The notes beneath the pieces were generated by a model. It was not told where the DNA came from, made no database searches, and saw only the letters and a program-made list of their open reading frames with translations. Source: Acanthochlamys bracteata (taxonomy: Eukaryota; Streptophyta; Magnoliopsida; Pandanales; Velloziaceae). Taken from it: a stretch of 64,000 nucleotides of DNA. The DNA is taken from assembly GCA_019914995.1 (NCBI GenBank), contig CM034138.1:2914001-2978000 (forward strand), written 5' to 3'. Each line of letters starts with the position of its first letter. The first letter of the stretch is position 1. Position numbers and translations under genes: made by a program. This document shows positions 1 to 64,000 of this stretch, one piece after another.

Positions 1-18
1 GAGAGAGAGAGAGAGAGA
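1..18. repeat. GA dinucleotide microsatellite (cut by window edge)
   Basis: Nine perfect GA units open the window; the tract may continue to the left. Simple sequence repeat, no gene assigned. Confidence 0.9.
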
Positions 19-1260
19 CCAAGCAATTTTTATCTGGAAGCAGGAGATGGTAGAAATATTTGGGCTAGGTTAAAAATGTGGTTAAAAGGCCCAGATATGC
101 GTACGGTTATAGAACAAGGCCCACTTAATCTAATATTTTAGCCGTAAAATATCTTTCATTCATTTCTCCTCACTACATATTGTGTTCTATCTGCACCTGA
201 CTTCATATATGATCTATTTATATTACATTATATTATATTATATTATGATATAATTTTGTTAATTTAAAGTAAAAAAATTTCAATCCTAAAATATATGCAA
301 ATGCAACTCATGATTCTACGAAAGTATGAAACCAATGCTACAAGTATTAAGAGCGTCTTCTTTTTACTCTTATAATTTATCTTTTATTTATCAAAATGTT
401 ACTTCCAACTAATTTTAGATTCACGAGAAAATATAAAAAACATAACTTCCAACTTATTTTTCTAAAAAACAAAAAAATAAACTTCTCTTTTAATAATATT
501 ATTCTTAGTAGTTTACTTCTTACTAATTTATTTTTTAATAATTCATTTCCAATATAAAAAAACGCATCCGAATCAAGCCTAGGAGTATTTTGGAATTGAT
601 CAAAATAATATATTTTTGTGAACGAAAAGTTTTGATTAAAAAAAGAGTTTGATTTTTGTTTAAAAATATATAATAATTTTATAGTGTATAATCTATATAT
701 ATTTTTTAAATTCTAAGATACTAAAATAAGTTTCTTGAAAACAAAAAACTAAAAATGTAAAATAAATTAGCAGAAGGTTATTTTGAAGGCATATTTCTTT
801 GACTTGAGAAATAAAAAATTTCCGTCAATAATTATAGTTTAACTATAAATTCTACTTCTCTTAACTACTTTCAATTTCCACTTGCAATAATTATATTTTA
901 AATATAAAAAAATTATTTTAAAATTCACTTCAGTAAGACATAAATATAAAAATAAAAGTTATTTTTAATAATTACTTTTCTAAAATTTATTTTTGTAATT
1001 AAATTTATAAAGTAATTAAACAATCTCCTCCTAGTAATACCAATAAGCACTTCATGCACATATTTCTTTTGTTCTTTCTACCATGCTGCTGCTCTGCATT
1101 CAAAAAGCAACAAATATAAATACTCCAAATCTCTCCTTCATCAGATAATATCCAACGGTCATCTCCTTCTCTCCCTTTCTATTATAGCACCTGATCCCCT
1201 TTTGCTTTTCTTTGCTTCCAGAAAAAGAAGAAAAAGATAGCAACCAGCGTTCCACGTTCA
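19..1260. other. AT-rich intergenic DNA upstream of the receptor-kinase pseudogene
   Basis: No coding exon is visible on either strand. The sequence is dominated by A/T runs, with a few C/T-rich patches after about 1,120 that could be remains of the promoter and 5' leader of the downstream BAM3-like gene. Nothing else can be supported. Confidence 0.6.
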
Positions 1261-1487
1261 GTTTGGGATTTTAGAAAATATTTTTTTAATTTTAATTTTA
1301 TATTTTTAATATATATTTTATAAATATTTAAAAAAATTAATTTAAAAATATATAAAATTTTATATAATAAAATTTTTTATTACAATAAATTTATTTCTTT
1401 AAAACAAAAAATAAAATTTATTTAAAAAAATTAAAATACTTTTAATTTAAAAAAAATTTTATTTTATAATCAATTTCAAACGCTCCC
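1261..1487. mobile_element. MITE-like AT-rich element
   Basis: About 230 bp of almost pure A/T bounded on the left by gtttgggatttta and on the right by tcaaacgctccc. The ends are loosely inverted (gtttggga versus gggagcgtttga). Similar ends bound other 200-260 bp AT-rich blocks in this window (near 46.3, 59.2, 59.6 and 60.3 kb), so this is probably a non-autonomous DNA element. No target duplication is certain. Confidence 0.35.
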
Positions 1488-2640
1488 TAATAATTCTGTC
1501 TCTCTTTCGTTCTCTTTATAAAAACAAATAACACTTCGATCATTCAAAGCTTTTCTTCTTTCTTCTTATCTAGCTCAGTTTTTTCATGTCTTCTTCTTCT
1601 TATCCTTCTTTTCTCCCTTGTTTCTCTTTCTTCACCTTCTTCTTCTTCTACTACTACTATAAGCAGCAAACAAGCCCTTGTTCTTGTTTCGCTGAAGCAA
1701 TCTTTCACTAACACAGAACCAATACTACAAAGCTGGATTTATCAAACATAAACAATCTCTGTTCATGGGTAGGAATCAAGTATGATGAGACTCGAACATT
1801 AGTGCTTGAGCTTGACATATCCAACTTCAATCTCTCTGGTTCACTTTCACCGGTTATCTCAGAGCTCAAAACGACCGTCTCTCTGTCGCCGGCAATGGTT
1901 TCTCCGGTGAACTCCCGCTGAGTCTTGCTAATCTTTCTAATCTTGCATACCTCAACATCTCGAACAACCAGTTCAACGGCACTCTATTAAAAATGGGTTT
2001 AACAATTTAGAATCTCTGGAAGTGTTTGATGCTTAGAACAATGATCTTGTTGGTGTTCTTCCTTTGAGCTTGACTAAGCTGCATATGCTCCTTCACTTAG
2101 ACTTAGGCGGCAATTACTTCTCCGGTAAAATCCCTGCAGAGTACGGAAACTTTACCTCATTGAGCTTTCTCTCTCTCGCCAGAAATGATTTGAGAGGTAT
2201 TATACCACCACAACTTGGCAATATTACTTCTCTGAAGAAGCTTTACTTAGGTTACTATAACAAGTTTGACGGTGGCCTGCCGCCCGAGCTCGGGAAGTTA
2301 AACAATCTCCTTCATCTTGATCTATCAAGCTGCAGTTTGCTGGGTGAAATCCCATGGCAGTTAGGAAATCTTGGTGAGCTAGATACATTCCTTCAAAGCT
2401 TGGAAATTTAACCAGTCTCCGGTTTCTCGATCTTTCGAACAATGCTCTCACCGGAGATATACCGCAGGAGTTGTCGGGCCTCCATCAGTTAAGTTCAACC
2501 AATCTTTTCATCAACAGATTCCATGGAGAGATACCAGAGTTCATTTCAGAGCTTGAAAAAACTTGAAAAAACTTGCAAATTTTGAAGCTATGGCAGAACA
2601 ACTTCACCTGCAAAATCCCGGAAGGACTCCGAATGAACGT

Positions 2641-3005
2641 GTAAGATCGGTCCCCAAAATATTGTTCAATCTTTTATGAATTACTATCCTTATTTATAAG
2701 CCGTATATATTCTAGAATATAAGATTATTAAATTGCCGTGAGTTATTAAACTTATCAAATGAGAATTTATTTAATCCAATCTAATATGAATTACTGTATC
2801 TAGTTCTAAATTAATTATCTCATTTTTTATTTAAATTTATCAAATCCTACGTGTTATTAATTCGAATATTTTTCACTCATATATTTATTTTAGTATTCGG
2901 TCAATATAAAACTTTTAAAATATATGAGCTATTAAGTTCATCAAATTAGAGTACATTTGATCCAACTCAAATCGAATTTGGGATTCTGCTAAACAATTTT
3001 CTGAC
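2641..3005. mobile_element. Foreign AT-rich insertion inside the LRR region
   Basis: The LRR reading ends near 2,640 and resumes at about 3,011. The intervening ~365 bp is non-coding and carries two diverged direct copies about 190 bp apart: gagttattaaacttatcaaa near 2,739 and gagctattaagttcatcaaa near 2,928. A short duplication (attctgctaaacaatttt near 2,983 and attctgctaaaaaaattt near 3,014) flanks the right junction. Part of the LRR coding sequence is missing at this site. The class of element is not recognised. Confidence 0.5.
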
Positions 3006-4456
3006 AGATATTGATTCTGCTAAAAAAATTTCTCTTCGGTCCCCTGCCGCCGGATTTGGGAGACTGCATTACTCTGTCGAGAGTCCGATTGCAGCAGAAC
3101 TACTTGAGTGGTTCAATCCCCAGGGGATTACTCTATCTTCCCAATCTTCAATTGATCAAGTTGCAGAACAATTTTCTCACGGGAAAGATTTCAGAAGAGC
3201 CAGAGAATCGTCAGGCAAGGCTAGGGCAGTTGAACCTTTCAAACAACCGGCTTATCGGCCCGTTGCCAGATTCATTCGAAAACTTCTCGGCATTGCAGAT
3301 ACTTCTACTCAGTGAAAATGAGTTCACGGGGAAGATAACTGTGCAGCTTGGGCAACTCAGGCGTTTGCTGAAATTTGATTTGAGCTTTAACAACTTCACT
3401 GGTGGCATTCCGGAAGATTAGGTGATTGCTTGCTGCTTACATACTTGGATTTAAGTCATGACAATCTCTTCGGCGCGATTCCGGTCGGCTATCTCAAATC
3501 AGGATACTGAATTACTTTAATGTTTCATGGAATTCATTGAACCAGAGCATTCCGAAAGAGCTCGGAAGCATGAAGAGTCTAACATCTGTTGATTTCTCGC
3601 ACAACAACTTTTCCGGCAGGGTTCCGTCGATCGGGTAATTCGCAGTCTTCAATGTTTCCTCGTTTGTTGCCAATCCACAGCTTTGCGGTTTACCAACGAA
3701 TCCATGCAATCTTTCATTAACAATGCCTTCAATCTCTTACAACAAACATGGCCGGAAATCTCAAGTTTTAGGCAAATTCAAGCTTTCACCTTGCTCTGGT
3801 TCTGTTATTTTGCTCTGTAGTGTTTGTAGTGACTATTGCAGTCAAGAAGAAATCGATTATCCGACAAGCTTCAAAGCAATGGAAGCTCACGGCATCCCAA
3901 AAGCTAGATTTCACTAGCAAAGACATCGTCGAATGCTTGAACGTAAACTGCATCATAGGCAGAGGAGGTGCCGGAATTGTATACAAGGGAACAATGCGAA
4001 CTGGCGAACAAATCGCCGTGAAGAAACTCCTACGAATAAACAATGGTTCTTCGCATGACAGCGGCTTCTCTGCGGAGTTTCAAACTCTAGGCAAGATCCG
4101 GCACCGTAACATTGTCCTACTGCTAGCATTCTGCAGCAACAAGGAAACCAAACTTCTAGTCTACGAGTTCATGCCGAACGGCAGCGTAGGAGAAGTGCTC
4201 CACGGCAAGCGTGGAGCTCATCTCAGCTGGCCAACGAGACTGAAGATCGCCGTAGAAGCTGCAAGGGGATTGTGTTACTTGCACCATGACTATTACCCGC
4301 CGATACTTCATCGTGACGTAAAGCCTAACAACATTCTTCTCAACGGAGATCTCGAAGCTCACATCGCCGATTTTGGCCTCGTTAAGTTTCTGAGAGACGC
4401 TGGTTCGTCGGAGTGCATGTCTGCCATTGGCGGTTCTTGTGGCTACATTGCTCCAG

Positions 4457-5345
4457 GTAATTCATTAGTTATTGATTGATTCTGGTTTAAGATTGTTTAA
4501 CCAAAGAAACATATTGATAAATAAGAGATTTTGGAGACTTGAAAGTTGAAATAAATAAAGTGAAGCCAACATTCTTTTCAAAAGAAAGCAAGAACATGCA
4601 TACGCATAGCTTTTGCTTTTTCTTTTTCGTTTTAGTACTGGCATGTAGAGATTATGCAGTCCTTTCTTTTTCATTCATTCATCTAAGGATCCGTGCATTG
4701 GATTCTATGCAAATTCTTTCACCAGCACCAACAACACTTGAACAGAGTGCTGCAAAAGCAGTACCTAGTGCTTGTGATCGGCTACGAAGACTTAAGCATC
4801 CAGCTTGTTCAAGCCATGCTACTTGCCCTGGGTGCAAGTAGCCAGCAGCTGCAAGTGACCCGGTGCCTAGGCCACTTGGCATCCAAGTGGCATCCATTGA
4901 CATTGACCTGAGCAGGTCTTTACATCCGAATCAAACAGTTCAGACGTCTTATTCTATCCAGGACATAAGTTTGAGGAACTCCAGAGTCCATGCGAAGTCA
5001 AAACACCAAGTAAGAACAGATTGGCTTTGAGAGTCAGTTACCCGAGAGCCCACCAGTGGCATATCACTCGTAGAATTTCTTTGCTTGTTTAGTTACTTGT
5101 TTCAACAGCTTTATAGGTTCTATACAAGTAGTTATTAGATTAGGAAATTCTGGATTGCCTTGGAGTAGTAGCAAGGCTTATAAATCCACGGATAACACTT
5201 AAAACAAGCGTGGAGTATTATTTTCTGTTTTAGCTGTTGCTTCATCTAAGTTCTCATCTTGTTCACACTTTTCCCACCTTGTTGGTCTTCTACGATCCCT
5301 TTGATCCCTTTATTTATATCAGAGTTTGATGAAATTCTGTAATAG
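4457..5345 (+). other. Kinase-domain intron containing LTR-like sequence
   Basis: The donor follows CCAG at 4,456 and the acceptor is tag at 5,343-5,345, joining the codons for P-E-Y in frame. This matches the conserved intron position of CLV1/BAM kinases, so the 889-bp gap is an intron and not a lesion. From about 4,690 to 5,325 the composition shifts. It holds a 9-bp-arm hairpin at about 4,878 (gccacttgg-cat-ccaagtggc), a TATA-like ttataaatc near 5,180 and a terminal-looking ttatatca near 5,320, which together resemble a solo LTR. No target duplication was found, so that part is tentative. Confidence 0.55.
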
Positions 5346-5847
5346 AGTATGCATACACACTGAAAGTGGATGAGAAGAGCGACATGTACAGCTTCGGAGT
5401 TGTACTGTTAGAGCTGATCACTGGCCGGAAACCGGTCGGAGATTTCGGGGAAGAAGGACTACATATTGTTCAGTGGTGCGAGATCAATACCAGCTTGAAC
5501 AAAGAAAATGTTGCGACGATTTTAGACCGGAGATTGACGAATGTTCTGTTGAATAAAGCAATGCAGGCGTTCTTTGTTGCGTTGCTCTGCGTTGAGGAGC
5601 ATAGTGTCGAGAGACCTGCAACGAGAGAAGTTGTACAAATGCTTGAGCAAGCAAAGAACCAATTTAATGTGCTTCTCTCTCTCTCGCTAGCTAGCTAGCT
5701 AGAATTGACTCTCGATGGTATAGAAATCTTAGAGGACATTAAAAGTTTGTGAATCATTGTTTGCAATTGGATAAATGCTGATTTCATATTAAGGTGTTGT
5801 TTCTTTGTTGTTGCATGCCTTGACCACTGGAGAAGGGCGGTAGAAAA

Positions 5848-6068
5848 TGTTTACGAGTACTTTTGAAGAAATAAAAAATATTTTAAAATTTTTTAAAAAT
5901 AAGTTTTATTTTTTATTAACAATTAACTAAAATAAGTTGAGTATAAATTTTTTATATTTTAAAAAATTTTTTAAAAATTTTGTACAATATTATTGAAAGT
6001 TTATTGAAAAACATAATTTAAAATATTTTGAATGAAAAATAATGAAAAGCAATTCCAAACAGTACCTA
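5848..6068. mobile_element. Possible MITE-like AT-rich block
   Basis: About 220 bp of A/T-rich DNA ending in caattccaaacagtaccta, whose reverse complement (taggtactgtttggaattg) resembles the gtgctgtttggg ends of the blocks at 59.2 and 59.6 kb. The left end is indistinct. Confidence 0.25.
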
Positions 6069-6624
6069 TAGTCTTCTAGCTACCAAACATCTCTGCTTGC
6101 CTTCAGCTTAGAAGAAAAAACTAGGTATTTACTTGCCCAGAAATAAAATTTTAAAAACCAATCGATAGAAAATGAGTCCGTGAAAAAATAAGTTTATTAT
6201 AATAAATTTATAAAAATAAACAAACAAAATCACTTAAGTATAATTTTTTCCTAGAAAATATAATGTGGGGAATTTTTTAAAACAGCTCAAAATCTAAATG
6301 CTCAGATAGCATTTCAGAATCCAATTTGGAGTTCTTGGGAAATGAGCCTGGCCTTTTAGTGGTTCACCTTTCAGAGTACTAATCGAAATCTATATGGCCT
6401 CCAATAAACGACATCCTATAGACGATGAATATTCTCTCTTCTTGAATAGATATCATATGAAATAGTTAACAGTATTTCTAAACAGAGCTGCTTTCTCCTC
6501 TCTCAGACACAAGCAGACGAACACTCAAATGAAGCAACTGCTTGCGAAGTGATGGAAGTTGGTCTTCGCTCGTGGAAAAACAACGACGCCAACGATCAAA
6601 TGCGACACAAAGTTCATCATATTG

Positions 6625-6720
6625 ATGAAAGCTGTAAGCTGCTTACTTCTGTTGTTGTGTTTGTTCTTCTTGCAAGCCTGCTTACTTTGCTCAGGTTTGA
6701 GAAGAACTCTTAGGAGTTAG
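6625..6720 (+). other. Short ORF with signal-peptide-like leader, unrecognised
   Basis: ATG at 6,625 opens a 31-codon frame whose first 23 residues are a Leu/Cys-rich hydrophobic run after MKAV, typical of a secretion signal. A possible splice donor (tcag|gtttga) lies at about 6,694, so this could be the first exon of a small secreted peptide gene. I could not find a convincing second exon downstream, and no mature peptide motif (CLE, RGF or CEP type) was seen. It may be chance. Confidence 0.2.
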
Positions 6721-8317
6721 GGCGTATCTCATAATGCCTAGGATTGGTTGGTTTTTGGTTCCGTAGTCCATCAGAGAAATGATACTGAATTGCTCCTGCA
6801 ACATTTTGTTCATTTGTTGTTGGGGGAGAAGGCCATTAGCTTATCCACCACTTATAACATCATGCCCTTCCATGCACAAAGTGCAATCTGGAAAAAAGTA
6901 CTGCAAGCCTAAAACTGTTCCTCAATAATTTATAATTCAAAACAATACTACAAGTTTCTAGTCTTATTCATATTGGCTTAATTCAAAAGTTAAGCTAATA
7001 AAATTTATATGGAACCAATCTAATTTATAACTAATTATTAGTGAGAAATTAGACTTATCTAGATAACACTTTTCCATCTCATCTGTAAGGGTGATGCTAT
7101 AGGTCCCCGAGCCTCATGCGTACTTGTTTACTGCGATAAATTAGCACTTACCTGGAATAACATTTTTTTCAATCTAATCTGGGAGCCTTTTATTTGCCTA
7201 GGCTATCTAATTTATAAGAAAGGAATTCAAGATTCATCCTTTGGGTACGCTACAAGTGATGCTTGCAGAAAAGCAAAGAAAAACTTGTGAGTGGAAATTG
7301 GTTTGCTTTCAAGCCAAGAATCAAGTGACTTACTTGCAAGAGATGATAACGAGCCTGCTGCGTCATGGCTTGCGTCTATAGACCTTCCAGTTCTATGTTA
7401 CCATTTTTAATTTGTTTACAACAATATTTGATAGATCAGGTCACTATAATTTAAAGTTGATACTGCTCAAAATATACATAAAAGATTTGCTGCAAATGAA
7501 GATTCCAAAATGAAATAATATACGCAGAAAGTATAGGGTTAAATTTTGTTGAAAAATGAAGATTCAGGAAACAAATGTTAGATGAAGGATGTTGAGCACA
7601 TTTCAGTATTTCTTTTTATCATACCCAAAAGCAACCCGTTGTCACTACATGACTGATAAACACAATGGCTACTGAAAATAGTATGCCATTGAGTGGTGAA
7701 TTTTAAAGGACAGAGAACAGAAGGACTGAATTCTGTTTTACATCATCCTTTACTTCTTATTCCGTGACCAAATCATGAGAAGAAAGAGCTACAAGGAACA
7801 AGCTCTATTTCCACTCTTTATTTGTTGGACATTTCCTACTTCACCCACCAGTTAACAACACACAAAAACAACCACCAGCCTCAGGTTCCCGTGGAAGATT
7901 CCTACACCAACCAAAAGTTGCTTTCACCGATCACCCAATGTGGCCACAAAAGCCCTCCTTGTAAACTTTCCAACACAATTAAAATTGAAAAGAAAAGGAA
8001 TAAAGGCTCCCTCACCATGATAAAAAAAAAATTGGGGGCAGCATAAATAATGACACCGGAATTGAGTCGTCATTCCTAACAGTGCCAATTTCTGTCACCA
8101 GTATGACCACATGTTCTCTACCCAATCACAGCATAATGCTCATGGGGAGATATCTGCTTATGGTACACCTTCCCGTCCATTAAATTCGATTCATGACCAT
8201 ATATTCCACATCTTCAGTAGCTTTTTCTTCCATTGATGCTATCCTTCCATGCTACTTCAAAAGAATGAGGTCTGGATGTGCTCGTAGCTTATACACTTCT
8301 AATTTACCTGATGCACA

Positions 8318-11300
8318 TCATCCCTTCAAAGAAATAGCATCCACAAGCTTCTCTGCCTGGACCACAGCTGATTCAAACGATTCTGAACTGGCAGCTTTGA
8401 ACTTCAAATCATCTTGCTTCTTTTCTTGTCGCACTTCATCTGCTCTAGGCTGGGAGAAAATCAAAACCACATGAATCAGGCGCTGTGCAACACTAATAAT
8501 GACCTAGAAAAGTGAAGGCAGATCAAAAGGACAATGTACCAAATGCACAACAGCATCTCAAATTCTCAGCTATTGATATAAATAAGAGCTAAGAATATGA
8601 TGGTTAAGCTGATATTCGTATATTCAGGGATTGAACCCATATGAGTATGACTCACAGAACAAGAATTTGAAATCACGACTTGACCTTTGATGGCCATTTA
8701 TCAAACTATGTGTTTCAAAAGTAACAAGATCCTTTAAACGTTAACTAAAGTAAATTAGTGAAAAGGAATTACCACATTTGATATAGAAGACTTGATCTTT
8801 TTGGCCTGCATTGCCTTCTGCCGGTTTTCATAGAAACCAAAGTCATCCAAGATTGAAGTCTTTGAAGAGTAGCTCCTAAAAATGTTAAGCATTTCAGTAC
8901 CTTGCCGAAATTGCACCTGAAAAACATTTTCACATCAATCCTTTCTCTCTATTAAATAAAAAGAAGGCCAACGAACCATACAAAACTACAGTAACATTGA
9001 TTTATCAAACAACAAAAGGAAAAATCACAACCACAGAAAAAACCTGAAATCATTATTCAGATAAAAGGCTAAGAACATTATTATAGTTAAGATTTGTGTC
9101 CTCACACTTTGGTTATAATTGAAATTATAAACATTTAATATAAGCATGGCTTATGAGCATTATCAGTTATTTAATTATAAAATGAAATATCACGCTTCAA
9201 CTGGAAAAAACATCATAATAAGTGTCATAGGAACACATATTCATGTTAAACCACTTTTGAAAGGGTGCATTCTAATCTCTATAATAGTTATCACCAGTGA
9301 ACCAATGATGTCAGAAGTTATACCTCTTGTGTATCTCTGCTATTGGTAACAGGCTTATTTTCATTGTTCTCCAGAACTATATGACGGAACTGAGAGTTGG
9401 GAACATCTTTTATGATGTGCCACTTAACTGGGAAAAACCCAGTCCACTTATCCTGTTGCCAAAAGTCCATGTTCTTGTTGAAATTTACACGGCCAATTAT
9501 CTCAGCAACGCCACAGAACTGTCCACTGGCATTAACCTGCAAAAGAAGGGAACATATAATCAAATATATGAAGAGTACCTTGTAGATTGTCAGAAGTTGT
9601 AGTGAGAAGAAACTACAGTAAACATAAGCATTTAAGGTCCGAAGGACGTAAGGAGGACAAGTAGACTACGAAGGGAAGCAAAAAACTTACAGAAAAGAAG
9701 AGAAAAACTGGGCACTTGTTTCCAGTTTCTGTGATTTTCTGCTGGACAAGTTGAAAGGCACTATCCAGCCTCCTGTTACCATTTTGGGTACTTGACCACA
9801 CATTGTATTTAATGCTCTTGTGAATATCATCTTCGCTGTAGGATTTTATCACGAAGAATAGCGCATGATCATATGTTGTAGGAAAATCTGGAAGGTTGTA
9901 CTGTTCTTTCTGTACCAAGGCAATAACTTTATCACTGCCTTCTGAAGGCAGCGAATCGCCTAGATCTAGGCAAGAAGCCAAAGCATTGCTGCCATCTGTT
10001 CTGGGTCCCTTGTTCTGCTCATTTAGCAGAGTGAAATTGCCAGCTCCATGAACCTTACTTCTAGGCTTCACCTTTTCAGGCCCAGCCCACCCAAATCCTG
10101 CATCCTTCCCACAAGTGGGATTTTGATATTCCAAGCCACCTTTTACTTGGTTATACTGAAGAGGAAACTTGTTTGAATGAAGGTAACTCTTTGATGATGC
10201 AACTCCCATCTAAAATCAAATAAAAAATAAACACATGAAGATTTAAATAATCTGGCTAATGGCATTTAAAGATGTCTAGAACAAGAAATCCAACTTACAA
10301 GTCCCACAAGAAGGATTACAGTACCTTATTTGTAGTCCTCCTATTTTGATTGTTGGTTACAGAGGGAAGATCTGAGGCCAATGGAGACCCTTTATTCTGA
10401 ATGGTCCCAGGTTTCTCGGGAGGACAGTTCTTTGAAGCAGATATGTTATTACTCTGAGAAGACAAATTAGATTTGTTTGTAAGGCTAGCTGGATCATCCA
10501 AAACATTTCCTTGAAGCATATCCGTGAAAGAAGCAGGCGAATCCCATTGGTATAACGGAAGCATCTCATTTCCATAAGCACCTACTTGGGGATAATATCC
10601 AGGAGAAAGCAGTGCCTGCTGGAATATTTGACTAGCATAATATGGTTGCTGTGTAAAATATTGCCCATCAACGCCAACAACAGCTCCAGGAGGAAGCGCA
10701 CTAGCATAACCATGCTGAAAACTTGGCTTGTAGTAAAGAACTGATCCACTATCGGGATGTGCAGCCTGGAGTAGAAGAAAGGCATAAACAAAATGTTATA
10801 GCATAAGTTAAATACACAACCGAATGGAATCAATTATGCGTGGAGGATAATATACTAGCAATACCCCTGGATCTGTAGATAAATATCAAAACAAATTGTA
10901 ACCACATATTTCCCTGTCAAAATGGATGCAAACTTACAGGGCTACAACAGCTATGAGATTTTTTTAATCTCGTCACAAGGAGCAACTTAGAAAATTTTCT
11001 TTATTTGTTATTGCTAACAAAAGAAGTAGAGGCTAGTAACTCCCTTGGGGACAGTGCCCTAAGTCATCATTTGCATGCGTATAATTCTGTGGCTCTAACG
11101 TAAATCCTGAGCCTTAATCCCAAGAATAGATTAGTTATGAAATAATCACATACTAAAAGAAACAAAAGACTCATGAGATGACCAGTATTATATGACTTAC
11201 TTGAACACATTCATGACAATCAAAACAACACAAAATAGGGTTGTACTCACTGGATGCTGAACATTGGAGCCATCCGATCCAAGTACATAGTATTGATCTT

Positions 11301-12377
11301 CCCATTCTCCAAATGATCCGTTGAACCCTGCATTTGGTAGTACTTTTTTTATTAGAAGCGTGTGGAATCTAACATGGCAAATTAGCATCCTGTTTGGAAA
11401 TGAAATCACCAAGTTTATTAATTAAGGTTTTAGTGCAAACTGAACAGCAAAGCTGGACACCTGGGTAGTAGTAACTATAGTAGGACATTGCATGATCAGT
11501 GGTGAGAGCTTCTTGATCCACCTCAATCTCTTTAGCGCTGCTTGATGCATCGCCTGAGGAGATGCAAGAGGTTGCATCAGAAGGGCTTCCATCTTTAGGA
11601 GGAGACTGCAATAGATACGGAGAGATATTCATTGATATCAGAACAGAGGCAAAAAGAAGATTTAGTTTACAGCAGAATACCCCAAAAAAACATAACTAAA
11701 TCAATTGAATTGTAAACAATAAATCCACAACAACCAAAACAAGATTCCGACTTCAGAGAAAATGAATCATCAACTCACCATCAGGTCTTTTCTGCCTTTA
11801 GGAGCTGGATCTACCACAATAGTCTTCACAGCATCCACATCTGTTTTAAACAAAACTAAAACAGCTTGAAACAAATAATTACCAAAACTTCATTTTTTAG
11901 AAAATGTAAACCTGACAGTTATTCAATCCACACCTTACATGGTTGGACTAGACAAACTCCTAACAGGTCAAAACAATTTATAAAGAAAAGAAACCCTCCT
12001 TTATCAGCTAAAAGTCCTCAGAAACCACATCACCCAACCTGTCTAGCTAACTTCAATTCTCAACCAACTAATTAACAAAAAAGAATTCAACATAGGTCGC
12101 CAATAGAAAAAAAACACATATTTCCATCCATAAATTCCAAAGCTCCCATTGTTTACAACCAAAATCATAACAGAAACAAAAAAAACCAGTAATTCCAGAA
12201 ATTAAACCTTATAATCATCAATGAACCAGAAACGGTTCCAGATCCACCAACAAAAACCCCCAAAAAAAAGGAAAGAAAAACAAGGCAGCATCTAACCAAT
12301 AGTAAGAATACTGTCATCAAAAGACTTGTACTACCGTGCGAAAATTTGGATTTGGTTTTGAATTTTGAATCAGCCAT
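8318..12377 (-). CDS. YTH-domain m6A RNA reader, ECT (YTHDF-type) family, 9 exons
   Basis: Binds N6-methyladenosine in mRNA, mostly in the cytoplasm, and affects mRNA fate and organ growth (family knowledge). Exons in transcript order: 12,335-12,377; 11,779-11,840; 11,461-11,605; 11,251-11,327; 10,325-10,765; 9,691-10,209; 9,324-9,536; 8,773-8,916; 8,318-8,449. All junctions are gt/ag and keep frame, giving 591 aa. The start (MADSKFK) is the first ATG and its exon ends in phase with the next. The N-terminal ~370 residues are low-complexity, with a Tyr/Gln/Pro-rich stretch typical of ECT disordered regions. The YTH domain spans about residues 372-510 and keeps the three cage tryptophans: W394 (KYNVW), W455 and W460 (FWQQDKW). 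The block [17 protein letters not shown] matches the family. Which ECT paralogue this is cannot be decided by eye. Confidence 0.95.
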
Positions 12378-15300
12378 GAGCTTGCACCAGTGGGACCCAC
12401 AGAAGAATCCGCTGCCAACCTCCTCCAGCTCCGCTCGGCGGCCTCCGGGAAGAACGGACGAACTAGAACGTACCACGTAAGACAGAGAAGAGGAGATGGC
12501 GAGGTCGTCGGTGCACGGCTGTTTTTGTCTTTGTCCGTGTGCGATGATCTCGCGCGCGGTTAGCGGAGGGGAATTAAAATCTGTAAATAGAACAACAGGA
12601 AACGTAACTAGTGGGATGGCTTGAAGTGAGTCTTCGGGTATGATATAAATTAACGAGCGTCTCTCTGTCTACCTGTCTCCCTAAATTAAAATATTATAAC
12701 TTTTCTTTGTGAGAAGGAAAATATATAAATGGGGAATATTCTTAGTAGTTAATTTAAATTAATTAAAAGGTTTAAAGCCATACGATAGTGGATCATAATA
12801 GATAGATACCTGCTTTTTCTTTTTCTTTTGGTTATATTTTCTTTTATTTGCTGTTATGTTATTGTTTGTTTCAATTCAAATTTAACTTACAACGAACTTG
12901 CTATGGAGTTTTATATGTAATCTACATTTAGGAGCACTTTTAAATGATAGGATTTATTTGATAGGTATAATTGATGATAGTTATCTACACATAATAAAAA
13001 ATTATATCTGTTTTTGTTATTTTAGAACGTATTTTAAATACACAAAAAATTAATTTTACAAAATTCAAAAATATAAAAATTTTTTTAAAAACGAATTGAA
13101 ATAAAATTATTCTTTATATTTAATTTTAGTTTAAATAATTAATAGTGAAATAAAAACAAAATTTTCAGCTTAATACGAATTAAATATATAATCTTTAAAA
13201 ATTTAAATCTGATAAAAAAAATTCTTGGCATTTAAAAGTTGCACTTACGCGCGTTAATCTAATATTCAAAAAAAATTTTCAAATTTATTTTAATATAAAT
13301 AAATAAAAAATATTTTATTCTAAAAAATTAATAAACAATTTTAAAAGTAAATATTTAACTATATTTAATAAAAGAATTAAATAAGATCTCTACATAAAAT
13401 AGTATTCTAGAAAACTTAAATGAAGGGTGGGTGAGATCCACACGTCAGGAAGAAGAGAAACAACAGACAGCACCGTATAATAAAATGAATGTTATAGAAA
13501 TCACATGTGCATCATGCAGAGATGGATAAGACTCAGATGGGCTATTTCAAACTTTAAACGTACTTATTAAACTATTTTTAAAATAAAAATTATTTATCTA
13601 CTTTTATAAAAATAATATAAAATTTATAATACAGATTTTTTCATATTTTAGAATTTCAAATACATATTTATAAACTAATTATTAAAAATCTATTAGATAA
13701 TAATAAAAAAAATTAAAAAATATTTTTTTGAAAAGCGGAAGCTTCGCTCCTTCATTCAGAGAAAAGGGAACAGTAGCTCCTCACATACACATGTGAACCC
13801 AACATTTCCAAACCAAATAATTTTAAATTTAGAAAATTCAAAAACTCTTTCATTAAAACTGTATTTCAATTGGTAGAAAACAAATTTGATAAACTGAATT
13901 CAATATAACTGAACATGATAAAAAAAATAATGAATTATTCGGAATAAACTAAAATATAAAAATGAATTAAAATAAATTATGTGTAATTTAAAATATACTT
14001 AAAATTATACTAAATATGACTTAATTAATAAGCTTTGATGTTAAAAGAAATATTATTATTATTATGATGATGATAAATGAATAAAAGTGTTAATAGAGTA
14101 TGAAAGGTCAATGAAGAGTTTTCCTACTCTTTCTTTTCTTTTTTTGGTTCTTTGCTTAGGAATTAAGCTTGAGAGATTATGTTAGTTTACTTGTTTAAAA
14201 GATTGTGAGAGGATTCCCAGCAAGAGTTGGAAGATAACAAAAAAATCTAAACACCATGTTATCACTGATGACTATGCCCACTCAAAAAGAAAAAGAAAAA
14301 TAAAAAATAAAAGTCTACGCAATATCGAAGTGTTATCGGTAACAAACTCTTTCAATATTTTGTTTTTATTTTGTGTCAATGTGGTTGTTAGATCAATGAA
14401 TCAAATTGAACAATCATTTCTTTCATTTTCATTATTTGAAGATGATTAAAATAATAATAATAGTAATATGAATAGGAAGGACTCGGTGATGATGTGCAGG
14501 TGAGGATGCTGATTTTTTATTTTTTTTTAATTTTATATTTTTAATAAATCTGTAATATTTATAATAATTTAATAAATAAAAATTCTATACATACAATCTA
14601 TTATTATTTTGTTATTATTTTTAATTAGAAAACAATTCATTTAAAAAAATAAATATTTTTTATTATAAAAACTTATTTTCATAAACACTTTTTAACGTCA
14701 CTGCAATAGCCATTCTTTAACTCTTCTTTTGAAAAAGGAAAAAAAAAAAAATCAAAAGAGAACAAACAAAATCATCAACTAGACAAAAAAAAAATGAAGT
14801 GTGCTAGCATCCCAAGCACTAAAATTTTTTTTTTGAAAAAGAACACGTTTCGCCTGCTAGCTGACTTGAAAAATATTAGGTCTGATAAAAATACTTTTAA
14901 AATACTTTTTTTATTTTTTATTTAATTTTCTTTATATTTATTTAAAATTTAGGCAATTAAATATTATAGATCATAAAAAAAAATTTATTTAAGTTTGCTA
15001 AAAATAATAATTTGTTATAAAAAATTTTGAATACATATTTTTTAATTCAACCAACCCCAAACGATGCTATAAAGCATTCCAGAAAGTTGCCTTAAAACAC
15101 TAGCAAATGATGGTCGTAAGTAATATAGGTGCCGAATGAAGAAAAGGGAATCCAACGAGTGCAAAATTGCAGACAACTTCTTGTTGGTACCAAGGAATCT
15201 CATTTAAAAAAGCATCGACTTATTTACTTTTCATAACTGATTTCGGAAGAACTTTTTTCCCTAAAAACATTTACTTTCAGAGAGCTTGATATATTTAACT

Positions 15301-16204
15301 TTTATAAATTTATTCTTATAAACTCATTTCACAATAATTTATTTTTTAAATACTCACTTTCATATTTACATAAGTGAAAGAAGCCCTATACATTGTTGGC
15401 TTTCCTCTCATAGAAAAAGCTTGGCATACAATTCTGAAAGTTTTATACGACTGGCTTTAGATTGAACTACTATTTAAGAATGCAGTAGAGCAGTAGAAGC
15501 AACAAGCTGAACTACGCTATTTTGGCTAAAATGAGAAACAAGATTAACTTTTGGAACCTCTGATATGATCCATAGAAGGAAAACCATCGTTTCTGCAGCC
15601 TGGAACTGATAGCGTAGGAAGAAAAGATCCCCAAGTTTAGCTCTACAGATATTGAAACAATAACTCCGAATGCATGCTTATAAGAAAAGAGCTTTGCATA
15701 GAGCTAGCCACAGGCAAGCTACGACAATGGCTTTGGCAGCCCTAACTTATAGCAGATCTCTGTGCCCACAATATTATTTTCTTGCATCTGCGCCTACAAA
15801 ACTTATGTAAGATTTGTAATCTGTAGCAACTTCTACATAAAATGGTCAGTAATACTCCAACCTAAAGTGCTCCTAATTTATCCTGTAAATATCCATTTTT
15901 CACCAAGGTAAATTTTTTTTTTCCTTACTTGGTAATATTCCAGCAATAACTAGCACTTTATATGTCCTCAGCATACATGCAAACTTGCACACATGCTCTA
16001 GTTTCATTTGTTGATCCTAATGAGACATAAGAAATCTGAAATAAATAGCAGGTGAATGGAGAATGCAAGCATAAAGACACCCTTTTTCTAGAAGCCAGCA
16101 GCAATTTAGCTCAATTGATACTTATTCATCAATGCTAGTATGAACTCCCTTCTCAACTCCCCATGCAATAAAATCTTTTTAAACTTCGGGGTTCGGACCT
16201 AGCA
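12378..16204. other. AT-rich intergenic region
   Basis: The first ~250 bp is less AT-rich and includes CG-rich patches (about 12,540-12,570), consistent with the 5' leader and promoter of the YTH gene. The rest is A/T-rich with many short homopolymers and no exon I can support. The last few hundred bases before 16,205 are probably 3' UTR of the nitrobindin gene. Confidence 0.5.
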
Positions 16205-18029
16205 CTAGAGCTTCCTAAGCAATGCTTTTAGATGGGGCTGACGGCTTGTCACATGCGTAGCCATCTGAACCACATAAGAGAGTTCACCATCAGATAACCT
16301 GAAAGTCCTTGTTATTTCCTTCACCTGTCAAGAGATAAAGATCAACCGATCACAACGTACTCTATTCAAGCAACCCATTTGCATGACAAAAGAGAAACGA
16401 TTCTAGTTGTTGTCCATTTATATTGTCATATCAGTTGTTCTACTAGTACATAAGTGGCATCATGATAGTTCCCTGTGTCCAAGTGTCATGCAAGATCTAT
16501 ACATAACTAGATTAGGCCATTAGGCTGAAAACATATGTAATACGTCTGCCTATGAGGAAAGATGATTAACGAGGGCAATATTATCGAAATGAATACTTTG
16601 AAAGGTGCTGAAAGAATATGTGCCTGAACTCTGAAGGTTTTTCAAGAAAGGGATATAGCACATTTTCTACAGGAACAATTACTTTCTGCTAATGTATAAT
16701 AAAACAGATCCAACAATAGACAAACTATTAATTTCTAACTACCAACTAATGAAATATAGATCTATATATGGTAACCTAATGCTAGTGTTTGGCTATTGGT
16801 GCCATAGTTTATTGATATGCAGCAGGTATACGCAACAACCTGACAATGACCCAATTACTCTTGATACTTTGATAAAGCCTCAGATATGTTTCTCTGAAAT
16901 TCTAAATGGTAGCTTTTCTTGTTTATCTATGGCATTCAAAGTCTATTTTACAGGATGTTAGGTGAGATGTTTTCATGCCAGTAGGAAACTCCTTAGCAAC
17001 TTAAACATCAATATCCTGGTCAATAAAATAATGATGTGTTGCTAAATTTATGAGCTCTAACTAATTCCAACGTTGAAATCAGTGAAATTTCATATGCAGA
17101 ACTTAAAATGACTGAAAATACGATTTGGTATTAAAGACCAAATACAGGCAAAAGAACCTTACAATCATGTATACAGGCCTATTTTACCTTTGATGCATTC
17201 CCAACAAGTTCACTTTTAAGTGTCACTATCTTGTTATCAGCATCATATGAGCCCTTCTGCAGATTGATGGAAAGAAGTATGTTGCAATGAGAAAAATACC
17301 AGACGATATATCATGAAAGCCATAAGCAAAATATGGATGACAATTACTTATTAAAAACATCAAGACAAGCAGTTAAGAGGATTTACGCTCTTCACAACAA
17401 GTAACTTCATAAACAATTATCATACTGTTGACTATAAACCATATATACTCAATCAATACTCAATTTTGCAAATGTAGTTAATGCAATCATATAAAAATCA
17501 ACAACCACCACCAAAGCATGAAGGTGTACAAATACATAACATGTACGAATCAGAGGTTAATCATTATTTCCGTGTAACAGAAATTCCAATCATATTTCTC
17601 TCAAATTTAAGTATGACATAGTCAATATCCCAAAAACGTACACCAATTATCCAAAAATCACAACAAGGAAAGATTGGTTACTAACATGGGAATCTATACC
17701 TGGAGCTCGAGTATGCCAGTACTCTGAGCGATGACGACCTCAACCGATCCATCAAGCTTTGGTCTCCAAAAACCAGATTCAGCGTGCATTGGCTCGCCCG
17801 TTGAAAGCTTCCAAGTCTTCTGTCGATAAGAAATCACCGGTTTTCCCGGTGCCGGCGACGAAAACTCTAGCTCTTCGCCGTACTGGAACGGTTTGATAGT
17901 AGGAAAGACTCCCTCACCTTCTCCTCTCCATTTACCTAGAAGTAACGATAACAGAGCCACTGATGGGTGGAGCTCCGGCGAAGGAGACGGCGGCTGAGGT
18001 TGTTGGACTTCGCCGGATTTGGTTTCCAT
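16205..18029 (-). CDS. Plant nitrobindin (heme-binding beta-barrel), 3 exons
   Basis: Nitrobindins are small ten-stranded beta-barrels that bind ferric heme b and react with nitric oxide or peroxynitrite; their exact role in plants is unsettled. Exons: 17,700-18,029; 17,188-17,256; 16,205-16,324, all gt/ag and in frame, 172 aa, close to the ~166 aa of the Arabidopsis protein. The start METKSGE is chosen because no upstream in-frame ATG exists. Conserved pieces: LLGKWRGEGEG near the N-terminus, QKTWKLSTGEPMHAESGFWRP, EVVIAQSTG, and the C-terminal QPHLKALL, whose His is the expected axial heme ligand. The N-terminus has a short Pro/Gln-rich tail and no obvious targeting peptide. The gene looks intact. 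Confidence 0.94.
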
Positions 18030-18874
18030 TATCGACGAATTCGAGAAGAGCAACGTTACAGTCGAGGCTGGAAACTGTTTTGGGCTTCTTCGTAATTAAG
18101 AGTTTGGGCCGTGGTATATACAGATTTAAAATTGGGCCCTTTCATTTCCTTTCGTGTTGTTAGGTAATTTTGTTAAGGCGTGTTTACGAACCCCTTTAAA
18201 TTCATTTTTTTTAAACTCACTTATACCACAAAATATATTACAAAATTAGAATAAATTATTTCTATTAAAAACGTATTTTTTAAATTTTGATTTTAAAACT
18301 TACTTATACTATAAAATAATTATAAATTTTTATTTTTTATTAAATATTTTTAATTTTTAATTTTATTTTTTAAATTTACTTCTTAAAAAATAAGTTTACA
18401 CTAAAGTAAACACGCCCTAGTGTTTCATAAACCTAATAAACTTGAATTAAACGAACGGCTCTTTTTGAAGAACTAAAAATGAAAGATCTAAAAGTTTAAT
18501 TCTTTCTGTCAGAATTAAAATTCTATTTAATTCATATATTTTAAATATATATTAAATTAAAAACTACAATTTAAACACTAATTTTTACTTTCAACTCGTT
18601 TCATAAAATAATTGAAATATAATAACTTTAACTTTACTTATAAACTCAATCTAAAATTATAAAAACACAAAAATTAAATTTTATTTCTAGCCTATTTTTA
18701 AAATAACTTTACTTTTATTTTTACTTTTGCTAAATATACTTGTATGTATTTAAAACAAACTCTAAGTTAAAAAAGTGATTAGCAGTTTAATTAATTCAAT
18801 TTTGCATCAGCCCATTAAGAATATTCTTGAATATTCAAAAAACAACTTCAAATAAGAAAAGAAAAAACAAAAAA
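18030..18874. other. Intergenic region with one MITE
   Basis: Contains the 5' side of the nitrobindin gene, the MITE at 18,177-18,416, and about 450 bp of A/T-rich DNA that is probably the 3' flank of the aspartic protease gene. No exon seen. Confidence 0.6.
18177..18416. mobile_element. MITE, GGCGTGTTTAC terminal-repeat family (copy 1)
   Basis: The left end ggcgtgtttac and right end gtaaacacgcc are perfect inverted repeats of 11 bp around about 240 bp of A/T-rich DNA. The block at 56,370-56,611 is the same element in opposite orientation: reading its reverse complement, long matching tracts such as aaactcactta, acattacaaaatta and attaaatattttta line up in order. Non-autonomous DNA transposon; superfamily not determined because no clean target duplication is visible. 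Confidence 0.75.
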
Positions 18875-20125
18875 TTAAAGAGATGTGAATCCTACTCTCT
18901 CATTTAACAAATCGTATTCCCACAAGTAACCCCTTTGCAAAATATTCCCAATAATATAACCAACACCACCACCATCACCATCAACTGCTCTAAAACCTAA
19001 ACACTTCCTGCCCTCCTCATTCTCATAGAACAAGTTTTCTTCATGAATTTCAAACCTTGTTTTCTCGCCAAACTCAATCGACATTCTCGGAAACCGCAGC
19101 ACATCAAACTCCGGCGCCGCCGTTGGATCGAAGCACAAATAGTCATCTGCATCTGTTGTCTCAACATTCATGTTATAGAGAAAAGTGAAATAAACTGCTT
19201 GAATTGCGTTGAACACAAGCCTTGGTACGTATGTGAACACTGTCCCTGTATCTAAAATAACACCACCACCACGTCCATGATCGGTTGTGTTAAGTTCCCA
19301 AACAGATTTTGGTATTTCCAGCATTACGCCGTCGATGAAAATACCGTAAACTTCTACGTAGTAGAATTCTGATTCTGTGTCTACTAATTTCGTATACTCC
19401 AATTTTCTGGTGCCAATAATATTATTACCAATTTTTCTGGCATCTCCAAACACCAGCATGCTCTGTGTTGTTGGATCAATGTCTCTTGGAAGAACAAACG
19501 AAAACTTCATGCCGAACTCCGGTACCACACGTCTCGTAAACGATCGCCTTGAAGGAGATAACCCTAGAATCCCATCAGCTTCGATGAGCTCGTCGTTCAG
19601 ATCACCTGAACTGCAACCAATCGTAACGTTATTTAGCTCCATCTTCGACCCTAAACCTTCATGAACAGTCAGTTTCTCATTAGCATAGAAACCTGAAGTA
19701 ATCGTTCCGTCCTCGTACTCAACAAAGTAATCACAGCCATTTTGCAATAGGCAGGACAACGGAACGAACGTTGACGAACGAGATGGGTCAAAAAATGTTC
19801 GACGGAGATTAGAATCTACTAATGCTTCTTCGTTATTACTACGACAGTAGACCCATGTTGCATCGCCGCCGGTATCGGCGATAAGGTTCAGAGCTTGCGG
19901 GGGATCGCCGATATTCAAATGCAATAATAAGAGTCCTGAATCTTCATCGCCGGTAATGGGGATCTTCAAAGGGAACGCAATAGCTTGAAGATCATCGTCA
20001 CTGTTTGGAGTGGTACTACTGGAAATTTCAAGTTGCTGCAAACTTCTCTGCTGTGATATTGGAAGAAAGAATAGAAGAAGAACGGTGAAAAAACAAAGGC
20101 GAATAACAAGAACTGGATTAATCAT
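18875..20125 (-). CDS. Nepenthesin-like A1 aspartic protease, secreted, intronless
   Basis: Endopeptidase of plant family A1, predicted to enter the secretory pathway and act in the apoplast or vacuole. A 416-aa single-exon frame starts with a strong signal peptide (about residues 1-26, Phe/Leu-rich) and a short propeptide-like stretch. The two catalytic motifs are DTGG at D84 and DTGT at D292. Other family marks are FDPSRSSTF (112-120), ADGILGLS (183-190) and the C-terminal GYIIGNILQRGYLWEYDL. The first motif has Gly where most plant members have Ser (DTGS), and the cysteines of the nepenthesin-type insert are fewer than usual. Length and frame are otherwise normal. A dead paralogue lies just downstream on the same strand, suggesting an old tandem duplication. 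Substrate unknown. Confidence 0.93.
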   Translation of the reverse strand: MINPVLVIRLCFFTVLLLFFLPISQQRSLQQLEISSSTTPNSDDDLQAIAFPLKIPITGDEDSGLLLLHLNIGDPPQALNLIADTGGDATWVYCRSNNEEALVDSNLRRTFFDPSRSSTFVPLSCLLQNGCDYFVEYEDGTITSGFYANEKLTVHEGLGSKMELNNVTIGCSSGDLNDELIEADGILGLSPSRRSFTRRVVPEFGMKFSFVLPRDIDPTTQSMLVFGDARKIGNNIIGTRKLEYTKLVDTESEFYYVEVYGIFIDGVMLEIPKSVWELNTTDHGRGGGVILDTGTVFTYVPRLVFNAIQAVYFTFLYNMNVETTDADDYLCFDPTAAPEFDVLRFPRMSIEFGEKTRFEIHEENLFYENEEGRKCLGFRAVDGDGGGVGYIIGNILQRGYLWEYDLLNERVGFTSL

Positions 20126-21948
20126 TATTTTGAACCAAAAATGAAAATGATTAAGAAATAAAAATTGGAACTGATCGATTAACGTTGCTATATATGATGA
20201 CTTTTAGTTTGAGCATTTCTTCCGGGAACACGACGAGTTCATGGCTTGGCCAAGTCATGCCTAGATCGTGATTTAGAAAAAAGTAAACCGTCTAGTTAGT
20301 TACTTATTATTTAGCTTAATTATTACGCTTGTGAACAGTTATGATTAATTAGCTACGTAGTTAAAAAACGTGAAAATGAGTTTTTTTTTTCTGGTATTGA
20401 AGTATATTTTAATATTTTGTGAAAAATAAGTTTTATTTTTTATTTTAATTTTTTAAACAAAAAACTAAAATGTAGTCCGTAAATCCAAAATTTATTTCTC
20501 TCTAATATCATTCTTTATTAATTATTTTTATAATCTTCAGGTCCTAACCTATAATGCAGCCCAAAAGAAAGTCATCGGCATTGGGACAGTTTGAGATTGA
20601 CTTTCACTCTATTCTAATAATTTTATTTTATTTTATATATTTTGATAATTTTTTATTATAATTTAAAATTTTATTTAACAATTTAATATAAAAACTTTTA
20701 TATTATAAAATTTTATTATTATTTAATTTTATATTGTATTTTAGAAAAATTTTATTTTAAAATATTTCTAAAATCGAAGCTGGCCTTTAATTTTCACTTC
20801 AAGAACAGTTCCTAAACTTAATTTGTATCCACCGTATTTTGATTAACTGGGGTGCATCTGTCTTAAATTTAGTTTTCTATTCATGCTTTTAAATAAAATT
20901 TTTCTAATTATATTTGAACGAAATGAAAAAATACTCTCCGTTTAATTTTAATTGTAAGATGAACTATTTATAAACTCAATTTTATTTTCATCTAATCATA
21001 CAACATACTTTAGATTGCATTCAAAAATAATTTTGTAGAAATATTAATTAAAAAGATATTATTTATTTAAAAAATTAATAATTTATTTTTAAAATACACT
21101 TTTCAAAAACGTAAAATCTCATAAAGCTATTTTCTATTAAAAAAGTTATACAACTATGTAGACATATTTATAAATTATTAATTTTTAATTTTAAAATTTA
21201 AAAACAAAACCACACACTACAATTATACGTGCGTTTAATAATTACATCGCCATAATTTAAATTTTTATTTCATTCTATAGATTTAAAATGGAAGTTTAAA
21301 ATATATTCATATGATGTAAAATTTAATTACGTACAATTTTTTACGTTCTAAAAGTTACACTAAATAATTTTTTTAGTTTTACTATAAATCTTAAATAAGT
21401 AAAACGAGTATGAGTTCCATACAATTATAAAATAGAAAATATGGATCCCATTTGTGCAACTGACATAAAAAGATTTTTGCCAAAACATTTTTTCGAGGAC
21501 TACTATATCAATATTAAAACTGTAGGTTTCTTATATTGCGAACAAACCCTCCACAACAGTCGTTCTTCACTTTCGTCACTGAACATATAGACTTCGCAGA
21601 TGTTTCAAATTTACGAAATTTTTATTTTTTTATTAAATTTAAAATTTTAATTAGTTCATTTATTTTAGATGTGTACGTTAAATTTAGATTTATATTTTAA
21701 ATTTATTGTACTTTATTTAATTTACTTTTTAAAATAAAGTTTTATTTTTAATTCACTTTAGAAAATAATTCAAAATATAAAAATTGAATTTTAGTTTTAG
21801 TTATTTTATAACTTCGTCAAAAATTAAGTAGGTGTATTTGAAACCTACGCTTTTCCAAATTGAACGAATAGACAGGAAAAGTTTCTTTCTGTTCAACAAC
21901 GAATCGATTTGCAAATGAATTTATCATTATGCAAATTATAATATAATT
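20126..21948. other. AT-rich intergenic region between protease gene and its dead paralogue
   Basis: About 1.8 kb, mostly A/T. The first 150 bp is likely promoter of the minus-strand protease. A block at about 20,600-20,790 has the same AT-rich texture as the MITE-like elements elsewhere, but its ends are unclear. No coding exon found. Confidence 0.5.
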
Positions 21949-22642
21949 TTATAGTGAGAGCAAGCAGATTTCTGGAATATGAGGACCTGGTTCTTCACAT
22001 AGATCATACTCCCACACATGTTCTTGCTGAATGATATTTCCGATAACCGATATCCCATGCGACTCCACCGGAACAAAACCAAGACACTTAGCTCCCTCTG
22101 CGTAATCAATCAAGTAATTTTTAACCGGCGGTCGCAGCTTTACCGCTCGATTAGCTTCGGCTGGCACTGTCGTTGCATTTGACGGCGTTGTCCAATCGTA
22201 ACAATACTCAAACTGTTAGTCTTTTCACTCTTGTATTTGTTAAAATTCTGATTTAAATTTTATAATTTTATAATTTTACATCAACAAAATGATCCTACTT
22301 GATACAAGATTCAAATTTTACTTCAAATTTATAAGATCCCATCTTAATTCTAAAGTCTTTAGAATCTCGATTTTACTTGTGATCTTACGATTTTAGTTTA
22401 TAAAAAAATTCATAAATAAGAAGAGTTCTCGAGAATTTTGAGTGAAGCTGAAAAAACTAAAGAAGATCAGTGGTTCGTTTGCAATACAGTTGTGTTTAGT
22501 TTATTTGTGAGAGATTTATTATGAGAGCAAAATATTTTCTGTATAGTGTTATTTTGAATTATATTTTTGCTCTTTATTTTGATGCAATAAAGACGGATTG
22601 TTTGATTACATAAAAATTAGATTTTATAAATATGGTATAAGT

Positions 22643-22647
22643 GTACA
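22643..22647. repeat. Target-site duplication GTACA, left copy
   Basis: Directly precedes TGATAATATG, the start of LTR1. The partner is at 32,798-32,802, directly after the outer TTATCA of the inverted LTR3. Confidence 0.85.
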
Positions 22648-23924
22648 TGATAATATGTAATGATACATATTTATTATATCTTATTGTTATAATAAATATT
22701 AGATTTTTATTAAAATTCTATTCATAATATGGAATTAATTTAATTTATTTTATTTTGTGAAGTATAGGTGAATAAAGAAGCAAATTATTGAAGGAATAAA
22801 ATAAAAGAGCTAATCATAGGAGGAAATATCAAGCGGCGGTCCTCATTGATGCATTTGACCAATCAAATTTAAATAAAAAATTTAGCATCAAATATAGCAA
22901 CAAATTTATATACAAATCTAATTCGAAAATTCTGAAGATATTTTTTTCTAATTTTGTGGGAAAAAGTTCAACTATAAAAAAAAGATGAAAGGAGGGCCAA
23001 GAGAAACAAATAAGGAGCGAACGAAGAACCAACGAAGAGCCGACGAAAAATCTAGAGAGAGACGAACGGGAGACAGAAGGAAGATCAGATTAGAGATGAA
23101 AAATTATTCAGATTTGCTTTCTTCTCTTTTTCTCATGTTTTATTTTTCATACAATACTATTGTGTGTAATATTAATATGAGTGGCTAAATTCTCTAAACT
23201 GGAGTTAGGATGAAACCCTAATAAATTTAATTTATTAGATGAATATTATGTGATGTATGGATTGTTGATTTTATGTGAGTTGTTAATTCTTGTTTGAAAG
23301 GATATTTAGATGTTAAATTTGCATGCATTATTAGCATTGACTTTGATATCTAAATTATTATATTAATTGTGTTTGCAAGGACCAATCGGAGCGTAACTTA
23401 CGAATTACAGGATTAATAACTGTAATTAATATTTACTGGACCAAAGTGAATGTAACTACATGATTTATGATTTCGCAGAACCATCGTTAGTAATTTCTAA
23501 ACAAGGAGTTAGAATATCACTAGCGATAGGTGATTTTATACTGGATCAAAGTTAAAGTCATAATTAGAAATCGTATCTAAGAACTGGACCAAGGTGTTAG
23601 ATACAAGGTCTTCACAATCATCATAATCTATTATCATATTTATTTAAGGATTAAATTAGAGGCATTAGTGGTGGATTCTAAAACTCCAGTTGTTTGCATA
23701 TCTGTTTTTTCGATCCGTGCGTTACTTTTCGTTCTTAGCTCTCGTACCTTTCGATTCGCTTTTACAAACACAACTTTTGTTAGTTAAAAAACTTGAATTA
23801 GAGTTAAGAACAACCTCTGTGGAACAAACTCATTATCTGCTATACGGTAGACGACAACCGTGCACTTGCGGGATAGATTAGGATAGAATCACTGAGTTTT
23901 TCTTAGTTGGTTTTATCTACATCA
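22648..23924 (+). repeat. LTR1 (5' LTR) of the Athila-like element
   Basis: Begins TGATAATATG and ends near ...ctacatca at 23,924, six bases before the primer-binding site; about 1,277 bp. It differs from LTR2 and LTR3 at shared positions, for example tgataatAtg versus tgataatGtg, ttaGattt versus ttaAattt, and cagaaccatcg versus cagaacctaat. Confidence 0.88.
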
Positions 23925-23930
23925 AGTTTT

Positions 23931-23948
23931 TGGCGCCGTTGCCGAGGA
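23931..23948 (+). other. Primer-binding site, tRNA-Asp type
   Basis: tggcgccgttgccgagga matches the complement of the 3' end of plant tRNA-Asp (expected tggcgccgttgccgggga) with one mismatch. Position just inside LTR1 and tRNA choice are usual for Athila elements. Confidence 0.88.
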
Positions 23949-24065
23949 TTATTTTGTTTGACTTTGATTCAATCTAGCTTCATTTAGATTCATTGATATT
24001 TTGAATTTGTTTTATATTTAGCTTAGAGCATATTAGTTTGTTTTTCATTATAGTTACATTATTGC

Positions 24066-25035
24066 ATGATCACTCGCTCTCATAGTCAATCTTCATTTGA
24101 ATTTGATCCTAAGCTTGAAAGAGAAGTTATAAGAATTAGACGTGAGCGTAGAAATCATTTGAATATTAGAATTGAAGAGATGGTTGTTGCACCGAATGAA
24201 ACAATGGGAGATCTTGACATTCACACAATTTCTGTATCTCCATCTAGTATAGTTCTCCCTGATGCTGTTAGAAACTATGAGTTGAAAACTATTCATTTTA
24301 ATATGATGCCTTCTTTTTCATAGTTTGAACAATGAAGATCCTTTAACTCATATTCGAGAAATTTTCAATATGGTTTCTAACATGTCTTTGACAGATGGGG
24401 TTACTAAGGAATACCTTCAAATAAAAATCTTTCCGTACACTTTAAAAGATAGAGCAAATATATGGTTATAATCATTTAGATCTGATTCACTTACTACTTG
24501 GACTGAAATTTAAAACAGATTTTTAGAGAAATTCTTTTCAACTCAGAAAACTGATGCATTAAGAGATAAAATCATGCAATTCACTCAACAATCTGATGAG
24601 TCATTTTCTGAGGCATGGGAATGATTTAATAACTTGTTAATTCAATATCCCCACCATGGTTTGCCTATTTTGGTTTTGATGCGTATATTTTATAAGACAC
24701 TAACCGTTTCTAGCAAGGCTGCAGTGAATAATTATGCAGGTGGATCTATTCGAAATAAGACACCAGCTGAATGTCAAACGCTATTCGAAAATTTAGCTCT
24801 TGAAATGCAACATATAAATACACGAGAAAGATGAGGTTGAATTTATAAGGTGAATGATAATAACGATTATGCTTCTAAAGCGTAGGTGAATGCTATTAAT
24901 AACAAATTGGATGCTTTGCTAGCTATGAACGGAAAACTTTCAACACATGAGGTATGTGGCATTTGTGATTTATCTGGTCATTTTACTGTACATTGTCCAC
25001 AAGGAGTAGATTTTCTTGAGTTTGTACAAGAATAA
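24066..25035 (+). pseudogene. Gag of the Athila-like element, broken
   Basis: Nucleocapsid precursor. The frame opens with MITRSHSQSS at 24,066 and shifts near 24,320. Gag-core words follow (TTWTEI, FLEKFFSTQKTDALRDKI, ESFSEAWE, PHHGLP, AGGSIRNKTP), then a CCHC-like knuckle at about 24,955-25,000 (CGICDLSGHFTVHC). Stops in the core and the linker to protease are nearly all explainable as C-to-T changes: CGA to TGA in the AWE-RF motif, and CAA/CAG to TAA/TAG at about 25,033, 25,147, 25,217 and 25,231. Not translatable as one protein. Confidence 0.85.
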
Positions 25036-25611
25036 GCAAATATGGTAAGTTCGTATAACCGACATCCTAAGCATGACCCATATTCAAACACTTATAATCC
25101 TAGATGGAGGAATCATCACAACTTTTCGTGGAGCAATCAACAAAACTAACCTCCACCTCAACCAAAGCCATCGACTTCATTGGAGGATTTGGTAAGACAA
25201 TTAGCAATTGATCAATAAAAGCTTGAAGCTTAGGTAGGTCAAATTGCGCAAGCTTTGAGCCAAAAAGAGCATTGTAAGTTTCCTAGTCAACCTAACATCA
25301 ATCCACGAAATAATGAACAAGCAAAAGCCATTCAATTAAGATCAGGTAAGCTTATTAATAATGACGATAAAGTAGATATTTCTGATAAAAGTGTAGTTGT
25401 AGGTGATGAAAAGTAAGAGCTGCACAGATCTAGATTAAGAGAAAAAATGTAGGAATCATCGCCATCTGAGAATGATCAACACCATAGAAAGAAATTTGAT
25501 TATCATCCTTCCGGACTGCACAAGGCGGTTGATCGTTATACACCTCCTATATCATTTCCGGGCCGGTTAAAGCAAAATAAACAGAATAAGTAATTTCAAG
25601 ATATTTATGAT

Positions 25612-28600
25612 ATGTTAAGTAAAGTGTATATTAACCTTCCTTTGCTTAATGTGATTGAACAGATTCCAGCATATGAAAAATTCATTAAAAATTTGAAGGC
25701 TCACAAACTCAAATTTGCACCAAACGAAGGAGTTAGGTTGAACAAGAATGTAAGTACAGTGTTGAAAAGCGAGCTTCCACCTAAGTTTGATGATCCAGGT
25801 AGTTTTGATATTTCTATCACTATTGGTGCCAAAAGACTTGGACGTGCTATGTTGGACCTAGAGGCGAGCATCAACTTGATGCCATTTTCTATCTACAAAG
25901 AATTGGGTTTGGAAGGTATAAAAAAGACTACTGCATGTCTCGAGCTTGCTGATCATTCCATACGGTATTCCATAGGTATTATAGATGATATTTTAGTTCA
26001 AATTGACAAATTAATTCTTCCTGCAGATTTCATTATTTTAGACATGGAGGAAAATTGGAGAAGTGATCGTGAGATCCCTATTCTTCTTGGTCGTCCATTT
26101 ATGACTACTGCAGATACATATATCAACGTGAAAAAAGGCACCCTCATAATGACAGTATTGGGTGAAACCGTTAACTTCAAAGTGTTTGATGCTTTAAAAC
26201 ATCCTTCTATTTCTTCAGATTATTGTTTTTCTGTTGATTTATTAGATCCACTAATCGATTTTGTTGTTTTGTAGGAAAATACAAATATGATTTGGAAGCA
26301 TCGTTAATTCTAGATATGGTAGATAGTGATAATTCTAATAATATGCTCGCTGCGCTAAATGTGTTAAAACCAATTCAACCTAGTTATAGAGCCTCATTTG
26401 AACCTTTAGAGAGAATAAAATAAGGATATAACCATCTACTGTAGTCCCTTCTAAGTTAGAATTCAAACCATTGCCTGAACATTTTAAATATACATTCTTA
26501 GGTGATAATAAAAACCCTCCCAGTTATTATATCTTCAGATCTTACAGTTAGAGAAGATAAGAGCCTCATTAATATCCTAAAAGAGCATAGGACAGTAATA
26601 GTTTGGACAATAGCTGACATAAAAGGTATTAGTCCTGTGATGTGTATGCATAGAATTTTAATGGAGGATGATGCCAAACCTACTCGTGAAAGCCAAAAGA
26701 GATTAAATCCTAATATGAAAGAGATTGTTAGAGCTGAAATTTTAAAACTGCTTGATGTAGGAGTAATCTATCCAATCTCTAATAGTAGATGAGTTAATCC
26801 TGTACAAGTAGTACCTAAGAAATTTAGGATAACAGTAGTTAAAAATAAGAATAATGAATTGATCCCTACAAGAACAACTACGGGATGACGTGTTTGTATT
26901 GATTATAGGAAGTTAATTCTGCAACAAGAAAAGATTATTTTCCTTTATCTTTCATTGATCAAATACTTGAACGTTTAGCTGGACACTCACATTATTGTTT
27001 TCTTGATGGTTTTTCAGGTTATAATCAAATTCCAATTGCTCCGGAATACCAAGAGAAGACAACTTTCACTTGTCCATTTGGTACTTTCGTCTATAGGAGG
27101 ATGCCCTTTGGTTTGTGCAATGCTCCAATAACATTTCAAAGATGTATGATGGCTATATTTTCTGATATGGTAGAGAGAATTATCGAGGTATTTATGGATG
27201 ATTTTTAAGTTTTTGGATCTTCTTTTGATGGATGCCTTGACAATTTGAAATTGGTTTTGTTTAGATGCGAAGAAACAAACTTGGTTTTGAATTGGAAAAA
27301 ATGTCATTTCATGGTTAAACAAGGAATTGTTTTAGGACATGTGGTTTCTAGTAAAAGAATTGATGTGGATAGAGCAAAAATTGAAATTATAAAAAATCTA
27401 GCTCCCCCTACTTCAGTAAAAGGCATTAGAAGTTTCTTAGGCCATGTTGGTTTTTATAGAAGATTTATTAAGAATTTTTCTAAAATAACTAGGCATCTAT
27501 GTGATTTATTGGCTAAGGATGCTTTGTTTGATTTTGATAAAAATTGTTTGGATGCATTCAACAATTTGAAACATGTCTTAACTACTGCTCTCATAATCAC
27601 TGCTCCCGACTGAAATTTGCCATTTGAATTGATATGTGATGCTTCAGATTATGCTATTGGTGTAGTGCTTGGTCACCGAATTGATAAACTACCACATGTT
27701 ATATATTATGCTAGCAAGACTTGGAATGATGCACAACTTAATTAATCAACAACAGAAAAAAAGTTGCTTGCTGTGGTGTTTGCTTTAGAAAAATTTCGTC
27801 AATATATTTTTGGTTCTAAAGTTATTGTATTTACTGACCATGCTGCTTTTAAGTATTTGTTGACAAAAAAAAATGCTAAGCCTAGGTTGATTCGATGAAT
27901 ATTATTGCTACAAGAATTTGACTTGAAGATTAAAGATAAGAAAGGAAGCAAGAATGTGGTTGAATCGATGGATATTATTGCTACAAGAGTTTGACTTAAA
28001 GATTAAAGATAAGAAAGAAAGCGAGAATGTGGTAGCAGACCATCTTTGTCGTATCGTGATTAAAGATCAAAAAGAATGAGATGACATGCCTCTAAATGAT
28101 TCTTTTCCAGATGAACAATATTTTTCCATTACTTATAAAGAACCTTGGTATGCTGATTTTGTAAATTATCTTGCTAGTGGTGTAATGAGAAATAATTTAT
28201 CTTTTCAGAAAAAGAAGCGATTTCTGTCTATGGTGAAGTACTATTATTGGGATGATCCTTATTTGTTTAAGCACTGTCCGGACCAAATCATTAGAAGATG
28301 CGTTCCTGAGGATGAACAAGAAAGCATTCTAAGGCATAGCTATGAGTTAGCATGTAGAGGTCATTTTGGTGCTAAGCAAACAGCCCATAAAGTCCTTCAA
28401 TCAGGTTTTTTTTTGACCCACTTTATTTAAAAATGCATTTAACTTTTGTACTAAGTGTGACAAATGTCAAAGAGTAGGAAATATCAGCAGGAGGAACATG
28501 ATGCCTTTGACTAATATTTTGGTCGTAGAACTCTTTAATGTTTGGGGTATAAACTTCATGGGTCTATTCCCTTCCTCCTTTGGGTATTCTTATATTCTTG

Positions 28601-29422
28601 TTGCTGTTAATTATGCATCTAAATGGGTAGAGATTCAAGCTACAAAAGCTAATGATCATAAGATTGTCCTCAAAATTTTGAAGAATATGATTTTCACTAA
28701 ATTTGGAACTCCTAGAGCAATCATTAGTGATGGTGGTAAACATTTTTGCAATAAATCTTTTGATGCTTTGCTAAGAAAATATGACATAACTCATAAGGAG
28801 CCACTCCATATCACCCTCAAACCTCAGGACAAGTAGAAATTAGCAATAGGGAAGTTAAGAATATTTTGGAGAAAACTGTGAACACCACAAGAAAGAATTT
28901 GGCAATAATACTTAGTGATGTTTTGTGGGCTTACAGGACAGCATATAAAACACCTATAAGGATGAGTCCATACGTATTGTATTTGAAAAAGCATGTCATT
29001 TACCTATGGAACTTGAACATAATGCATATTGGGCTATAAAGAAGCTAAATTTTGACATGAATGATGCAGGGAATGAAAGAAAGTTGCAACTCAATAAATT
29101 GGAAGAAATTCGTAATGAAGCTTATGAGAATGCAAAGATTTATAAGGAACGCACAAAGTCATATCATGACAAGTCAATTCAGCGAAAAGAGTTTACTCTT
29201 GGTATGAAAGTTTTATTATTTAACTCACGGTTGAAACTCTTTTCAGAAAAGCTGAAGTCAAAATGGCATGGACCATATAAAATAGTTGAAATCTTTCCAC
29301 ATGGAGCTATAGAAATCAAGGATCTCAAATCTGGAGCACAATTTAAGGTCAATGGGCATCGCTTGAAGCCATACTTGGAGGCCACCCTCGCAATCCAAAC
29401 TGAACCAACCCTTCCTATTTGA
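25612..29422 (+). pseudogene. Pol of the Athila-like element: protease, RT, RNase H, integrase, broken
   Basis: Protease at 25,612-26,274 has LDLEASINLMP, where the active-site word is normally DLGAS, and ILLGRPF. RT at about 26,500-27,240 has DYRKL, FLDGFSGYNQIPIAPE, FGLCNAP and FMDDF. The connection follows at 27,245-27,613 (GHVVSSKRIDVDRAKIE, GFYRRFIKNFS). RNase H at about 27,620-28,040 has ICDASDYAIG and FTDHAA and is broken by a 73-bp duplication. Integrase at 28,086-29,422 has a zinc-binding region (HSYELACRGHFG, CTKCDKCQ), GINFMG in place of GIDFMG, ISDGG, and a C-terminal SH3-like part (KWHGPYKI). Stops include three or four TGG-to-TGA changes (about 26,790, 26,886, 27,611 and 27,897). 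The element cannot supply its own enzymes. Confidence 0.9.
27892..28033 (+). repeat. 73-bp tandem duplication in the RNase H region
   Basis: tcgatgaatattattgctac at 27,892 recurs as tcgatggatattattgctac at 27,965, and the following bases match with a few substitutions up to 28,033. The period of 73 is not a multiple of three, so it also shifts frame. A private change of this copy. Confidence 0.88.
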
Positions 29423-30690
29423 CAAACTTCTCGTCTGGCTGAAGACGTTAAATTTAGCGCTTATTGGGAGGCAACCCAAGGCCTTTCTCTCTAGTAGCAA
29501 TTGAATTTTGTAGGATTTTGTTTTCGTTTGATTTGATATGTTTATTATTTTTGAAGGATTCGGAAAGAAAGAAGAATCACTATAATGCAAAGATTTATTG
29601 CTGTGATGCAGTTGATGGAGAAGTTAATCAAAGGTTCAGGCCATTTAAAAATCAAGAGAGTTTTCCTACACATCAATTTTTATCCCTTTGCTTTATACAT
29701 TGTTCATTTTTATCTTTCACCATTGAGGACAATGTCGAATTCAAGCTTGGGGGGGAGATAGAAAATTATGCATAAACATCGATTGATAGTCTATCATCCA
29801 TTTTTCAATAATGAATTTGAACACTCTTTCTAATATGGCTTTTGAAACTAGAATCCTTATTGAGTTTGTTCGTATAATATTCTTATTAACTAAGCCTACA
29901 TTCTTCTTGATATAGTACTGTATATAATTAAGGTGATAAAATCTTATTATTTTAGACAATGCAATTGAATACATTTTACAGAGGATTTTGATTTCATAGT
30001 CTATAACGAGTGATGACATCTACCACCATACAATGTAAGGCTTAGAGTTGATCTAAGTATTTTTTGTGTTGTCTTGTTTTGTTTTTAATTTTTAGGGATA
30101 ATTGAGATACAGAGTTATAAAGAGTCTTTGAAAAGCACAAGGATAAAGAAATAGCATTTGTATTAAAAAAAAAAAAAAAGAAGCTCGAGTATACATTGTA
30201 AAGTGTAATGATGAAGAAAGAGCAATTAAATAAATAAAAGAGCCGCAAAATTGGGCCAATGCTTGAGTATACCTTATTCTTCTTGAAGTTAAATGTGCTC
30301 TTGGTTACTTTGTATTTTGACGACTTCCTAAATTTGATTTCATTCATTACAACATTTAAAATAACTTGGTGAATCTCTAAAAATTGTATGTGCAGTGGGG
30401 AGATGATTTCTAAACATACTTATGGACATTGAATTCTAAACTTCCTTCTAGTATGTTGCATATATTTTGGAATGCGAGGTTGAGTTGATTTGATTTCTAT
30501 ATAGTGCAATTAAGAGAGTTTGTAAGTGATGTTAATTTGTTTATTACGTTTACATTATTCTTTAAAGATTTTGGTTGATCAAGCTACACGAAGAAATTAA
30601 AAATTATGAGAATAAGTTGTGAAGAATGATATATATAACTTTCTTATCATTTTGCTCGAGGACTAGCAAAAAATTAAGTTTGGTAGTATT
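29423..30690 (+). other. Non-coding spacer of the Athila-like element with two polypurine-like sites
   Basis: After integrase there is no env-like frame. A G-rich purine tract at 29,743-29,759 (aagcttgggggggagat) follows an attgaggacaatg motif. The tract expected directly before LTR2 is degenerate (aagtttggtagtatt, about 30,676-30,690) and follows ctcgaggactagc. An intact PPT-like tract 0.95 kb upstream and an eroded one at the LTR edge are both visible. Confidence 0.6.
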
Positions 30691-31840
30691 TGATAATGTG
30701 TAATGATACATATTTATTATATCTTATTGTTATAATAAATATTAAATTTTTATTAAAATTCTATTCATAATATGAATTAATTTATTTTATTTTATTTTGT
30801 GAAGTATAGGTGAATAAAGAAGTAAATTATTGAAGGAATAAAATAAAAGAGCTAATCATGGGAAGAAATATCAAGCGGCGGTCCTCATTGATGCATTTGA
30901 CCAATCAAATCTAAATCAAAGATTTAGCATCAAATCTAGCATCAAATATAGCAACAAATATAGCAACAAATCTATATACAAATCTAATCCGAAGATCCTG
31001 AAGATATTTTTTTCTAAATTTGTGGGAGAAAGTTCAACTATAAAAAGGGGTGAATAGAAGGCCAAGAGAAACAAATAAGGAGCGAACGAAAAGCCAACGA
31101 AGAGCCGATGGAAAATCTAGAGAGAGACGAACGAGAGACAGAAGGAAGATCAGATTAGAGACGAAAAATTATTCAGATTTGCTTTCTTCTCTTTTTCTCA
31201 TGTTTTATTTTTCATACAATACTATTGTGTGTAATATTAATATAAGTGGCTAAATTCTCTAAACTGGAGTTAGGATGAAACCCTAATAAATTTAATTTAT
31301 TAGATGAATATTATGTGATGTATGGATTGTTGGTTTTATGTGAGTTGTTAAATCTCGTTTGAGAGGATGTTTAGATGTTAAATTTACATGCATGATTAGC
31401 ATTGAGTTTGATATCTAAATTATTATATTAATTTTGTTTGCGATGACCAATTGGAATATAATTTACGAATTACAGGATTAATAACTATAGTTAATATTTA
31501 CTGGACCAAAGTGAATGTAACTACATGATTTATGATTTCGCAGAACCTAATAGCATTGTTAGTAATTTCTAAACAAGGAGTTAGAATATCACTAGCGATA
31601 GGTGATTTTATACTAGACCAAAGTTAAAATCATAATTAGAAATCGTATCTAATAACTGGACCAAGGTGTTAGGTACAAAGTCTTCACAATCATCATAATC
31701 TATTATCATATTTATTTAAAGATTAAATTAGAGGCATTAGTGATGGATTCTAAAACTCCAGTTGTTTGCATACCTATTTTTTCGATGCGTGCATTACTTT
31801 TCGTTCTTAGCTCTCGTACACTTTTGATTCGCTTTTACAA
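30691..31840 (+). repeat. LTR2 (3' LTR) of the Athila-like element, lacking its 3' end
   Basis: Begins tgataatgtg and aligns with LTR1 to ...gcttttacaa (LTR1 position 23,767). The last ~157 bp of the LTR, including the expected ...ca end, are missing. At 31,841 the sequence jumps into an inverted LTR copy. Confidence 0.88.
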
Positions 31841-32797
31841 TCTAACACCTTGCTTCAGTTATTAGATACATTTCTAATTATGACTTTAACTTTGGTCCAG
31901 TGTAAAATCACCTATCGCTAGTGATATTCTAACTCCTTATTTAGAAATTACTAACAATGCATTAGGTTCTGCGAAATCATAAATCATGTAGTTACATTCA
32001 CTTTGGTTCAGTAAATATTAACTACAGTTATTAATCCTATAATTCGTAAATTATGCTCCGATTGGTCCTCGCAAACACAATTAATATAATAATTTAGATA
32101 TCAAACTCAATGCTAATCATGCATGCAAATTTAACATCTAAATATCCTTTCAAACAAGATTTAACAACTCAAATAAAGTCAACAATCCATACATCACATA
32201 ATATTCAAGAAATAAATTAAATTTATTAGGGTTTCATCCTAGCTCCAGTTTAGAGAATTTAGCCACTCATATTAATACTACACACAATAGTATTATATGA
32301 AAAATAAAACATGAGAAAAAAAGAAGAAAACAAATCTGAATAATTTTTTGTCTCTAATCTGATCTTCCTTTTGTCTCCCGTTCGTCTCTCTCTAGGTTTT
32401 CTGTCGGCTCTTCGTTTGCTCATTATTTGTTTCTCTTGGCTCTCCATTCACCCCTTTTTATAGTTGAACTCTCTCCCACAAAATTAGAAAAAAATATCTT
32501 CAGGATCTTCGGATTAGATTTGAGATAGATTTGTTGCTATATTTGATGTTAGATTTGATGCTAAATTTTTGATTTAGATTTGATTGGTCAAATGCATCAA
32601 TGAGGACAACCGCTTGATATTTCCTCCAATAATTAGCTCTTTTATTTTATTCCTTCAATAATTTACTTCTTTATTCACCTATACTTCACAAAATAAAATA
32701 AAATAAATTAATTCATATTATGAATAGAATTTTAATAAAAATTTAATATTTATTATAACAATAAGATATAATAAATATATATCATTACACATTATCA
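31841..32797 (-). repeat. LTR3, inverted LTR copy fused to LTR2
   Basis: Read on the minus strand from 32,797 it begins tgataatgtgtaatgat and follows the LTR to ...aaggtgttaga, equivalent to LTR2 position ~31,672. With LTR2 it forms a hairpin-like inverted repeat: arms 30,691-31,672 and 31,841-32,797, loop of ~168 bp. LTR3 shares with LTR2, against LTR1, the states tgataatGtg, ttaAattt, gaagTaaatt and cagaacctaat. Its outer end touches the target duplication. Confidence 0.9.
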
Positions 32798-33425
32798 GTA
32801 CATTTACAAATAATGACATAATATATAAAAATATTGTGATAATGAACTAAATGAATATAAAAACTGTTAATGATATAGTTATCTGAACTATAAATATGAA
32901 CATTGTTAATTTATTACATTAAGATGAAATATAAAAAAGTAATATATTTAATTTTCAATAATTTTAATAAATACTATCTAAAATTTTAAAAGTATTAAAT
33001 AAATTTATAAAAAATTATCAAAAAGTAAGATCTTACGATCTTACTTAAATTTCCGATTTTACGATACTATACAAGCAAAACGATCTTACATAAAATTTCG
33101 ATCCAGACAATTTTGGTAACACCTACAATGCTCTGCTCAGTTCTTCAATGACGGGCTTATAAGCTGGTTCGACTAAGAAAGTTAAACTCGGTTTTGAATC
33201 AAGAACGACCCCATTTTCGTTGGGGCCGGCTAAGCTGATCAACCGAGCAGAAGCTGAAACTTGGCTGTAGCCGACAACGCCATCTACAATCGATGTTAGT
33301 TTGACTGCAACCGATGATGAGCTTCTGGTGTTCGCCGTTGGTTAACGTCACTGTTGCCGACTCGTTCGCGAAGAACCCTAATGTTTTCGAACATGATGCA
33401 TACCTATGGAAACGCGAAGTTCTAA

Positions 33426-34533
33426 TATTGTTGTGTTAATAAAACGTAAAAACTAAAATAGTGGTACAAGGTTGAAAAAAATAGAAAGTTACGCTGTCGT
33501 TTAATTAGTTTGTTGGCTCTGGCCGTGAGATTAACAATAAACTCTTACTTGAACTAGAAACAGCTGTTGCTCTTAACTTGAACTAAATATATTCAAGCTG
33601 CTGTTTCTTTTCATCGATCCAGTTAAGGCGTATTTTTCAGCTAAACTTTCATATTGAGTTTTAAAAATTTAAAATTAATAATTTTACATTTATTTATTAT
33701 AAAAATTAATTTAAAAATTTTTTTAAAAATTTAATTTTAGAAGTAAAATTTTTTATGATAAATTATATATTTACTTTAATTTAAAAGTAATTTTTTTAAA
33801 AATGAGTATCTTATCTTTCGTTTATATAAAATGAGTTTCAAATATGATGTTTTATATTTACTTTAGTGCCAACTCAATGTGACACTTTACTCTTTCACAA
33901 ACTTCTCGCTTCAAAATAAAGACATCATATTTAAAACACTTATTAGAATATCTCTTTCTTTTTGTGCTCAAATAATTTGATTGAGCCATTATTAGTTTCT
34001 ACACCTTCGTCGTCGTTCGATTTAACTCTAACATACTTCGTATGACATGTTCATTACAAGCTTACGCAAACAGAGAGAGTGCTTCTTCAAAATAAAAAAT
34101 TTCTGAAAAAAATATATTAAATTTTTTTAAAAATTAAATTCTACTTTTCTTACTAAAAAATAAAATATAATGATGTAAAATTTTTCTGTATTTTTTAAAT
34201 TTTAAAAAAATATATAAAATTTTTTAAAAATTTAATAAAAACCTAAAATAAAGAGTTAAAAAAATATATAAGCTATAGCAATACATGCGATTTAATCAGA
34301 AAGCATACAAGCATAGCCTCTCAACGATTACATCAATGGCATTTGTAACATGCTCTGGACCAATATTTAATAAATATAATCGTTCGAAACTGATGACATA
34401 AATTATCTTGAAAAAAAAAATGAAAAAAAAAACCTGCGGATACAAACTAAAGCTCAAACAAAGTCTTCTTTCAGGGAACTCACTCTTGGCAGATCATTCA
34501 TCCATCAAACATACAATTTCCATATAAAGACAA
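33426..34533. other. AT-rich intergenic region
   Basis: Lies between the 5' fragment of the protease pseudogene and the 3' end of the RPC3 gene. No coding exon or clear repeat ends seen. The last ~200 bp are likely 3' UTR of RPC3. Confidence 0.5.
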
Positions 34534-37500
34534 TCATGCAAAGTCATGGAAAAGCATAAGAATGTCATCAAGCCTCAGAAGCGAAGCTTCCAGTGTCGAC
34601 CTACATGTCTTCAATTTTCCTAACTTCTCAACCTGCAAGACCTGTTGCAGAGCAAATAATCCAGTTTCAAGACAAATTGTACAGAATAGATAAGTAGCAA
34701 ATCTAGTTGAATTAATGAATCCATATCGACTACAATTTCACCATCTCAACCTTGATTTGAATTAGGGCCAAAACGGATCTTTGACGAATAGAAGTGCTTT
34801 TTTCAAAAACTTACATCAACTTAGTGAAAAATTTGACCTCACATATCAAACTTCAAGAAAAAGTGCAGACTGGTCAATGCCAAACCTCGTGAATTTGTTC
34901 CACTATATGAGCAATTTTTAGTCTCAAATTTAGTGCAGCATGGCATACATCATTCAAAATGTGCTCTCGGAGAGCATCTGTTTTCACTTTCCACAAGCAG
35001 AGCAGGTTATGTACACCTCCTAGCTGAATTTTCTGCAGGTCAATTGTAATGTAGTGAGAGGTCAGGTTAACCATCTATTAGAAGATCTACAAGAAAGAAA
35101 GTTCGAAAATGCATGAGCCACTGAGCTAACTGCTACACATGTTACAGAACATATAATTGTTAAATGAAAAAAAAGTAAGGTTTTTCAGATCCAAAATTAA
35201 AACAAAACGCGTCTACATATGCTGGGTATAGGTTAATTATAAACGAACGAATGTCTGCACCTAGTAAGGTCAATTTCATCATCCAAAACATTTGATGCCT
35301 AATATTTGATGAATTACAAGTAAAAGGCTGAACTAGAATGTATGGGTTGGCAACAAAGGTAAACTGTAGAGTAACTTATTGACAAAAGTAGATACTCTAT
35401 ATCCCACTCATAGTGCACTGACATTAGCTATATCTACAACATACTATCAAATTTTTACAGATGAGTAGAAAATGGTAAATACTCCTGAGATCAACCTTAA
35501 CAGCTATAATATACTACCCACTACTTTGAAAACATAAAACTGACTTGACAATATTCGGGCTAAAGCATGCATCTAAGCCTACATACACACGGCACCATTC
35601 TCGTATCGTAGGATAAATTTTACTCATACTCTAACTGAATAGAGTAAACCCCATTAGGATGTGCTTTACCTGCATATCAAGGTAGCTATCTTCCCATAAT
35701 TTAAACAAGATCTCTTGTGCAACCTTTTTCTCCAGCATTGTCTTATCAGCAATCTGTAAGAGATTATAAGAACATGCACTCATATAGTAGTGTTTGCCAA
35801 TGCATAAGATGATCTTAGAGGAACGAATACTCTCAAACCTAACAAGACTTACATCTATACAAATGCATTGTGGTAATAAATAAAGTAAATAATGAGCAGG
35901 AAACGGAAAATTTCTTCCAGTTTAAAGTAGGAAAACAGCTAGAGGTGCCATTTCAGTAAGATATAATGTGGAAGCATGGATCAGAGGTCCAAAATGGATT
36001 AACTTATAAATTGTTTTCAGAGAAAAAGGAAACAGAAACAAAGAGTTGCACTTCGTTTGCTCTTTAATTTGCTTAATGGTTTGTATACAACCTACTTCAA
36101 ACATAATGCTAATTGCTTTAAGATAGATAAAAGTTAGGGTCCTCCCCTAAGTCAACTATAATACTTTGATTTCTTACTAATTCAAAACAACACATGCACC
36201 CAGAATTATGTTAAGTCCTCAATTTTGGACTTACTGCTAGCATACTAACAAGCATATGCATCTACATGCGCACTCTCAAATAACCATAAAAGTGCCAATA
36301 TGCATGAGCAGTCTTTAGTCGGTTAGTTAATGTAATTACTCGGTCCGTCTCGCAGGGCTTGCCGGTGACAGCCAACAACCTGAATACCCTGTATGTCTCT
36401 TGGCCGTATCTCTTTTGGACTATGGCATCTATCTGAGACACAAGAAAGCCAACAAATGAAAACAGGGGATAAAGGGGGACAATTACTAAAAAATAGAACA
36501 AGAAAGCAGCTTATACTAAGATTCATCTCGAGTTACCTCGTCATGTTGACAATCTTGGATAATCTTTCCCAAGTCTGCATCGCATGAACAAATAGAAAAG
36601 TGGTGCACAAGCACCGAAATGAGAATTTCATTTAAGTTCATATTCAACCCTTGAAATAAATAAGTACCTATGCTATACTGTGAACCAGATTGCTCATTTA
36701 ACAAGCTGCAACCAATCTGATCAAGTATTGGCCGGATACGATCCCTCGTCATCGATCTACCTTCCGGCCTTCCCATCAGGTTCTCCACAATATTATCCAA
36801 GGATGATTTAACTACAAAGGCAAGTGAAGAAATTTTAAGAGAACAACACAGAGCAAAAGTTGCAAATTGCTTGAAGTACCAAAGAATATAGTCATAGAGA
36901 CGTACTAGGGCACTCACAAAATTTGAAAAAGCACTTTTGCTAGTGCAAATTTTAAATGATCTATCATGTTGTGCTTATATAAACAACAAGGCTATGTCCT
37001 TGAAAAAAGGCTCACTCTTTTATTAAATATAGAACACCAAAGGACTATATCTCACCAAAAAAAAAGCCACCAATTTAGACCATCAGCATACACTTAAAAA
37101 GAGCAACTAAACAGAGGGGCTCTAAAAGAACTAATACACCATTCATATGCGCCAAAGCCCCTTCAAAGTACTACAGGAAATTTGATTTCAGAACCAACTA
37201 TCTAAGAATTTCAGCCTGAGATCAGATTTAAGATAGGGATGTGCAGAGAGTGAATCTATATACTATTTCTAATGATGAAACTTACGGATGGAAAGAAATG
37301 GTGCCACTGCAAAGAGTGCATTGACCAAATATATTCATGTTAAGCACGTAACAACTTATTAGATTCTAACATGCTGTACATGCACAACCATACTCCAAAT
37401 GCATTATTGAGTGACACGAACCACACCAAGAAGGAAATCACAATATGCGTTAAGATATATATCCTACTCTGGTTGCATAAATAAGTATTGCCTCACCAAT

Positions 37501-40500
37501 AAATAAGGACAGCACCAAACAAAGACTGACAATAACTCATCATACAGTTATTTCAGATAGAACCTAGAGGAGTTCGATATTACCATGGTTCTTATTATTC
37601 GCCCTCTCTTGACCACTTGACTCTATCAGTGCTTCCAATACCAAACCAGCATCCAGACTATTTCTTGCCCTCGTAGCTTCAATACAAGTCTAAGATGAAA
37701 AACTAGAATTATAAGAAGTATAGTGCGTAAATATAAGCAAACTTATAAATGAAAAATATGAATCCCATTACGAAACTAAAGAGACTTTGTTGCTTAAATT
37801 CATTTACAACTTGGATGATGACAAATAGTACTTGAGTTCCGCAGAATGACAGGCAATTTTTATTCAGAAATAAAGGGAGCCACCAATCGTTGCAAATGTA
37901 GAGGGTGAAGCTAATGCCTGTCGAGGAGAAGTTGTCCTCCTCCCATTGAGTTGATTGTGTTTAACAACGCAACATGAAAGTTAATATCGAAAGGGAATAA
38001 TATGCCTTACCATCACACAACTTCCAGAAATTCTCTGATTCATGATGATTTTACCATCAAATCCACACATAAGGTGAACTCCAGAAGTGGAGTAACAGTA
38101 AGGAGCCAAGAAAGAGAATAAACATAAGCTTGATATAAAGCAAATCTATCTTAAATGCTTGAAGAAACCACACCAACCGATGGTGCATGTTAAAGGGATT
38201 GAAGATGCAATGTAACGCAACCATGAAATTAGAAAGTGAACCTAAGACAAACTAGGGTTGAAAAACTACCACAGGAGTACAGGACTGCACAGCTTCATGA
38301 CAGAATGAATGTTAGAAATGTTTGACTAAGTTTTTCCTGGCCTCATTTTTAACAAATAGAACCTGAAGAGACCAACCAAGCTAAATAGGAATTCTGTAGG
38401 TAATAATTTAACTTAATCTACGAAACAAACCAAGACCCTCAAACTTTCTCTATCACTACATAAATGGAGGTGCTATATCAGGCCAGACCAACTAGACAAA
38501 GAAAGCATAAAACATAAACCAGTAAAAACTTGTACCAGGACAGAGAAACAAGTTCAGGACACCTTCATCTAAGTAGAATAAAATGCAGCTTGGGCCAAAT
38601 GGTTGGAAAGATTCAAGCCAAGACTGCTCATTTGGGTATTGGATGGAGACAGCCGGGCCCATCTAGCCAATGCCCAAACCCCTTGGTTAGGCCAACGTTA
38701 AGCATATCAATACAAGAGGCTTCAAACTACATAAAGAACTTTATATTTCACAATGGCAAATCAAAGACGAAACTGTTACCAATTGCCCGCATATGCTCTC
38801 AGAGAATTCAACAAATGGAAAGAAGGGTGGGTTGTTGAAACCAGAGAAAAATTATTCTCCCTACAGTTCACCTGCCACCTAGGAACTAAATAAATGTATG
38901 CAATGGTAAACTACAGAGGTTCAAGGTTTGATATACTTATACTTCAAAATCATAGGTACTACCATCTCAAACTACAACACTTGGGATGAGCTAGAGCTAG
39001 AGTACAACCTTGGCAGGCTACACCATGAACAGGAGCACCAAGCCCATTTGCCAGGTTTAACACACCCTTGAGCAGCTAATACTTTGCTAAGGCCTCAAAT
39101 ATATAGTTTTTAAAAGAAGTACACTTCGGATACATAAACGTGAACAACAAAGTATACAGACAACTTGCAGAAAATGGCATCAAAGTGTAATACAAATGGC
39201 ACAAGCATTTCATTTACATTAACTAGAATTTAAAATAAATACCTTCTTCTTGAGGCAATGAATAAATTTCTCAAAATTAGCTCGCCACAGAATTTCTTCA
39301 GTATTCTCAGCTTGAACCTCATTCTCTACTTCTAAAGCTCCGTGCTTACGCTGTTAAAAAGGTTTCATACGAAAAAATCAATCCGCTTTCAGAAAATTCA
39401 AATCTTTTCAATACAATTTTTTTGTCTATAATTACTGATTAAACATTCTGACATTAGATAAGTGCTCCTAAAAATATGAACATAGCAGCAGAGCAGTCAC
39501 AATAATCACTACTGCTTTCCCAGTCAATGATGTAATAACAGAAAATTAAATGAATAGTATTATCTTCTAGGTTAATTGTCTCTTAATGTAATGAAAATAA
39601 CTACTTTGGAAGTTGAAAGAAAGCATGACTACCTTTAAAGGTTCTAAATGTGGTTGCACACATTCAAAAAGATCAAGGCATGCCCTAATTGAAGATGAAA
39701 GACACAAGGAACATGCCTTATTATTAAATTCCTTACTGATTTATTTAATAGCATTTTTTTTTACTTTAATCTACTTCAATAGTACTGAGAAGCATGCACC
39801 AAATCTTTCGATCACCACCTCTTTCTTAGCATTAAGAATAATAAGAAAGGTAGTGCATTAAGCAACTGTCTATAAAGCTTTTCTGCATAGCACAATAGCG
39901 AGTTCTTACTGGAGGTTGAGATAGCACGACAAAATTTTCATATAATTAGGATGAAGGCAGTATGAACATCTTTTAATTGAGACAACAAAGCTAGCATAGA
40001 TGTAAACATAAGAGCATAACTCACACCAGAAGTGCATCATCCCTCTATTTGGTTTCAAGATTATAAAAGGCAAACCTTCTCACCCACTGAGGTTTCAGTA
40101 TATGGCTTTGTGTTCTTTCCATCAAATATCTTGTTTACTTCCACATCCGTAATTTCAGAAAACCTTTCAGCATCTAAAAGTTTTGCAGCCACAATAGCTT
40201 GTTGCTCTGTTGATAAGCTTCCTGCTAGAACCTGTAAAAAGAGACATTGGTCTATCTAAAGGAAAGTGAGAGATGTAAAACCTAGTAGGAGCCAAGAAAT
40301 AAATTGTACTTGAATTTGCAATTGCCAATGATGCCGAGCACCCTACAGAAAATTCTGAGTAACTTGAATCAAACCCAACTAACAATTACAAGACTTATGT
40401 GGCATACAGAAACCAACAGTTTACTAGTAATGTGATTTATTTCGAGTTCCATTATTGGCAATTTTTTCCAAAGTGAGTATGACAACACTACAAAATGTGA

Positions 40501-42998
40501 ATGGAACATTTACTCAAAAGCATAAAAACAATTAGTTACGGCTAACCAATATGTTCTTATAATTAATGAGTTTCTATTAATCTTCTCGTGCCATCTTAGA
40601 CAACATTATTTGCTCTCACTTGACATCGCTTCTTCATGTTAGAGTCAGGATTTTGGCAGTTTTTGGCAAATAAAGGGTTACTTTTTTAAAGCATTACAAA
40701 CACAAAGTCATAGACTCAAAATTAGCTTTTGTTCATGATATATGGCAACGTAACGGATTCGCAAAATTTAAAATTCCATAGCAAGTCTTGGTACTAATAA
40801 ATGGATGACAGGAAACTACAAATTTAAAGACTTATATGATTTGACAATATTACAAATCCAACATCCAATATTGAAATACAAGTTTCAGATTATCAACAGA
40901 ATTCAATTCATACTAGTGGCTCCTCAAAAAAAAAACTCATTATTATGCTTTTTCCGTCTATGTTTCAGAAAGATGAAAATGTGCATTGCTAAAACTGAAT
41001 ATCACAGACTGCAGCAAAAATAAACAATCACCGATCACCTTAAATAGGCGTATCATTTCTGTTTTTGCTTTAATGCCCTAAATCGCTTTTAGTCATTGAA
41101 AAATCTTCTTTTGAGTAAGCAATTCAAATTGGCAGGATTTGTACTTACACCAAACAAGAAATCTTGAGTGAGAAACACATAAGATTCAAATTGAATTATT
41201 TTGTCGTCTAAAAATCAAATTGCTAACATGAATTACAGAAAAAGCTTTATGAATTATAATGCCAAACTTAACTTAGAACCTCGCTTGCTTGCTGTGTCAT
41301 CCTCAGTTGGTGTGAGGAAAGGTTCAGCCCTTGGACAACGCTCCACATAACGGGACTGCACCAATCTATTAAAGTCTAGATGCAGAGCATCCTTTGTAGC
41401 TGTACTTCATTGCATCAGTATTAGTATAAGATAATAAAGGTGATCTGAGTTTGCAGGAACTAAACTGAAAGATGACCTTGAATCATAAAAGAGAAAAGAG
41501 AAAATAGGAAATCAAAGCCACAAACCTTCTGCCTGCTTTGAAGTTGCAAAATCTACAAGTTGATCAAAAGTGAGCCTGCCATTTTGAAGTAGACCCTCGA
41601 GAAGAGTTTCACACTGCTGCAAAAAAGAGAAATATTTTAGCTTTATATAATGAATTGCTGCTGATTTTAGATGGGTTGGTCAAGATTGGCAATAATTCCC
41701 TCTCTATGTGGCACAATTGCTTCCAGTATAAAGTACCATATATTACTATAGAGTCAATCAGATGGATTGAGTGGATTGCCCTTATTTTTCTCTTCTACAT
41801 CTGAGTTCTCTTTATCAATGACCAGGCATCGTCTCAGGTAATGAACCCAGAAATCGTGAGATTGAATTGATATAAAAATCATCATCCAACAAATACAAAT
41901 ACTAGGGGAGGAGACAAAATTTTCCCCAAGTGATGGTGACAACAAGATTAATATAGTTGGATCAGTGAGGAATAATGAAAGCATACTTTGTTATGCGTAA
42001 TAAACCTTTTCAGAAAGACCTACTTCTAAGTACTATATAAACATATGAACCATAACCTAGCTTGTTAGAAAGTGTAGCATAACAACAAATGACAAAGTCT
42101 TAACCAGAGTCCAAGAGCAGTTTCCTAAGTGTTTGGAGACCAAACCATTCCTCCAAAGCCCAGAAAAGGAGACAAGAAACAAATCAACCCTTATTTCAAC
42201 TAGCAACCCCAGCTTTTGACCACCAAAAGGCGAAACAACTGGATGTTTTTCAATTCTCAAAAATATAAACTTCCTGCACAATACAGCTCCCAGACCAGAA
42301 TTACCAACCAATCTCATAGTACTCAAGAAAAAATAGAACTTATTCTGTAACACTACAAAAAGCAATGTACAGTACTTGCATAATTCACAGAATCCCGGCG
42401 AACAAAAAGGAAAAATCCGTCAACAAAATGTTATCAGGTAGAGACCAGGAATCCATTATGCAGAATAATTTTCAGATTAAAGTCATGTACCTCTGAGCCA
42501 AGGTCCTTCCTTACAACATTCACAAACTTAGCAAATCGCAATCGATGTATAACATTATCAAATATTACCATGTACTTCGTCAACGTTCCCATTCCAACTG
42601 CAACCAAAACACCGTCGAATGAATAAACTCAAATTCAACAAAAATGAACACAGATAAAACATTGATAAGTCAGATGGGGGAGCTAACCAGGCCTGGGGAT
42701 GGAGAAGGCTTGAACGCAATTGTGTTGTATGAGAACAAGCAGAGAACTCTTCACCTGCGATGGCGACAGCTCCGTGTACCGCAAGCACTCTTGCATCATT
42801 AGCGATCCGCGTCGCAGCAAGCACTCGCACACCTTCTATTCGACGAAATTCCACAGAGAAAAAAATTAGAGAGACGAAGAAAGAGAATGAGAATATTAAT
42901 CAGAGAAGAAGTTTAGCTACAGCTACTATTGCCCCGAAGTGGTCGGTGATGAGATTTACGGCGAGATTGATACCGTTCTGCGACTTGCCCAACCCCAT
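34534..42998 (-). CDS. RPC3: RNA polymerase III subunit RPC3 (RPC82/POLR3C), 14 exons
   Basis: Subunit of the RPC3-RPC6-RPC7 subcomplex of nuclear RNA polymerase III, made of winged-helix domains and needed for initiation at tRNA and 5S genes. Exons in order: 42,921-42,998; 42,688-42,835; 42,491-42,597; 41,526-41,616; 41,280-41,399; 40,076-40,221; 39,243-39,350; 37,584-37,689; 36,668-36,811; 36,537-36,574; 36,340-36,432; 35,670-35,753; 34,886-35,032; 34,534-34,632. All keep frame with gt/ag ends, giving 502 aa, slightly short of the human ~534. Recognisable parts: NGINLAVNLITDHFG and VCECLLRRGSL then YTELSPSQVKSSLLVLIQHN (N-terminal winged helix), FDNVIHRLRF, RYVERCPRAEP, LWRANFEKFI, YSIDLGKIIQ, KRYGQETYRVFRLL and the C-terminal LRLDDILMLFHDF. 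For exon 6 I used the second of two close acceptors because only it keeps frame. Looks functional. Confidence 0.95.
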
Positions 42999-45064
42999 CG
43001 CTGATTCTTCTAGCCCGTGATTATTTCGATTTTTCTTTTTCTTTTTTTTTTTTCTTTTTTGTTCTTTCTTCGCGCAGGTAGAGGTTTTGGTTCGTAGGAG
43101 GAAAAAATTGACGGGAGCTAAACCCTTCGCTTTTTCGGGGGTTTTTTCATAGGAACTAGCCCGAATGAGTTCATTCATGGAGGTGGTGAGTTGGGCCTAA
43201 ATCAGTGTCGTCTAGATGGACCTGCGGATGTTTGATAGTATTTATTGAAAAAATATTTTTAAAATGAATAATAATTTTAAATTTTTTAAAATAAATTTTA
43301 TTTTTTGATCTATAATGAAATAAAAATAAGTTAATTAATTTTCTGAAGTAGTCTTTTTTTGATATTTTTAAATTTTAACTTTTTTAAAATATTATAAAAT
43401 ATTTATTAAAAACGTGAATAAAAATTTTAATAAAAAAAAATATATAGAAAAAAAAGCAGCGGTAAATAAGTTTTAAAATTATTTAAATAAAAGTTTTTTA
43501 GAAAAGTATTTTAGTTTAAATTTTTAAAATGTGATTTTAAGTTTAGAAAATAATAAGAATTTTATAAATATATAAAATTTTGTAACAAATAATGTCCCTA
43601 TATTTTTAAAATTTTTTAAAATATTATAAAAAAATTATTAAGAAATGTAAAATTTATATAAAATGAGAAGTTGTACAAAATATATTGCAAAACAGTCACC
43701 TGATCTTATTTGAGATTGAATTCTAAAATTACAACTATTTTTTAATTTCCAAAATACTTCTAACTTTTTGAAATTAAAAAAAATATGAATAAATTATAAG
43801 TCTAATTTTTCAAGTAACTCTAAACACGCCCTTAATTTTTTTGATTCAATTTCAGTAAATTAATCACCTTATTTGAATAAGAACCTATCTAGATAAAATC
43901 TCATCTTGTTTTTTCAGTTGAATTGAAAATATTATAAATTCAATAGAGATACTCCAAAATTAAAATATATATTTCCACATCAAAATCAGATATATGTCAT
44001 CGCCTTGCTCAAAATATTTAAAACCCATTGTTTGAACTTCAAATCCATGGCCTTCAATTTGCAGAGAGTCCGAATATTTGGAAGTATCTATTAAAATAAA
44101 TTCTTCTAAAATAAAAATATTTTAAAAATAAATTTTATTTTTTTATTTCAAAATATAAAATAAATAATAATAAAAATTATTTCACAAAATTTTATATATT
44201 TTTAAAATATTTTAAATTTGTTAAAATATTATAGAAAAGTTTATTTGGAAGTGTAGAACATATTTATGTTAACATGCTCCCATACTGAGATTGATTTATA
44301 TGTACAAATTTCTCTTATAAAATCTCTTGAACTACATATTTTGATAAATTATTTTCTTATTTATAGATTCTAGTAAATGCAAAAAATAGTTTTAACTGTT
44401 CAGAGATATTCGGCATTACTTTTATTTTTTTTCTAAGTTTTGTTTTTAAAACTTCTTTTAAACCGTTAGAGGTGATCCGACAAATTATCCGGATCAATAT
44501 TCGAGTTAGTTCTGATTACTTTGCTTTTAATCTCCTCCACCGGATGCTATTTTACTCTCTTTTATGCTTTAAAGAACACCATAAAAAAATAATATATTAA
44601 ACATAAATAAAAATTATATTTTATGATTTCTTTGCTGAAAGTGTTTTTTTTTGGTCCACGTCCCACCGTGCGTGTTTGAAATACTGGTAATTATTTCATA
44701 AAAATAAAAAATAAAAAATAAAAATTTTTGAAAACTAAAATAAAAATAAAATTCAGTATTTATATAAATATATTAAAACTTAAAAGTTATAATTATATTA
44801 AAAAATATATAAATAAAAAAAATTAAAATTAAAATTATATATATAAAAATAAAATTTTAAATTTTTTATATAATTAAAATATATAAATTATTCGGAAGTG
44901 CGTTTGAAACATGAAACACACAGTTCCGAGAAATAATAGCAGCGCTGCTTATTCCGCCTTCTTCTTTTCCCTTCTCAATCTCTTGTCGCTCATCTCTTCA
45001 ACGCCATCTCTATTTCCACTCTGCTTCAAATTTGTCTGTTTTCATAACACAGCGAGAGGGAGAG
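42999..45064. other. AT-rich intergenic region between divergent RPC3 and microprotein gene
   Basis: The first ~150 bp holds a T-rich tract and is probably 5' leader and promoter of RPC3. From 43,230 to 44,670 it is A/T-rich with taaacacgccct near 43,819, which resembles an end of the GGCGTGTTTAC MITE family, but the other end is unclear. A second MITE-like block sits at 44,672-44,913. C/T-rich DNA at 44,950-45,060 is a likely 5' leader of the next gene. Confidence 0.5.
44672..44913. mobile_element. MITE-like element, second family (copy 1)
   Basis: Left end gtgtttgaaatac, right end gtttgaaacatg (loosely inverted). The interior begins with cataaaaataaaaaataaaa and then aatttttgaaaa, which is nearly the same as the start of the block at 49,625-49,914. 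About 240 bp, no frame. Its right end lies ~150 bp upstream of the microprotein start codon. Confidence 0.5.
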
Positions 45065-46624
45065 ATGTTGGAGCTTCTCATCCTCGGGTGCACAGGCGTG
45101 GTGGCGTTCCTCCATGGTGCCAATTTTTATTTCCACGCCCTTTTCCATCGAAACTTCGCTAGACCGTTGAGGTACATATATTTGTTTCCTTAACTTTTCC
45201 TCAATTTTTTGTTCGTATTTCAGCAGACCAGTCGATTTCTCTCCCAGATCTGTTTGTTACTTTTTTGCTTTCTTCATCTCTTAAACTTGGTAGGTTGCAT
45301 TTGTTTCAGTTTTCTTGGGTTCGCCGGATGGTAGCGATAATCGGAAATAGCGAAATGAGGTCATGGATACGTACCCAAATGCTTGCTTCCTGAATCTGTT
45401 GCGTTAATCTTCTAACAAAAGAAAGAAAGAATTGTTGTAATTAGTTCACGAAACTGTTTCTGTAATGAAACATTAAAAGGGAAGATTCTTCTGTTGTTGT
45501 CGGTCGAAACCATTGTATATCTCTCATCGTCTGTCTGGTTTTATTTTGGTTGGTGTAACTTCTAAGGCGCAATTATTTTGTAGCTAACAATCAGTTGTTG
45601 GGGTTTATTGGTTGTTTGTTTCTTCTTGAAACTAAATCGCTATGTCACTGTCTCGCAATTTCAATGATGAAGTTTTCAGCTACTTAATATCTTATTAGAT
45701 ACAAATTCTAGAATTAGCAAGATTTACAACTTACAAGTTACAAGTAAACGCCGTAAAATTCATTTCAACATCTAATTGGGAAGCTCTAATCAACCGAATG
45801 TTATGTCCTCATTCCTGTCAGTGTTCAACACTTTCTTGATTGAAGCGGACTCGCTCACAGGCCAAAGTGGCATTTTTTTTTAAGGCTTAGGCCAATTTCT
45901 CGCAAACTCAATATGTATATATATTTCAAAAACTGAGTTTGAATTCACCTTTATGTATCAGTTACATAAGAATCAGTTTCATCCAAAGTAGGGAAGAAAT
46001 GATTCGATAATAGTTTGGAAGAAATCATACCTTCTCAAAATCACTTCCAAATTGTTTCACATCACTTTCAAATTACTCTTATACTCGTTTTGAATAACTT
46101 CCACATATTTTCAAATTACTACGATATTCACTTTCAAATATAAATATAAATTAAATATTTGAAATATATTTTTAAATATAAAATTAAAATTATTTTTTAA
46201 TCTATTTAGTTTTTAGAAATTCACCTAACTAAAACAGATATACCTCTTAATGGGTGAGGACACGTAGGGATTTTTGGGAGTACGTTTCACTCCATTTTAA
46301 TAATTTTAATTTATTTTATATTTTTAAATAAATTTTTATAATATTTTATAAAATTTATTATATAAAAAAGTTTACGTTATAAAATTTTATTATTATTTAT
46401 TATTATATTTTTAAAATAAAAAACAAAACTTATTTTTTAAAATATAATAAAAATATTTTTATTTTAGAAAAACTCAGTTTTAAAAATATTTCTGCTAAGT
46501 CCAAAAGAACTGTTATATCAGTGAAATGAAATGCATGAAGGAGCACATATTAACTGTTGTCTTTCTGGATAATTGTCTTTTTTTCAGCACTCCGTTAGTT
46601 TACATGATGATGCTGCAATTCTGA
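45065..46624 (+). CDS. Probable 47-aa membrane microprotein, 2 exons
   Basis: Not recognised with certainty. Exon 1 (45,065-45,171) starts at an ATG and encodes MLELLILGCTGVVAFLHGAN, a hydrophobic, probably membrane-spanning start, then a His/Phe/Arg-rich stretch. A donor gag|gtacat follows. Exon 2 begins at 46,588 after a strong polypyrimidine acceptor (gtctttttttcag) and reads TPLVYMMMLQF to a TGA at 46,622. The phases fit (2+1), giving exactly 48 codons. The intron of 1.4 kb holds a MITE-like block at about 46,263-46,509. The gene runs convergently to the MACPF gene 200 bp away. Exon 1 alone is the better-supported part; the second exon is a prediction from splice signals. Confidence 0.5.
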
Positions 46625-46823
46625 AGGTAAATGCCCTCTGTTCGACTTGGGATGAAGAACATAGCAGATATTTCAACTTATGAGACTGAACAGCTCAACA
46701 GGGCTTTAAATTAACTAATCACTGTATACATTTTATACAAGATAAACTTCAGACATACCTGCAAAGCTTGATGACAAATAAAAGCATATCTGCAACATTT
46801 AACAGTAGGCTTCTCTACAGGTT

Positions 46824-49362
46824 TCAGAGATCATTCTCAGACATTTCCATCAGCAATGAATACTTGATCTTGAGAAAAATCTTGCCACCTTCGACGCAGA
46901 GCTTTGCACCAGTCACTACCCAATGCCCCGGAAAATCATCAGGACCCCTTATTAACTCGGTAGTGTCAACGAATTTGGACAACTTTGGAACTCTGATAGG
47001 CACTGGTGGCTTGCCAGGATAAACTGCAGAATTAACTTCTATGTTGGGGTTTGGCACCTTTGATTGAACGCTACTGAAACGGCCACTGAACAAACCAGAA
47101 ATCGGTCCTGACTTTTTGGAGATGCTTCTTGGTCCATCCCATTCTGACCTTCGTATTTTCATTGATGCAACATTTGAGAAACCAAGCCTGAGAAACAACA
47201 CTCTTTTCGCACCGATGCCTCTCACTTCCAGCCAAGCCTTTGTAACTATAGAAGCAGAATCATCAATCTGGGCACCGTTATATTGAACTTCTTCTGTGCA
47301 CACATGAGAGAGTAGTGCCCGTTTTACAGGCTCATAGTAGGCATGCTGGTTTGAGCAAGTGTTTTTGCTGCTGCATTCGGTTTCATCAGATAGTTGGAAG
47401 TTGCTTGGGATTTCTGAAAGGTGTTGAAGATGAACACCTAGACAATTGTTCTTCTTTCCTTCCAAGAACAAACGGATTCCTGTAACAGGACGGTTGCTGG
47501 AATTGACCTAATGACAAACAACCTCCTATTAGTGTATTGTGTATCAAGGAAATTACAAGAAGGCTTTCTGAATCTATAGCAGTCTATCTATATTTAAATG
47601 CAGAGCATATAGTGATGAATACCTTTGCAGTGTTGACATACAGCTTAGGACCCAAAAATGTGAATTGGAGTGCCGGTAAGATCTGTCTGTTTTTTTTAGG
47701 GCCGATCGGGATTTCGCCAAACAAAGGAGCCCATTGATGCGATACTTGGAATTCGAGGAAATATCGAAGATCTTCCATTTGTGGTTTATCTGGGTGATGC
47801 CAAGATAGAATAGTATGAACACTTCATGTTCAAGAAGAATGTTGAACAAGAAGAAGTCACGAAATCTGGACTAAACTGTGGAGCACACTTACAGCGAAGA
47901 TACAGATTCACTGCATGAGTTAACAATCCACAGCCTCTAACCCCATCCAGTAGAGAAGCTATAGGCACAAAAGACATGGATATCACATTCGGGGCATTTG
48001 GAACAGTTGAGAGCCATTCGCTATGGCGTTGTTTGCTATTTATTCCTCCTCTTCTAACATGAACGGTCACTATGTCCTGCAAAAGATTTGGCATTATAAA
48101 ACAAATTAAAACATGATCCTCAAGTACCGAAACACATTGGATGCAGTTGGCATCTACAGAAGATACTAACATCCTTCTTCAATTGGGATACGACGGATGA
48201 CATTGTATGCCTTAATGATGCTGTAATATGCTCAGCATCCACGAACCTATTGTTCTGAAAAAAATTTACAAAATTTTAAATATAGATCAGCTTGAAGATA
48301 TCAGCATAAAGTGGAGTATAAGGAAACGGATTTAACACACAAACTGGAGTATAAGGAGCTAGCGCCACTTCAAAATGTCACGATGATCAATCGAAATGTA
48401 CCTTCTGCTTTCTCGGAATTCTACCCTTAAAGGCATCTGAAAAACTCTCATCAGCTAGTCCTTTCAATAGCATCTGGACTCCAGCATGATCAAGTGATGA
48501 GTCTTGCTGTTGCTTGACATAAATCACATCTTTACCTCCCATCTTCACTCCGACTACAATGTGGGTGCCGTACTTTTCAATGAACCTGAAAAAACAGCAT
48601 GATCTTCATTTCATGATCAAAATCTATTCATCATAAGATGGTCACAAGGCCTTACTCTGCCAATGCGGCGGGATCCCAAGATGAAGGTACATCTTGCTTT
48701 ACTTCTTCAGGTAGTTGTATGTTGCATCTTTCCATCTCTATTGTATACAATGTAATGAACCTTCCGTCGAAGGAGAGGCTTTTCGTCATAGATGCCTCTC
48801 TCTTCCATAATCCTCGAAAATCAAACATGGCGTTGAAGATGCCAGAGGGAATAATACCAGACAAAGAGATCTCCTGATTGAACTGCTCTGACATCTGCAA
48901 GCAATAGGTGTTTTCTTGTATAAACTCTAACCATGACTTAAAATTTTGAAAAATTGCATCTTTATAACAACCTGCCATAAACAATTAACAGAAAGAAAGA
49001 AAGAAAGCTTCCAGAAAAAAAAAAAAAAAAAAATTAGAATCATCTTGATCAAGTCGCTTGTCTTGTTTAAAACAGAATCAAATATTAATAACCTGGTTGA
49101 AAGAAAGAACACCAGAGCGGAACCGAGTGCTTTCGCCCTTGTCGCAACGAACAGCAGCAGGAATTCCAGGAAGAACAACACCACCGGGAACCAAAAGATC
49201 ATGAACTGCTGTAGAATTATTCCCACATATCTCAACAATTCTCCCAACAGGCTTCACTGATGTGAATTTGACATCACAAGTAATATCGAACCCGCAACCA
49301 AGGGCAGCCACCGCTTGCTCCGCAGCTGCTTGTGGGCCCATCTCGCCGCTCCGATCATCCAT
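46824..49362 (-). CDS. NSL1: MACPF-domain protein of the CAD1/NSL1 family, 7 exons
   Basis: Plant MACPF proteins restrain salicylate-dependent cell death; loss of NSL1 or CAD1 gives spontaneous lesions. Exons: 49,093-49,362; 48,656-48,894; 48,402-48,585; 48,171-48,254; 47,893-48,076; 47,623-47,789; 46,824-47,507. All gt/ag and in frame, 603 aa, close to the ~612 of Arabidopsis NSL1. The MACPF signature is at about 175-187 (YGTHIVVGVKMGG). N-terminal CDKGESTRFRSGVLSFNQ, HSEWLSTVPNAPNVISM, SFVPIASLLDGV, FTFLGPKLYVNT and the C-terminal block (HLQHLSEIP, IEVNSAVYPGKPPVP, PGHWVVTGAKLCVEGGKI) match the plant family. NSL1 is favoured over CAD1 by VQYNGA and SIVTKAWLEV. No signal peptide is seen. Start choice: first ATG of the exon; a second ATG lies seven codons in. 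Confidence 0.93.
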
Positions 49363-49624
49363 ATTAATGGCTGATGTGCCCTTGGTGGTAGTTGTGTGGT
49401 TCTCTGTTGGAGAGATTGAAGGAGGATTGGAGTCATCTTCTCTGTTGTGTTGCTGCAGTCGAGTCTTTGAGAATTGACTTGGAAAGGCGGGAACCAGTCA
49501 AAACGTCTTCGTCTTGAACGAGAACAACTAATTTGAAAGGGTGGGTGGGACCGTATTTTGCAATACCGAACCCCTATAAATATTTATGCAACTAAGAAAT
49601 CCTATGTAAGCACATAATTTGCAG
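49363..49624. promoter_or_regulatory. 5' flank of the MACPF gene
   Basis: About 260 bp between the NSL1-like start codon and a MITE. It presumably holds the 5' UTR and core promoter. A second antisense frame over this region has no recognisable content. No specific element can be named. Confidence 0.4.
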
Positions 49625-49914
49625 AGCGTATTTTAAATGCCTATAACTGAATATTATAAAAATAAAAAATAAAAAATAAAATTTTTGAAAAATAAAGTAG
49701 AATTAGAGTTTAGTATTTATATTTTAATAGTTTTTAAAAATATATTAAAAATTAAAAAATATAATTATATTCAAAAGTGTTAAAATAAAAAAATTAAAAA
49801 TTCTATATGTGAAAGTAAACTTCTGAATTATTTTTGTAATTAAAATAAATAAACTATTCAAAATTCAAACTCTGACGGAAAATAAGTGAAGTTACGGGCG
49901 TTTAAAATACGTCA
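49625..49914. mobile_element. MITE-like element, second family (copy 2), hit by a retrotransposon at its edge
   Basis: Left agcgtattttaaatgcc and right ggcgtttaaaatacgtc form imperfect inverted repeats around about 250 bp of A/T-rich DNA. The start of the interior (ataaaaataaaaaataaaa, then aatttttgaaaa) matches the block at 44,672. The LTR retrotransposon begins only a few bases beyond the right end. Confidence 0.6.
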
Positions 49915-49919
49915 TAAGA
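49915..49919. repeat. Target-site duplication TAAGA, left copy
   Basis: Directly precedes TGATGCAGGAG of the left LTR; the partner is at 55,719-55,723 after ...gttgtatca. Confidence 0.88.
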
Positions 49920-50468
49920 TGATGCAGGAGCCAAAAAAAATGTGGAAAAAGGAAATGAGTTTGGTGCTGAATCGGCACAACCAGGAGCTGAAGTTAGAAG
50001 ATTGTCTCACCGGCATTGAAGATCGGCGATCAACTACCGGACTTGTCCAGGATGCCGGCAAGAAGGAGCATCCGGGAGGCATCTGGCCTCTGTGCTTGGC
50101 TGCTGCCAGCAAGACCACCACGCCAAGGACACCACTTAAATGGTGTCCTTGGCGCCAAAATAAGGCACCTAGGACACTTGATGGTGTCCTGGGTGCGGCA
50201 TCCAGATTCAGGCAGAGAGTTTGAATCTGGCAATTGAGGAAATTGAGTCCAATAAAAACTCTTAGTCTTGTTGGTTGAGTCCAATAGGGACTCTTATGTT
50301 ATAGTTGAAGTAATTAGGAGTTCTAATGTCATTGTAGTTTGAATAAATGTAAAACTCTTTGAGTTATAAATAAAGAGGCATAGCCTAAGTAAGAGGCATG
50401 CAAGTTCATTCATAAATTTTAGTTTTAACTAGTTCTTAAATTTTAGTTTAGCTATTCAAGTTGTATCA
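49920..50468 (+). repeat. 5' LTR of the chromovirus-like element
   Basis: 549 bp from TGATGCAGGAG to ttgtatca. Contains two adjacent hairpins: 14-bp perfect arms at 50,121-50,134 and 50,141-50,154, and 13-bp arms at 50,165-50,177 and 50,184-50,196 with one G-U type mismatch. A TATA box (tataaata) lies at 50,365-50,372. The hairpins lie upstream of the TATA box, so in U3, and would be at the 3' end of the element RNA. Confidence 0.92.
50365..50372 (+). promoter_or_regulatory. TATA box of the 5' LTR
   Basis: tataaata, about 100 bp before the LTR end, conserved at 55,625-55,632 in the other LTR. Placement is normal for a plant LTR promoter. Confidence 0.7.
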
Positions 50469-50471
50469 ACT

Positions 50472-50489
50472 TGGCATCAGAGCCCAGGT
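50472..50489 (+). other. Primer-binding site, initiator tRNA-Met type
   Basis: tggcatcagagcccaggt, three bases after the LTR end; compare the usual plant tRNA-iMet site tggtatcagagc. One mismatch in the first twelve bases. Confidence 0.75.
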
Positions 50490-50491
50490 TC

Positions 50492-52144
50492 ATGAAGAAC
50501 AAGGGAGCCGCTGCCCCAGGGTTCCCAAGGTCCCTAGAAGCATCATCCACCATCACCGCAAGAACACCATCACCACCATCAGCAAGATCTGGAAGAATGG
50601 AAGGGGAATCTAACGTTTGGGAGAAGCTGGACACTCTAACAGAGAGGATCAACCAGATTGACACTCTTACATAAAAAATCAATAAGCTCACAGAAGTAGT
50701 CTTTGAGATGCATCGAGGTAAGGTATACGATCAAACCAACCTTACTCCTTCTGAAAATCAACGACTCAACAAAATACCCCATGAAAACCATTCTTTTGCT
50801 GCCCACTCACTAGATCATGAGCACCAAGGGAATCCACTGTCAACTAGTAATCACTTAACCCCAAATAATCAAGAATTCCACTGGCCACAAACACCCCCTG
50901 CACCATCTAAACAACTCCACTACCAGCAAGGACAAGGGACTATGTTCAACCCAAACCTTCCAAGCAGCCTCAGAAAATTTTCTAGTCAAGATGTTTACCC
51001 AACAACTAACCCGAGAAACCAGGAAAGCCATCACAAAAACCAAGCTCCCCATAGAAACAGCCAGCAACAAAATTTCTTCCAAGAACAAACACAAGATAGC
51101 TACCACAGGAATACCCAAACTTATAACCATGAACCCTTTTACCAAATCCCAAGGGAAAGGCACAAGTTTCCCTACTTCAATGGATCCGAACCAAATGAAT
51201 GGATCTATTCGGCAGAAAAGTATTTCAAATTTTATCATGTCAACCCATGGGATTGAGTGAGAATAGCTACAATGTATATGCAAGAGGAAGCAAATAGATG
51301 GTATCAAAGTTTTGAGCATGATCAACCACAACACACGTCGGAGGAACTTAAGGATGCACTCTTGATGCGATTTGGTCCAATGGCGTTTGGAAATCCTAGC
51401 TTCTCACTCCAACAACTACGGCAAACTGGGTCCTTAAGTGAATACCAAGCAGCCTTCGAAGAGCTTAGGACCCGGCTTCCACCCACTACGGAAAAAGATT
51501 TGATAGGCAGATTTTGTGAATGTTTGTCAAAGAGACTAGCTATGGATGTTATGACTTCCAGACCAGAAGACATACAGACAGCATACCTACTAGCTCCAAT
51601 GTACGAACACAAAATTTCTGCAGAATCTACTTGGCAGCGTAGCCGAACCAGTTCAGGCACTTCTGTTTCATCTGGCAGGACTGCAGTCAGTCCATTCCAG
51701 CAGCAAAGGGCAACTTCAGTTACAGCTAGCAAGACTTCAGTCAGCTCAAATAGTGCCATTATGCAAAATTTTCAGCCCAAGGCTTCATCCTTATCAAAAG
51801 CAAACATCAATAGTAGGCGCACAAAAGGATTGTACTTCTACTGCGATGATAAATACGAGCGTGGCCACCGGTGCACTACCCAATTATATTCCATCTCTGT
51901 CAATGCATTTAAGGAAGAAGAAGAAGAGGATGAGGCTGCAACCGAAGGAGAAGAGCCATTCGAGGATGCAACCCTATCCCTTAACGCCATGAACGGATTG
52001 ATAGGTTCTCAAACTCTTCGCATTATCGGCAAAATAAAGAAACAAGAGGTCTTTGTCTTGATTGACTTAGGGAGCATACATAATTTTATATCCGATCATT
52101 TAGCTAAACACTTGCGACTAGCTTCTGAAATAGTTCGACCCTAA
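50492..52144 (+). pseudogene. Gag and start of protease of the chromovirus-like element
   Basis: A single frame starting MKNKGAAAPGF is interrupted by two stops (50,672-50,674 and 51,254-51,256). The capsid part is recognisable (KFPYFNGSEPNEWIYSAEKY, ANRWYQSFEHD, LMRFGP, GSLSEYQAAFEELRTR). The zinc knuckle reads YFYCDDKYERGHRC, and its first Cys appears replaced by Tyr compared with the usual C-x2-C-x4-H-x4-C. The protease starts near 52,030 with VLIDLGSIHNFI, where the usual active-site word is DSGS or DSGA. A frameshift follows at about 52,144. Confidence 0.85.
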
Positions 52145-55100
52145 AGGTAGAATTGGCGGATGGAAGGCCTCACTCGGTGGAAGTCATCCATAGGCAAATT
52201 CCTCTAGTATCACAGGGAGTTGAGATATTGGTGGATGCTTATCCATTACCCCTAGGAAGCATGGATTTAGTCTTGGGAATTCAATGGCTTGAGAGTTTGG
52301 GGAAGGTTGTAAGTGACTGGCGCAAATCAGAAATGCAGTTTTTTATCAAGGGACAGGAGGTGGTGTTGCAAGGAGTTCGAGAAGGAAGAGTTTCACAGCT
52401 AACTAGTCTAGGGTCCAAAATGACACTTTGTTCTATAAGGCTGATGGCAGTAGAGCAGATATCAATTCAGACAGACAGCAGCAACAGCTCTAAAGAGCTG
52501 CCCACTGAATTACAGAAGGTCCTTGACCAGTATGCAACTATCTTCAAACCTGTACCAGGTCTGCCACCTAAGAGAGCCCACGATCATAGCATACCCCTAT
52601 TGCCTGGAACTGCACCAGCTAACATCAGGCCCTATAGGTACCCATATATCCAGAAAACTGAGATTGAATAGGCAGTGGAAGAAATGCTGTCCCAGGGGAT
52701 CATTCGCCCAAGTAGTTCCACATTTTCCTCACCAGTCCTACTTGTTAAGAAAAAAGATGGATCTTGGAGATTTTGTGTGGATTATCGAGCACTTAATGAG
52801 ATAACCATTAAGGATAAATTTCCAATTCCCGTAATTGATGAGCTCTTGGATGAACTACATGGAGCAATGGTCTTTTCTAAGTTGGATTTGAAATCCGGGT
52901 ACCATCAAATACGGGTGAAGGAAAGTGATGTCTACAAGACTACATTTAGGACACATGATGGCCATTATGAATTCATGGTGATGCCCTTCGGTTTGACAAA
53001 TGCACCAGCCACTTTTCAGTCACTAATGAATGAGGTTTTTCGACCCTATCTTCGAAAATTCGTGCTTGTTTTCTTTTATGATATTCTTGTATATAGTAGG
53101 TCCTAGAAGGAAAATCTGGAGCATCTAACTTCTGTTTTCAAGGTGTTACTGAAGCAAAAACTTTATGCAAATCTCTCCAAGTGCACTTTTGGTTGCAAGG
53201 AATTAGAATACCTTGGCCACATTATTTCTGCTCAAGGAATTGCTGCTGATCCCTCCAAGATAATAGCCATGACTCAGTGGCCAGTACCCGCTACTATTTG
53301 AGAGCTCCGAGGATTTCTGGGTCTCACCGGCTATTATCGAAGATTTGTTAAGAACTACGGATCCATAGCTGCTCCGTTAACTGAATTATTGAAGAAAGAA
53401 GCCTTTCAGTGGACAGCGGAGGCAAACCAAGCATTCCAACTACTCAAGAAGGCCATGACTACAACACCCGTGCTAGCCTCTCCTGATTTTCAAGCACCTT
53501 TCATAGTGGAGACAGATGTTTCCAGTAAGGGAATAGGAACTGTGCTAACCCAGCATAACAGACCAATAGCTTTCTTTAGCAAGGTACTTTCCTCCACTGC
53601 ATTAGCTAAGTCTACATATGAGAAAGAGCTAATGACATTGGTCTTGGCTGTCCAAAAATGGAGACCCTATCTTATTAGACAGCGATTTACAATTAAGACC
53701 GATCATCTAAGCTTGAAATATCTATTAGAGCAACGTCTAAATACGCCTGATCAACATAAATGGCTTGTGAAGTTGCTCGGTTATGATTATCAAATTGTGT
53801 ACCGATCTGGTGCACAAAATGTTGTGGCAGATGCCCTCTCTCGCAAACCAGATGCTTCTTTGGCAGCCTTCGCTACGATACAACCTACATTCTGGGATGA
53901 TCTTCGATTAGCACAGGAAAAGGATTCAGCATTGGCAGAGATGATCCAGACCGCAAGAGAGGGGTCTCAACCTGAGTGGAGACTGTCAAGTGGAATCCTG
54001 CTTTACAACAACCGAATACAGGTGCCCAATAACCCCTCTTTGCGTGCTCAACTATTATATGAAGCACACAACTCTGCTGGAGGAGGACATAGTGGAGAAT
54101 TTCGCACCCTTAAGCGGTTGGCTCACCAATTTACATGGTCAGGAATATCTCAGAATGTTAGAAACTATGTTGCACCGCTTCAACTTGTGCTCGTCGAAAT
54201 CGTAAAGCTTAAAGCTTCTTTGGATTGCTTCAACCCACGCCCATACCGAGAGACCATATGGTGATATTGCGATGGATTTTGTGGAAGGACCGTCTATGTC
54301 GGGAGGTAAGGATTTGATCCTTGTTGTAGTTGATCGGTTATCTAAATATGCCCATTTTATTGCATTAAGACACCCTATATACGGCCGCCAGATTGCTAAA
54401 GTCTTCGCCAAGGAGATAGTAAGGCTCCATGGGTGTCCCACAACCATTGTTTCGGATCGAGATTCACTGTTTTTGAGCACCTTCTCGAAGGAACTGCATT
54501 AAATACATGGCACTTCCTTACATATGAGTACGGCATATCACCCACAAACCGATGGACAATCGGAGGTAGTAAATCGGGATTGAGACGATTTGCGGTGTTT
54601 TCGTGGGAGAGCATCCACGCAGATGGTACCATTGGCTGCATTGGGCCGAATTCTCATATAATACGAGCACACACTCGGCTACGAAGACTACCCCCTTTGA
54701 GGCAGTATATGGTCGACCTCCTCGCCAATCGTTGCTTTTCTAGGCGGTGACAAAAAGAATGAGCGAGTTGGGGATGCGCCACGGAGGCGTGACGAAATTT
54801 TAAGGGAGCTCCGACTTCATCTACATCATGCTCAAAATAGAATGAAGCAATTAGCCGATCAACATCGTAGGGAAAAGCATTATGCACTTGGAGACCGTAT
54901 TTTTCTCAAATTACGGCCGTATCGGCAGTCTTCTATGGCAGCACGATGACATCACAAATTAAGGTTTCGATACTTTGGGCCCTTTGTGATAGATAAGGCA
55001 GTGGGGTCTGCTGCCTATAGGCTTATCTTACCGGCCACCTCCAAGATACATCCCGTCTTTCATGTCTCACAACTTAAAGATGCCCGCCGAATTCCCCCTG

Positions 55101-55165
55101 AGAACTTCATCAATGATCTTGCTCTACTGGACTTCGAGGACGAAGTCGATTTTCAAGGGGAGGGG
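52145..55165 (+). pseudogene. Pol of the chromovirus-like element
   Basis: One frame from ~52,150 to 54,264, interrupted by stops at 52,669, 53,104 and 53,299, then frameshifted. The rest of the protease has DLVLGIQWLESLG. The RT catalytic box reads FFYDILVYS where FFDDILIYS is expected, so one catalytic Asp is lost. RNase H at about 53,389-53,860 has VETDVSSKGIG, STYEKELMTLV, TDHLSLKYLL and VADALSRKPD. The integrase zinc region at 54,060-54,200 is shifted out of frame; the core starts at 54,272 (MDFVEGPS, IVSDRDSLF, AYHPQTDGQSE in another frame) and the C-terminal part is at 54,760-55,160. The purine tract aaggggagggga lies before LTR2 at 55,155-55,166. Confidence 0.88.
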
Positions 55166-55167
55166 AA

Positions 55168-55718
55168 TGATGCAGGAGCCAAGAAAAATGTGAAAAAAGG
55201 AAATGAGTTTGGTGCTGAATCAGCACAACCAGGAGCTGAAGTTAGAAGATTGTCTCACCGGCATCGAAGGCCGGCGATCAACTGCCGGACTTGTCCAGAA
55301 TGCCGGCAAGAAGGAGCATCCGGGAGGCGTCTGGCCTCTGTGCTTGGCTGCTGCCTGGGTAGCAGCCAGCAAGACCACCACGCCAAGGACACCACTTAAA
55401 TGGTGTCCTTGGAGCCAAAATAAGGCACCTAGGACACTTGATGGTGTCCTGGGTGCGGCATCCAGATTCAGGCAGAGAGCTTGAATCTGACAACTGAGAA
55501 AATTGAGTCCAATAAAAACTCTTAGTCTTATTGGTTGAGTCCAATAGGAATTCTTATGTTATAGTTGAAATAATTAGAAATTCTAATGTCGTTGTAGTTT
55601 GAATAAATGTAAAACTCTTTGAGTTATAAATAAAGAGGCATAGAGGCATGCAAGTTCATTCATAAATTTTAGTTTTAACTAGTTCTTAAATTTTAGTTTA
55701 GCTATTCAAGTTGTATCA
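55168..55718 (+). repeat. 3' LTR of the chromovirus-like element
   Basis: 551 bp from TGATGCAGGAG to ttgtatca. Compared with the 5' LTR it has an extra ctgggtagcag-like insert near 55,356 and lacks cctaagtaag near 55,643. The first hairpin arm has lost its terminal pairing (ggcg became ggag). Confidence 0.92.
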
Positions 55719-55737
55719 TAAGATTAGATTCTAATTA

Positions 55738-55947
55738 CTACCCTAACTTGTTTTCATAAATTTGTGTTGGTAGATCATTGAATGAATTTGAAACTTGGAC
55801 TTCAGCCCTTTCTAACTCTGTTATTAGGAAAGGTTGCTGCATGAAAGAATCATGGTAGTCTCTCACACACTGCTCATTGTTCCATTTGGTTAGTGGGTCT
55901 TCCAATAATTTTACCCAAGCCCTGGTTACGATTGCTGACGTGCTCAT
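55738..55947 (-). CDS. Unrecognised 69-aa ORF with a TATA-like motif upstream
   Basis: Not recognised. The frame starts MSTSAIVTRAWVKLLED and ends ENKLG, with a mixed, non-low-complexity composition unlike the surrounding A/T DNA. On the same strand a TATAAAT motif lies at 55,990-55,996, about 45 bp before the ATG, which could serve as a core promoter with a very short leader. No signal peptide or membrane segment. It may instead be a first exon, a fragment of an older gene cut by the nearby retrotransposon (16 bp away), or chance. Confidence 0.3.
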   Translation of the reverse strand: MSTSAIVTRAWVKLLEDPLTKWNNEQCVRDYHDSFMQQPFLITELERAEVQVSNSFNDLPTQIYENKLG

Positions 55948-57102
55948 TCTCTTCTAGGAATTGAGCTCGTGAGTTTGTTGGGTAAAGAAATTTATAAGGA
56001 GATAAAGGGGTTCGTAAAGAGGTTTTGGTTCAGCTTATCTCCAACCCTATTTTTTAATTCTCTATTTTACGTTTTTCAATACATATTTTATAAGCATATA
56101 AAAAATTTATTTAAAAATTTAGAAAGTGTAGAAAAATTCTACTGAGTGAGATCTTTTTATTACATATTTTTATTATTTTTTTGGAAGTAAAAAAAATAGA
56201 GCTCGTTTTTCAAAAAGGACAAAAATACCCTTCATTTTACAAAAGTTCTATTTCATAAGCAATCCCAAACGCCCCCTTTATTTATGAAGCTCCTGTTGGA
56301 TGCTTTCTAACGCATTTTTTTGTATAGAAATTTATTTAGGAGGTGTTGTTCCTTGGCCTCACATACTACGGACGTGTTTACTATAGAATAAACTCATTTT
56401 TTCAAAAGTAAGTTTAAAAAATAAAATTAAAAAATAAAAATATTTAATAAAAAATAAAATTTTATAATTATTATATATTATAAATAAATTTTAAAATTAA
56501 ATTTTAAAAATTAAAGTTTTAATAAAAATAATTTATTTTAATTTTGTAATGTATTTTATGATGTAAGTGAGTTTAAAAAAAGTGAGTTTGAAGAGGTACG
56601 TAAACACGCCCGACAAGTACGCGTGGGTTTTGCCTAGGTTGCTTTTTGTTGCTGATATCTTTTGATTCATCCATTGAATCTTTTACATTATATTTCATGT
56701 ATAATGTAAAGAATAGAAATATATGTATATTATTTAATGGCTTTTCTTTGCAAAATCTTGTTTAACATACATGTATAATCTACTGGCCTTCTACCTTTAT
56801 AGCTGCAATTAATTCATTTACTCTTTGGTTATTGCAACTAAGCTCCTCCTTTGTTCTACATAATTTTTGCATTTAGTTGCTTCATTCATCAATCAAATGA
56901 TCAATTCGAAAGAATCAAACAAAAGATTGACACTTGATTTCATGGGCCTCATCAAGAAAACAGAGTCCAGCCCGTATACTACTCTTCTCATATTTGCAAA
57001 TTAATCCCTAAACAAACAAGTATTCGTACCATTTCCGCAAAACAAGGGTAAAACTGTCATTCTCATCCGCGCTAACCTTCGCCTACTTAGAAAGGGCATC
57101 CG
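55948..57102. other. Intergenic region upstream of RPL27, with one MITE
   Basis: A/T-rich with the MITE at 56,370-56,611. From ~56,900 the composition becomes promoter-like: a tgggcc (site II type) motif at about 56,943 and ccctaaac at 57,006, both common in plant ribosomal protein promoters. No exon on either strand apart from the 69-aa frame already listed. Confidence 0.5.
56370..56611. mobile_element. MITE, GGCGTGTTTAC terminal-repeat family (copy 2, opposite orientation)
   Basis: Left ggacgtgtttac, right gtaaacacgcccg. Its reverse complement aligns with the copy at 18,177-18,416 along the whole length with scattered substitutions. About 242 bp. Confidence 0.75.
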
Positions 57103-57112
57103 CTAGGGTTTT
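57103..57112. promoter_or_regulatory. Telo-box-like motif in the RPL27 leader or promoter
   Basis: ctagggtttt, the complement of the AAACCCTA telo-box frequent near the start of plant translation-related genes; ~70 bp before the ATG. Confidence 0.55.
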
Positions 57113-57152
57113 CGCTTTGCTTTCATCGATTCATTCCTCTCAAATCCTCCGA

Positions 57153-57172
57153 GCGGCGGCGGCGGCGGCGCG
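57153..57172. repeat. GCG trinucleotide repeat in the RPL27 5' leader
   Basis: Six to seven gcg/cgg units about 12 bp before the start codon, most likely within the 5' UTR. Confidence 0.85.
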
Positions 57173-57183
57173 TAGCGTTGAAG

Positions 57184-57591
57184 ATGGTGAAGTTTCTGAA
57201 GCAAGGGAAGGCCGTGATCGTTCTCAAGGGAAGGTTTGCCGGTCGCAAGGCGGTTATCGTTCGCTCCTTCGACGAGGGAACCCGTGATCGTCCTTACGGT
57301 CACTGCCTCGTTGCCGGAATTCTCAAGTACCCGAAGAAGGTAATCCGTAAAGATTCAGCGAAGAAGACTGCGAAGAAATCTCGTGTCAAGTGCTTCGTCA
57401 AGCTCGTGAACTACAACCACATAATGCCTACTCGCTACACTCTCGACGTGGATCTGAAGGATGTCGTCTCCGTTGATTCGCTGCAGTCCAGAGACAAGAA
57501 GATCGCTACGTGCAAGGAGACCAAGAGCAGGTTCGAGGAGAGGTTCAAGACCGGGAAGAACAGGTGGTTCTTCACCAAGCTCAGGTTTTGA
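57184..57591 (+). CDS. RPL27: 60S ribosomal protein L27 (eL27)
   Basis: Component of the cytosolic large ribosomal subunit. Intronless frame of 135 aa, the normal length for plant eL27. The ATG at 57,184 is chosen because the family starts [11 protein letters not shown]. The N-terminal KOW-type segment ([19 protein letters not shown]) and the conserved [21 protein letters not shown] and C-terminal [11 protein letters not shown] are all present, rich in Lys and Arg. Codon use is more GC-rich than the surroundings, as expected for a highly expressed gene. Telo-box and site II-like motifs lie upstream. Intact. Confidence 0.98.
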
Positions 57592-59165
57592 GCCAAGGAG
57601 AAAAGGTACCACAGTAGCCGTTTTGGTGAAAACATGGTTTCTGAATTTTATTGCTGCTTTAGAATCAAGTCTTTTTTGCTAATGTGAGCATGGGTAGATC
57701 TGTTGGTTCGGAGTCCGGTACTGTAATTTAATATTTGCGTATGTTTAATTTTCCTCAGAGTATTGAAACTCTCGATTCGCCTTATTTCTAGATGAAAAAT
57801 GGTTATTTCAAGTTTTATGTTTTTGCTATCATTATCTGATGTTTGACATGCTGTGGTAGCTGGTAGAAATTTGAAATTGTTGATGTGTTTTATGATCTGG
57901 TGAAATGTGGATGGTGCAGTTATGTTAGCTCCCAGCTACAACATGAGATGGATGTGGTAATTCTGTTCTGTTGTTGCTTGCATACTTACTGACTGTTGTA
58001 GATATCTGCGCTGACTTTTTTATATTAGGAAGGAGACAGGTTTTCAGGTTGAGGATATTCATAAGTGTTAGGTATTGTTTTCCTAGTAATATGGCAAGTA
58101 ATGCTGCTTGCTTCTCTATCTTGGATACGTAGATGATTAATGTTAATATCTGAAGGTAGTAGTTAATTAGTTTATGTGTGAATTAGTAAAATATGGGGAA
58201 CAACATCCCAGTGCGGGCTACTTAGATCATCATCATAGACCTAAGCTTAGAAGTTAGTTGATTAGTTTGATGGGAGGTTTTGTGGTTTTTGGACAGTGCA
58301 TACTGGAGGGATTCATATATACCTCAGGCTCCTTTTGTATTTTGGTTCTTAGGTTAGGCTCAGAAATGTCATGGAATGGTGGTTGATGTTGTTTATTGGT
58401 ACCCAAGCAGCTGTTGAATGAATCCTACCAGCAAATGAGAACTTGTATAGAGAGATACTGATTATGGTACTATACTATAGAAAAAATCTAAATAAAATCT
58501 GTAGCAGAAGTATTAGCAGGTGTTGGAGTATGTAACTTCTCCCCTGGTTGACTGTTATCCTAGAGAATTATAGGACAGAAGAGTTCTGTCTCCCTAGTCG
58601 TCAAGAAATTATTGGTGCAGTTCTATGTTACTTGTCCAAGTATATTGAAGGTTGTTAGGGTTTCACTTTATAGTCAATTAGAGTCACTTTCGTGAAAGTC
58701 ATATCTAGTGTTAGTCGCACACAATGAAGAACAATCATTGTTATTCAACTATTTCCTATAGCTTCCAATTTCATGCCAAGTTCAACAACAAGAGTTCAAT
58801 TTATAAGTTGGTTCTTGTGAACTTTCTTTCTCTCCTGAGATGTTCTTGTGTTAGATTCTATTGGCTTGGTTTTACTAAATCCGAAATTGGAGTGCATGAT
58901 TTAACTGTATTCTGGAGGCTGAAGAACTGTGTAATCATGTCTTCAGGGTTATGTGCGTATGTCTGTGTTAGAAGTAGATAGGCAGCACTTGACCCTCATG
59001 TAAGATAGGTTGGTTTGGCATCTCAAGGGGTTATTCCTCTACTGTTTTTGGCATCTGCAATGTCTGCATGATCGTTAGTACCCAAATCTGTCGTTGCTGG
59101 CAGATTAAGAGGATGCTGTTGTATTATAAGGTTATGAATTAGCTTGACATCATCATAATGGTTTA

Positions 59166-59416
59166 GGTGCTGTTTGGGATTTGCTTATATCTATTTTTTA
59201 TTACAACTTTTTATTTCATACTTTCTAATAAATCTGTCTACATAATTTTTTTAAATTTTTTAAAAAATTACAAAAAAAATTTACATCGTAAGATTTTATT
59301 ATATTTATTTTTATTATTATTTTGAGATAAAAAATATAGCTTATTTAAAAAAAATTTTAAATATTTTTCGTTTTGGAAAAGTCTTTTTTTTTTAAGCACT
59401 TCGAAACTGTCCTTTA
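59166..59416. mobile_element. MITE-like element, TGTTTGGG-end group (copy 1)
   Basis: Begins ggtgctgtttgggat, ends gcacttcgaaactgtccttt (reverse complement aaaggacagtttcgaagtgc), with an A/T-rich interior including catcgtaagattttatta. Resembles the block at 59,575. Confidence 0.5.
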
Positions 59417-59574
59417 GTAAATTAGGAACTAAAGTTTAGCAAGTGTATGCTTAAGCTGATCTTTCTTGATGGGCGTTATTTGGTTAGGTTGACCAAGCTT
59501 GAGATTCATTTACTGTTGTGGTAGTTAGGCTAACGTATGTGTGAAAGTTGGCGAATGCTAGCTCTGTGAGCTTT

Positions 59575-59812
59575 AAGGTGCTGTTTGGGTAATATTCTCA
59601 TTCCTTTTCGTTTCAATATTTCACTTCATAAAAACTTTTTATAATATTTTATAAATTTTAAAGAAAAATTAGAAAGTATAAAATTTTTTGATATAGTAAG
59701 ATTTTATTATTATTAGTTATTAGGTAAAATTATAATTTGTTTTAAAAAAGATTTTAAAATATTTTGTTGTTTTATAAAAAAAAATTTCAAAAGCATTCCC
59801 AAACATATCTTA
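59575..59812. mobile_element. MITE-like element, TGTTTGGG-end group (copy 2)
   Basis: Begins aaggtgctgtttgggtaat, ends cattcccaaacatatctta (reverse complement taagatatgtttgggaatg): good inverted ends. The interior shares agtaagattttattat with the previous block. About 238 bp. Confidence 0.6.
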
Positions 59813-60266
59813 GGGTTCTTCTTTAAGAGAAAGAAAAATTATACCTCTGCAATATTTTTCATCTGAACAAGCACCACACAAGGATTGTGTGCAATTTTAA
59901 CTAGCTGAATGGAGTAATCTGTGCTGCGCAGTCCGTCCCTCTACACACTTGGTCATAGCAGTCCATTTCCTGAAGCTTACTGCAAAAAAGACTTTAAACC
60001 TCTTTTTTGGGATATATATTACGAATGTTACAATTTATTTGTTAATTGCAATAATTCTTTCAGCTGATATGTATGAGTATGCAGGAAATGAAATTATATA
60101 TCAATCTTGTATACCTGAAGTTTTTGTGAAATTTGCATATGCTGTATAAATTTAGGTGGCTTGGCAGTTTTTTGGGTAAGGTTTAAATATAGCTTATGTA
60201 TTTCTTAAATTTCCTAACATGTCAAGTATTGGATAAATGTTGAATGTAATGTCATGGTTTATGATT

Positions 60267-60521
60267 TAGTTTGGGAGTGTTTATGAAATAAAATTTTTCT
60301 AAAATAAAAGATATTTTTATTTTTTTTTCAAAATGAGCTATATTTTTTTACTTCTAAAAAAATAATAAAAATATATAATAAAAAGATTTTACTCCGTAAA
60401 ATTTTTTTATATTTTTTAAATTTTTACATAAATTTTTTATATATTTATAAAATATATATTAAAAAATATAAAATAAAAAAAATTGATAAACAACGTTTGA
60501 AACGCTGCGCCAAACGCTCCC
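60267..60521. mobile_element. MITE-like element, TGTTTGGG-end group (copy 3)
   Basis: Begins ttagtttgggagtgttt, ends gcgccaaacgctccc (reverse complement gggagcgtttggcgc). A/T-rich interior with aaaagattttactccgtaa. Confidence 0.5.
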
Positions 60522-62364
60522 TTATTGTTTTTGTTGAATTGTTGAATGAAGAATGTTTATAAGGGTAGTCTCTCATAGTGCTCGGCCTATTGGCAACAGC
60601 AAATTCCGCAACATTTTAAAAGAAAACCTGTTACTGCTACCTGAAGAAAACAAGCGCACTTCATACATTAAAACTAAAGAGCTAATAAGCTAAGGGTCTG
60701 TTCTTTTATCACGTAAGTAGCTTTCTTCCGTCAGAAGCTGATACTTACGTATACTTTTTGTGTTCTTTTATCATTAAAAATTGCTCCCGTAAGTTTGACT
60801 TACATATATAAAATATTCATTTTACATCCCACTTTCACCCATCCTAAAGTTTCACTTTCATTTTTTTTACTTTCATCCGGTGCAGATCTTCTCTATCATC
60901 CCACGAAATTTTTTCTTCCATGCAGCTCTTTGTACTCGCTCACTGGTGTCAATATTTACGCATTTTTTTGCCAAAATCTGCTGCAAAAAGATATAGATCT
61001 AGAAAATGTGAGCTTTTTTTGAATTTTTCTTTAATTTTCGTTCTTAATCTTGATAATTTTGTGATAAAATATAGAATTTGTAGACAGATCTGAATAGTTT
61101 AGAAGTTTTCTCTTATTTTTTGGTTTTGATCTTGATGGATTTATGTTGAAAACAAAGAATTTAGGAACGGATCTAAATGGATCTAAAAGTTTGTAGGAAA
61201 ATTTAGAAACGGATCTAAATAGATCTGAAAAATCTAGGAACTGATCTATTTCAGCTGTAGAATGTAGTGCGTAGTGCTTCAGCTCTAGAAAATATCGAAA
61301 AATTTCAAGTGAGATTTAAGTTTTATTTTTTTTTGTTAAGTTTCCGAGATCTCTTTCTTATTTGTTTGAAGTTAGAATATTTCAAAGAACTAGAGAGTTT
61401 TTCTTCATAGGACTGTTCTTCAAAGAACTGATCTATTTCAGCGTTAGTTTTTTGTGTTTTTAGATTTTGATTTTTGGAAGAATAAGTTTGTTCTGAGAAT
61501 AGAGGAATAATTTAACTGTTTTGGTTGCTATAGATATGAAATGGTAGATGAAGTTAAGTGGTTAGCAATTTTTTCTTTATTACGATCACATGAATGTTAA
61601 TTGAAATCTAATCAAACAAACTTGATTAAAATCATTCACAATAATAAAATAACTCTTTATGAGTGATAGGGAATTCATTTTTTTCTATTACAGTAGCAAA
61701 ATTTAGTTCCAAATTTGTCAATGAATTTGATTCTGGAGATGTCTGTTCTCCTGCCAAAAGATAACAGACATGATGAGTAATCCTAACTATTTCAAATTAT
61801 TCAAAAAATTTGGATGATACTCATTTTGAATCTCGAAACTGACTACTAGCTAATGGTCCAAGTATTGATTATTAATTGGAAAGCACTTTGTTCCTAATTG
61901 ATTGGCCTAAAACCTTTCCTTATGTTAAGGTGTCATAGCCATAGAGATAAAAATGACAAAACTCAGGCTATGATTTACAAATGCCTTCATCCTAGAATAA
62001 TTCTTGTAAATGGGTTTCCAGACGCATGTATTTTAAATGCAGCAAGTATGAAACATGCTACAAGCCATTAAGGTCTAATTGAATTTTTTGGATCTCTACC
62101 TACTTACTTTCTAAAATTGACTATGATTCGTGCATTAAGGATCATTGGTCAATCTGTAGAAGTGCTTCTTAATGATTTTCAAGAATTTGTTTTTTAGCAT
62201 ATTCATTTTGCAAATGAGCGTCCAAATTTCAATGTCATGAATGTATATCTTTTTCCCATTATTTTCACAAACTGAAGTTTCTAACGAAGAAATGTCTTCC
62301 TCAATTTTAATTTCTTAAGCTTTAGACAACTATGCACACTGTTTCAAGTAGAGAGCATTTCACT

Positions 62365-62387
62365 AATATATATATATACATATATAC

Positions 62388-62432
<45 letters not shown>

Positions 62433-62486
62433 TGTACATACATATATATACATATGTACATGTACATATGTATACATATATATATA
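62365..62486. repeat. TA/CATG microsatellite with palindromic structure
   Basis: About 120 bp of alternating purine-pyrimidine DNA, (TA)n with interspersed gtacatgtac and acatatgt units, able to form cruciforms. Lies between the proposed transposon end and the transposase. Confidence 0.85.
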
Positions 62487-62772
62487 ACTCTTGGTTTTTT
62501 GGCTTTATATATATTCTTATATTACAAAAAAAAATGAGTATATATTTTTGAATTTATTTTCTCTAGTTATACTGTGATTATTGGCTTTTCTCTATTTCTA
62601 TTACTCTATTTAGTTTTATAAGACTTTCTAGATTATTATTTAAAAGAGTGATCTTTTAAAACCGTCTTAGTTCTAAATGATGTATTTAATTGTTAAGTAT
62701 ATATAACTCTAAAAGGAGACTCTATTATGCTTGGTTTTTTTTTGTTTTGTATATAAGGATTTTCGAATATAA

Positions 62773-64000
62773 ATGGATCAAAATTTGGAGCTCGTTATCA
62801 GCGGTGCGGCACAAGTAGTTATATGTGTCATGGCCGCTGTCATCAACGAGTTTTCGGCAACACATTCAAGGATTCCTCGAGAGCCATCTTTAGCTAGACG
62901 TTTGCAAAGAACAGGGCATTTATGGAGAATATTAAGTGGAGGAATAGATAATTGCGTTGCATATCTTCGAATGGATGCAGATGCATTTATAAATCTTGCC
63001 CAAATGATGCGTGATAGTCATTCACTAAGTGACACAAAACATGTCATCGTGGAAGAGCAACTTGCATACTTTTTGCATATTGTTGGACATAGCCGAACCA
63101 ATAGGGCAATTGGGATTGATTTTATCCGGTCAGGATCGACATTGAGTCGCTACTTTCATCGGGTGCTTAGGGCAAAATGTAAGCTTAAGAATGCGTACAT
63201 AACGCAGGACGCACCGGAAGAGCATCCATATATCCGAGCGAATCCCAGTTGGTATCCTTATTTTAAGATATATTAAATTTGTTAATGTAAGTTTTACTTC
63301 CATACATGCATATAACATAGCTTATCTAATATTTTTCAAAACACTTTATAGGATTGTAGAGGCTTAATTGATGGTACGCATATACTTGCAAGAGTCCCTT
63401 CTACTTTAACAGCACGCTTTCGAGGCCGAAATTATGTAACTCAAAATGTCTTAGGGTGTTGCACTATTGATATGAGATTCACATACGTATTAGCTGGATG
63501 GGAAGGATCAGCTAATAATTTTACTGTACTTAAAGATGCACTAAAGCGACCTCCACCTAATCGATTACATGTTCCGGAAGGTGACATTTGAGTACTATTA
63601 AAATTATTACTTAGAGACGTGCATATGCTTATTAAAGTAAATCATTTTTTGATTTTTTTAAGTGTAGGTAAATTTTATCTTGTTGATGGAGGATATACAA
63701 CCATGCCAGGTTTTTTGTCTTCTTATCGAGGGGTGCGTTACCATTTGAATGAAATTTTTGAACGTAAGCCGGAGAATCCGCAGGAATTGTTCAATTTTCG
63801 GCACTCTTCATTACGAAGCACGATAGAGCGATGTTTTGCGTTGTTAAAGAGACGTTTTAGAATTATACATGACTATCCAAATTATCCCTTTCCAATACAG
63901 GTTGATATTGTGTTGGCTTGTTGCGTATTACATAACTATATATTAGGTGTGGATCTTAGCGATAAACGTTTGAACAATTCAAGAATATATGAGGAATGCG
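62773..64000 (+). pseudogene. PIF/Harbinger transposase (HARBI1/ALP1-like), damaged and cut by window edge
   Basis: DDE-type nuclease of the Harbinger superfamily; plant relatives include the domesticated ALP1. Exon 1 (62,773-63,267) has the N-terminal helical part (RILSGGIDNCVAYLRMDADA, EEQLAYFLHIVGHSRTNRAI, GSTLSRYFHRVL). Exon 2 (63,352-63,580) has the first Asp in GLIDGTHI. The second, usually in GSAxDSRVL, is replaced: GSANNFTVL. Intron 2 (63,581-63,667) has gt/ag ends and keeps frame. Exon 3 from 63,668 has YLVDGGY and the conserved Glu in STIERCFALLKRRF, running off the window. Intron 1 is odd: the coding AAG is followed by atatatt, not gt, and a good donor gtaagt occurs 19 bp later behind an in-frame TAA. 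Loss of a catalytic residue and the splice defect argue that it is inactive, but the sequence is otherwise open. Confidence 0.8.

Follow-up and report, generated by a model that had tools for sequence, protein, structure and literature searches.

How an LTR retrotransposon comes to be inserted with a U3 end at either terminus is the question raised by an Athila-like Ty3/gypsy element of Acanthochlamys bracteata; in the excerpted text of one review, integration during infection is said to need integrase action at both the U3 and the U5 ends (PMC11054761). The element (alias C13) occupies positions 22,643-32,802, target-site duplications (TSDs) included, of the window, i.e. the whole stretch of 64,000 nt that was analysed (assembly GCA_019914995.1, contig CM034138.1, forward strand, 2,914,001-2,978,000); coordinates given below for this element are window positions (Table 1). 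Its termini are both U3 starts, that of LTR1 on the left and that of the inverted LTR3 on the right, with GTACA outside each. We call it Athila-like on the basis of its PBS (TGGCGCC... type) and its LTR length. With canonical Athila-lineage insertions it shares a PBS, a polypurine tract, a gene order with reverse transcriptase before integrase (as in Ty3/gypsy elements), LTRs of ~1.3 kb and a 5-bp duplication, found here at both ends; however, the canonical pattern of U3 on the left and U5 on the right is violated, the right terminus being the U3 of an inverted LTR.

Table 1. Features of the window element, in window positions.
Feature	Position	Strand	Remarks
Left target-site duplication, GTACA	22643..22647	.	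Single copy in 13/20 paralogous sites
LTR1, complete (TGATAAT...CTACATCA), 1277 bp	22648..23924	+	
6-nt leader AGTTTT (23925-23930), then PBS TGGCGCCGTTGCCGAGGA (23931-23948)	23925..23948	+	PBS presumably of the tRNA-Asp/Athila type
Reverse transcriptase piece, RVT_1	26909..27208	+	PF00078, E 5.9e-16; broken reading frame
Integrase core piece, rve	28417..28836	+	PF00665, E 1.7e-11; broken reading frame
Internal polypurine tract, PPT2, AAGCTTGGGGGGG	29743..29755	+	Putative priming site of DNA synthesis
3' polypurine tract, PPT1, with TATT spacer, 5' of LTR2	30668..30690	+	
LTR2, U3 to U5, without ~156 bp of the U5 end	30691..~31840	+	Stops at LTR1 position 1121
LTR2/inverted LTR3 junction	31840..31841	.	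At most 1 nt common (A)
LTR3, inverted, truncated (LTR1 positions ~953 to 1)	~31841..32797	-	The insertion terminates on the right at its U3 start
Right target-site duplication, GTACA	32798..32802	.	

This anatomy agrees closely with that drawn in an earlier note on this DNA, which had placed GTACA before LTR1 and after the inverted LTR3, described LTR2 as lacking its last ~157 bp and joined to an inverted copy, and identified the right terminus as the start of an LTR instead of its U5 end. The inverted arms, put there at ~0.96-0.98 kb with a loop of ~168 bp, are formed by the 956 bp of LTR3, which reach LTR2 position 982 and leave a loop of 169 bp.

The target site establishes that the window element is one integration event with a 5-bp duplication and U3 at either terminus. 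A dispersed repeat flanks the element, its two sides being the halves of one repeat copy, and paralogous copies of the repeat are uninterrupted exactly at the insertion joint in all 20 examined, 13 of them with one exact GTACA. Since the paralogs are uninterrupted at the joint, GTACA is a genuine 5-bp duplication from one insertion, and the proposal that a cDNA was integrated through two U3 termini holds. Nor is the GTACA pair a coincidence, because outer 5-mers are identical in just 7 of the 4950 pairs formed by the 100 host-flanked U3 starts among those listed in the family screen described below.

The earlier note had suggested a genome search for elements with inverted terminal LTRs and 5-bp duplications. 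A screen of the family yielded one related case, C16:3991181-3997169, which belongs to the same family and has an inverted LTR ending at U3. Its TGCTA duplication is genuine; against the joined site its flanks align at query 1-200 and 196-400, the overlap being exactly TGCTA, and two of 25 non-self matches to that site cross the joint, namely a neighbouring copy at C16:3997410 (86%) and C9:6263964 (69%), the other 23 ending before it. On the left, the C16 insertion starts with the base that immediately follows the internal polypurine tract, an end without TG; the counterpart in the window element is base 29756, next after PPT2. From internal position 2408 the C16 insertion passes through ~9 filler bases into a complete inverted strong-stop-like unit, which runs from U3 through U5 up to AGTTTTTG, the U5/PBS edge. 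The right terminus is U3 position 1 in both insertions alike. Because all these termini are either U3 starts or the base after the internal tract, both ends of both insertions appear to be plus-strand starts set by a polypurine tract (PPT). A search with the internal-tract motif returned 66 matches, or 65 without C6:10069138, and the C16 insertion alone is host-flanked. As to candidates for a second tract-ended insertion, C6:10069138 proved to be a chance match with no element sequence there, and C1:10326059, with a degenerate tract, lies 7.07 kb inside an element with its 5' LTR at C1:10318990.

The age and kinship of LTR3 bear on when the inverted structure arose. In a tree with 44 other rows, including the long-branched C12b_3 (omitted from the comparison of site states), LTR1, LTR2 and LTR3 form one clade (100/96) with tips of 0.030, 0.026 and 0.034, and the two C16 LTRs form another (100/97); the support values are rough, the bootstrap having incompletely settled. 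Ungapped identities are 94.4% for LTR1-LTR2 (1056/1119), 94.4% for LTR2-LTR3 (902/956) and 93.8% for LTR1-LTR3 (880/938). The single clade with similar branch lengths supports a date for LTR3 of around the time of insertion, for which we estimate 2.3-5.0 My, a rough figure because the substitution rates (7e-9 and 1.3e-8) are assumed. The earlier note had seen at least four states shared by LTR2 and LTR3 against LTR1. Such states exist, at 28 of 938 sites, but they reveal no special kinship, since LTR1 and LTR2 agree against LTR3 at 30 sites and LTR1 and LTR3 against LTR2 at 23; the LTR phylogeny that was proposed as a check likewise recovers the common clade but pairs LTR2 with LTR3 only weakly (50/4.7). 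Copying of LTR3 from LTR2 in particular is accordingly not supported. Individual states also conflict: alignment columns 775-777 read TCT in LTR3 and in 43/43 other rows and AGA in LTR1 and LTR2, the states at columns 825 and 1135 are common to LTR2 and LTR3 only, that at column 842 is common to LTR1 and LTR3, and private states recur in >15% of other rows at 10/28 sites for LTR1, 3/23 for LTR2 and 10/30 for LTR3. In view of these conflicts, LTR3 may have originated from a sister template, or the copies may have been mixed by later gene conversion.

Taken together, the structures suggest that reverse transcriptase turned back onto a ready-made DNA strand and that integrase accepted the odd product. 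The best explanation, to which we give a probability of about 0.68, is that the plus strand, while still unintegrated, became joined to displaced plus-strand strong-stop DNA or copied it, and that integrase used two tract-set ends. If the 3' polypurine tract primed more than once, the particle would come to contain plus-strand strong-stop DNAs that had been displaced. Once it had copied the right LTR (window element) or the initial 2.4 kb of internal sequence (C16 insertion), the elongating plus strand would be joined to, or jump onto, one such strong-stop DNA and run back to the tract-set 5' end of the latter, so that the molecule ended on the right in U3 and not in U5; integrase would insert both ends 5 bp apart. 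In the window element both ends would be normal U3 attachment sites, and in the C16 insertion the left end would have been primed at the internal tract; the lack of TG there counts against the model, since it would make that end a poor substrate for integrase. The excerpted account of Ty3 provides a precedent: priming at its polypurine tract is repeated, the U5 end is where the second strong-stop finishes, and strong-stops that are dead ends pile up in particles (PMC5371799). Strong-stop recycling in Ty3/Ty1 thus supplies free plus-strand DNAs that reach to the U5 edge. Their fate in yeast is either a dead end or normal transfer, and the excerpted text does not mention an integrated inverted fusion (PMC5371799).

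The exact stop at U3 position 1 points to a discrete polypurine-primed plus-strand piece, as a plain snap-back on a continuous plus strand would not halt precisely there. Of the snap-back model in the earlier note we retain the cDNA with two U3 ends, but plain snap-back leaves the exact stop unexplained, and snap-back of an element onto its own LTR does not apply to the C16 insertion, where an internal position and filler are joined to the inverted unit. We count in favour of strong-stop DNA that the C16 inverted unit ends at the U5/PBS edge, like a discrete strong-stop; counted against it are the scant junction homology (1 nt in the window element, ~9 filler nt in the C16 insertion), which suits end joining equally well as a polymerase jump, and the number of cases, two in all, just one of which, the window element, has U3 at both ends.

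End joining of this kind is invoked directly if two broken double-stranded cDNAs were joined tail to tail by the host, each supplying a U3 end, and the dimer was integrated. This would produce 1-nt or filler junctions and predicts two U3 ends with a single duplication, but we consider it unlikely: two random breaks must leave the second molecule with LTR sequence only, and the second piece in the C16 insertion stops at the U5/PBS edge, the natural end of a strong-stop and unlike a random break. A canonical element might instead have suffered a later break in LTR2, fold-back repair to the U3 start and rejoining at the 4-bp ATCA. Fold-back repair occurs in eukaryotes, and ATCA is common to the inverted U3 and U5 ends; however, the sisterhood of LTR2 and LTR3 expected from it is absent from both the tree and the site counts, rejoining must strike the exact LTR edge, and the C16 insertion requires equal luck again and, besides, a left terminus that happens to fall at a polypurine tract, which makes this course of events very improbable.

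Fusions of independent elements are common in plant genomes, and two elements of opposite orientation could have been fused by deletion with a chance match of GTACA, or the structure could be an assembly error. We give such readings hardly any weight, given the rarity of identical outer 5-mers among the listed family U3 starts, flanks that are two halves of a single repeat copy, empty sites that disfavour fusion, and the grouping of LTR1-3 against the 44 other rows; an assembly error from a read artefact should yield near-identical arms, but these are 5.6% diverged. One-ended integration, with LTR1 inserted by integrase and the other end by host enzymes after copying of viral DNA, is equally hard to credit, although host polymerases are described, in the excerpted text, as able to copy either viral strand onto a free 3' end (PMC5041404). 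The aberrant one-ended events of HIV and ASLV also have an abnormal viral end attached to the host, but according to that text they usually bring much longer host duplications, deletions or inversions (PMC5041404), whereas both insertions described here carry a duplication of exactly 5 bp, and uninterrupted single-copy empty sites indicate no host rearrangement at the second end. We also rejected LTR3 as a separate solo LTR, as ~324 bp of its U5 side are missing and its outer 5-mer pairs with that of LTR1. In autointegration one of the two joined partners is an intact LTR end and the other an internal site. Its products, as excerpted, likewise contain self-joined viral DNA (PMC2644782), but an autointegration origin was rejected because the junction partners are both internal LTR positions (1121 and 953), neither of them an LTR end.

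Alternate polypurine tracts have reportedly been described in RSV (Oh et al. 2006), and CA is said to be dispensable at the U3 end (Oh et al. 2008). The asymmetric-LTR proviruses of HIV-1 are a further likeness, in that the integrated provirus carries a 3' LTR partly deleted through an error of reverse transcription; however, their deletions are U3-side, and the excerpted text describes neither an inverted terminal LTR nor a second U3 end (PMC9278108). In a non-exhaustive search of open-licence literature we found no description of a two-U3 insertion or a tract-defined left end, and nothing relevant on a second polypurine tract in Athila.

A two-U3 insertion with a genuine 5-bp duplication, together with its C16 sibling, indicates that the U3-plus-U5 rule bends in a living genome. 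If the strong-stop explanation is right, both insertions preserve in their sequence the intermediates of reverse transcription, namely displaced strong-stop DNA and internal priming, for a plant element that biochemistry can hardly approach. Their signature, an inverted terminal LTR, a matching outer 5-mer and an exact U3 edge, is searchable in any genome; LTR finders generally look for a direct LTR at either end and so would miss it. More speculatively, and with somewhat less than even odds, such 'tract-to-tract' integration might be a recurrent class, in which integrase would accept any plus-strand 5' end from the 3' or an internal polypurine tract, the U5 end would be dispensable and reverse transcriptase could copy one plus strand onto another; the resulting inverted LTRs would be long hairpins and possible triggers of small-RNA silencing for the family.

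Within this family such insertions are rare. Its U3 starts number at least 153, the union of the listed matches of two pattern searches: the first counted 184, 100 of them listed (reversed-pattern control, 8), and the second gave 74, all listed, a different pattern counting 161; the set is a lower bound, with some weak matches missing and more diverged starts undetectable. By a simple rule, 53 of the 153 listed starts are tract-flanked, being preceded by a PPT1-like motif, and 100 are host-flanked, four of which end in TATT and are possibly tract-flanked. We examined 86 of the 100, excluding 14 as weak or ambiguous, and found no further two-U3 or tract-ended insertion among the 82 other host-flanked LTRs examined. 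Among sixty further family LTRs, 24 were 5' LTRs of the normal kind and 25 were solo LTRs, recognised by a second copy of the outer 5-mer at the inner end or close to it; such a copy was accepted if it lay between 8 bases upstream and 14 bases downstream of the aligned LTR end. A convergent pair on C19 (4501041+/4510310-) was resolved as a normal element end and, 6.7 kb on, a solo LTR, inverted and complete, that is flanked by a separate duplication, ATACC; the inverted LTR at C17:6141815, beside a diverged LTR, was called a solo LTR by the script, its 5-mer being offset from the LTR end by a few bases.

The Athila-like (Ty3/gypsy) window element C13 is one insertion, not two. It splits a dispersed repeat: one half occupies the 411 bp next to the insertion on the left, the other ~315 bp adjoining it on the right, and each flank has at least 39 non-self rows of matching repeat copies. 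In 20 copies that were retrieved and aligned against the joined flanks, the joint is uninterrupted throughout (20/20), with exactly one GTACA in 13 and a 1- or 2-base variant in the other seven; uninterrupted copies with a single GTACA imply that 5 bp of host DNA were duplicated by the insertion. GTACA is not a favoured target: among the matches listed, identical 5-mers occur in 7 of 4950 pairs of the 100 U3 starts that a simple rule classes as host-flanked, and GTACA (outward TGTAC at the right end) is found solely at C13. On the LTR3 side, the insertion ends at position 1 of U3.

Layout of the window element C13 (window positions)
Feature	Position	Remark
GTACA, left copy	22643-22647	outer left edge of insertion
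LTR1	22648-23924	followed by leader and PBS
RVT_1 piece	26909-27208	internal region; pol broken
rve piece	28417-28836	internal region; pol broken
Internal polypurine tract	29743-29755	
LTR2	30691 to ~31840	preceded by 3' polypurine tract; lacks ~156 bp of U5
LTR3	~31841-32797	inverted, truncated
GTACA, right copy	32798-32802	outer right edge of insertion

Among the matches listed (153 typed U3 starts), oppositely directed U3 starts lie within 20 kb of each other at three places, all convergent: C13, C16 and C19. The C19 locus proved to be a normal element end plus a distant, complete inverted solo LTR having its own duplication. C16:3991181-3997169, a second insertion of the same family, has TGCTA on both sides, and its flanks overlap by exactly those 5 bp on the joined site; two of 25 non-self matches cross that joint, at 86% (the neighbouring repeat copy) and 69% identity, and 23 end before it. 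The insertion runs from internal position 5821 through the 3' tract, a complete LTR and the PBS into internal sequence up to 2408, then through ~9 filler bases into an inverted AGTTTTTG leader and complete LTR, the terminus being U3. Its LTRs are 95.1% identical and are sisters (100/97) in a 47-LTR tree, the bootstrap of which is not fully settled.

The left end of C16, position 5821, is the base immediately after AAGCTTGGGGGGG in the window copy. This motif has 66 family matches, or 65 once C6:10069138, a chance match without element sequence, is removed; among those 65 a host flank (TGCTA) is present at C16 alone, the rest carrying a purine-rich run, which is degenerate at C1:10326059, but that site lies inside an element. 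The ends thus correspond to the 3' tract twice in C13, and to the internal and 3' tracts in C16; in both insertions, both ends would be expected start sites of plus-strand DNA.

For Ty3, repeated priming at the 3' tract, a second plus-strand strong-stop DNA that stops at the U5 edge, and accumulation of dead-end strong-stops in particles are described (PMC5371799). The inverted unit of C16, from U3 to the U5/PBS edge, matches such a second strong-stop molecule. We infer as the most likely course that the plus strand either became linked to a strong-stop DNA or switched over to one, and would then have run to the 5' end of that DNA, giving a second U3 end; the left end of C16 would be explained had the internal tract been where the transferred strong-stop began. 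Joining may have occurred by a polymerase jump or by end joining, the junctions having 1 shared nucleotide in C13 and filler in C16.

That LTR3 is a late copy of LTR2 would predict many derived sites common to the two, whereas the polarised count is just 6, compared with 5 for LTR1 and LTR2 and 2 for LTR1 and LTR3; in four of the six, the same state also occurs in at least 7 of 43 other rows. LTR3 is therefore as old as the insertion, or formed early in its life. The three LTRs form a clade with support of 100/96 (47-LTR tree, first ~960 bp; bootstrap not fully settled) and tips of 0.030, 0.026 and 0.034 for LTR1, LTR2 and LTR3, and over 938 sites 28, 23 and 30, respectively, single out one LTR, the private states being present in >15% of other rows at 10/28, 3/23 and 10/30. 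Columns 825 and 1135 tie LTR2 to LTR3, and column 842 ties LTR1 to LTR3. At columns 775-777, LTR1 and LTR2 have AGA and LTR3 has TCT; in the other rows, columns 775 and 777 are T in 43/43, and column 776 is C in 30/42 and T in 12. AGA here extends a local inverted repeat, read by eye, and resembles quasi-palindrome correction. On these site patterns, the template of LTR3 may have been the same cDNA or a sister, and gene conversion may have mixed the LTR copies.

Integrases are able to pair two identical ends in vitro. As a rule, integrase joins a U3 to a U5 end (PMC11054761), and large duplications or deletions are usual for one-ended insertions of retroviruses (PMC5041404). Asymmetric HIV LTRs are attributed to strand-transfer errors, and the deletions described affect the 3' LTR on its U3 side (PMC9278108). 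Among the open-licence papers searched, we found no natural insertion of the C13 or C16 kind, which is weak evidence of absence.

No further fold-back was seen in 82 host-flanked LTRs (14 weak or ambiguous U3 starts being left out). Sixty of these comprise 24 ordinary 5' LTRs, 25 solo LTRs whose outer 5-mer recurs at their inner end or close to it, nine solo LTRs without an exact repeat and two truncated or unclear cases; of the additional 22, 19 continue into internal sequence like 5' LTRs and three resemble solo LTRs.

Several family copies have peculiarities of their own. At C7:4863134-4864439 (+), the 3' LTR of an element beginning at C7:4852921, ~10 extra leader bases (AGTTTTTGTC) seem to sit between the U5 end and the ATACA duplication, which would fit a U5 end left untrimmed before insertion. 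The solo LTR at C2:10447189 (L079) has its outer 11 bases, AGTTAGGTCTA, repeated directly behind the ATCA at its inner end, which exceeds the usual 5-bp duplication, and part of which may be leader. At C17:2223912 (L088), CTCGC follows a complete LTR whose outer 5-mer is CTCGT, and internal sequence from position 260 comes ~140 bp further on; this copy is nested or rearranged. The element at C15:4042155 (-) (L069) has lost internal sequence immediately downstream of the PBS, skipping from ~54 to 1664.

Elsewhere in the window, 49919-55718 is a second LTR element of ordinary direct-LTR layout. Its LTRs, of ~550 bp, start ~5.25 kb from each other and agree piecewise at 94-100%, and gag-pol-like ORFs occupy 50675-54264. 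Judged from their translations, we take the ORFs at 3772-4479 (+), 18875-20203 (-) and 46824-47507 (-) to resemble a receptor-like kinase, an aspartic protease and a DUF1336/EDR2-like protein, respectively.
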